Shown here one piece after another: positions 1 to 34,203 of a stretch of 34,203 nt of DNA (position 1 is the first letter of the stretch; the number at the start of each line of letters is the position of its first letter). Position numbers and translations under genes: made by a program. Source of the DNA: Phycisphaerae bacterium (GTDB lineage Bacteria; Planctomycetota; Phycisphaerae; Phycisphaerales; SM1A02); contig VGXO01000001.1 in NCBI GenBank assembly GCA_016873275.1, forward strand, positions 125,678-159,880, written 5' to 3'. The notes under the pieces were generated by a model. It did no database searches. It was given only the letters and a program-made list of their open reading frames with translations, and was not told the DNA's origin.

Positions 1-1
1 C

Positions 2-583
2 GACCGCGCGGCGGCGGTGATCCTCCTCGTCGATCCGGGGCTCGTGCTGCACGGGACGCCGGAGCAGGTCGCGGAGGACGAGTTCGGCATGACCTCGGCG
101 GTGCGCCGCATCCGGCGCGGCGCCGGCGGCGCATCGATCCCGATCGCGCTCGTCCTCACCAAGCTCGACATCCACGGTCGGCTCGTGCGGGAGTGCGGCG
201 GGCTCGTGGGATTCGTGAAGACGCACATGTTCCCGCTGATGCGGGCGCTCCACCGGGTCCGGGTCTTCGGCTGCGTCGCGGTCCGCAGCCGCGAGGATGC
301 CCTCGGTCAGCAGCGCCCCGACCTCTCCGCCGAGCCGCTTGGGCTCCTCGAGCCGCTCGAGCACTGCCTGCGGTCGATGCCGGAGGTGCCGGCGCCTGCG
401 GCGGTGCCGCCTCCGCCGCGACCTTCCTCCGCGCCGCGCGAGGGTCCGCCGCCGACCTCCGAGGAGTCTTCCACGGGTCGACTCGTGCTGCTCGCGGCGA
501 TCCTCGTCGTCGCCGGCGTGCTCGCGGGGTTCGCCGTCGCGTGGGCGCTCGGCTTCCTCGGTCCGCCGGCGCTCGCCACCTGA
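2..583 (+). CDS. GTPase-like protein with C-terminal membrane anchor (partial, 5' end outside window)
   Basis: The reading frame is open from base 2, so only the last 193 residues are visible. The start, and any P-loop, lie upstream of the window. A hydrophobic strand ending in LLVDP is followed by a strand ending in TKLD (residues 53-56), which fits the G4 (NKxD-like) motif of a TRAFAC-type GTPase. The later segments V-R-V-F-G-C and E-P-L-G-L-L-E-P-L-E also fit the tail of a G domain. A Pro-rich linker (about 125-155) leads to one membrane helix (about 161-187) and a very short tail, so the GTPase should face the cytoplasm. The stop is 7 nt before the GAP1-N-like gene, which suggests one operon. 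I infer a 'double-GTPase' (DO-GTPase) type protein from the neighbouring GAP1 genes; the missing P-loop prevents proof. Confidence 0.55.
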   Translation, partial: DRAAAVILLVDPGLVLHGTPEQVAEDEFGMTSAVRRIRRGAGGASIPIALVLTKLDIHGRLVRECGGLVGFVKTHMFPLMRALHRVRVFGCVAVRSREDALGQQRPDLSAEPLGLLEPLEHCLRSMPEVPAPAAVPPPPRPSSAPREGPPPTSEESSTGRLVLLAAILVVAGVLAGFAVAWALGFLGPPALAT

Positions 584-590
584 GCCATCC

Positions 591-2507
591 ATGGACCTCA
601 TCCGGCTCGGCACCCACCTCTTCGGCTCCCGCGCGGGCTACCGCACGATCGCCCGGAGTCCGGACGTCTCCGATGCCGAGGACGCGGAGCTCGCGGTCTT
701 CGGGTTCGGTCAGACCGCCGACGACGCGGTGCTTGACCGGCTCGACGATGAGCCGAGCGCGTTCGGTCGGCCGGTGACCGGTGGACGCGTGGCGATCACC
801 CGCCTCTTCCGCGGCGAGCCGGACGAGTCCGGTCGCGCGACGCTCGAGCTGAGGACCATCCTCGTCTCGCCCGCCGACGCGCCGCGCCTCCTCCGCGCCG
901 GGCTTGGCGTGGTGCTGCAGCATCCGGCGATCTGGGACCGCCGGGCGTTCCTCGCGGGCGAGGGTCGCGCGGCGACGCCGCCCGAGGGCGAGGTGCGGCG
1001 CGACGAGGCGGCCGAGCAGGCGTTCGCGGCATGGAGCGACGGGATCCTCGGAGCGTCGGCGCCGGAGTCGCGGCGCATCGCGGTGCTCGATCCAGAGCCG
1101 GATGGCTCCGCGGCGATCTCCGGCCTCGCGGCGCTCGTCCGTCCCGCCGACCTCGCGAGGCTCCGCTGGGGAGTCCGACTGCTCTCGATCGGCGTGCCGG
1201 TCGACGTCTGCACGCTCGCGACGGGCGTCCGCGCGACGGGGAGAAGGATCGCGCGGCGGGTCCGCCTTGGCTCGGTGGAGGCGCTCGCGGAGCGAGACGC
1301 CGCCGGCGAGGCGATCCGTGCCTCGGTGGACGGGGTGTTCCCGAGCCTCGCGGCGGTGAGCGCGTCGCGGACCCGACCCGTGGTCGAGGTGGCGGCGCCG
1401 CGCGTGGCTCGCCGGGCGCCCGTGATCGCCGCGGTCGGCATCCTCGTCGCGGCGGGCGCCGGGATCTCGATCGCGGTCTCTCGATGCGGGGGTGCCGCCT
1501 CGTCCCCGGACGATCGCGCGACCGGGTCCTTGGTCGAGTCGATGGAGGTGCCCGACGAGGTCGAGCGCGTCGCGGTGGCGCCTCCGGCGGAGCCTCCCTC
1601 GGTCGATGACGTCGCGGCGACCAACGGCGATGCGCCGAGGAGCGCGGAGCCGGGCCCGACGCCCGTCGAGCCTCCCGCGCCGGGAGGTCTGCAGCAGCTT
1701 GGCGGCGACGCGTCGAGCCCCGAGCCTTCGATCGCGCCGTCGTTGGCAGACGAGATCGACGCGCCTCCTGAGGGCGACGAGCCCTCGACGACGGAGCCGT
1801 CGGAGGTGCCCGCGTCGGAGGCGGAGCCGCCCGTCGTGGACGCGGAGGACGCCGTCGCGCCGACCGACGCGCCCGGCGAGCAGGTGGTCTCGTCCCCCGG
1901 CGAGACCGCGAACGCGATCGTCGATCCCTGCGAGCGGTGCCGCGAGACCTCGCGTTGGATCAGCGAGCAGCTCGACCTCGCCGACCGGGCGATCAAGGAG
2001 GACCTCTGGGGGGATGCCCAGGACGCCCTCGACGGCGTGCTCCGGCAGCTCGGGTCCATCGACCTCGACGCGATCGAGGGCGAGGATCGCCGCGTCGTCT
2101 TGCAGCGTCTTCGAGGTCGCGGCGCGCCGCGCGACCTCGAGGAGTTCGAGTCCGACTGGGCATCGACCCGCGACCTTCTGTGCCGCCTCGAGGTCTGGCA
2201 GGCGTCGCTCGACCGGCTTGAGGACGTCTCGACCCGGCTCGCGGCGCGCGCCGCGGCGAGCCGCCAGTCGGCGGCGCTCCTCCGCAAGGAGTCGCTCTGG
2301 ATCCTCGGCTCGGAGCGTCCGACCGGACCTGCCCTCCGTCGCGCGATCTCGCAGATGAAGGAGCGGCTCCTCGTCGAGGCGGAGTCGCTCGGGGCGCCCG
2401 CGACCCTCCGCGCGTGGCTCCTCCTCGAGCGCGACGTCGGGACGCGGGTCTGGAGCGACGAGCGGTTCCGCCCGCCCTTCGTGGCGCCGCGACCTCCGGT
2501 GGAGTGA
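591..2507 (+). CDS. GAP1-N-like GTPase-associated membrane protein
   Basis: The protein has 638 residues. Residues 1-265 resemble the N-terminal domain of GTPase-associated protein 1 (GAP1-N) families: an opening H-L-F-G-S...GYRTIARSP strand-loop, followed by a GRATLELRTILVSPADA segment. One membrane helix follows (about 275-297). Next comes an acidic, Pro/Glu/Ser-rich linker (about 300-440), a CERC pair (C447, C450) and a helical C-terminal region (about 450-638). The predicted topology places the GAP1-N-like domain inside and the helical domain outside. The ATG was chosen because it lies 7 nt after the GTPase stop and gives the full N-terminal domain. GAP1 proteins are known companions of specialised GTPases in predicted NTP-dependent conflict systems; the exact role here is inference. 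A second GAP1-N protein lies on the opposite strand at 11530-12513. Confidence 0.6.
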   Translation: MDLIRLGTHLFGSRAGYRTIARSPDVSDAEDAELAVFGFGQTADDAVLDRLDDEPSAFGRPVTGGRVAITRLFRGEPDESGRATLELRTILVSPADAPRLLRAGLGVVLQHPAIWDRRAFLAGEGRAATPPEGEVRRDEAAEQAFAAWSDGILGASAPESRRIAVLDPEPDGSAAISGLAALVRPADLARLRWGVRLLSIGVPVDVCTLATGVRATGRRIARRVRLGSVEALAERDAAGEAIRASVDGVFPSLAAVSASRTRPVVEVAAPRVARRAPVIAAVGILVAAGAGISIAVSRCGGAASSPDDRATGSLVESMEVPDEVERVAVAPPAEPPSVDDVAATNGDAPRSAEPGPTPVEPPAPGGLQQLGGDASSPEPSIAPSLADEIDAPPEGDEPSTTEPSEVPASEAEPPVVDAEDAVAPTDAPGEQVVSSPGETANAIVDPCERCRETSRWISEQLDLADRAIKEDLWGDAQDALDGVLRQLGSIDLDAIEGEDRRVVLQRLRGRGAPRDLEEFESDWASTRDLLCRLEVWQASLDRLEDVSTRLAARAAASRQSAALLRKESLWILGSERPTGPALRRAISQMKERLLVEAESLGAPATLRAWLLLERDVGTRVWSDERFRPPFVAPRPPVE

Positions 2508-2556
2508 GCCTCGCCGCACGGTCCGCCCCGCACGGGCGCTACGCTTGACCTTCGCC

Positions 2557-5500
2557 ATGCGCCGATCGACCGGCAACCTCGCCCGAGCCAGCGCACGCAC
2601 CGCCGCGGCGCTCGCGTCGATCCTCGTCGCGGGATGCCGCAGCGAGCCGAGTCCGGCACCGAGGGAGGATCCGCCGCCGATCGTCTCGGTCGATCCAGGT
2701 CGGTCGGTGCCGATTGCGCGGAGTCCCTCGACGAGCCGGCGCATCGTTCCCGAAGACGCCGCTCGACCCGCCGAGGATGACCTCGCATCGACCACCGGCG
2801 GCAGCGTCTCATCGGGTGCTTCGGCGGGCGGCGCCGGGGCGTCCTCGAGCGCTGCGGGGTCGGCGCAGGGGGCGAGCGCCTCCGGAGTCCAGAGCGATGC
2901 CGCATCCGGCTCCGCCGCGAGCGGGGCGTCGAGCAGCGGCTCGTCCTCACCCGGCTCAGCTTCCGCTGGCTCTTCACCATCCGACTCCACCTCCGCTGCG
3001 CCTGCTTCCGGAACCTCGTCGTCATCCTCCTCGTCATCGTCTTCTTCGTCTTCCTCGTCGTCTGCCTCGTCGCCCTCCTCTGCAGCGGGCGAGTGCTCGG
3101 GCGGCGAGGGCGGCGGCTCGTCCTCACCCGGCTCAGCTTCCGCTGGCTCTTCACCATCCGGCTCCACCTCCGCTGCGCCTGCTTCCGGAACCTCGTCGTC
3201 ATCCTCCTCGTCATCGTCTTCTTCGTCTTCCTCGTCGTCTGCCTCGTCGCCTTCCTCTGCAGCGGGCGAGTGCTCGGGCGGCGGCTCGTCCTCCTCGGCG
3301 AGCGGACCGACCGAGTCGGGAGGTTCGGGTGCAGGAGGCGGCGCGGGCGACTCGCTCGGCGCCGATGCTCGGAGCAGCGATCACGCGCAGCCGACGGGCG
3401 CGAGTCCGCCGGGCACCGGCGCCGCGGGTGGCGCGACGCCGTGGATCAGACCCGAGGCGATGACCGGCGCGGATCCATCGGCGGGCGCACAGGGCGGAGG
3501 CGGCGCCGAGGCTGCGCCGGCGGACGCCGCCGTGCCGTCTGGCGGAGGCACCACCGCCGGCTCGCGTGGAGGCGCGCAGGGAGCAGGACGTCCCGATTCG
3601 GCGGGCGAGGCAGGTCTTGCTTCCGGCGAGTCGACCTCGAACGAGGCAGGTCCAAGCGGGACTGCTCGCGCCGGCGGAGTCGAGGGAGAGGCGCGGGACG
3701 ATTCCTTCCTCGATGCTCCAGCGCCGAGCGGCACGCGCGGCGCCTCGGAGAAATCGAGCGACGCGGGTCGAGCGAGCGAGGCTGGTGAGGGCGATGCCGC
3801 CTCGTCGACCGCCGAGGGACCCCTCACGCCGGAGCAGGCGACGGGTCGATCCGCTGGATCACCGGGCGGAGCGACCGAGACCGCGGGCGCCGAGGCGCCA
3901 CCGACGACTCCATCGGGCGCGACGAGCGCCGCTTCCGGTCGAGGCAAGGTCGACGCGAGCGATTCCGGCGATGCGAGCAATGCGGTCGATGCAACTCAGG
4001 GCGCTGGACGCGCCACGCCGCCCGAGGATGACGCCCCTCGCGAGGAGGCGGCAGTCGGGGCGGGATCCGCCACGGACGACGCCCGACCGATCGGCACGAC
4101 GACGGCGCCGACCGCGGACGATCCTCGAGCTCCGGATGCCTCGGAGTCCGGCGAGGCTGGATCTCCCGGCGGCACCACGGCGGTGGCTTCGGGGGAGTCG
4201 TCGGCGCCGAGCTCGACCGAGGATGCCCCGGCGTCCGCACGGGGCGGCGGAGGCGCCGCGGGAGAGGCGCGATCCGAGGATTCGACCGGCGGAGGCGCCG
4301 GTGGCGCTGGCGGAGGCGCTGCGCGCGGCACGGGGGGAAGGGGCGATCCTTCCGCGCCGACTTCCACGCAGACCTCCACCCAGACCTCCGCGACGACCTC
4401 GGGGGGCGGCGATGCCGGCGCGACCGGCTCAGCGCCGCTCGTCGAGGACGAAGCGAGAGGCGCGGATGGGACGGTCGGCGCCGGCGACTCAAGCGCAGGC
4501 GGAGGCTCGACCTCCTCGAGCGCCTCGACTGACGCTGGCTCCGTCGACGCGACTGGCGCGACTGGCGCGACTGGCGAGGGAGCAGGCGCCGCGTCGCGTG
4601 ACCTTGGTGGATCGGGCGATCCCGATGCCCTCGGAGCCCCGTCGACGATGGGAGACGGCGCCGAAGGCGGCGATTCCGAGGTCGATGCAGAGTCGTTCGG
4701 AGGCTCCGCGACCGGGACGACCCGCGGCTCGCGCGTGCTGCTCGAGGTGCCGGAGCTCGACCTCGCGCCGATCGAGCGCCGCCGCGAGCGGACCCGAAGC
4801 GAGTCGCCCGAGGACGATCCGCGCTGGATCCTGCGAGGCGCGTGGGAGCAGGTGAACCTCGACCGCAACGGACCGGACTTCGCGCCGGGCGGGTACGAGC
4901 GATCGCTCATCGTGGTCGATCCGCACGAGGGGACGCTTCGGCTCTACCGCGCCTTCGCGGGAGGCTTCACGACCGCGGGCGAGTTCGCGCTCGAGGTCCT
5001 GCTCGAGGGCGAGCTGCGGCTCGCGGCGTCGCCGGACCGACCGCACCGCTTCGCCGCGGAGCCGATCACCCTTCCGGGAGGCGCGGTGGTCGAGCCTCCC
5101 ATCGAGTCGCTCGAGGTCCTGCGCCGCTGGTCCTTCGCCGACGGCGAGCTCGACGTCGAGGGACGGCGGTATCGACGGATCGACCGCGCGACCTTCGAGC
5201 AGGTCGCGCGGGGAGGCGTGGTCGGGGCGGAGGGCGCCGGCGCGCCGGGCGCCGCGGGTCCCGCGACGAGCCGGACCATGCGGCTCGAGGACGAGGAGCC
5301 CGCGGCGGTCGACTTCTTCGGGACGAGCATCGTGGGGCGATACGTCTGCTTCATCGTGGACGTCAGCGGCTCCATGCAGGGAGCGAGGCTGCAGGCGGCG
5401 CTCGCGGAGCTCGCCGTGGCGATCGATGCCTTGCCGCCGGACCGATCGTTCTATGTGCTCTTCTTCAGCGGCTCGAAGCTCGTCCTCGAGGACCGCTGGA

Positions 5501-5808
5501 CCCGCGCGACCCCCCGCGGCAAGCGGGCGTTCATCGACCGCCTCGCGGGCGTCGGCGCGGATGGCGGCACCGAGCCGGCGTCCGCGATCGAGCACGCCTT
5601 CCGGATGCTCGCCCCCGTTCCGGACGAGGTGCACTTCATGACCGACGGGCTCATCCCGGCGCAGACGCCGGCGGTGTTCGCGTCGCTCAACGCCGGGCGG
5701 GTCCGCACGGTGGTGCACACCTACGCCTTCGGCGAGCGGGCGAGCGAGGCGATGCTCCGGGAGATCGCCCGCGAGCACGGCGGGACGTACCGGTTCGTGC
5801 CGGAGTGA
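2557..5808 (+). CDS. Giant vWA-domain lipoprotein with low-complexity tether
   Basis: The protein has 1,083 residues. The N-terminus is a lipoprotein signal peptide with lipobox V-A-G-C and the lipidated Cys at residue 27. Residues about 60-720 are almost entirely Ser, Gly, Ala, Thr, Asp and Glu, including two poly-Ser tracts inside a tandem duplication. A folded region of unknown type (about 750-890) starts with WILRGAWEQV. A C-terminal von Willebrand A domain (about 925-1083) has an intact MIDAS: DVSGS from D935, a GGTEPAS Thr segment and MTDGL. The vWA domain would bind a protein ligand through a divalent metal and sit on a long flexible leash fixed to a membrane. ATG 2557 is preferred over an upstream TTG (2545) because it begins right at the basic n-region. 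It lies 49 nt downstream of the GAP1-N-like gene, probably in the same operon. Confidence 0.75.
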   Translation: MRRSTGNLARASARTAAALASILVAGCRSEPSPAPREDPPPIVSVDPGRSVPIARSPSTSRRIVPEDAARPAEDDLASTTGGSVSSGASAGGAGASSSAAGSAQGASASGVQSDAASGSAASGASSSGSSSPGSASAGSSPSDSTSAAPASGTSSSSSSSSSSSSSSSSASSPSSAAGECSGGEGGGSSSPGSASAGSSPSGSTSAAPASGTSSSSSSSSSSSSSSSSASSPSSAAGECSGGGSSSSASGPTESGGSGAGGGAGDSLGADARSSDHAQPTGASPPGTGAAGGATPWIRPEAMTGADPSAGAQGGGGAEAAPADAAVPSGGGTTAGSRGGAQGAGRPDSAGEAGLASGESTSNEAGPSGTARAGGVEGEARDDSFLDAPAPSGTRGASEKSSDAGRASEAGEGDAASSTAEGPLTPEQATGRSAGSPGGATETAGAEAPPTTPSGATSAASGRGKVDASDSGDASNAVDATQGAGRATPPEDDAPREEAAVGAGSATDDARPIGTTTAPTADDPRAPDASESGEAGSPGGTTAVASGESSAPSSTEDAPASARGGGGAAGEARSEDSTGGGAGGAGGGAARGTGGRGDPSAPTSTQTSTQTSATTSGGGDAGATGSAPLVEDEARGADGTVGAGDSSAGGGSTSSSASTDAGSVDATGATGATGEGAGAASRDLGGSGDPDALGAPSTMGDGAEGGDSEVDAESFGGSATGTTRGSRVLLEVPELDLAPIERRRERTRSESPEDDPRWILRGAWEQVNLDRNGPDFAPGGYERSLIVVDPHEGTLRLYRAFAGGFTTAGEFALEVLLEGELRLAASPDRPHRFAAEPITLPGGAVVEPPIESLEVLRRWSFADGELDVEGRRYRRIDRATFEQVARGGVVGAEGAGAPGAAGPATSRTMRLEDEEPAAVDFFGTSIVGRYVCFIVDVSGSMQGARLQAALAELAVAIDALPPDRSFYVLFFSGSKLVLEDRWTRATPRGKRAFIDRLAGVGADGGTEPASAIEHAFRMLAPVPDEVHFMTDGLIPAQTPAVFASLNAGRVRTVVHTYAFGERASEAMLREIAREHGGTYRFVPE
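2936..3283 (+). repeat. Tandem duplication, 177-bp period, inside the vWA lipoprotein gene
   Basis: Bases 2936-3106 recur at 3113-3283 with an offset of 177 bp (59 codons, so the frame is kept). I count two mismatches, at 2984 (a/g) and 3075 (c/t). Each copy encodes a Ser/Pro/Ala/Gly stretch followed by a run of 16 Ser codons that mix TCG, TCA, TCC and TCT, then a short AAGECSGG tail. The segment is visibly poorer in GC than its surroundings. Near-identity implies a recent duplication. Confidence 0.9.
4549..4575 (+). repeat. Three perfect 9-bp tandem units in the lipoprotein linker
   Basis: The unit gcgactggc occurs three times without mismatch and encodes the ATGATGATG part of the low-complexity tether. 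It is a small in-frame microsatellite and shows that the linker changes length by whole codons. Confidence 0.85.
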
Positions 5809-5824
5809 CGGCTCGACGCCCTGC

Positions 5825-6775
5825 TCACTGCGCGGTCGTCGCGCCCTCGAGGATCTCGTCGCGGTAGGAGAAGGACGCGGGCTCGATCGCCGTCGGCGCG
5901 ACGTCGTAGAGGAATCCCCGCGCCGCGACCGCCGCCCGCACCGCCGCGAACTCCCGGAAGGAGTCGGGCGAGACCTTGATCGAGACGACGTGCCGGGCGG
6001 GATCGAGCGTGGCGATCGCTCGACGCCACTCGCGGTCCCGCTCGAGCCGCGCGGCGTCGGTCACCGGCACGCCGCCCTCCGGCAGGAGGTAGGCGGTGCG
6101 CTCGAGGTGCTGCCCGCCCGCCCGCCAGCAGTAGTGGATGATCGAGATGCTGCGATCGGGATCGACCGCCTGCGGGTTCCAGGTGCTCCATGAATCGCAG
6201 GGATGCGCCGCGGGATCGGACCAGTCGTTGAGGAGGTAGGCGCGACCGCGGGCGACGACGAGCTGCGCGGGCACGCGGTCGGCAAGCTCCCGCCGCCGCG
6301 GCGTGCGCACCGAGACCTCCCTCGTCGCGCGGATCGAGCGGAGCTCGTCCTCGAGCCGGCTCACCTCGACCTCGAGGAGCGGACGCTCCGACTCCGCGCC
6401 CCGCTCGAGCAGATCCTGCTCGTCGAGGGCGGCCTGCAGCGCCGCGAGCCGCGCCCGCCGCGCCGCAAGCTCGAGGTCGGCGTCCTCGACCGCCTGCCCG
6501 AACCGCGCCGCCGCGCGGGACTCCTCGTCGAGCGCGCCGGGATCGAGCGCCGCGAGCCGCGCCGCGACCTCGTCCCGCTCCCGCCTCGCCGCGGCGAGGC
6601 GGGCATCCTCGATCCTCCGCGGATCCTCGACGGTCGGCTCCTGCGCCCGGACGGAGGCGATGAGCGCGACGAGCATCGCGACGAAGATGAACAGCCCGAA
6701 CATGTTGCAGATCGTGTCGAGCAGGAGGTCGAGGCTCTCCGCGGTCTCCTCGCGGCGTCGGCATCTCCTGCTCAT
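5825..6775 (-). CDS. ExbD/TolR-like stator protein with coiled coil (second paralogue)
   Basis: The protein has 316 residues. A short Arg-rich cytoplasmic start leads to one membrane helix (about 16-43). An Asp (D20, in the motif LLLDTICNMFG) lies at the cytoplasmic edge, the position of the proton-carrying Asp of ExbD/TolR/MotB. A long coiled coil follows (about 50-165), then a C-terminal domain (about 166-316) containing a CDSW segment and ISIIHYCW. ExbD family members are normally about 140 residues, so the coiled coil and the C-terminal domain are additions. The start ATG overlaps the stop of the upstream ExbD-like gene as ATGA. It is the last gene of the leftward operon, ending 16 bp from the stop of the vWA lipoprotein gene. 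A role as part of an ion-driven stator is inferred from topology and from the neighbouring ExbB-like gene. Confidence 0.65.
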   Translation of the reverse strand: MSRRCRRREETAESLDLLLDTICNMFGLFIFVAMLVALIASVRAQEPTVEDPRRIEDARLAAARRERDEVAARLAALDPGALDEESRAAARFGQAVEDADLELAARRARLAALQAALDEQDLLERGAESERPLLEVEVSRLEDELRSIRATREVSVRTPRRRELADRVPAQLVVARGRAYLLNDWSDPAAHPCDSWSTWNPQAVDPDRSISIIHYCWRAGGQHLERTAYLLPEGGVPVTDAARLERDREWRRAIATLDPARHVVSIKVSPDSFREFAAVRAAVAARGFLYDVAPTAIEPASFSYRDEILEGATTAQ

Positions 6776-7641
6776 GGTCGAGTCTCCCCGGGCACGCCGT
6801 CGGCGCCGGAGCCGACCTCGTCGTTGGGCGACTCATCCCCCGCCGGTCGCGGCGCCGGAAAGGCGTCGGAGGTCCACTGCTCCTCGGGCAGCAGGTCGAG
6901 CCCGAGCACGACCTCGTTGCCGCGCGGGTCCTCGGCAAGCAGCCGCAGGAGCGCCCGATGGACCGCGAGCCCCGAGGGCTTGAGGACGACGAGCAGCGTG
7001 CGCTTCCGCCAGTCCTCCCGCGACGCGAAGAGATCGAGGAGCGCCGCCGCCGCGGCGTCCGGGTCCGCGACGTCGAGCGCCTGCGCCGCCTCCGCCTCCT
7101 GGTCGAAGGAGAGGACGATCCGCGAGCCGGAGACCTCGGCGACGGTCGGCGGGAAGGGCTCCGCCCGGTCGAGGAGGTAGACGATCCGCCGCCTCCGCTC
7201 CGCGGCGGCAAGTTCCTCGACGAGCCGCTCTCGGCGCCGGCGGAGCTCGTCGGCGATGGCGGCGTCGGCGTCGAGCTCGGCGCCCCGCAGCGACGCGGCG
7301 AGCCGCGCCTCGGCGTCGAGGATCGCCGCGCGGAGCCGGCGGAGCTCGGCGTCGGCATCGAGGAGCCGCCGCCGCAGCGGGGCGAGCGCCTCGTTCGGAT
7401 CGACCGCCGCGCGCCGCTCGGCATCGACGAGCCGCGCGCGGAGGACGTCGAGCTCCGCCTCGACCGCCGCAAGGTCGGCGTCGTCGGCGGGCTCCGGCGG
7501 CGCCGCGGTCCGTGCCGACGCGGTCGCGCCGAGCTGCAGGACGAGGAGCAAGGTCATCAGGATGGTCAGCCCGATGGTGCAGACCATCACGTCCTGGAAG
7601 GAGAAGAACGAGACGATGGCGTCGTCGCGGCGGCGGCGCAT
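6772..7641 (-). CDS. ExbD/TolR-like stator protein with coiled coil (first paralogue)
   Basis: The protein has 289 residues. A basic N-terminus is followed by one membrane helix (about 10-36) with D17 in the motif FSFQDVMVCTIG, matching the essential membrane Asp of the ExbD/TolR/MotB family. Residues about 50-150 form a heptad-rich Ala/Arg/Glu/Leu coiled coil. Residues about 150-260 form a small alpha/beta domain with strands such as RIVLSF and TLLVVLKPSG. It differs in sequence from the downstream ExbD-like protein, so the stator could be a heterodimer. It lies 9 nt downstream of the ExbB-like gene and overlaps the next gene by 4 nt. No clear ribosome-binding site is visible, so translational coupling is likely. 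Confidence 0.65.
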   Translation of the reverse strand: MRRRRDDAIVSFFSFQDVMVCTIGLTILMTLLLVLQLGATASARTAAPPEPADDADLAAVEAELDVLRARLVDAERRAAVDPNEALAPLRRRLLDADAELRRLRAAILDAEARLAASLRGAELDADAAIADELRRRRERLVEELAAAERRRRIVYLLDRAEPFPPTVAEVSGSRIVLSFDQEAEAAQALDVADPDAAAAALLDLFASREDWRKRTLLVVLKPSGLAVHRALLRLLAEDPRGNEVVLGLDLLPEEQWTSDAFPAPRPAGDESPNDEVGSGADGVPGETRP

Positions 7642-7650
7642 GGAGTGACC

Positions 7651-8529
7651 TCAGGCCTCGCGCGGCGCGATGAGGCGGACGCGCGAGACGATCTCCGCCA
7701 CGCACTTCTCCCGCACCTCGTCGAGGAAGGACTCGTCCTGCCTCCGCACGAAGACCTGGAGCAGGTGGATGAGGAGCGCCGCGACGAGCGCCTCGCCGGT
7801 CGTGATGAACGCGGTGTCGAGCCCGGCGATCACCTGGCTCAGCACCTTGGTGATCTCCTCGAGCGGGAGTCCGGGCTGACCGAGGACCCCGCCGAATCGA
7901 CCGATCGCCTGGGTGAGCCCGACGATCGTCCCGATGAAGCCGAGGACCGGGATCGCCCAGGTGAAGCCGCGGACGAGGGTGTAGCCGCCGTCGACGACCT
8001 GCTCGTCCTGGTCGGCGCGGCTCGCGAGCATCTCGTCGACGTCGGCGACCCGTCCGACGTTGCGGACGCTCTTCAGCGCCCGCAGCACCCGCGCGAGGTA
8101 CATGAACCGCTCCGGCTCCTCGACGCTCGTCTCGACCGCCGCGATCACCCGCTCGGCGCTTGCGCTCGAGACGACGAAGCCCGGATCGGCGGGAAGGAAG
8201 CGCAGGAGGAACGCCCGGCGCTGCGCGCGGATCTTGAGTCCCTTCAGGACGAGGATCGAGGTCGACCACGCGGCGAGGAACGCCATCGGGATCGGGATCC
8301 CCGAGAACCCGGTGAGCCACAGCCACGCGGTCGCGAAGCCGGGGCGCTCGCGGAGCGGATAGAGCCCGCCGTAGACGATCCCGAGCGCGACGAGCGCGAG
8401 GAGGAGGGCGGTCATCGCGCTTGGGTTCGTGAATCGTCCGGAGGGAAGCCCGAGGCGGCGCTCGGGATCCTCGCGCGAGTACCGCAGCGCGAAGCCGGAG
8501 GCGGGGGCGGGTGCGGTCGAGGCGCTCAT
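7651..8529 (-). CDS. MotA/TolQ/ExbB proton channel family protein
   Basis: The protein has 292 residues. Four membrane segments are visible: about 39-58, 68-97, 190-211 and 233-260. The third contains IPVLGFIGTIVGLTQAI and the fourth contains DTAFITTGEALVAALLIH. Both are hallmark segments of the MotA/TolQ/ExbB family, which forms the ion-conducting pentamer around an ExbD/TolR/MotB dimer. The cytoplasmic loop (about 98-189) has the usual size. The start MSASTAP was chosen over an in-frame ATG 81 nt upstream, which would overlap the coding end of the preceding gene. It lies 16 nt after the large helical gene and just before two ExbD-like genes, so a complete stator module is encoded here. Confidence 0.85.
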   Translation of the reverse strand: MSASTAPAPASGFALRYSREDPERRLGLPSGRFTNPSAMTALLLALVALGIVYGGLYPLRERPGFATAWLWLTGFSGIPIPMAFLAAWSTSILVLKGLKIRAQRRAFLLRFLPADPGFVVSSASAERVIAAVETSVEEPERFMYLARVLRALKSVRNVGRVADVDEMLASRADQDEQVVDGGYTLVRGFTWAIPVLGFIGTIVGLTQAIGRFGGVLGQPGLPLEEITKVLSQVIAGLDTAFITTGEALVAALLIHLLQVFVRRQDESFLDEVREKCVAEIVSRVRLIAPREA

Positions 8530-8545
8530 CGGGTGCTCCGGGAGT

Positions 8546-11533
8546 TCAGCGGAGGAAGAGCTGGGCGGGCGCCGCGGCAGGCGGCGGACCAGCGAAGGAG
8601 GCGGCGCCATCCTCGAAGGTCGTGCCGACGAGGAGCGCCGGACCGCCGTCGCGGGGAAGGACGACGACGAACGCGCCGCCGCGGAGGACCGCGTCGCCGG
8701 CGCCGCGGAAGGGACCGTTGGGACCCTCGGCGCGAAGCGTGCCGGCGGGGACCGCCGGGCGGAGCGCCGAGACGAGCTCGCGCCACCAGAGGTCCTCGCG
8801 GTCGGAGGCGGCGGCGGCGTCCGGCGCCTCGCCGATCGCGAGCCGCGCGGCGCGGCGGGCGGCGGCGAGCGCCGCGCGACCCTCGGGCGCGACCTTCACC
8901 CAGTCGAGGCTCCGGTCACCGAGGCGACCGGTCGAGAGGTCCTCCCGCCACGCCGCCGACACGTCCGCCTCGGGTCCCGGCAGCGTTGCGTGGACGCTCC
9001 AGACGAGCCGCAGGAACGCAAGCTGCATCAGCGGGTCGTCGTCCGCCTCGGCGGACGCTGCCTTCGCGAGGGCGAGCACCTCGCGTCGCACCGCGCTTCC
9101 GGGCACCGCGGCGAGGCGGGGGAGGTGCGTCCGCAGGAGCCGCGCCGGCATCGTCTCGACCGGCGTTCCCGAGGGCGGCGCGGGCAGGTCGGTGCGGGTC
9201 GAGAGCGTCCCCGGCGGCGCGAGCAGGTCGAGCTCGCTCGAGAGCGCGCCATCGAGGACGCCGGCGCCTCCGGCGCGGCGGTAGACGAAGCCGCCGTTGG
9301 CGAGCGGCACCCGCTCGAGCGTCGCGAAGCCGGAGGCGAGGAGCCGTGCCGCGGCGAGCGAGCGCTCGTCGAGGGCGTCGTCGGGAAGCGCCGCGAGGCG
9401 CTCCGCGTGCCCGCCGAGGCGCCGCGCCGCGTCGGCGTGAGGCGAGCGCGGGAACCGCTCGAGGTGCTCGCGGACGAGCGACGCGACCGCCCGCGCCGAG
9501 CCGCGGTCCTCGGGATGGAAGGGATCGTCCGGAGGCGTCGTCGCGCGGATCGAGCGCGAGGCGACCTCGCGCCACTGGCGGATCCCAAGCGCCGCGTCCG
9601 CCGCGGCGAGCCCTGCCTCGTAGGAGGGGGCGAGCCCCCGTGCCGCGAGCACCGCGCCGTGCCGATCGAGGAGCGCCCGGTACGCCGCGGCGAACCGCTC
9701 CTCGTCGGCGTCCTCCGCGAGGAGCTCGCCGAGGAGCCGGTCGAGGTCGGCGAGCCCCTCGACCCGTCGGGTCAGTCCCTCGCGCCGCGCCGCGAGGCGG
9801 TCGAGGAAGAGGTCGATCGAGGCTCGCTCGGTCGCCGGGACGGGCGCGGCGTCGATCCCCGCCCGCGCCTCGTCGCGGACGAGGTCGACCGCGGCGAGCG
9901 CGGCGGCGACCTCCGCGGGACCGGCGTTCGGGGGAGGCGACGCCTGCGCCGCGAGGGTCCGCTCGAGCTCGGCAAGGAGCGCCCGGAGCTCGACCGCGCG
10001 GCGCTCGTCGAGCTGCGCGAGCGACTCCCGGGCGCGCGACTCGAGCGCGGCGGCTTCCTCGACCTCGCCGCCCCGCGGACCGGCGCCCGCGAGGAGCCGA
10101 AGCGCCGACTCCGCCGCGCCGCGGCGGGCGGCGTCGTCGCCCTGCGCCTCGAGGAGCGACTCCGCCTGCGCGAGGAGCGCCGCGACCGCCGCGCGGCGAT
10201 CACGATCCGTCGCGACCGCCGCGCGGGCGGCATCGAGCGATCGGCTCATGCGGTCGCGGGAGGCGGGAAGCCAGGCGTCGCCCGCGCGCCCGGTCGCGTC
10301 GAGGTCGGCGAGGAGCGCCTCGGCGGCGACGAGCTCGCCCGCGGCGACGAGGCGGTCGAGATCCTCCGCCGAGGCAAGCGCCGCCCGCTCGCGGGCGAGG
10401 CGCCAGGCGCCGAGGGAGATCGCGGAGGCGGCGATCAGGACGACTCCGCCGACGACCGCGGCGCGGACGCGGCGGCGCCGAGTCATCTCCGCGTCGTGGC
10501 GTCCGCGGAGCGCCTCGACGCGGACGAGGAGCCGCGGCGGCGTCGGTCGCTCGGTCCGCCCGAGCGCCGCGGCGATCGGCTCGACCTCGCGCCAGGCGGC
10601 GCCCGAGTCGAGCGACCGCTCGAGGTCGGCGGAGAGCCGCGCCGCGTCGAGGTCGAGCGACTCCTCGCGGCGGAGCGACGCGGTCCAGCGGAACGCCGAC
10701 TCGCCGCGCTCGAGGAGGTCGCGGCGCGGACCCTGCGCCTCGTCCGCCGGAAGCGACGCGACGAGCGCCCGCCACGCGGGCTCCAGCCGGTCGAGCGCCG
10801 GGCGGTCCATCGCCGCGAACGCGCCATGGACCGAGTCGGCGAGCGCGGCGAGATCGCGATGCGACGCGCCCGAGCGGAGCCTCGCGAGGTCGCGGGCGAT
10901 CCCCGTGCCGAGGTCCTCGCCGAGGATCCGCGCCCACGATCTCGCGCGGAGCGACCGCTCGACCGCCTCGAGCGCCGGGAGGTCCCCGCGGGATGCTGCA
11001 TCGCGGGCGGCGCGGCGGATCGCGGACTCCGCCGCCCGCTCGAGGAGGTCGATCTCGGCGGCGACCGACGCGTCGCGGCGGTCGAGGGCACGCAGCCGGT
11101 CGAGGACCGCGAGCCGCTCGAGCGGCGGTCGCGCGGCGAGCGCGGCGGCGACGCGGGCCCGCTGCTCCTCCGCCCGCGAGCGGAGGGAGACGTAGGCGAC
11201 GTTCAGCCGCTCGATCAGGCGCCGATCGATCGAGCCTCGCCGTCCGACGCTCGACAGGAACCGTCGTCCCGCCTCGTCCTGCGTGAGCACGCCGACGATC
11301 CGCTCGATCTCCGCCGCGCGGCGGACGAGCCCGCCGGAGTCTTCCGCGTAGGCGACCGACTCGGCGAGGAGTCCCTCGTCGAGCCACCCGCCGAGGATCG
11401 CGAGCGCCTCGGCGATCCGGGCGGACTCGGCGGCGAGGCGGCGGGCGAGCTCCGGATCGAGCCGAGCCGCGTCGCGGGAGGCGACCGCGCGGTCGAGGTC
11501 GGCGACGAGTCCGAGGTCCCACGTCGCGGTCAT
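8546..11533 (-). CDS. Large single-pass helical protein of the GAP1/stator locus
   Basis: The protein has 995 residues and belongs to no family I can name. The N-terminal part (about 1-350) is soluble and almost all helical. One membrane helix lies at about 354-376, flanked by RRRR on the cytoplasmic side. The remaining 620 residues are rich in Ala, Arg, Glu and Leu, with long coiled-coil stretches (about 385-560) and a mixed region towards the C-terminus. It should therefore link cytoplasm to periplasm. The start MTATWDLG overlaps the stop of the tail-anchored GAP1-N gene as ATGA; an upstream in-frame start would run further into that gene. The position between GAP1-N and ExbB suggests a scaffold that couples nucleotide-dependent events inside to the stator. 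It could correspond to the middle or C-terminal modules of GAP1 proteins, but I cannot show that. Confidence 0.6.
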   Translation of the reverse strand: MTATWDLGLVADLDRAVASRDAARLDPELARRLAAESARIAEALAILGGWLDEGLLAESVAYAEDSGGLVRRAAEIERIVGVLTQDEAGRRFLSSVGRRGSIDRRLIERLNVAYVSLRSRAEEQRARVAAALAARPPLERLAVLDRLRALDRRDASVAAEIDLLERAAESAIRRAARDAASRGDLPALEAVERSLRARSWARILGEDLGTGIARDLARLRSGASHRDLAALADSVHGAFAAMDRPALDRLEPAWRALVASLPADEAQGPRRDLLERGESAFRWTASLRREESLDLDAARLSADLERSLDSGAAWREVEPIAAALGRTERPTPPRLLVRVEALRGRHDAEMTRRRRVRAAVVGGVVLIAASAISLGAWRLARERAALASAEDLDRLVAAGELVAAEALLADLDATGRAGDAWLPASRDRMSRSLDAARAAVATDRDRRAAVAALLAQAESLLEAQGDDAARRGAAESALRLLAGAGPRGGEVEEAAALESRARESLAQLDERRAVELRALLAELERTLAAQASPPPNAGPAEVAAALAAVDLVRDEARAGIDAAPVPATERASIDLFLDRLAARREGLTRRVEGLADLDRLLGELLAEDADEERFAAAYRALLDRHGAVLAARGLAPSYEAGLAAADAALGIRQWREVASRSIRATTPPDDPFHPEDRGSARAVASLVREHLERFPRSPHADAARRLGGHAERLAALPDDALDERSLAAARLLASGFATLERVPLANGGFVYRRAGGAGVLDGALSSELDLLAPPGTLSTRTDLPAPPSGTPVETMPARLLRTHLPRLAAVPGSAVRREVLALAKAASAEADDDPLMQLAFLRLVWSVHATLPGPEADVSAAWREDLSTGRLGDRSLDWVKVAPEGRAALAAARRAARLAIGEAPDAAAASDREDLWWRELVSALRPAVPAGTLRAEGPNGPFRGAGDAVLRGGAFVVVLPRDGGPALLVGTTFEDGAASFAGPPPAAAPAQLFLR

Positions 11534-12513
11534 GGCGCGACCTCCCGCAGCAGCAGCCACGCGACGAGTCCCGCGAGGAGGAGCGAGACCGCGACCGCCG
11601 CGGCGAGGAGGAGGCGCGGCGAGCGGGGGGCGTCGTCGAGCACGACCTCGATCGGGATCGCGAGGAAGCGCGGGTCGTCGATGGGCTCGATCGTCTCCTC
11701 CTCGACCGCGCCGAAGGCGACCGCAGGACGCTCGGGCGTGCCGCCGAGCGGTCGTCCCTGCCTCGCCGCGTCCGCCTCGGGCGATGCCGGAGGGGAGGCG
11801 GGGGCGCGGAGGTCAAGCAATGCTGCGCCCGCAGGCATCGGCTTGGTGGCGATCGCGAGCGCCTCCGGATCGAGCATCGCGCAGAGGATCGTGGTCCCCG
11901 GCGGCGCGTGGTCGAGCCGGTCGGCGAAGGAGAAGCTCGACCGACGCTCGCGCGGAAGGAGCGCGAGCATCTCGACCGCGAGACGACGCGGGTCGGCGCG
12001 GGCGGGCAGGAGCAGGACGAGCGGCTCCCCGCCGAGCACCTCGATCCGTCGGAGCGCCTCGCCCGCCCAGCCGGCGTCGCCGGTCGCGGACGCCCACGCC
12101 GCGCAGGGCATGCCGCCGATCGACGATCCAGGAAGCGGGGGCGGCGCCGCGATCTCGCGCGGTGGACCCTCCCATCGCTCGAGCGGGCGCCACTCCGAGA
12201 CGAGCGCCGCGGGATCGACGGACCCGAGGTCGCGCTCGTCGAGGAGGAGGTGATGCGCGACGCGGTTGGGACCTCCGCCCGCATCCGGCGCCGGTCGCGT
12301 CGAGGAGAGGATCGACCACGCGGAGCCGAGCGCCTCGACCCGCCGCAGCGCGAGCGTGGGGCGCGGGTCGCGGTCGAGCCGGTGCCCGGAGAGCCCGACC
12401 GCGAGGCGCTCGGCGAGCGGCGGCATCCCCGCGGTGCGGGCGACGACGTGGAAGCCGGGTCCGCCGCCGTCGAGCCCGCGAGGCGCCCAGGCGTGGACGA
12501 GCTCGAGGCTCAT
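11530..12513 (-). CDS. Tail-anchored GAP1-N family protein
   Basis: The protein has 327 residues. The opening E-L-V-H-A-W-A-P-R-G-L-D-G-G-G-P-G-F, then VVARTAGMP, L-S-G-H-R and NRVAHHLLLDERDL fit the GAP1-N pattern as I remember it from planctomycete proteins (prGLk-G--GF-tVa-T-gmp ... N-lAHH--l). A second part (about 155-220) has LVLLLPARADP and LLPRERRSSFSF, typical of the region after GAP1-N. A linker leads to one C-terminal membrane helix (about 298-322), so the protein is tail-anchored with GAP1-N inside. GAP1 proteins are predicted regulators or partners of DO-GTPases. The start forms an ATGA overlap with the zinc-ribbon gene and the stop forms another with the large helical gene. Confidence 0.75.
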   Translation of the reverse strand: MSLELVHAWAPRGLDGGGPGFHVVARTAGMPPLAERLAVGLSGHRLDRDPRPTLALRRVEALGSAWSILSSTRPAPDAGGGPNRVAHHLLLDERDLGSVDPAALVSEWRPLERWEGPPREIAAPPPLPGSSIGGMPCAAWASATGDAGWAGEALRRIEVLGGEPLVLLLPARADPRRLAVEMLALLPRERRSSFSFADRLDHAPPGTTILCAMLDPEALAIATKPMPAGAALLDLRAPASPPASPEADAARQGRPLGGTPERPAVAFGAVEEETIEPIDDPRFLAIPIEVVLDDAPRSPRLLLAAAVAVSLLLAGLVAWLLLREVAP

Positions 12514-12788
12514 CGAGCGGTGCTCCGCGCGAGCGCATCCTCGACGAGCCCGCGCGGCAGCTCCGCACGGCACGCGGGACACGCGAGGCGGCTGCAGGAT
12601 GCGCCCGAGGGATCGATGGGACGACCCTCGAGGTCGAAGCGACCCGGCGCGAACCGAAGCGCTGCGCCGCCGCCGAGGACGGGATCCTCCGGAAGACCAC
12701 GACCCTCCGCGATCGCGCGGCAGGACTCCGGGTGGAAGGTCGCTCCGCACCCCGGGCATCGGACGATCGATGGTTCGTGGCGGGTCAT
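12510..12788 (-). CDS. Small stand-alone zinc-ribbon protein
   Basis: The protein has 92 residues. Two CxxC knuckles, C11-P-G-C14 and C70-P-A-C73, frame a loop containing F-D-L-E-G-R-P-I-D. This is a zinc-ribbon layout; C23 and C65 are extra cysteines. It is the first gene of the leftward operon and overlaps the GAP1-N gene by 4 nt. As far as I recall, a similar ribbon is fused to the front of DO-GTPases in GAP1 loci. Here it ends at residue 92, about where a G domain would begin, so it may be a detached adaptor for the GTPase encoded at 2-583. It could instead bind nucleic acid; the sequence does not decide this. Confidence 0.7.
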   Translation of the reverse strand: MTRHEPSIVRCPGCGATFHPESCRAIAEGRGLPEDPVLGGGAALRFAPGRFDLEGRPIDPSGASCSRLACPACRAELPRGLVEDALARSTAR

Positions 12789-12865
12789 CAGGCCGGTCGA
12801 TCCGCGGACGCGACGAGGGTATCCGCGGGCGCGATCCCGCGGGATCGAGGCGGGTCGGTCCGGAC

Positions 12866-15250
12866 TCAGCCCGCCGGGCGGAGCTCGATCCGCTCGACCG
12901 CGGCGCCGGGCAGCAGCGGCTCGATCGTGCCGGCACGCCATGACTCGTGCAGGTCGCGGTAGCGGGGATTGGTCGGGTCGCCCGACTGCCCGCCGGGAGT
13001 CTGCAGGATCGCGTCCTCCTCGCGCGAGGGGCTCACCACGAGCCGCGCGCTCGCGCCGAACGTGGGCGCCGCGACCCGCACCGCGTCGGGATGCCCCGCC
13101 TGCGGATGGGCGGGGACGTCGTAGCCCTTCGCGAGGAAGGGCATCGCGAGGCTGATCGGATGGCGGATCGAGGCGGCGTTGCGCTCGCCCCAGGTCGGGC
13201 ACGCGTCGGGACCCTCCGCGAGGCGGAGCTCCGGTCGCGTCGCGACCGTCGCGAGGCGGGCGAGCACGAACTCGCGCCACGAGGAGCTTCCGCGCGGAAG
13301 AAGATGCGGCGGCTCCTCCTCGAGCAGGCGGAGCCAAGGTTCGTCGGAGGCGGCGCGGAAGGCGCGGATCTCATCGTCGGAGACCTCGATGCCGCAGGAC
13401 TCCGCGGCGCGGCGGAGGATCGCCCGCAGGAGCGCCTGCGAGACCGCCGAGCGCACCGCGCCGAGGATGACCGGTCCGCGCTCCGACTCGTCGGCGGTGC
13501 CGGACCATGTCGCGGCGATCTCGCGAAGCGCCCCGAGCTCGCCGCCGGCACCCTCGGGGACCGCGGCGAGGACGACCCGCCGCCATGGCTCGAGCGCCGC
13601 GACCGCCGCGTCGAGCTGGATCGCGAGGAGCGCCTCCTCGTCGACGGGTCCCGCGGCGAGCCGCGCCTCGAGGAGCGCGCGGATCCGGCTCGCCCGCGTC
13701 GGCGGCGCCCAGTGGGAGCCGAGGCGCCGGCTCTCCCCGAGCGGGAGCGACCGGGCGTTCGCGCTGAAGAGGAATCCCGAGGGCGGATCGATCACCCGCG
13801 GTCGGAGCGACTCGTCGAGGGGACCGCTCCACGGCGCGTCGGTGCCGGCGGCGAGCGTGCGCGGCGTCCGACCGTCGGCGCCCGCTCGGTCGGGGAGGAA
13901 CCCCGTCACCGTCCAGCCGATCCGCCCATCGGCGTCCGCGACGAGGGCGTTCTGCGGCGCGCCGCGCCAGCGGGCGAGGATCGCGAGCGCCTCCTCGACG
14001 CCGCCCGCCTCCTCGAGCTCCAGCACGTCGAGGTTCGTTCCGGAGGGATCGTCGAGGATCGTGCGGAGGACGAGCGTCCGTCCCAAGCGATCGACCGCGG
14101 CGACCGGACCCCAGCGGGTCGTGCGCACGCGGAGCTCCTGGGGCTTCGCGCCGCGGACCTCGATCCGCTCGACGAGCTCGCCGAACGGCTCGCTGCCGCC
14201 CTCGATGAGGTAGCGCCCCGGATTCCTCGGATCGACCTCGACGACGATCCAGTCCTCGAGGTCGCCGGTGAGGTTCGTGAAGCCCCACGCGACGCGGCCG
14301 TTCGAGCCGATCAGCACCGCCGGCACGCCGGGGAGCGAGAGCCCGACGAGCTCGACGCCCGGTCGCTCGACCGCCACGCGGTACCAGATCGGCGGCATCG
14401 AGAGCCGCAGGTGCGGATCGTTCGCGAGGATCGCCCGACCATCCGCGGTCCGGGCGCCGGAGACGGCGAAGGCATTGCTCCCCGGGACGAGGATCGCCGC
14501 CGGATCGGGTGACGCGGAGAGGTCGCGCGAGTCGCGCGACTCGCGCGAGGCGAGCAGGGCGTCGGGCGCTGCGTCGGGGTCGGTCTCCCGGCTTGCCTCG
14601 GCGCGAAGCGAGAAGTCGTCGGCGCCGGGGATCGGCGGGCGCGGCTCGGGCACCTCCGGCTCGACGAGGAGCGCGTCGAAGCGCGAGGTCTCCGAGACGA
14701 GGAACTCGAACATCGGCTCGCCGAGGCACGCCCGCCACTCGCCCCACGCGAGCTCGCGGTCGGCGGCCTGGAGGAGCATCGAGTGCATCGCGAGCGCGAC
14801 GAGGATCGAGTCCTCGGCGCGCCAGGGCGCGGGCGGCCAGCCGAGCATCGCGTACTCGGGCGGCGTGCGCATCGTGGCGACCGCGGCGTTCGCGCCTTCG
14901 GCGTAGGCGACGAGGATCGCGCGGGCGTCCTCGGGGAGCCCCGCGAGGACCTCTCCGGCGATGCGGCGGAAGCCGCGCGGTCGCTCGGCGAGATCGCGGT
15001 CGACGACCGCGGGACCCACGAGGGCGGCGAGCTCGCCCGCCGCCGCGCGGCGCATGAGGTCCATCTGGAAGAGTCGGTCCCGCGCGTGGACGAAGCCGAG
15101 GGCGGCGGCGGCGTCGCGCTGGTCGGAGGCGGCGATGACCGGCATGCCGCGGTCGTCGAAGGAGACCGCGACCGGCGCCTCGAGCGAGGGAAGCGTGAAG
15201 GTCGCCGGATCGGCGTGGGCGAGGATCGCCGCGGCGAGGAGGAGGCTCAT
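12866..15250 (-). CDS. Penicillin acylase family Ntn hydrolase, secreted
   Basis: The protein has 794 residues. A signal peptide (about 1-13) ends in AHA. The alpha-chain signature D-D-R-G-M-P-V-I-A and HARDRLFQMDLMRRAAAGEL follow. A spacer peptide then leads to GSNAFAVSG, whose Ser258 would be the N-terminal nucleophile exposed by self-cleavage. LANDPHLRLSMP after it is also typical of the beta chain. Family members hydrolyse amide bonds of beta-lactams, acyl-homoserine lactones or other acylated amines in the periplasm; the substrate cannot be read from the sequence. The spacer before Ser258 contains an odd SRESRDSRD repeat (near 14515-14545). The gene lies 77 nt upstream of the zinc-ribbon gene on the same strand but has no evident link to it. 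A short upstream in-frame extension lacks signal-peptide character and was not used. Confidence 0.88.
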   Translation of the reverse strand: MSLLLAAAILAHADPATFTLPSLEAPVAVSFDDRGMPVIAASDQRDAAAALGFVHARDRLFQMDLMRRAAAGELAALVGPAVVDRDLAERPRGFRRIAGEVLAGLPEDARAILVAYAEGANAAVATMRTPPEYAMLGWPPAPWRAEDSILVALAMHSMLLQAADRELAWGEWRACLGEPMFEFLVSETSRFDALLVEPEVPEPRPPIPGADDFSLRAEASRETDPDAAPDALLASRESRDSRDLSASPDPAAILVPGSNAFAVSGARTADGRAILANDPHLRLSMPPIWYRVAVERPGVELVGLSLPGVPAVLIGSNGRVAWGFTNLTGDLEDWIVVEVDPRNPGRYLIEGGSEPFGELVERIEVRGAKPQELRVRTTRWGPVAAVDRLGRTLVLRTILDDPSGTNLDVLELEEAGGVEEALAILARWRGAPQNALVADADGRIGWTVTGFLPDRAGADGRTPRTLAAGTDAPWSGPLDESLRPRVIDPPSGFLFSANARSLPLGESRRLGSHWAPPTRASRIRALLEARLAAGPVDEEALLAIQLDAAVAALEPWRRVVLAAVPEGAGGELGALREIAATWSGTADESERGPVILGAVRSAVSQALLRAILRRAAESCGIEVSDDEIRAFRAASDEPWLRLLEEEPPHLLPRGSSSWREFVLARLATVATRPELRLAEGPDACPTWGERNAASIRHPISLAMPFLAKGYDVPAHPQAGHPDAVRVAAPTFGASARLVVSPSREEDAILQTPGGQSGDPTNPRYRDLHESWRAGTIEPLLPGAAVERIELRPAG

Positions 15251-15327
15251 GCCCGGAGGGTACGACGGGCGGCCGCAGGCGCGGGGTTCGGGGGCTGGTG
15301 CTTCGGGAGGCACCCATCACCCATGGT

Positions 15328-15442
15328 GCAGCGCTTCGCCGACCCAGTTGTCCACCGGGTCCACCGGGTCCACCGGGTCCACGTCCACCGATCCGAAGTC
15401 CCATGACGACGGAAGGCGCCCGCCGCGCGAGCCTGTGCTACG
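15328..15442 (-). repeat. Copy 1 of an interspersed intergenic repeat element
   Basis: Read on the minus strand, the segment runs CGTAGCACAGGCTCGCG, GGCGCCTTCCGTCGTCATGG, GACTTCGGATCGG, four near-copies of GTGGACCCG, then CAACTGGGTCGGCGAAGCGC. The same modules recur in the same order at 33938-34089 and again from 34143 to the window end. It lies between nuoA and the acylase gene and overlaps neither. Confidence 0.85.
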
Positions 15443-15472
15443 AAAAGCGCCCGCCGCGGCTCCCCCCGCCAC

Positions 15473-15865
15473 TCAATCCCAGCGGAAGACGCCCTTCTTC
15501 CAGGCGTAGACGTACGCCACCACGCTCATCGCGATGAAGAAGATGATCCGCCCGAGGAAGAGCAGTCCCTCGGGGCTGCGGGGACCAAGCTGGGTGAACG
15601 CCACCGCCCAGGGGTAGAGGAAGATGATCTCCACGTCGAAGACGAGGAAGGTCATCGCCAGCACGTAGAACCGCACGTTGAAGCGGCGCCGCGTGCTCCC
15701 GATCGGGTTCATGCCGCTCTCGTACGCGAGTCCCTTCACCGGCGCGTCGGAACTCGGGCCGATGAGGTGGCTCGCGACGATGTTCACCGTCGCGAAGATC
15801 GCCGCCATCAGCAGGATGACGAGGACCGGGAGGTAAAGGTCGAGCTGGACGGCGAGGACGTACAC
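15473..15865 (-). CDS. nuoA: NADH-quinone oxidoreductase subunit A
   Basis: The protein has 130 residues and three membrane helices (about 7-32, 69-90 and 99-120), the usual size for NuoA/ND3, a membrane subunit of respiratory complex I. The conserved loop reads GLAYESGMNPIGS, followed by FNVRFYVLAMTFLVFDVEI and the helix with YPWAVAF. The second residue of the canonical Y-E-C-G motif is Ser here, a variant I believe is found in other phyla. The start is GTG; no in-frame ATG fits. No other nuo gene is nearby: downstream lies a repeat element, and upstream a dockerin-tailed gene ends 58 nt away on the same strand. The gene is therefore orphaned from a nuo operon. Confidence 0.92.
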   Translation of the reverse strand: MYVLAVQLDLYLPVLVILLMAAIFATVNIVASHLIGPSSDAPVKGLAYESGMNPIGSTRRRFNVRFYVLAMTFLVFDVEIIFLYPWAVAFTQLGPRSPEGLLFLGRIIFFIAMSVVAYVYAWKKGVFRWD

Positions 15866-15923
15866 GGGGGCGGGATGGTACCAGTCCCCCGCGTTCGGTC
15901 ACGCCGGCGGCGGTCGCGGGGGT

Positions 15924-16958
15924 CTACTCGTTCACGCCCCAGTTGCCGAGCAGGATCGACAGGTCCGCGCCGTTCACGATCCCGTCGCCGTTGAGGTCTG
16001 CCGGCACGCCGCCGGTGCCCCACGCCCCGAGCAGGATCGAGAGGTCGGCGCCGTCCACGCTTCCGTCGCCGTTCAGGTCGCCGAGCGGCGTCACGGCCGC
16101 GCCGAAGGCATCGACCACGAGGCTGAAGCCGGTGGTCGCCTCGATCGACTCGATCGTGCCGGAGAAGATCACCGTGGCGAGCCCGCCCGGCGGCAGCACC
16201 GTCGGGAGGTCGAGGGTCTGGTCGGGGAATGGCTGGCCCACCGGCTGCGTGATGGTCTGCGAGCTCTCGAGGGAGAACTCGATCGCCAGCGTGTTCGGAC
16301 CCGGGACCATCGTGCCGGAGATGGGGACCACCGCGGGCGTCGGACCGACCTCGAAGACCTGACCGCCCTGCGTGATCGTCGTGATCACCTCGACCGGGAC
16401 CCCGCCGAGGACCGCGTAGCCGCCGCCCTTCGCGGGCGTGACGACGAGCGTGCCAGCGCCGGTCTGGGTCATGACCACCGAGTCGATCGTCGCGGTGCCG
16501 AGCGGCACCGGGATCGGCACGCCGCCCGGGAAGAGCGAGTTGGGCGCGAAGGTGCGGAAGGTCGAGTAGAGAAAGGTCAGCGTCAGGTCGAGCTCGCCCG
16601 GCACGCCGCCGAGCAGGTTCAGCGAGAGTCCCTCGACCGCGGCGGTCGGCTGACCCGGGCTCCACACGATGTCGAACGATCCCGTGGTGTCGCCGACGAT
16701 CGTCCCGCCGAAGGCAAGGTCGCCGGTGTAGGGAATCGGCTGGTTGCCGCTGCCGCCGAAGATGCCCGGCAGGGTGCGGGTGCCGGTCGGGTTGTTGGTC
16801 GCGTCGTAGTCGCCGATGAGGGAGCCGACGATCGGGATCCCGATCGAGAGGTCGAGCGTGATCGCGCTCTCCTTCGCGTCGACGTCGAAGCGGTACTGCG
16901 TGGCGGCGGCGGTGCCGAGGCAGGACCCGGCGAGGAGGGCGGCGAGGATCGTGCGCAT
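15924..16958 (-). CDS. Secreted beta-rich protein with C-terminal dockerin-like repeats
   Basis: The protein has 344 residues. A signal peptide (about 1-19) ends in TAAA, followed by QYRFDVDAKES. Residues about 20-285 are rich in Gly, Thr, Val and Pro with regular beta strands and almost no charged helix, as in surface or matrix proteins. The last 55 residues hold two dockerin/EF-hand-like calcium loops, D-L-N-G-D-G-S-V-D and D-L-N-G-D-G-I-V-N, each followed by ADLSILLG-WG, with a 27-residue period. Such tails are common on planctomycete exported proteins; whether they bind cohesins, sort the protein or only bind calcium is unknown. The function of the body is not recognised. A promoter-like TTGGTT-16-TAGGTT lies upstream. 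Confidence 0.8.
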   Translation of the reverse strand: MRTILAALLAGSCLGTAAATQYRFDVDAKESAITLDLSIGIPIVGSLIGDYDATNNPTGTRTLPGIFGGSGNQPIPYTGDLAFGGTIVGDTTGSFDIVWSPGQPTAAVEGLSLNLLGGVPGELDLTLTFLYSTFRTFAPNSLFPGGVPIPVPLGTATIDSVVMTQTGAGTLVVTPAKGGGYAVLGGVPVEVITTITQGGQVFEVGPTPAVVPISGTMVPGPNTLAIEFSLESSQTITQPVGQPFPDQTLDLPTVLPPGGLATVIFSGTIESIEATTGFSLVVDAFGAAVTPLGDLNGDGSVDGADLSILLGAWGTGGVPADLNGDGIVNGADLSILLGNWGVNE

Positions 16959-17035
16959 CTGGGACTCCGGGCTCGTCGGTCGGGCGGGGAAGTCGGTGCT
17001 TCGCGGACCTTCCGTGGATCGTGGGACCCCTCGAC

Positions 17036-17063
17036 AACCTAGCACCGGATCCCGAAGAACCAA
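17036..17063 (-). promoter_or_regulatory. Candidate sigma70-type promoter of the 15924-16958 gene
   Basis: On the minus strand TTGGTT (17063-17058), a 16-nt spacer and TAGGTT (17041-17036) form a -35/-10 pair ending 77 nt before the ATG. The same -10 word lies upstream of two other dockerin-protein genes in the window. Confidence 0.5.
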
Positions 17064-17159
17064 GCAGACGACCGCGTCGGAGGCGATGTTCGCGCCCGTG
17101 CGGGATAAACCGCGGCACCGGGCGGCGCGGGCGGACCCTGCCGTCGTCGGACCTTCGGC

Positions 17160-18209
17160 TCAGCCCCAGTTCGCGAGGAGGACCGTGAGGTCCGCCCCGC
17201 CCACGACGCCGTCGCCGTCGAGGTCCTCGGGACCGCCGGCGTTGCCCCACGCGGCGAGGAGCCGCGCGAGGTCCGCCCCGCCCACGACGCCATCGCCGTC
17301 GAGGTCGCCCGGTCGCGCCGCGCAGGACGCCGAGACGAGGTAATGGAGCCCGAAGAGCGGCGGCTGGGGCGTCGGCGGATCGGGGTCCTTCGGATCGACC
17401 ACGTCGCACATGAACCCGGCGCTGATCGCGCCGCGCGGCGTGCCTCCCGAGAGGACCACCGCGAGGGTCGGGTCGCCCCGCCACGCGGGCGCGACCGCGA
17501 GGACGAGCGTCTCGCAGGGTCGTGCCGAGCCCTCCGCGAGCACCTCGAGCTCGCCGAGGCACTCGCCCCGCACGAGCACGGCGTGACCGGGGAACTCCGG
17601 CGAGAACTCGACCGACGCGACGCCCGCGCCGAGGCGGAGCCAGTCCACGTCGCGCGGCAGGTCGCTCGTCCACTTCCCGAAGACCACCTCGCCGCAGGCG
17701 AGGCTCCCGAAGGCGGGCTCCGGGCCGTTGCAGCCGTCGTTGAGGCGCTCGTAGCAGATCTCGTCCTCGTCGCGGGCGCCGGCGGGCGGCGTGATCGTGC
17801 AGGTCGACGCGCCGCAGAGCTCGCCCGCCCGCTCCGCGCACAGGGCGTCCCACGCCACGCTGCAGCAGAACTGGTCGATGTCGCAGGCGAGGTTGCAGCA
17901 GGACTCCACCTCGCAGCCCGGCGTGTCGTGCGGCACGCCGCAGGCGCCGGGGTTCGGGCAGGCGATGCCGATGCAGAGCTCCTGCGCCACCTGCACGCAT
18001 CCGGCGTCCCACGCCGCCTCGCAGCAGAGGAGGTCGAACTCGCACACCAGCTCGCAGCATTCGGTCTGCACGCAGCCGCCGGTCGGATGCGGCACGTAGC
18101 AGTCGCCGGCGCCGGGTCCGCAGGGCGGCGTCGCCTGCACCGCGGCGGCGAGCAGGACCGGCGCCGCGAGGAGGGTGCGCCGGAAGGCGGTCCGAAGGAG
18201 GACGCTCAT
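17160..18209 (-). CDS. Secreted Cys-rich repeat protein with dockerin-like tail
   Basis: The protein has 349 residues. A signal peptide (about 1-27) is followed by a Cys-rich region (about 30-140). Its repeated pattern is GC---CC-LVC--D--CC--AWD--C-----LC, seen two to three times, so about 20 cysteines could form disulfides outside the cell. Residues about 150-290 form a beta-rich domain with WTSDLPRDVDWLRL and LAVAPAWRGDPTLAVVLSGG, like the pre-peptidase C-terminal fold of secreted enzymes (inference). The last 50 residues hold two dockerin-like loops, D-L-D-G-D-G-V-V-G-G-A-D-L, 27 residues apart. At DNA level the two loops are nearly identical (17187 and 17268 onwards). The start overlaps the stop of the upstream VCBS gene by 4 nt (ATGA), so the two are co-transcribed. 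Confidence 0.82.
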   Translation of the reverse strand: MSVLLRTAFRRTLLAAPVLLAAAVQATPPCGPGAGDCYVPHPTGGCVQTECCELVCEFDLLCCEAAWDAGCVQVAQELCIGIACPNPGACGVPHDTPGCEVESCCNLACDIDQFCCSVAWDALCAERAGELCGASTCTITPPAGARDEDEICYERLNDGCNGPEPAFGSLACGEVVFGKWTSDLPRDVDWLRLGAGVASVEFSPEFPGHAVLVRGECLGELEVLAEGSARPCETLVLAVAPAWRGDPTLAVVLSGGTPRGAISAGFMCDVVDPKDPDPPTPQPPLFGLHYLVSASCAARPGDLDGDGVVGGADLARLLAAWGNAGGPEDLDGDGVVGGADLTVLLANWG

Positions 18210-19612
18210 CGCGGCTTCTCCTCGATCGGCGCCTCGGGCGCCGGCGGACCGAAGTCGGCGAGCTCGAGGGCGAGGTCCGCGGCATCGAGCGTGCCGTCGA
18301 GGTTCCGGTCGATCGTCGGTCGCGGAGGATCGCGGCGGTCGGTCGAGAGCCGCGGCGGCGCGGAGGATCGGCGGACCGCTCCCTCGCCTGCCGCCCCGTC
18401 GCCCGCGACGCCGTTGCCCGAGCGGTTCATCAGGATGACCACCCGGTGGGAGCCGATCTCCGCCGCCACCACGTCGCGGCGCCCGTTCCCGTCGAGGTCG
18501 GGCGTGCGGATCGAGCGGATGAAGGAGCCCTCGTAGTAGGGGATCGGGAAGAAGAACGACCACTCGCTCGCGCCGGGCTCGGTGATGTTCCGCATCACCG
18601 CGAGCGTGCCGGGCAGCGCGGCGCCGACGACGAGGTCGATCCGCCCGTCGAGGTCGAGGTCGGCGGCGTCGCCGGACCAGCTGAAGCCGGTGAACAGGCT
18701 CGGGATCGCCCGCCGCTCCGTGAACCGCCCGCTGCCGTCGTTGAGGAGGACCGCGACGTGCTGCTGCACGCCGATCATGAGGAGCGGAAGCATGCAGTCG
18801 AGGTCGCCGTCGAGGTCGAAGTCGACGACCTTGCAGGTGGTGATCCCCCCCTGGAGACCGGCGACGAGGGGAGGTCGCGTCCCGCGGGGCGCGCCCGGGG
18901 CGAGCGAGCCGGGGGCGAAGGGGACGACCTGCACGCGTCCGTTCCCGAGCGTCGAGACGACCGCCTCCGGGCGACCATCGGCGTCGAGGTCCGCGGCGAT
19001 CACCTCCTGCGGGAAGCACGAGGCGACCGACTCTCGACCGAGGGTCCTCGCCGCGGCGACCGAGGCGGAGAGGTCGGGTGCGATCGTCGTCATCGCGAGC
19101 GAGCCGGTGCCGTAGTTCGTCGCGGCGGCGTCGAGGTCGCCGTCCGCGTCGAAGTCGCCGAGCGCGACGCCGCGCGGCTCCCGCTCGAGCCGGATCAAGC
19201 GAGGCGGGTCGAAGGTGCCGTCGCCACGACCGCGCAGGATCACCAGCCGACCCAGCGCCGCGCGACCGGCGAGCACGAGGTCGAGCCGACCATCCGCGTC
19301 GAGGTCCGCCGCGTCCACCGAGTCGGTCGGCAGGCCGATCGCGAGGGCTTGCGGCGGGAGGAACGTCCCGTTGCCGACGCCGCGGAGGACGTAGAGGAAC
19401 CCCTCGACGCCGCGACCGGGCACGACGAGGTCGAGGTCGCCGTCATGGTCGAGGTCGACCGGCAGCACGTCGGTCGGGAAGTGGGCGGTCGGCAGCTGGA
19501 TGACCACCGCCGGGTCGAAGGCGATCTGCGCGGAGGAGGATCGCGCGGCGACCACGAGCGCCGATCCGGCGACGAGGCACCACGCGGTCGTTCGTCGCTC
19601 GGAGGACTTCAT
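18206..19612 (-). CDS. Secreted VCBS/FG-GAP repeat protein with short dockerin-like tail
   Basis: The protein has 468 residues. A signal peptide (about 1-28) ends in SSA before QIAF. The body consists of about seven FG-GAP/VCBS units with calcium-loop motifs such as DLDHDGDLDLVV, DLDADGRLDLVLAG, DFDADGDLDAA and DLDGNGRRDVV. Each is followed by a strand and a turn, as expected for an integrin-alpha-like beta propeller. A Pro/Arg-rich linker (about 395-430) leads to a single degenerate dockerin-like loop, N-L-D-G-T-L-D-A-A-D-L. The start at 19612 gives a normal signal peptide; an alternative ATG at 19627 would add five residues. It is the first gene of a two-gene unit with the Cys-rich protein and is divergent from another VCBS gene. 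Such propellers usually bind carbohydrate or protein ligands at the surface; the ligand is unknown. Confidence 0.85.
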   Translation of the reverse strand: MKSSERRTTAWCLVAGSALVVAARSSSAQIAFDPAVVIQLPTAHFPTDVLPVDLDHDGDLDLVVPGRGVEGFLYVLRGVGNGTFLPPQALAIGLPTDSVDAADLDADGRLDLVLAGRAALGRLVILRGRGDGTFDPPRLIRLEREPRGVALGDFDADGDLDAAATNYGTGSLAMTTIAPDLSASVAAARTLGRESVASCFPQEVIAADLDADGRPEAVVSTLGNGRVQVVPFAPGSLAPGAPRGTRPPLVAGLQGGITTCKVVDFDLDGDLDCMLPLLMIGVQQHVAVLLNDGSGRFTERRAIPSLFTGFSWSGDAADLDLDGRIDLVVGAALPGTLAVMRNITEPGASEWSFFFPIPYYEGSFIRSIRTPDLDGNGRRDVVAAEIGSHRVVILMNRSGNGVAGDGAAGEGAVRRSSAPPRLSTDRRDPPRPTIDRNLDGTLDAADLALELADFGPPAPEAPIEEKPR

Positions 19613-19833
19613 GAGGCGCCGATGCATCCAAGGAACGTCGTCAAACGTCGTCCACCACGCGGCGGTTCGACGCCGAGGGTACGCACGGAGAAGATGCATG
19701 ATCCCCGGATCGGGGAAAGGTCGTTCGCCTCAGACGGTTCAACTTTGGAGGGGGGACTCCCGGAGCAGTCCGACGTGTCTTCCTCGCCCTCGGGACTCCT
19801 CCCCGACCCCGTCCTTCCGTCCTGACTTCAGCC
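19613..19833. other. Divergent intergenic region between two VCBS-protein genes (left part)
   Basis: No convincing coding sequence is visible. It must hold the leftward promoter for the 18206-19612 gene. I see only a short palindrome, TCCCCG-gat-CGGGGA, near 19703-19717 and no clear -35/-10 pair for the left gene. Confidence 0.5.
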
Positions 19834-19868
19834 TTTCCGCCCTCGGCGGCGGAAACGAGTGCTAGGTT
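19834..19868 (+). promoter_or_regulatory. Inverted repeat plus TAGGTT box upstream of the 19925-21637 gene
   Basis: A perfect 8-bp inverted repeat, TTTCCGCC-ctcggc-GGCGGAAA (19834-19855), is followed 7 nt later by TAGGTT (19863-19868), which lies 56 nt before the ATG. No good -35 precedes the box at 16-18 nt; the inverted repeat occupies that position, as an activator or repressor site would. Operator function is inferred. Confidence 0.42.
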
Positions 19869-19924
19869 CATCCGAAGGACCCTGACCTGACGATCCCTCG
19901 CCGCGCCGCCGCCCCGAGCCACCG

Positions 19925-21637
19925 ATGACCCAGCACCACGCCCTTCGTCCCGCCGCGGTCCTTCCCGCCGCGGTCCTCGCCTCCGCCGTGGGCGCCCAGC
20001 AGTTCCAGCAGCAGACGACCGCCCGCTTCCCGACGCAGTCGGAGTACACCAATCAGGCGACCTTTGGCGACCTCGACTCGGATGGCGACCTCGACATCGT
20101 CTTCGCGAACGGACAGGGCTACTCCTCGCTCGGGGCGCTCCTCAAGCCGCGGATCTACCTGAACGACGGGACCGGCGTCTTCGCCGACCAGACCGACGCC
20201 CGGGCGCCGGGGATCACCGGCTGCTTCCGCGGCGTCGAGCTCGGCGACTGCGACGCGGACGGCGACCTCGACGTGGTCCTCGCGCAGGACTTCTTCCGCA
20301 AGCCGGTGCTCCTCATCAACGACGGCGCCGGCTTCTTCTCCGACGGGAGCTCGCGGCTGCCGAACCAGAACCTCTCGAGCGCCCGGGCGCAGTTCGGCGA
20401 CGCGGACGGCGACGGCGACCTCGATCTCGCCTTCTGCCACAGCGGCACCAGCAGCCGCTTCGGCAGCAACGGCGCGCCGAAGCTCTACCTCAACGACGGC
20501 GCCGGCAACTTCGTGGACGGCACCGCGGGTCGGTTCCCCTCCGCGAGCATCGCCGACCAGCAGGACATCCTCTTCTTCGACATGGACCGCGACCTCGACC
20601 TCGACCTCCACGTGTCGAGCCGGTCGACCGCGAACGGCGGCAGCCAGATCTGGCGGAACGACGGGACCGGCGTCTTCACGCGGGTGACCGGCGTGCCGCA
20701 GGACTACTCGACCTACTCCTACGACGCGGGCGACTGCGACGGGGACGGCGACCTCGACCTGATCGGGGCGAACGCGGACTCCTCCAACAAGGAGATGCTG
20801 CTGCGGAACTTCTCCGGCGACGGCGGCATCTGGCAGAAGATCTCGCAGAACATCCAGCCGAATCCCTCGGTCGACGACAACGACAGCAAGTTCCTCGACC
20901 TCGACTCGGACGGTGACCTCGACCTGATCGTCGCGGTGCTCGGCGGCACCCGCGAGCGGGTGTACGTCAACTCCGGCGACTGCCTCTTCGTCGAGAACAC
21001 CTCGCTGATCTCCGCGCAGTCGGACTCCTCGCTCGACGTGAAGGTCGGCGACCTCACCGGCGACGGGCGGTTCGACGTCGTCACGGCGCAGGGCGAGAGC
21101 GGCAGCTTCCAGAACCGGATCTACGTCAACGTGACCGGACCGACCGACGCGCGGGCGCCGCGGGTGACGGCGCTCGAGCAGGTCGTCCCCGGCGCCTCGC
21201 TTGGACCCTTCGCCGTGCGGGCGCTCGTCATGGACGACATGACGAGCGATCGCGGCTTCTTCGCCCGCGAGATGGAGCTTCACTACGCCCTCGACGGCGG
21301 CGCGCCGGAGGTCCTTCCGATGCGCTGGGTCGGGAACTCGCTCTGGCGCGGCGAGATCCCGGCGCTCCCGCCCTGCACCGAGGTCGCCTATCGCGTGGTC
21401 GCGCAGGACTGGGCGGGGAACTCCGGCGAGTCCGCGACCAGGACCTTCGCGACGACCTTCCCGCCGGGGGGCGGCTGCGGACCCGCCGCGGACCTCGACG
21501 GCGACGGGATCGTGGGCGGCTCGGACCTCTCGATCCTCCTCGCGGCGTGGGGCACGAAGGGCGGCGCCGCGGACCTCGACGGCGACGGGACCGTGGGCGG
21601 CTCGGACCTCGCGATCATGCTCGCGTCGTGGGGTTGA
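19925..21637 (+). CDS. Secreted VCBS/FG-GAP repeat protein with dockerin-like repeats
   Basis: The protein has 570 residues. A signal peptide (about 1-24) is followed by QQFQQQ. At least seven VCBS/FG-GAP calcium motifs are visible (for example DLDSDGDLDIVF, DADGDGDLDLAF, DCDGDGDLDLIG, DLTGDGRFDVV), each with a YLNDGTG-F type turn. This predicts a beta propeller over about residues 40-400. An Ig-like or fibronectin-like strand region follows (about 400-510, ending DWAGNSGESATRTF). Two dockerin-like loops, D-L-D-G-D-G-I-V-G-G-S-D-L, come last (about 520-570). The two loops are nearly identical at DNA level, 81 bp apart (21491 and 21572). The protein should be extracellular or in the periplasm; its ligand is unknown. 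It is related in design to the divergent gene at 18206-19612 but has more complete dockerin repeats. Confidence 0.87.
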   Translation: MTQHHALRPAAVLPAAVLASAVGAQQFQQQTTARFPTQSEYTNQATFGDLDSDGDLDIVFANGQGYSSLGALLKPRIYLNDGTGVFADQTDARAPGITGCFRGVELGDCDADGDLDVVLAQDFFRKPVLLINDGAGFFSDGSSRLPNQNLSSARAQFGDADGDGDLDLAFCHSGTSSRFGSNGAPKLYLNDGAGNFVDGTAGRFPSASIADQQDILFFDMDRDLDLDLHVSSRSTANGGSQIWRNDGTGVFTRVTGVPQDYSTYSYDAGDCDGDGDLDLIGANADSSNKEMLLRNFSGDGGIWQKISQNIQPNPSVDDNDSKFLDLDSDGDLDLIVAVLGGTRERVYVNSGDCLFVENTSLISAQSDSSLDVKVGDLTGDGRFDVVTAQGESGSFQNRIYVNVTGPTDARAPRVTALEQVVPGASLGPFAVRALVMDDMTSDRGFFAREMELHYALDGGAPEVLPMRWVGNSLWRGEIPALPPCTEVAYRVVAQDWAGNSGESATRTFATTFPPGGGCGPAADLDGDGIVGGSDLSILLAAWGTKGGAADLDGDGTVGGSDLAIMLASWG

Positions 21638-21694
21638 AGCGGGCGAAGGAGCGGGCGATCGCGTCGCGTCGATGACGGTCGCGGGTTCCGGGAC

Positions 21695-22372
21695 TCAGAG
21701 CGGTCGAAGCGCCGCCCGCACCGGGCTCGCGTCGAAGCCCTCGAGAAGGAGCGGCAGGCAGAGGAGCTCGTAGCGACCCGGCACGACGTGACCGAGGCGC
21801 AGTCCCTCGAGGATCAGGACGCCCCGGGCGAGGCACCGCGCATGCGAGGGGAGGTCCTTCGAGTCGGCACAGTCGACGCTCGGGACGTCGACGCCGAGGA
21901 GCGTCGCGCCGCGGTCGGCGAGGTGATCGACGAGCTCGGGCTCGAGCGCGGTGAAGCCCTCCGTCCAGCGGAAGGGGTCGGGGAAGGAGCCGGTCGCGAT
22001 CAGCACCCGCGGGGGAAGCCGCGCGGCTCCGCCGACGCCGAGCGACTCGAGGCTCTGCGCGAGGTTCGCCCGCGACGCCCGGCGGCCGAGGACCTCGCCG
22101 CCGCACGCGACGACCAGGCACTCGCCGCAGGTTCGCTCGAGCGGGATCGACTCGATCGTCCGCGTGCCGCCGTAGTGGCTCGGCGCGTCGAGGTGGGTGC
22201 CGACGTGCACCGTCGTCCGCAGCGTCGAGAGGGTCAGGTGGTCGCCCCGCGCGTGGTCCATCAGCACCTCGCGCGAGAGCGGCGAGTCGCCCGGGAAGAC
22301 CACGGTCCGCGCGGAGAGCGGCGTCGAGACGTCGATGAGGTCGGAGGATGCCCGCGCCCCGCGATCGCTCAT
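21695..22372 (-). CDS. kynB: Kynurenine formamidase (cyclase family)
   Basis: The protein has 225 residues, a normal length for bacterial KynB. The metal-binding signature HVGTHLDAPSHY (H56, H60, D62, H66) identifies the cyclase/KynB superfamily. The neighbouring kynurenine 3-monooxygenase and kynureninase make N-formyl-L-kynurenine hydrolysis to kynurenine and formate the likely reaction. The N-terminal D-V-S-T-P-L and F-P-G-D segments are also typical. The start overlaps the monooxygenase stop by 4 nt (ATGA), and this is the last gene of the operon. No tryptophan 2,3-dioxygenase gene, which would supply the substrate, is in the window. A different cyclase-family specificity cannot be fully excluded, but the context strongly favours KynB. 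Confidence 0.85.
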   Translation of the reverse strand: MSDRGARASSDLIDVSTPLSARTVVFPGDSPLSREVLMDHARGDHLTLSTLRTTVHVGTHLDAPSHYGGTRTIESIPLERTCGECLVVACGGEVLGRRASRANLAQSLESLGVGGAARLPPRVLIATGSFPDPFRWTEGFTALEPELVDHLADRGATLLGVDVPSVDCADSKDLPSHARCLARGVLILEGLRLGHVVPGRYELLCLPLLLEGFDASPVRAALRPL

Positions 22373-23841
22373 GGGGCGGGCTCCGTCGTCGTGGGTTCCT
22401 CTGGCGTCGTCGGCGCGGCGCCGCCGACCGCCTCGCGGAGGATCCACGCGGCGCCGACGAGGAGGAGCACCGCGAGCGCCGCCGCGCCGACCCAGCCGGC
22501 GACGAGGAACCCCCGGTCGTGCCGCCGCGCCGTCGCGAGCGCCTCGGCGTAGGGTCGCGTCCCGAACGAGACGCGGTCGTAGAGCGGCTCGAAGGAGTCC
22601 GGCATCAGGCGGGCGAGGAGGTGCTCGATCCACTTGCGGAGGCGGTGCGAGCGACGCCCGGCGAGGTCGCGCATCTCGATGAAGTTGCGGAGGGCAAGCG
22701 CCGCGATCGCGTCGGCATTCTCCTTCCGCGCGGACTCGTAGGCGGCGAGCGCCGCCGGCACCTCGGGGTGCGCCCGGAGCGCGTCGAGGAGCGCCTCGCA
22801 GTCCTCGAAGCTCGCGTTCGCCCCCTGCCCGTAGAAGGGGACGATCGCGTGCGCCGCGTCGCCGAGGAGCGCGACCCGACCGCCGCGGGTCCACGGTCGG
22901 CAGCGCACCGTGACGAGGGCGCCGACGGGGTTTCGCTCGAAGTCCTCCTCGAGGGTGGGCATGAGCGGCACCGCGTCGGGATAGACGCGGCGGAAGTGCT
23001 CCCGCGCCTGCGGGGCGGTCGCGACCTCGGCGAAGGAGGCGGGTCCCTCCCATGGCCAGAAGAGCGTGCAGGTGAACGAGCCGTCGCGGTTGGGAAGCGC
23101 GATCATCATCGAGCCGCCGCGAGGCCAGATGTGGAGCGCCGCCGGGTCCATCGCCCACGGGGCGTGCGGACCTGATCCCGCCGCGACCGGCGGGACGTGG
23201 AGCTCCTTGTAGCCGTGCCCGAGGTACTCCTGCGAGTAGTCGAAGCGCTCGGACCGCTGCATCGCGCCGCGGATCGCGGAGTACGCGCCGTCGGTCGCGA
23301 CGACGAGGTCCGCCTCCTCGTGCTCGCGCGTCCCGCCGGGCGACTCGAACTCGACCCGACCGCGGGCGAGGTCGCAGTCGATCGCGCGGCGGTCGAAGCG
23401 GACCTCGACGAGCGGCTCCCGCTCGGCGGCGTCGAGGAGCAGGCGGTTGAGCCCGCCGCGGCTCACCGAGTTGATCGCCCGCGTCGGATCCGCGCTGTAG
23501 GGCGTGAAGAAGGTGCCGCCCGAGACGGGGTGGATCATGCGCCCGGGCATCCGCACGCCCTCGGCGAGCACCGCCTCCTCGAGCCCGGCGCGGCGGAGCG
23601 CCTGGAGTCCCCGCGCCGAGATCGCGAGGTTGATCGACCGCCCGCCGCCTGCGCCCGCCTGGCGCGGATCGCCGCGTCGCTCGCGGAGCGCGACCTTCCA
23701 GCCGTCGCGGGCGAGGTAGACCGCGAGCAGGCATCCGGCGAGCCCGGCGCCGACGACGAGCGCCCGACGTCCGGCGCCGGCGCCGCCGCCCGCGCCGCGG
23801 CGCGCCTCGTCGGATCGACCCTCGGCGGAGGCGGCAGTCAA
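22369..23841 (-). CDS. kmo: Kynurenine 3-monooxygenase with C-terminal membrane helix
   Basis: The protein has 490 residues. An N-terminal FAD-binding Rossmann motif V-V-G-A-G-L-A-G is followed by G-G-R-S-I-N-L-A-I-S (typical of KMO) and a Y-K-E-L-H segment. The second FAD motif reads GDAAHAIVPFYGQGANASFEDC, nearly diagnostic for KMO. The enzyme hydroxylates L-kynurenine to 3-hydroxykynurenine using NADPH and O2. A C-terminal membrane helix lies at about 450-475, followed by a Pro/Thr-rich tail. No ATG or GTG fits the start; the TTG at 23841 overlaps the kynureninase stop as TTGA and is chosen because it places the FAD motif about 30 residues in. Translation is probably coupled to kynureninase. 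Confidence 0.88.
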   Translation of the reverse strand: MTAASAEGRSDEARRGAGGGAGAGRRALVVGAGLAGCLLAVYLARDGWKVALRERRGDPRQAGAGGGRSINLAISARGLQALRRAGLEEAVLAEGVRMPGRMIHPVSGGTFFTPYSADPTRAINSVSRGGLNRLLLDAAEREPLVEVRFDRRAIDCDLARGRVEFESPGGTREHEEADLVVATDGAYSAIRGAMQRSERFDYSQEYLGHGYKELHVPPVAAGSGPHAPWAMDPAALHIWPRGGSMMIALPNRDGSFTCTLFWPWEGPASFAEVATAPQAREHFRRVYPDAVPLMPTLEEDFERNPVGALVTVRCRPWTRGGRVALLGDAAHAIVPFYGQGANASFEDCEALLDALRAHPEVPAALAAYESARKENADAIAALALRNFIEMRDLAGRRSHRLRKWIEHLLARLMPDSFEPLYDRVSFGTRPYAEALATARRHDRGFLVAGWVGAAALAVLLLVGAAWILREAVGGAAPTTPEEPTTTEPAP

Positions 23842-25187
23842 TGGAATCCGCCCACGACCTCGACGGCGTGGGCGCCCCGCAGCGCGGGACCGAGGATCTC
23901 GACGAGCCGCCAGGCGTCGAGGAAGGAGTTGTAGAGGGCGGTCGGGGCGACCCGGATCAGGTCCGGCTCGCGGAAGTCGACGACCGCGCCCGCGCTTCGG
24001 AGGGTCATCACCACCGCCCGGGCATCGACCCTCGGGAAGCGGAGCGAGAGCTGCGCCCCGCGGCGCTCCGGATCGGTGGGCGTGACCACCATCACCTCGT
24101 CGCCGCGCCGCTCGCGGAGGAGCCAGTGGAGGTAGCCGGTGAGGACGCGGCTCTTCGCGCGGAGGCGGTCCATCCCCGCGCGATCGAAGAGCTCGAGCGA
24201 CGCGAGGAGCGGCGCGAGCGCGAGGATCGGCGGGTTCGAGAGCTGCCAGCCGTCGGCGCCCGCCACCGGATGGAACTCCGGGATGAGCTGCATCCGGAAC
24301 CGCGTCGCCGGCTCGTTCCCCCACCAGCCCGCGAAGCGCGGCAGGTTCGTCTCGGCGTGGCGCTCGTGGACGAAGGCGCCGGCGATCGCGCCGGGACCCG
24401 AGTTCATGTACTTGTAGTGGCACCACGCCGCCCAGTCGGCGCCCCAGTCGTGGAGCCGAAGCGGCACGTTCCCCGCGGCGTGGGCAAGGTCGAAGCCGGC
24501 GGTCGCGCCGACCCGATGCGCCGCCCGCGTGACCGCCTCGACGTCGAGCCGCGTGCCGGTGAGGAAGTCGACCCCCGCGAGCATCACCGACGAGAGCGCC
24601 TCGCCCTCGCGCTCGATCGCCGCGACGAGGTCCTCGGTGCGGAGGCCCTCCTCGCCCTCGCGCGGCGAGACCTCGACGAGGTCGGAGGGATCGAGTCCCC
24701 GCGCCCGCAGGTGCGTCTTCACCGCGTAGGTGTCGGAGGGAAACGCGGGCTTCTCCATGAGGAGCCGCCGCCGCGCCCCCGAGGGGCGGTGGAAGGAGAG
24801 CATCAGGAGGTGGAGGTTCGTGGTGAGGCCGTTCATCGCGACGACCTCCTCCGGCTTGGCTCCCACCACCCGGGCAAGACCCTCCCGCGCGTGGAGGTGG
24901 TAGTCGAACCAGGGACGCCGCGCCTTGCGGTGACCCTCGACGCCGAGGGTCGCCCACTCCTCGAGCTCCTCCTCGAGGATCGACCGCGTGCGCCGCGGCT
25001 GCAGCCCGAGCGAGTGCCCGCAGAAGTAGAGCCGCCTGCCGTCGAAGGGACCCGGCGGATGCAGGAACTCCTCCGCGAGTCCCCGCAGCGGGTCGATCGA
25101 GTCGAGGTGCCGCGCGAACGCCTCGCCCGCCTCGAACGCGCCGACGTGCGCCTCCTCGAGCGACGCGATGCTCGCGCGGGCGCTCAT
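23838..25187 (-). CDS. kynU: Kynureninase
   Basis: The protein has 449 residues, near the usual length. It is a PLP-dependent class V aminotransferase-fold enzyme that cleaves 3-hydroxykynurenine (or kynurenine) to 3-hydroxyanthranilate (or anthranilate) and alanine. Signature segments are FCGHSLGLQPRRT near the start, M-N-G-L-T-T-N-L-H-L-L-M (phosphate-binding region), F-D-L-A-H-A-A-G-N (the Asp contacts the PLP ring) and WCHYKYMNSGPGA with the Schiff-base Lys259. W-W-G-N-E and R-V-A-P-T-A-L-Y-N-S-F complete the match. It overlaps the ACMS decarboxylase gene upstream (ATGA) and the monooxygenase start downstream (TTGA), so it is the centre of a tightly coupled operon. Confidence 0.93.
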   Translation of the reverse strand: MSARASIASLEEAHVGAFEAGEAFARHLDSIDPLRGLAEEFLHPPGPFDGRRLYFCGHSLGLQPRRTRSILEEELEEWATLGVEGHRKARRPWFDYHLHAREGLARVVGAKPEEVVAMNGLTTNLHLLMLSFHRPSGARRRLLMEKPAFPSDTYAVKTHLRARGLDPSDLVEVSPREGEEGLRTEDLVAAIEREGEALSSVMLAGVDFLTGTRLDVEAVTRAAHRVGATAGFDLAHAAGNVPLRLHDWGADWAAWCHYKYMNSGPGAIAGAFVHERHAETNLPRFAGWWGNEPATRFRMQLIPEFHPVAGADGWQLSNPPILALAPLLASLELFDRAGMDRLRAKSRVLTGYLHWLLRERRGDEVMVVTPTDPERRGAQLSLRFPRVDARAVVMTLRSAGAVVDFREPDLIRVAPTALYNSFLDAWRLVEILGPALRGAHAVEVVGGFH

Positions 25188-26266
25188 CGCCGCGCCCCCG
25201 GATTCGCCGCAGTCCCGGGAGTCCCCGGATCCCCCGGATCCCCCGGCGTCCCCGGCGCGTCGAGCCCGAGGAACTCCCGCGCCGTGCCCGCGAGGATCCG
25301 CGACTTCTGCGCGTCGGAGAGGTCGCTCATCGAGCGGACGAGCCGTCCCGGCACCGCCTCGCCGAGCGGGAAGGGATAGTCGCTGCCGAGGGCGAGGCGG
25401 TCCGCGCCGACGAGCTCGACGAGGTAGCGGAGCGCCCGCGGGTCGTGGACGAGGCTGTCGAGGTAGAGCCGGTCGAGGAAGGAGCTCGGCGCCGCGTCGA
25501 TCTCGGTCGCGCAGAGGTCCGGACGGACCCGATGCCCGTGGTCGATGCGCCCGATCGTGAAGGGGAAGGAGCCGCCGCCGTGGGCAAGCGCGACCCGCAG
25601 CCGCGGAAGCCGGGCGAGCACGCCGCCGAAGACGAGGCTGCATGCGGCGCGGGCGGTCTCCGCGGGCATCCCGACGAGCCAGGGCAGCCAGTGCCGCGGC
25701 ATCTCGGCGCGACCCATCATCTCCCAGGGATGCACGAAGACCGCCGCGCCGAGCCGCTCCGCCGCGGCGAAGAAGGGAAGGAGCGCCGGGTCGTCGAGGT
25801 TCCACGCGTTCACGTGGCTCCCGATCTCGACGCCGCGGAGCCCGAGCTCGCCCATGCACCGCTCGAGCTCGCCGATCGCGAGCTCCGGATCCTGCAGCGG
25901 CACCGTGCCGAGTCCCTCGAAGCGGTCCGGATGCGCCGCCACGACCCCCGCGAGGTGGTCGTTGAGCGTGCGGGCGAGGTCGAGGGCGTGCCGGGGCTGC
26001 GCCCAGTAGCTGAAGAGGACCGGCACCGTCGAGAGCACCTGCACCGCGACGCCGGTCGCGTCGCAGTCGGCGATCCGCCGCGCGGGGTCCCAGCTCCGCG
26101 AGCACACGTCTCGGAAGTGCTTGCCGTCGATCATGAGCCGACCGCACCCGGGCGACAGGTGCTCGAGCGTCGTCCATCCCCCGTAGCCGGTGATCGCGCG
26201 GCGGTCCGGCAGCTCCGGCGGGAGGATGTGGGTGTGCAGGTCGATCGAGAGGACGTCCGCCTTCAT
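25184..26266 (-). CDS. 2-amino-3-carboxymuconate-6-semialdehyde decarboxylase (ACMSD)
   Basis: The protein has 360 residues and an amidohydrolase-superfamily TIM barrel. The metal ligands are visible as H11 and H13 (IDLHTHILP), H179 (VFVHPWEM), the His in ALAHGGGSFPFTIGRIDHG and D296 (LGSDYPFPLG), matching ACMSD. The enzyme removes CO2 from ACMS, steering 3-hydroxyanthranilate breakdown away from quinolinate/NAD and towards 2-aminomuconate. It is the first gene of the kyn operon, and its stop overlaps kynU by 4 nt. The C-terminal tail after E-F-L-G-L-D is an odd Gly/Pro/Asp/Thr repeat (GTPGDPGDPGTPG) encoded by a small GC-rich microsatellite near 25217-25260. The 3-hydroxyanthranilate dioxygenase that would make its substrate is absent here. 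Confidence 0.92.
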   Translation of the reverse strand: MKADVLSIDLHTHILPPELPDRRAITGYGGWTTLEHLSPGCGRLMIDGKHFRDVCSRSWDPARRIADCDATGVAVQVLSTVPVLFSYWAQPRHALDLARTLNDHLAGVVAAHPDRFEGLGTVPLQDPELAIGELERCMGELGLRGVEIGSHVNAWNLDDPALLPFFAAAERLGAAVFVHPWEMMGRAEMPRHWLPWLVGMPAETARAACSLVFGGVLARLPRLRVALAHGGGSFPFTIGRIDHGHRVRPDLCATEIDAAPSSFLDRLYLDSLVHDPRALRYLVELVGADRLALGSDYPFPLGEAVPGRLVRSMSDLSDAQKSRILAGTAREFLGLDAPGTPGDPGDPGTPGTAANPGARR

Positions 26267-26316
26267 GCCGAGGGCGGGATGGTACGGCGGGCGCCGCGGG
26301 AGATCCGCCGCCGAAG

Positions 26317-26338
26317 ATCGACCGCCCCGCGGGTCGAT
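26317..26338. promoter_or_regulatory. Inverted repeat between the kyn operon and the divergent lipoprotein gene
   Basis: ATCGACC (26317-26323) and GGTCGAT (26332-26338) form a perfect 7-bp inverted repeat with an 8-nt spacer. It lies 50 bp before the ACMSD start and 60 bp before the DUF2141 gene. The position suits an operator for either divergent unit; no regulator gene is nearby and function is inferred. Confidence 0.3.
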
Positions 26339-26398
26339 GAACGCCCCGCGGGCGGCGCCCTCGCGGCGGTCGCCCGCATCCACGAGAGGTGCCTTGCC

Positions 26399-26881
26399 AT
26401 GACGATGACGCGCTTCCCCTCCGCCGCCGCAACGGCGGTCCTTCTTCTCTTGCTCGCGGCGTGCCGCGTCGAGCCGATCGCGCCCCCGAAGCCGACCGCC
26501 CCGCCAGGCGCCGCCGCGAGCCTGCGGATCGAGGTGACCGGACGCAAGGAGTGGGAGGGCACGCTGCGGGCGGCGCTCTACGGCACCCGCGAGACCTACC
26601 GCTCGAGCGCGCCGCCGCTTCACGCCGGCACCGGCACCTTCGCGCACGGCGAGGGCGTGGTCGACCTCGGCGGGATCGCGCCGGGCACCTGGGCGCTCAA
26701 GGTCCACCTCGACCTCGACGGAGACGGCGAGGTCGACCGCGGGCTCGGCGGCATCCCCACCGAGCCGGTCGCCTACGGCAACGATGCCCCGATCGAGCTC
26801 GGTCCGCCTCCCTTCGAGAAGGCGCTGATCAAGCTCGGACCAGGCCCGACCACGATCACGCTGCGGCTGCTCGGCTCGTGA
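26399..26881 (+). CDS. DUF2141 lipoprotein
   Basis: The protein has 160 residues. A lipoprotein signal peptide has a Leu-rich core and lipobox L-A-A-C (lipid Cys at residue 22). A Pro/Ala linker leads to a DUF2141-like beta domain (about 42-158): IEVTGRKEWEGTLRAALYG, then G-I-A-P-G-T-W-A-L-K-V, then D-L-D-G-D-G-E-V-D-R-G-L-G-G-I-P-T-E-P. The last segment matches the family's D-N-NGklD--fGiP-E motif. The domain probably binds calcium through the Asp loop; its biological role is unknown. A GAGAGG ribosome-binding site lies about 9 nt before the chosen ATG; a second ATG two codons on is also possible. It is divergent from the kyn operon with no functional link evident. Confidence 0.82.
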   Translation: MTMTRFPSAAATAVLLLLLAACRVEPIAPPKPTAPPGAAASLRIEVTGRKEWEGTLRAALYGTRETYRSSAPPLHAGTGTFAHGEGVVDLGGIAPGTWALKVHLDLDGDGEVDRGLGGIPTEPVAYGNDAPIELGPPPFEKALIKLGPGPTTITLRLLGS

Positions 26882-26982
26882 GCCCCCGCGCCGAGCACCG
26901 GCGCCGGATCGGGCGGGCGGTCGAAGCGCTGTTCGACCGAGCGAGATCCGATCCCTCGCACGCGGCACGGCAAGGCGTCTGA
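26878..26982 (+). CDS. Possible 34-residue small protein, weak
   Basis: A GTG start overlaps the DUF2141 stop as GTGA, the same style of coupling used by other genes in this window. The frame encodes a basic amphipathic helix, RRRIGRAVEALFDRARSD, and ends after 34 residues. Against it: several codons in the second half (gaa, cga, aga, gat, gca, caa) are poor matches to local usage, and an inverted repeat that could be a terminator lies inside it. Confidence 0.18.
   Translation: MSPRAEHRRRIGRAVEALFDRARSDPSHAARQGV
26918..26939 (+). terminator. Possible hairpin downstream of the DUF2141 gene
   Basis: CGGTCGAA-gcgctg-TTCGACCG forms a perfect 8-bp stem 36 nt after the stop codon. No T-run follows, so intrinsic termination is uncertain. 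Confidence 0.3.
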
Positions 26983-27082
26983 GGCGCCAAGAGACGATGA
27001 TCCCCAGTCGGCTTCTCGTGCCGTACCCGGGGATCCGACCGGTCAGTCGGGCTCCCGTACGACTCCCCGCTCAGGAGGAACC

Positions 27083-27361
27083 GTGGGCTACGAGTTCGAG
27101 TGGAATCCCCGGAAGTCCGCGTCCAATCGCCGGAAGCACGGCGTGACCTTCGAGGAAGCCGCGACCGCGTTCGCGGACCCGCGATCGCTCAATCAGTTCG
27201 ATCCGGATCACTCCATCGACGAAGATCGCTTTCTCCTGATGGGCAAGTCGCGGCTCGACCGTATCCTTGTCGTCAGCTACACCGATCGCCCTCCACGCGT
27301 CCGGATCATCAGTGCCAGGCTCGCCACGCGCCGCGAGCGGAACCAGTATGAGCACCCCTAG
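27083..27361 (+). CDS. brnT: BrnT family type II toxin (ribonuclease)
   Basis: The protein has 92 residues, the normal BrnT size. The family motifs are clear: F-E-W-N-P-R-K-S-A-S-N-R-R-K-H-G-V-T-F-E-E-A, then F-A-D-P, D-E-D-R-F-L-L-M-G-K-S, L-V-V-S-Y-T-D-R and the C-terminal I-I-S-A-R-L-A-T-R-R-E-R. BrnT is a RelE-fold ribonuclease that blocks translation until its antitoxin binds. The start is GTG, only 2 nt after a strong AGGAGGAA Shine-Dalgarno, which is unusual in this window. Codon use (gat, tct, ttc, caa-type codons) is also less GC-rich than in the neighbours, suggesting acquisition. The next gene overlaps its end by 14 nt and is the presumed antitoxin. Confidence 0.93.
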   Translation: MGYEFEWNPRKSASNRRKHGVTFEEAATAFADPRSLNQFDPDHSIDEDRFLLMGKSRLDRILVVSYTDRPPRVRIISARLATRRERNQYEHP

Positions 27362-27602
27362 GGCAACTCGTCGTCGTGACCGCAGTGCCGAGCGGGACAC
27401 CATGCGTGCCGAGTACGACTTCTCCAAGGGTGTCCGCGGCCAGACCGCGCGGCGGTTCGCACAGGGCAGCAACTTCGTGTTGCTCGACGCGGACGTCGCC
27501 AAGGTGTTTCCCGACGCGGCGTCGGTCAACCACGCCCTCCGTGCCCTCGCGCGGATCGCGAAGGCGGCTCCTTCGGCGCGGCGCCGAAGGAAGAGCGCGT
27601 GA
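27348..27602 (+). CDS. Presumed antitoxin partner of BrnT (not classical BrnA)
   Basis: The protein has 84 residues. It starts inside the last codons of brnT (14-nt overlap), so the pair is translationally linked. After a basic stretch rich in Arg and Asp come M-R-A-E-Y-D-F-S-K-G-V-R-G-Q, then F-V-L-L-D-A-D-V-A-K-V-F-P-D-A-A-S-V-N and A-L-R-A-L. As far as I recall, this pattern is seen in small proteins encoded next to BrnT or RelE-like toxins in cyanobacteria and other phyla. It lacks the classical BrnA ribbon-helix-helix ending. The E-Y-D-F-S segment could wrap the toxin; an antitoxin and autoregulator role is inferred from gene order. An alternative start at codon 19 (MRAEYDF) is possible. 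Confidence 0.72.
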   Translation: MSTPRATRRRDRSAERDTMRAEYDFSKGVRGQTARRFAQGSNFVLLDADVAKVFPDAASVNHALRALARIAKAAPSARRRRKSA

Positions 27603-27781
27603 CGACCGACCTCTCGAGGGCGCATCGGCAGGACCGTGACCCCGATGCATGCCTGCGCGGGCCTGGAAGTCGGACTCGTGCTTCGGTCCGGGGTTGCCAC
27701 GGGGCTCCGAGCCAAGGGCGTCGTTTCTCCGGCGCGAGCGGGCGTCCGCTCGAGCCGAGACCCCTCCGTCGTCCTCGCGCC

Positions 27782-28267
27782 ATGCGAAGCGCGTCCGTGG
27801 TCGGAGTCCTCGCCTCGGTGATCGTCGCCGCCCTCGCCGCCTGCAGCGGCACGCCGCGCGAGGTCGTCGAGATGCGCACGCTCCGCGGCTCGGTGACCTA
27901 CCGCGAGCGGATGGCGCTTCCCGAGGGCTGCACGCTCGCGGTGCGGATCCTCCCGGTGACGCCCGGGCTCGGCGATGCGCCGCTCGCCGAGTCGGTCGCG
28001 CCGATCGCGGCGCAGGTGCCGATCGCCTTCGCCGTCGAGTACGACGCCGCGCGGATGCCCGCGGGCGCCGCGTACGGCGTGGTCGCCTCGATCAGGCTCG
28101 GCGAGGAGGTCCTCTTCGCGTCGCCGACGCCGGTGCTTCTCGAGGGCGCCGCCGGACGCGCCATGATCCTCGCGCGACCCGCGCCGCCGGTCCCGCCGCC
28201 GCCGCCCGACGCGGACACCGGTCTTGAGCTCCAGCCCGACGACGAGGTCGGTCTGCCGCCCGGCTGA
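27782..28267 (+). CDS. YbaY family lipoprotein
   Basis: The protein has 161 residues. A signal peptide with lipobox L-A-A-C (lipid Cys near residue 21) is followed by L-R-G-S-V-T-Y-R-E-R-M-A-L-P-E-G-C. Next come strands ending Q-V-P-I-A-F-A-V-E-Y-D and Y-G-V-V-A-S-I, then L-F-A-S-P-T-P. This order is typical of the YbaY beta-sandwich, also described as related to type III secretion pilotins, whose function in most bacteria is unclear. The tail is Pro-rich and acidic. It stands alone, 179 nt after the toxin-antitoxin pair, and ends 68 bp from the convergent gamma-glutamyltransferase gene. Confidence 0.8.
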   Translation: MRSASVVGVLASVIVAALAACSGTPREVVEMRTLRGSVTYRERMALPEGCTLAVRILPVTPGLGDAPLAESVAPIAAQVPIAFAVEYDAARMPAGAAYGVVASIRLGEEVLFASPTPVLLEGAAGRAMILARPAPPVPPPPPDADTGLELQPDDEVGLPPG

Positions 28268-28335
28268 TGCGTGGGGAGTGACGCCTGGGAAGGAACGCCG
28301 TGGGGCGCGACCTCGACTCGTGCGGGCGCCGCTCC

Positions 28336-30105
28336 TCAGCGACCCGCCGCCGCCGCCCGCTCGCGAGGGTCGCTCGCAGCCTCGAGGCGACCGTCCTCCC
28401 GCGCGACCGCCGCCTGCACGATCGCATCGTCGCCGCTCGGCGGGGGACGACCCTCCCGCACCTCGTGCCCCGCGAGGGTCAGCATCTCGCGGAGCGCCGG
28501 CGCGACGTCGCGCTCGACGAGCACGCGGTCCGGCATCCACTGATGATGGAGACGAGGCGCCTCGACCGCCTCGGCGGCGGAGGCGCCCTCGAGGATCAGC
28601 CGCAGGACCTGCAGCGTCGCGCTGATGATGCGTGGTCCGCCCGCGGCGCCGACGGCGATCGTGGCGCGACCGCCGTCGAGGACGATCGTCGGCGACATGC
28701 TGCTCAGCGGTCGCCGCCCCGGGGCGAGCAGGTTCCGCGCGGACATCAGGAGCCCGAAGGCGTTGGGGACGCCCGCGCGAAGCGCGAAGTCGTCGATCTG
28801 GTCGTTGAGGATGATCCCGGTCCCGGGCGGGATGATCCTCGAGCCGAACTCGAGGTTGATCGTCTCGGTGAGCGCGACCGCGTTCCCCCGCGAGTCGAGC
28901 ACCGAGAGGTGGGCGGTGCCGCCATCCTCGACGGTGGCGCCCGCCTCCGCGCCGTCGTCCGCGCCGAGTCCGCCGAGCCCGCATCGCCCCGGCGCCGCGC
29001 GGATCATGACCGCGACCGACTCGCGGAGCCTCGCGAGATGCGCCGCGTCGAGCATCCGCGCGACGTCGGCGGTCACCTCGGGCGAGGCGTCCGGATCGCC
29101 GAGGAGCGCGGCGCGGTCGGCGAAGGCGTGGCGAAGGAGCTCGACGAGGCGCCGCGTCCGCTCCGGCTCGGGGACCGCGGGCATCCCGTCGAGGGCGAGG
29201 AGCACCTGGAGCAGGCACGCGCCGCCCGAGGATGGCGGCGGCATCGAGATCACCTCGAGCGGGCGACCCCCGCGGGCAAGGCGACCACGAAGCGTCGCGC
29301 GAAGCGGCGTCCGCCACGCGGGCGAGAGCTCGGCGAGGTCCTCCATCGAGAGCGGACCCCCCGCGGAACGCACCGCCCTCACGATCGCCTCGGCGAGGGG
29401 ACCTCTATAGAAGGATTCGACGCCCTCCTGCCCGAGACGCTCGAGCGTCGCGGCGAGGTCGGGCTGCCGCAGCACCTCGCCGACCGCCGGCGGGCGACCG
29501 CCGGGAAGGTAGATCCGCTCGAGCTCGCTGAACTCGTCGGGACCGCTCGTCCCCCGGCGGGCGCGCTCGTTCTCGATCGCCTCCGCGGCGATCTCGATCG
29601 CGCGGGCGAGCGGCGGATCGACCGCGAAGCCCTCCCGGGCGAGCCGCGCCGCGGGCGCGACCGCCTCGGCGAGGGAGATCGTGCCGAAGCGCCGAAGCGC
29701 CGACTCGAGACCGCGCAGCGAGCACGGCACCGCGACCGACCACGCGCCGATCGACGAGCGATCCGGGATCGGCGATCCGGTCGCGTCGAGATACGCCTCC
29801 GGTCGCGCGCCCCGCGGCGCGACCTCGCGGAAGTCGAGGGCGAAGGAGCCCTGCTCCGCGAGGTGGATGATCATGAAGCCGCCGCCGCCGATCCCGCTCG
29901 ACTGCGGGCGCGTCACGCCGGTCGCGAGCGCCGCCGCGACCGCCGCGTCCACCACGTTGCCGCCCCGGGCGAGGACCTCGACTCCCGCCTCCGAGGCGAG
30001 CCGGTGCGGCGCCGCCACCACGAACGCCTCGCCCTCCGCCGCGTGCGGCGGAAGGTCGGCGAGGACCGCGGAGAGGACCGCGGCGAGCAGGGCGACCGTC
30101 GGCAT
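28336..30105 (-). CDS. ggt: Gamma-glutamyltransferase
   Basis: The protein has 589 residues, the usual length for a GGT precursor. A short hydrophobic N-terminus (about 1-16) suggests export. The large-subunit signature G-I-G-G-G-G-F-M-I-I-H and the cleavage-site region DGGTAHLSVLD are present. Thr397 would be the new N-terminus and nucleophile of the small subunit after autoproteolysis. L-T-E-T-I-N-L-E-F-G-S and P-L-S-S-M-S-P-T-I-V (oxyanion and substrate-binding region) follow. The enzyme hydrolyses or transfers the gamma-glutamyl group of glutathione and related peptides in the periplasm. It is divergent from the ribBA-like gene with about 50 bp between starts, so the promoters must overlap. 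Confidence 0.92.
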   Translation of the reverse strand: MPTVALLAAVLSAVLADLPPHAAEGEAFVVAAPHRLASEAGVEVLARGGNVVDAAVAAALATGVTRPQSSGIGGGGFMIIHLAEQGSFALDFREVAPRGARPEAYLDATGSPIPDRSSIGAWSVAVPCSLRGLESALRRFGTISLAEAVAPAARLAREGFAVDPPLARAIEIAAEAIENERARRGTSGPDEFSELERIYLPGGRPPAVGEVLRQPDLAATLERLGQEGVESFYRGPLAEAIVRAVRSAGGPLSMEDLAELSPAWRTPLRATLRGRLARGGRPLEVISMPPPSSGGACLLQVLLALDGMPAVPEPERTRRLVELLRHAFADRAALLGDPDASPEVTADVARMLDAAHLARLRESVAVMIRAAPGRCGLGGLGADDGAEAGATVEDGGTAHLSVLDSRGNAVALTETINLEFGSRIIPPGTGIILNDQIDDFALRAGVPNAFGLLMSARNLLAPGRRPLSSMSPTIVLDGGRATIAVGAAGGPRIISATLQVLRLILEGASAAEAVEAPRLHHQWMPDRVLVERDVAPALREMLTLAGHEVREGRPPPSGDDAIVQAAVAREDGRLEAASDPRERAAAAGR

Positions 30106-30156
30106 GCGGCAAGTATGACGAGCTCCTCCGCGGTCGCCTCGTACACTCCCCGCCCC

Positions 30157-31356
30157 ATGCCCCTCAGCCCGATCAGCGAGATCCTCGAGGACCTGCGCGC
30201 CGGACGCGTGGTGGTCCTCGTCGACGACGAGCACCGCGAGAACGAGGGCGACTTCGTGGTCGCCGCGGAGAAGGTGACCCCCGAGGTCGTGAACTTCCTG
30301 ACCCGCGTGGGCGGCGGCTACCTCTGCGTCTCGCTCGCCGGGGAGATCTGCGATCGGCTCCAGCTGGTGCCGCAGGCGGCGGTGAACACCAGCGTCCGCG
30401 CGACGCCCTTCACCGTCTCGGTCGACGGGCATCCGCGGCATGGCGTGGGCACCGGGATCTCCGCCCGCGACCGCGCGACGACGATCCGGATGCTCCTTGA
30501 TCCGGCGATGAAGCCGGACGACTTCGTGCGCCCCGGACACATCAACCCGCTGCGGGCGCGGGAGGGCGGCGTCCTCGTGCGGACCGGGCAGACCGAGGGC
30601 TCGGTCGACTTGTGCCGCCTCGCGGGACTCGAGCCGGCGGCGGCGATCATCGAGATCGTCCGCCCCGACGGCGAGATGGCGCGGATGCCAGACCTCGAGC
30701 GGCTCTGCGCCGAGCACGGGATCCGCATGTGCTCGGTCGAGCAGGTCATCGAGCACCGACTCGCCCGCGAGAACCTCGTGCGGCGGATCGCGCCCGCGGA
30801 GGGCGTGGACCTCGAGACCCCGCAGGGTCGGTTCCGGCTCGTTGCCTTCGAGAGCGAGATCGACGCGCTGCCGCACCTTGCCCTCACGATGGGCGGGATC
30901 GGCGTGCCGGGCGCCGATGGTCGGGTGCCGGTCGCCGAGGACGAGGTCCTCGTGCGCATGCACCGCCGCGACCTGCTCGGGGACATCTTCGGCGTGGCGT
31001 CGCCGGGGGGCGTGCGGTCCTCGGAGACGCTCGCGCGATCGCTCGCCGCGATCGCCCGCGCCGGGCGCGGCGCGCTCGTCTACCTGCGCTCGGAGGCGGG
31101 GACGCACGAGCTCGCCTCGCGCCTGCAGCGGATCCGCCGCGCGGGCGAGGACCCGGACCGTCCGGACCTCACGAGCGTCGAGTCCGTCGCCGGTCGCGCG
31201 ATGCCGATGGACCAGCGCGAGTTCGGGATCGGCGGGCAGATCCTCCGCGACCTCGGCCTGCGCCGGCTTCGGCTCCTCACGAACCATCCCGGTCGACCGC
31301 GTCCCGGCCTGCACGGCTTCGGGCTCGAGATCGTCGGCGAGGTGCCGGTCGGATAG
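30157..31356 (+). CDS. RibBA homologue: DHBP synthase with degenerate GTP cyclohydrolase II domain
   Basis: The protein has 399 residues. The N-terminal 3,4-dihydroxy-2-butanone-4-phosphate synthase domain (about 1-205) has DDEHRENEGD (R27, E28, D32), G-T-G-I-S-A-R-D-R-A and R-P-G-H-I-N-P-L-R-A. It supplies the four-carbon unit of riboflavin from ribulose 5-phosphate. The usual metal-binding His in the G-H-T-E-A motif is Gln145 here (TGQTEGS). The C-terminal part (about 205-399) follows the RibA fold, but where RibA has HSECLTGD...CDCG this protein reads M-H-R-R-D-L-L-G-D-I-F-G-V-A-S-P-G-G, so all zinc cysteines are gone. The G-R-G-I-G-L motif is also absent. This resembles the RibBX-type variants described in Proteobacteria, so cyclohydrolase activity is unlikely. 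The start at 30157 gives the normal RibB N-terminus; an ATG at 30115 would nearly touch ggt. Confidence 0.85.
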   Translation: MPLSPISEILEDLRAGRVVVLVDDEHRENEGDFVVAAEKVTPEVVNFLTRVGGGYLCVSLAGEICDRLQLVPQAAVNTSVRATPFTVSVDGHPRHGVGTGISARDRATTIRMLLDPAMKPDDFVRPGHINPLRAREGGVLVRTGQTEGSVDLCRLAGLEPAAAIIEIVRPDGEMARMPDLERLCAEHGIRMCSVEQVIEHRLARENLVRRIAPAEGVDLETPQGRFRLVAFESEIDALPHLALTMGGIGVPGADGRVPVAEDEVLVRMHRRDLLGDIFGVASPGGVRSSETLARSLAAIARAGRGALVYLRSEAGTHELASRLQRIRRAGEDPDRPDLTSVESVAGRAMPMDQREFGIGGQILRDLGLRRLRLLTNHPGRPRPGLHGFGLEIVGEVPVG

Positions 31357-31596
31357 GGATCGAGAGAGAGCGACGCGGGCATCGCCGAGTTCGCGCGGGA
31401 GGGGGGAGCCGAGAGTCCTCGTCGCGGAACGCGGATCCGGACCTGCGTCGCCGCCGAGTTCGCCGTCGAGGAACTCGACCACCTCCCGGCTCACGCCAAG
31501 ATCACGGAGTTGCTCAGGCGCCCGGACTCGGGAACCTCCGGAGGTCCGCCGGAACCTGCCTATGTTCCCAAGGTGCTCAGATTTCAGCACTTCCGG
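31357..31596. other. Intergenic region after the ribBA-like gene, no gene recognised
   Basis: Both strands have open frames here, but none has a convincing start, ribosome-binding site or recognisable protein motif. The right part contains a 12-bp palindrome, ACCTCCGGAGGT. A decayed gene cannot be excluded: a minus-strand frame reads LRDLGVSREVVEFLDGE, but I could not place it in a family. Confidence 0.4.
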
Positions 31597-31624
31597 TTGC
31601 CCCGACGCGATCCTGCCCTAGGTT
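31597..31624 (+). promoter_or_regulatory. Candidate sigma70-type promoter of the 31714-32646 gene
   Basis: TTGCCC (31597-31602), a 16-nt spacer and TAGGTT (31619-31624) form a -35/-10 pair 89 nt before the ATG. The -10 word is identical to those upstream of the genes at 15924-16958 and 19925-21637. Confidence 0.5.
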
Positions 31625-31627
31625 TTT

Positions 31628-31683
31628 CCTCGGAAACGTCCCGCGCCCTCCGCGGCGTCGCGGTGCGCGGGACGTTTCCAAGG
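31628..31683 (+). promoter_or_regulatory. Long perfect inverted repeat in the 5' leader
   Basis: GGAAACGTCCCGCGC (31632-31646) and GCGCGGGACGTTTCC (31665-31679) pair without mismatch over 15 bp around an 18-nt loop. After one mismatch the stem continues with CCT/AGG. It begins just downstream of the candidate -10, so the hairpin would sit at the very 5' end of the mRNA. It could stabilise the transcript, act as a regulator site or terminate upstream transcription; no T-run follows. Confidence 0.75.
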
Positions 31684-31713
31684 CTTCTTCCGCGAGAGCC
31701 GGAGCGTCAACTC

Positions 31714-32646
31714 ATGCAGCGATCCATCCTGTCCGCGACCGTCCTTGTCCTCCTCGCCGCCGGGTCGTCCTCCGCGCTCGACCGCGGCGGCTCGACGGAG
31801 AACCCGAAGCAGAGCCCGAAGGATGCGCGAGCGGTCGCCTCCACCGAGGTCGACTCCAAGAGCGAGCGCCGCATGCCCGGCGAGGACGAGCACGGGGACG
31901 CGATCCGGATGGTCGGCAGCACCGGCGCCGGTCCGTCGGCGTGCCCGAACCCCGGCGCGAACCCGATCACCGGCAACTCGGACCCGAGCGTCGCCACGAG
32001 CGGCATCGCCTGCGCCAGCGGCGGCATCAGCACCCCGAACTCCTACGCGCGAGTGTTCACGCAGGAGCAGCTCGGTCCCGACTACACGATCAACTGCGTG
32101 AACTTCGGGATGGTCAACTCCGGCTCGGCGATCCAGGCGATCCTCGGGGTCTACATCGACCCGACCGGCGGCGCGCCCTCGGTCAGCGAGCTCTCGCTGA
32201 TCGCCTCCTACACCTTGGAGGTGCCCACCGGCGAGTCGCAGCTCCTCACCGCGACGTTCGATCCCTTCTGCGTGCAGCTCGCCGGGAGCGAGACGCTCGT
32301 CGTGGTGGTCGACTACGGGGCGAGTTCCGACGGCTTCTGCTCCTTCGCCGGCGGGACCGGCGCGGTGAGCCCGACCTACATCCGTGCAGCCGCCTGCGGC
32401 GTGAGCAACTTCGTGAACCTCGCGGCGCTGGGCTTCGCGAACTACCACTGGTTCGTCGAGCTCTCCGGCGACTTCGGCTGCGAGGACGGGATCGTGGGCG
32501 ACCTCAACCTCGACGGCATCGTGGATGGCGCCGACCTCTCGATCCTGCTCGGTGCCTGGGGCACCGCGGATCCGATCGCCGACCTCAGCGGCGACGGCAA
32601 CGTGGATGGCGCCGACCTCTCGATCCTGCTCGGCAACTGGTCCTGA
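31714..32646 (+). CDS. Secreted protein with C-terminal dockerin-like repeats
   Basis: The protein has 310 residues. A signal peptide (about 1-21) is followed by a charged linker (about 22-65, rich in Lys, Glu, Asp and Ser) and a beta-rich body (about 70-255) with scattered cysteines. Its segments, such as SYARVFTQEQL, LGVYIDPTGGAPS and ETLVVVVDYGASSDGF, resemble jelly-roll domains of secreted planctomycete proteins. The final 49 residues hold two dockerin-like loops, D-L-N-L-D-G-I-V-D-G-A-D-L and D-L-S-G-D-G-N-V-D-G-A-D-L, 27 residues apart. The two loops share an identical 33-bp stretch (32520-32552 and 32601-32633). The likely location is outside the cell. No enzyme family is recognised. 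Confidence 0.83.
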   Translation: MQRSILSATVLVLLAAGSSSALDRGGSTENPKQSPKDARAVASTEVDSKSERRMPGEDEHGDAIRMVGSTGAGPSACPNPGANPITGNSDPSVATSGIACASGGISTPNSYARVFTQEQLGPDYTINCVNFGMVNSGSAIQAILGVYIDPTGGAPSVSELSLIASYTLEVPTGESQLLTATFDPFCVQLAGSETLVVVVDYGASSDGFCSFAGGTGAVSPTYIRAAACGVSNFVNLAALGFANYHWFVELSGDFGCEDGIVGDLNLDGIVDGADLSILLGAWGTADPIADLSGDGNVDGADLSILLGNWS

Positions 32647-32916
32647 ACCGGTCCTCGATCGGCTGATCCCGGCACCTTCGGCGGTCCCACGGTCTCCCCG
32701 CGGGACCGCCTGAGTTCGTGGTGGGATCGAGGCGTGGCGGATCCGACCGTGGGTCGGCGGCGGATCCTTGCCGCGGCGTGGTTCGCCGGAACATTGGGGG
32801 CGTCCCGGCGGACCTGCCGAGGTAGTCTTCTCCTTAGGCGTCGATTGGACCGAGAGGGTCACCGGCGTCCGTCGTGGTCCGTCGAGGCGCGACCCCGCGC
32901 CTCCGAGGAGTGCCTC

Positions 32917-33921
32917 ATGGATTCGAACCGGCTGGACTCGAACCGTCCCCGATCCGGCGCCATCCGCGGCTTCACGCTGACGGAGCTCCTCGTCGTCATC
33001 ACGATCGTCGTGATCGTGGTGGCGCTGACGCTCGCCGGGCTCGGCAAGGTGGTGGACCTGACCCGCACCATGCGCTGCATGGGGCACCAGCGGCAGCTCG
33101 CGGTCGGCTGGAACACCTACGCCACCGACAACAAGGGTCGCCTCGTGAGCCCGCGGACCGATCCCTTCGGCACCGCGACCATCACCACCTCCTGCGGCAG
33201 CGTGTCGCCGAGCTCGGTCGAGCCCTACTCCGCGAACGTCAACATCCAGAACCAGTGCTGGGTGAAGAGCTGGGGCACCAACATGAACGGCAACGGCACC
33301 GAGAAGCGCGAGGCGGTCGAGACGGGGAAGATGTATCCCTACGTCGGCGACCTCACCGTCTACCGCTCGCCGAACGATCCGAGCGCGACGACCGATCCGG
33401 ACCTCCTCCAGCCCGCGGGCACCCCGAAGCGCCGGATCCGCAGCTATGCCCTCAACGCGTTCCTCGGCGGCAACGTGCCGGACGACCTCGGCGACTACGG
33501 GAGCTGGCCCTGCAACTTCAACTCCTGCGCGTCGGGGCTTGGGTTCAACGTGCGGAGCTTCGAGACGCTGACCCTCTCGCAGGTGCCGAATCCGGCGGAG
33601 ACCTTCCTCTCGATCGTCGAGGACGACGGCGTGGGCTACAACAACCAGGGCTGGGTCATCGACCCGCTGAAGCCCCGGTGGATCGACTGGCCGGCGTTCT
33701 GGCGGCCGGACGCCATCACCATGGCGAACGCCGACGGCTCGACCGAGTACTACGGGCTCGCCGACGAGTCGATCGTGGGGCTCATCGAGACCTTCGGTCA
33801 CAACTACACCCAGACGCCGAACACCCTCTGCGCGTGGAGCCAGCCGACGATCCAGGGGCTCCGGCAGGACTGGTGGTTCTTCCGCGAGAAGCTGCTGCCC
33901 GGGATCATCCCGTCGCCGTGA
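32917..33921 (+). CDS. Type II pseudopilin-like protein (prepilin N-terminal methylation domain)
   Basis: The protein has 334 residues. A basic leader ends at G18, followed by the type IV prepilin motif F-T-L-T-E with Glu at +5 and a hydrophobic helix (about 19-45). Prepilin peptidase would cut after G18 and methylate Phe19. The C-terminal region has the layout of the planctomycete H-x9-DG family (RQLAVGWNTYATDNKGRL, then YPYVGDLTVYRSPND). The closing motif is degenerate: I-T-M-A-N-A-D-G-S-T has no leading His at the usual place. These proteins occur in large numbers in planctomycetes and are of unknown function, perhaps in secretion or surface assembly. GAGGAG about 8 nt before the ATG is a good ribosome-binding site. 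No pilus or secretion gene is adjacent; the preceding 270 bp hold no recognised gene. Confidence 0.88.
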   Translation: MDSNRLDSNRPRSGAIRGFTLTELLVVITIVVIVVALTLAGLGKVVDLTRTMRCMGHQRQLAVGWNTYATDNKGRLVSPRTDPFGTATITTSCGSVSPSSVEPYSANVNIQNQCWVKSWGTNMNGNGTEKREAVETGKMYPYVGDLTVYRSPNDPSATTDPDLLQPAGTPKRRIRSYALNAFLGGNVPDDLGDYGSWPCNFNSCASGLGFNVRSFETLTLSQVPNPAETFLSIVEDDGVGYNNQGWVIDPLKPRWIDWPAFWRPDAITMANADGSTEYYGLADESIVGLIETFGHNYTQTPNTLCAWSQPTIQGLRQDWWFFREKLLPGIIPSP

Positions 33922-33937
33922 GCGAGGGGAGGCGGCA

Positions 33938-34089
33938 GCCTTCCGTCGTCATGGGACTTCGGATCGGTGGACGTGGACCCGGTGGTGGTGTTCGTCGGTG
34001 GACGTGGACCCGGTGGTGGTGTTCGTCGGTGGACGTGGACCCGGTGGACCCGGTGGACCCAGTAGACAACTGGGTGGGCGAAGCGCTGC
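33938..34089 (+). repeat. Copy 2 of the interspersed repeat element
   Basis: It starts 17 bp after the pseudopilin stop. It contains GCCTTCCGTCGTCATGGGAC, TTCGGATCGG, a block built from GTGGACCCG-like units, CAACTGGGT and GGGCGAAGCGCTGC, the same modules and order as copy 1 read on the minus strand. It differs by an internal 31-bp duplication. Confidence 0.88.
33965..34026 (+). repeat. Two perfect 31-bp tandem units inside repeat copy 2
   Basis: Bases 33965-33995 and 33996-34026 are identical (31 bp each); a third unit begins at 34027 but diverges after the GTGGACCCGGTGG part. Copy 1 lacks this expansion. Confidence 0.9.
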
Positions 34090-34142
34090 GGTGACGGGCG
34101 GATGCCTGACGAAGCACGGGCTGCCGGGGTCGCGGACACCTT

Positions 34143-34203
34143 CCGTAGCACACGCTCGCGCGGCGGGCGCCTTCCGTCGTCATGGGACTTCGGATCGGTG
34201 GAC
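34143..34203 (+). repeat. Copy 3 of the interspersed repeat element (cut by window end)
   Basis: CCGTAGCACACGCTCGCG, then GCGGCGGGCGCCTTCCGTCG and TCATGGGACTTCGG match copy 1 (minus strand, 15442 leftwards) almost base for base. It starts 53 bp after copy 2 and the same point in the two copies is 231 bp apart, so the element is arranged in tandem here and probably continues beyond the window. Confidence 0.85.

Follow-up and report, generated by a model that had tools for sequence, protein, structure and literature searches.

DO-GTPases paired with GAP1-N2 proteins were previously described as the core of "GTPase-centric" systems, including planctomycete versions with GYF-domain proteins (main text of Kaur et al., 2020; PMC7159879), and as far as our search extended, all that is known of these systems comes from comparing genomes. 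In Myxococcus, the GTPase MglA has a GAP and its effectors include AglR and GltJ (PMC3169522 and PMC12288465, in the sections cited). Here, we report a planctomycete locus that appears to combine a GTPase/GAP1 pair with an ion-powered envelope device, two parts that the literature seems not to join in a single system.

The window, that is, the whole analysed stretch of 34,203 nucleotides of a Phycisphaerae contig, was examined with ORF lists and exact gene starts. As the first-pass annotation had stated, nine proteins are encoded in two tail-to-tail units (Table 1). The GTPase, GAPb and vWA lipoprotein genes follow one another on the + strand, and those of the zinc ribbon, GAPa, BIG, ExbB, D1 and D2 on the − strand. 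The 16 bases separating the stop codons of the two units (5809-5824) and the 4-base overlaps (12510-12513, 11530-11533 and 6772-6775) were verified. Gene calls outside the window came from a home-made codon-usage caller, with approximate starts and with antisense frames called in flanking genes. At genus level the site is stable as far as the contigs show. Nine flanking proteins were scanned, seven of which belong to ordinary metabolic or structural families and two to no family; their sole PADLOC match covered a RidA domain.

Table 1. Coding sequences of the two convergent units in the window.
Feature	Position	Strand	Evidence
DO-GTPase, C-terminal half, predicted tail anchor	1..583	+	full ORF is L009:11432-12583
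GAPb, second GAP1-N2-like protein	591..2507	+	GAP1-N2 15.5 bits, below cut-off of 24
vWA protein, predicted lipoprotein	2545..5808	+	VWA_3 52.7 bits (Pfam); lipobox; linker composition
D2, ExbD-like topology	5825..6775	-	invariant Asp20; paralogue of D1; not PF02472
D1, ExbD-like topology	6772..7641	-	FxFQD motif with invariant Asp17; not PF02472
MotA/TolQ/ExbB-type channel (ExbB)	7651..8529	-	PF01618 31.8 bits (Pfam cut-off 22.9)
BIG, 995-aa single-pass protein	8546..11533	-	one predicted membrane helix; relatives agree
GAPa, predicted tail anchor, GAP1-N2 and GAP1-M-like second domain	11530..12513	-	GAP1-N2 34.6 bits (Pfam cut-off 24)
Zinc ribbon, 92 aa	12510..12788	-	two CxxC pairs

The GTPase had been proposed as a GTPase-like membrane protein, which was confirmed when the contig was extended upstream. 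The gene begins 569 bases before the window and encodes 383 aa with an intact P-loop (GRRNAGKT) and a predicted C-terminal membrane helix near residue 345. Its Pfam scores were 39.9 bits for DO-GTPase2 and 37.4 bits for DO-GTPase1 (cut-offs 27), and a PDB sequence search with it returned nothing at E 0.1. The zinc ribbon, listed at first as a machine part, is present, but to judge from its relatives it is the remnant of a zinc-ribbon DO-GTPase that lost its GTPase domain: in most of them this ribbon forms the head of a P-loop GTPase, several hundred aa long and encoded directly before GAPa. The loci with a stripped ribbon all carry a second GTPase (7/7). At least one P-loop GTPase was kept in 38/38 tallied loci, a tally that omits L089 and L093, in which the zinc-ribbon gene runs off the contig, and that takes the P-loop of L072, missed by the scan, from a separate reading of the sequence.

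With respect to the two GAP1-N-like proteins proposed, the assignment held for GAPa, while the score of GAPb was under the cut-off, as was that of its relative in L042 (21.3 bits). GAPa also gave 16.1 bits for GAP1-M, below the cut-off of 24, and its relative in L090 reached 44.4 bits. No match to GAP1-C was found among the window proteins or their relatives in Pfam, which may hold no such model. GAPb has one predicted membrane helix near residue 272 and its C-terminal part is probably periplasmic; its relatives occupy the same place in other loci, the one in L068 with TSP3 repeats. The AF2 model of GAPa (pLDDT 88) showed the strand order b-b-a-b-b-b-a, which was set against the Longin order. 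As modelled, the fold resembles that of the type VI secretion protein TagF, the nearest solved structure (9t0n, Z 7.4, 224 aligned residues, rmsd 5.0, sequence identity 9%). A weaker likeness was seen to eukaryotic Longin/DENN GTPase regulators, with entries of DENND1B (Z 6.3, 225 aligned, rmsd 6.3), DENND1A (Z 6.2, 232 aligned, rmsd 5.6), a Loki roadblock-longin protein (Z 6.1, 120 aligned, rmsd 3.8) and the FLCN complex (Z 5.1, 114 aligned, rmsd 4.1); Z values under 8, among them these Longin/DENN values of at most 6.3, may reflect a common structural arrangement. Foldseek listed TagF followed by many PAS/LOV domains, and in VIA-align the Longin/DENN entries outranked PAS/LOV.

By prediction, BIG consists of a helical part of about 350 aa, probably cytoplasmic, one membrane helix and a periplasmic part of about 620 aa ending in a small beta domain. 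The helix starts at residues 319-380 in 58/58 called, uncut relatives of 880-1120 aa, and it is the sole helix in 54 of them. The AF2 model of BIG had a pLDDT of 87 and a pTM of 0.54, and fold searches with it gave general helical likeness and no convincing match (best Z 10.3 at rmsd 31). In the cousin loci L116 and L117, which lack GAP1, a shorter BIG directly precedes ExbB. Its periplasmic domain is retained (hhalign probability 96.9), but only about 100 called residues lie before the membrane helix.

The channel of MotA/TolQ/ExbB type was upheld by its PF01618 match and by residues of the ion path, since Thr201, Thr243 and Thr244, located in the last two helices, were each conserved in 68/68 sequences. 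A search of PDB sequences with the ExbB profile gave nothing at E 0.01. Beside it, Asp17 of D1 and Asp20 of D2 were invariant (62/62 and 63/63, respectively). D2 is a paralogue of D1 (hhalign probability 98.8) and is predicted to have one N-terminal membrane helix, a coiled coil and a C-terminal domain. Both proteins had been called ExbD-like, which stands for their topology (an N-terminal helix with the invariant Asp and a further domain beyond it) and their place next to ExbB, but not for the Pfam ExbD family: PF02472 was matched at E 0.01 by 0/25 D1 and 0/23 D2 sequences, and hhalign of D1 and D2 to ExbD from related genomes gave probabilities of 1.6 and 0.8. The Pfam hits NUDE_C on D2, DUF6479 on D1 and AAA_25 on BIG (E 0.0097, below the cut-off) were taken as coiled-coil or chance matches. 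Likewise, the PDB sequence matches of the BIG, D1 and GAPa profiles (designed or natural coiled coils and others) were attributed to chance.

As originally annotated, the vWA protein is predicted to be a lipoprotein, with the lipobox ...ILVAGC. A Ser/Gly/Ala-rich linker of 631 residues (84% S/G/A/T/E/P) precedes its C-terminal vWA domain, which carries the MIDAS-like motifs DVSGS...TDG. Both MIDAS-like patterns were present in 35/41 vWA ORFs of L031-L110, some of the first-motif matches lying inside the linker. Of the 42 loci whose downstream side was covered for at least 5 kb, 29 had a vWA gene there; among the 23 loci with room on both sides, 14 had one somewhere within reach.

Among the ExbB-seeded loci with enough sequence, D1 was found in 64/66, D2 in 55/56, BIG in 56/57, GAP1 in 46/46 and the zinc-ribbon GTPase or its remnant in 38/38, in the recurring order zinc-ribbon/GTPase – GAP1 – BIG – ExbB – D1 – D2 (misses in L091, L092 and L100). 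These counts, based on six-frame HMM matches at E 1e-3, are not independent, as some loci are near-copies in the tree and three supplied profile sequences. The locus occurs mainly in Planctomycetota and also in bins of Verrucomicrobiota, Lentisphaerota and Thermodesulfobacteriota. In 294 Planctomycetota genomes, the window's own included, GAP1 lay within a few kb at 14/15 strong BIG places. In the same genomes, 9 of the 12 ExbB places scoring at least 291 bits adjoined both BIG and GAP1; of the remaining three, those in G226 and G114 lacked a GAP1 match and had only a weakly BIG-like protein beside them, while in G158 ExbB and GAP1 were on separate contigs. The condition that would have refuted the first-pass reading, homologues usually lying in unrelated places, thus did not arise. 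None of the 29 ExbB places scoring at most 211 bits had BIG or GAP1 nearby on the contig; these scans scored, for each genome, only the best 2, 8 and 3 candidates of a first look, so absences are lower bounds, and G000 and G053, sources of profile sequences, were counted. Some loci belong to both data sets (L032=G001, L035=G029 and L070=G019, whose contigs have equal lengths, and L031=G002 from the same truncated BIG).

GTPase, GAP1 and BIG are the core of the locus, to which the motor is usually added, although it is missing from the GTPase-GAP1-BIG loci L023, L028 and L111-L114; L115 (G095:C167), in which BIG lies at a contig end, is not among them. The vWA lipoprotein and the second GTPase-GAP1 unit are lineage-specific, the latter having been seen only in that part of the tree to which the window belongs. 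In another clade, GYF_2-TM proteins are encoded inside the operon. L090, from Botrimarina colliarenosi Pla108, has genes for the GTPase, GAP1, BIG, a GYF-TM protein, ExbB, D1, D2 and vWA. The first-pass view of nine genes as one machine must be restricted accordingly: GTPase, GAP1, BIG, ExbB and the two ExbD-like proteins share one conserved locus, but the motor is dispensed with in several loci and the remaining parts are bound to a lineage.

On balance, the locus is probably, if by no means surely, a GTP-gated, ion-driven machine that exerts force across the envelope. We infer a complex in which a five-subunit ExbB channel and the D1/D2 pair would form the ion-driven motor. BIG, with its one membrane helix, would dock the GTPase module through the cytoplasmic half and cooperate with the motor through the periplasmic half. 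The DO-GTPase would act as the switch, its nucleotide state being set by putative GAP/GEF activity of the membrane-anchored GAP1 proteins with their possibly Longin/DENN-like fold, and the GTP state would time the engagement of the motor. The periplasmic moving parts could then pull or reposition components of the envelope or surface. In the window's lineage the target would probably be the vWA lipoprotein, tethered by a long flexible linker; force would be transmitted to its vWA domain, presumably acting at the surface. The conserved gene order, the invariant residues of the ion path, the P-loop GTPase kept in all tallied loci and the modular make-up of the locus favour this reading. Since several GTPase-GAP1-BIG loci have no motor, force would not be needed in all versions. 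The lack of a PF02472 match in D1 and D2, the weak Longin/DENN likeness, the limited occurrence of the vWA gene (29/42) and the patchy distribution (10/37 genomes of the family) also count against it.

The locus might instead be a conflict system, anti-phage or abortive, whose GTPase-GAP1 core senses an invader and whose ExbB-D motor serves as a membrane-disturbing effector, an arrangement comparable to that of Zorya. DO-GTPase and GAP1 were indeed interpreted as conflict-system parts in the main text of PMC7159879, and the distribution is patchy (10/37 genomes of the family and 12/61 relatives) with variable accessory genes; weak matches also relate ExbB to ZorA2 (15.5 bits) and BIG to LmuB (13.1 bits). 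This reading is nevertheless unlikely, given that BIG is present in 3/3 genomes of the genus between the same flanking stretches where contigs show them, that 7/9 flanking proteins are ordinary and the single PADLOC match is no more than the RidA domain, and that no further Zorya protein was found among the nine. In addition, no relative was detected in viral contigs (ExbB pattern) or in plasmids or phages (tblastn with BIG of L090).

Quite unlikely, too, is a maintenance or uptake motor similar to Tol-Pal or TonB, in which BIG and the motor would energise some process of the outer membrane, the vWA protein would serve as periplasmic chaperone or scaffold and the GTPase would do no more than tune the process. 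It agrees with the related ExbB-D1-D2 operons that have no recognised GTPase, GAP1 or BIG in the fetched stretch (L166-L168, as well as L164 and L165, where a single D gene was recognised), and with the vWA force transducers tied to PVC motor genes that were proposed in PMC12204202 (section 8). A TonB-dependent receptor gene also lies near the L117 cousin, but the assignment of its BIG to a receptor system was dropped, no receptor having been called in the sister L116, where only ExbB was Pfam-scanned. Moreover, the SHLS transducer motif was present in 0/20 vWA membrane segments listed, the window's own vWA protein having no such helix, and the retention of a P-loop GTPase in all tallied loci would be left unexplained. 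It is highly improbable that the locus merely juxtaposes two unrelated modules, GTPase-GAP1-BIG and the ExbB-D motor, placed in one operon for the sake of their expression. Each is found without the other, but one ExbB clade is tied to this locus across bins from several phyla, and BIG accompanies both modules, its cytoplasmic part being much shorter in the absence of GAP1.

For the GTP-gated machine, the conserved link to the motor makes the gating of an ExbB-type motor by GTP state testable. Should GAP1 prove to be a Longin/DENN protein of bacteria, the control of bacterial GTPases would be linked with TagF and with the Rab/Rag/Arf regulators of eukaryotes. A machine acting at the surface would be a second answer, from a different phylum, to the problem solved by Agl-Glt. 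More tentatively, and with doubt prevailing, it could be a new class of trans-envelope motor in which a DO-GTPase under Longin/DENN-type regulation gates ExbB-D1-D2 through BIG and drives surface adhesion or movement, being both an independent invention of the Myxococcus focal-adhesion principle and the missing output of the PVC GAP1-N2 systems.

Regarding the known systems, the T6SS is represented by TagF as the closest solved fold to GAPa, and no T6SS family was matched in Pfam by the nine proteins. Zorya has in common a MotA-like motor and a putative conflict context; its only matches were to ZorA2 (the one given above and another of 12.7 bits, and in another search 12.2 bits where the cut-off is 700), and ZorB, ZorC/D and ZorE gave none. 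To our knowledge, Zorya has no GTPase. With the DO-GTPase/GAP1-N2 systems the locus shares the pair itself, zinc ribbons attached to the GTPase, anchoring of GAP1 in the membrane, a paired GYF and TM-rich region in planctomycetes and vWA in some themes (PMC7159879, main text). It differs in having BIG and the ExbB/D1/D2 motor in place of the typical fibronectin-III partner, FNIII repeats giving no match in the nine proteins at E 0.1. The first-pass statement that no such system was described does not extend to the pair, published in 2020, and applies to its union with the motor in so far as the main text of PMC7159879 names no ExbB, MotA, TolQ or TolR.

The PVC clusters with vWA force transducers have TolQ-like, two unlike TolR-like and membrane-anchored vWA genes, and these clusters may in part coincide with the present locus in its motor half (PMC12204202, section 8). 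They have a TPR gene where BIG is found here, and SHLS in their vWA proteins; the term GTPase occurs 0 times in that paper, and its section 8 includes neither GTPase nor GAP1. The AglRQS-Glt gliding machinery of Myxococcus xanthus likewise has one ExbB-like and two ExbD-like proteins, an envelope-spanning transducer complex and a cell-surface vWA lipoprotein adhesin, CglB, comparable to the vWA lipoprotein described here (PMC3169522 and PMC12288465, in the sections cited), although AglQ and AglS match PF02472 (PMC3169522) and D1 and D2 do not. In the present locus no glt gene was identified, and Pfam on the nine proteins yielded DO-GTPase and GAP1-N2 instead of MglA and the roadblock protein MglB, all in one compact locus. 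GltJ of Myxococcus bears zinc-ribbon and GYF domains. By analogy, the working principle of the locus would resemble that of Agl-Glt, without membership in that system.

The window (G000:C1:125678-159880) belongs to a genome of 3.23 Mb in 136 contigs. With 12 kb of upstream sequence added, its DO-GTPase gene was complete, encoding 383 aa with the P-loop GRRNAGKT, a predicted C-terminal membrane helix, the switch-II-like motif DYSGE and the motif TKLD. In Pfam searches both DO-GTPase2 and DO-GTPase1 were over the cut-off for this protein, as was MotA_ExbB for ExbB; the vWA lipoprotein matched VWA_3, GAP1-N2 was over the cut-off in GAPa and under it in GAPb, and no family was over it for D1, D2 or BIG. 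The two convergent units are separated by 16 bases, and three adjacent gene pairs overlap by 4 bases. The genome holds one GAP1-N2 place over the cut-off and six MotA_ExbB places, of which the window ExbB scores lowest. A repeat of about 110 bases, arrayed upstream with copies 135-170 bases apart, matches 56 places in this genome, many of them partially.

Features of the locus and its surroundings (window positions unless a locus is named; L009 is the stretch reaching upstream of the window)
Feature	Position	Strand	Remark
DO-GTPase	L009:11432-12583	+	opens 569 bases before the window, ends at window 583
GAPb	591-2507	+	second GAP1-N2-like protein
vWA lipoprotein	2545-5808	+	
vWA linker	2722-4614		631 residues, Ser/Gly/Ala-rich, 84% S/G/A/T/E/P
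D2	5825-6775	-	ExbD-like
D1	6772-7641	-	ExbD-like
ExbB	7651-8529	-	
BIG	8546-11533	-	995 aa, single-pass
GAPa	11530-12513	-	tail-anchored GAP1-N2 protein
Zinc ribbon	12510-12788	-	92 aa
~110-base repeat	L009:10264-10373		~1.7 kb upstream of window
~110-base repeat	15325-15433		
~110-base repeat	33931-34203		
FHA-GAF-SpoIIE phosphatase-type protein	L038:3754-5373		upstream of operon; Pfam, L038 copy only
Cousin locus without GAP1	L117:6403-14765		short BIG-like protein, ExbB, D1, D2

The first-pass annotation had read the genes of both units as one machine. A BLAST-level search with GAPa gave matches at 11 places in 10 of 61 relatives, the source genome included, and the ten neighbourhoods fetched supplied the profiles for the later locus tallies. 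GAP1 was followed by BIG in nine of them, with one intervening gene in L026, L027 and L029; the tenth (L025) stops at a contig edge. ExbB, D1 and D2 were also present in seven (L021, L022, L024, L026, L027, L029 and L030), and L023 and L028 carried GAP1, BIG and the zinc-ribbon GTPase profile but no motor. An ExbB alignment scan of the genome collection gave 193 relatives, the best 80 of which (L031-L110, with L031 and L032 closest to the window) were tallied by six-frame HMM searches, counting for each gene only loci with enough sequence. In these best 80, which are not independent because three profile-source loci recur and some are near-copies, D1 lay downstream of ExbB on the same strand in 64/66 loci (misses L091 and L092), D2 likewise in 55/56 (miss L091), BIG upstream in 56/57 (miss L100), GAP1 in 46/46 and the zinc-ribbon GTPase or its remnant in 38/38. 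The vWA gene was less constant, lying downstream in 29 of the 42 loci that offered 5 kb there, and anywhere within reach in 14 of the 23 with room on both sides. Stop-to-stop ORF lengths of vWA relatives vary widely, some being cut by contig ends.

The reverse test applied the BIG, ExbB and GAP1 profiles to the same 294 Planctomycetota genomes, with the top 2, 8 and 3 candidates of each genome scored, respectively. Strong BIG matches (E < 1e-50) occurred at 15 places in 13 genomes, with GAP1 within a few kb of 14 (exception G200:C651); five weaker BIG places had E values of 4e-9 to 9e-6. GAP1 was found at 18 places: 14 adjoin BIG, one is an additional copy within the G235 locus, and the remaining three lie in G069, at a contig start where the BIG position would fall off the end, and in G158 and G169, whose assemblies run to about 550 and 840 contigs. 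ExbB places split into 12 at ≥291 bits, nine of which adjoin BIG and GAP1, and 29 at ≤211 bits, whose contigs carry neither BIG nor GAP1 nearby; therefore, one ExbB clade belongs to the locus. Of the remaining three high-scoring places, the one in G226 lies 1.4 kb from a weak BIG match, that in G114 has a weak match of 28 bits by local search, and in G158 the GAP1 is on a different contig. The same sample contained four GTPase-GAP1-BIG loci lacking the motor (L111 in G222, L112 in G141, L113 on G200:C33 and L114 on G095:C55, a 10.9-kb contig); L115, whose BIG lies at the end of its contig, is left out of this count.

The ExbB tree (70 rows) has two large parts, whose taxon labels are submitters' titles of bins that may hold stray contigs. 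The window's part (36 rows) includes bins titled Phycisphaerales, Planctomycetia, Singulisphaera and others, with one titled Bacteroidota; the other (34 rows) comprises other Planctomycetota including Botrimarina colliarenosi (L090), Verrucomicrobiota, Lentisphaerota, Thermodesulfobacteriota and one Nitrospirota-titled bin. BIG was present in 3/3 genomes of the window's genus and 10/37 of its family. In L021 and L032 the locus is flanked by a RidA-like gene and, on the other side, a penicillin amidase, both matched via antisense frames; the RidA-like flank also adjoins the locus in L031. No relative was found among viral contigs by ExbB pattern search, nor any match to the L090 BIG in the plasmid and phage records searched. 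The FHA-GAF-SpoIIE protein of L038 has BLAST relatives in eight loci of the window's clade, which may be simple synteny.

Most loci encode the GTPase as a P-loop protein with a zinc ribbon, immediately before GAP1 and mostly with GAPxxGKS. In the window and its allies this protein is reduced to the zinc ribbon alone, and the opposing unit encodes, together with GAPb, a second GTPase that is mostly tail-anchored (GRRxAGKT or GRTxAGKT). Forty loci had at least 8 kb upstream and 38 were countable (in L089 and L093 the contig ends within the zinc-ribbon gene); all 38, L072 included, kept at least one P-loop. The second GTPase was present in 7/7 stripped-ribbon loci, and both GTPases in one tallied locus (L042) and in L095, which has less upstream sequence. 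Stripped-ribbon loci form two tree groups, the window's pair and L039/L041/L038/L046/L048/L051; one loss or two are both possible, because their separation rests on an unstarred fork of the ExbB tree.

ExbB Thr201, Thr243 and Thr244 were each present in 68/68 sequences. In alignments of 70 D1 and 67 D2 rows, leaving out rows gapped at the column, D1 Phe13, Phe15, Gln16 and Asp17 were kept in 62/62 and D2 Asp20 in 63/63. By hhalign, D1 is a paralogue of D2 (probability 98.8, E 1e-16). The name ExbD-like refers only to their topology, place and Asp, because no profile linked them to canonical ExbD (hhalign probability 1.6 and 0.8 for D1 and D2; Pfam ExbD in 0/25 and 0/23). Lower-scoring relatives of the cassette in Planctomycetota were ExbB-D1-D2 operons (L166-L168) or ExbB operons with one recognised D gene (L164 and L165); none had a recognised GTPase, GAP1 or BIG in its surroundings. 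Their ExbB proteins measure 407-572 aa, with two CxxC in 4/5.

BIG relatives measure 949-1064 aa. Of those that were called, uncut and 880-1120 aa long, all 58 have a membrane helix starting at residues 319-380, the sole predicted helix in 54. Given the basic residues N-terminal of the helix, the first third should be cytoplasmic. The AlphaFold2 model (45 sequences, pLDDT 87, pTM 0.54) has an all-helical N-terminal part, a long helical stretch past the membrane and a C-terminal beta domain; fold searches with it gave no convincing relative. In G114 and G226, without a GAP1 match, a shorter BIG-like protein immediately precedes ExbB. It matches the periplasmic C-terminal region of BIG (hhalign against A4, probability 96.9, E 2e-10, 273 columns; against A2, 81.5 with a longer alignment) and has about 100 residues before the helix as called, or up to about 200 should the L117 frame begin further upstream. 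Short BIG without GAP1, together with the motor-less loci, makes BIG the component that both modules share, and its cytoplasmic half would dock the GTPase module. In L117 the cousin has a histidine kinase, a YfiR/HmsC-like protein and a TonB-dependent receptor as near neighbours; no such receptor was among the called genes of the sister locus L116.

Many loci of the other clade encode, between BIG and ExbB, a GYF-domain protein that has membrane helices. Its cluster comprises 30 members from 29 loci; 21 lie inside the operon, and the four scanned as GYF proteins all had two GYF_2 stretches; the L036 and L040 members, grouped by BLAST, are trypsin-like proteins without a GYF match, upstream, in the window's clade. 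GYF_2 also heads the L101 GTPase and the L087 vWA protein, and FHA-like sequence under the cut-off (14.5 bits) heads the L098 GTPase. Part of this neighbourhood is already known, since Kaur et al. (PMC7159879) report, for planctomycetes, GAP1-N2 systems in which paired GYF domains are fused to a trypsin or to a TM-rich region; ExbB, MotA, TolQ and TolR are absent from their main text. The motor half may overlap with clusters of PVC bacteria in which, according to a 2025 paper (PMC12204202), proposed vWA force transducers lie beside TolQ-like and two unlike TolR-like genes. However, the SHLS motif of those transducers was absent from all 20 vWA membrane segments listed here, one of which (L067) comes from a truncated gene and is probably no true anchor.

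The GAPa model (35 sequences, pLDDT 88) has the order b-b-a-b-b-b-a followed by an alpha/beta domain. Its top Foldseek match was the T6SS protein TagF (9t0n, E 5e-4), and TagF was also first in VIA-align (Z 7.4, 224 aligned, rmsd 5.0). The first 17 VIA-align rows were three TagF and 14 entries titled as Longin/DENN proteins or their GTPase-regulator complexes, the matched chain of complexes not being named; because all Z values were below 8, this likeness is a lead and not membership. The T6SS protein TssM has a GTPase-like domain, and the likeness of GAP1-N2, TagF and Longin/DENN folds raises the question of whether TagF regulates the GTPase-like domain of the T6SS. Kaur et al. (PMC7159879) call the GAP1 protein just 'GTPase-associated'.

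The reading best supported is that the locus encodes a trans-envelope machine, gated by GTP and driven by ions, in which BIG serves as hub and transducer; a conflict system and a Tol/Ton-type system are less likely alternatives. Searches of the literature found no laboratory work on the locus. Since the GTPase, GAP and ExbD families all differ, the locus is not a member of Agl-Glt, its closest working analogue, in which AglR and GltJ are among the MglA effectors and CglB, a vWA lipoprotein, acts as adhesin (PMC3169522, PMC12288465).
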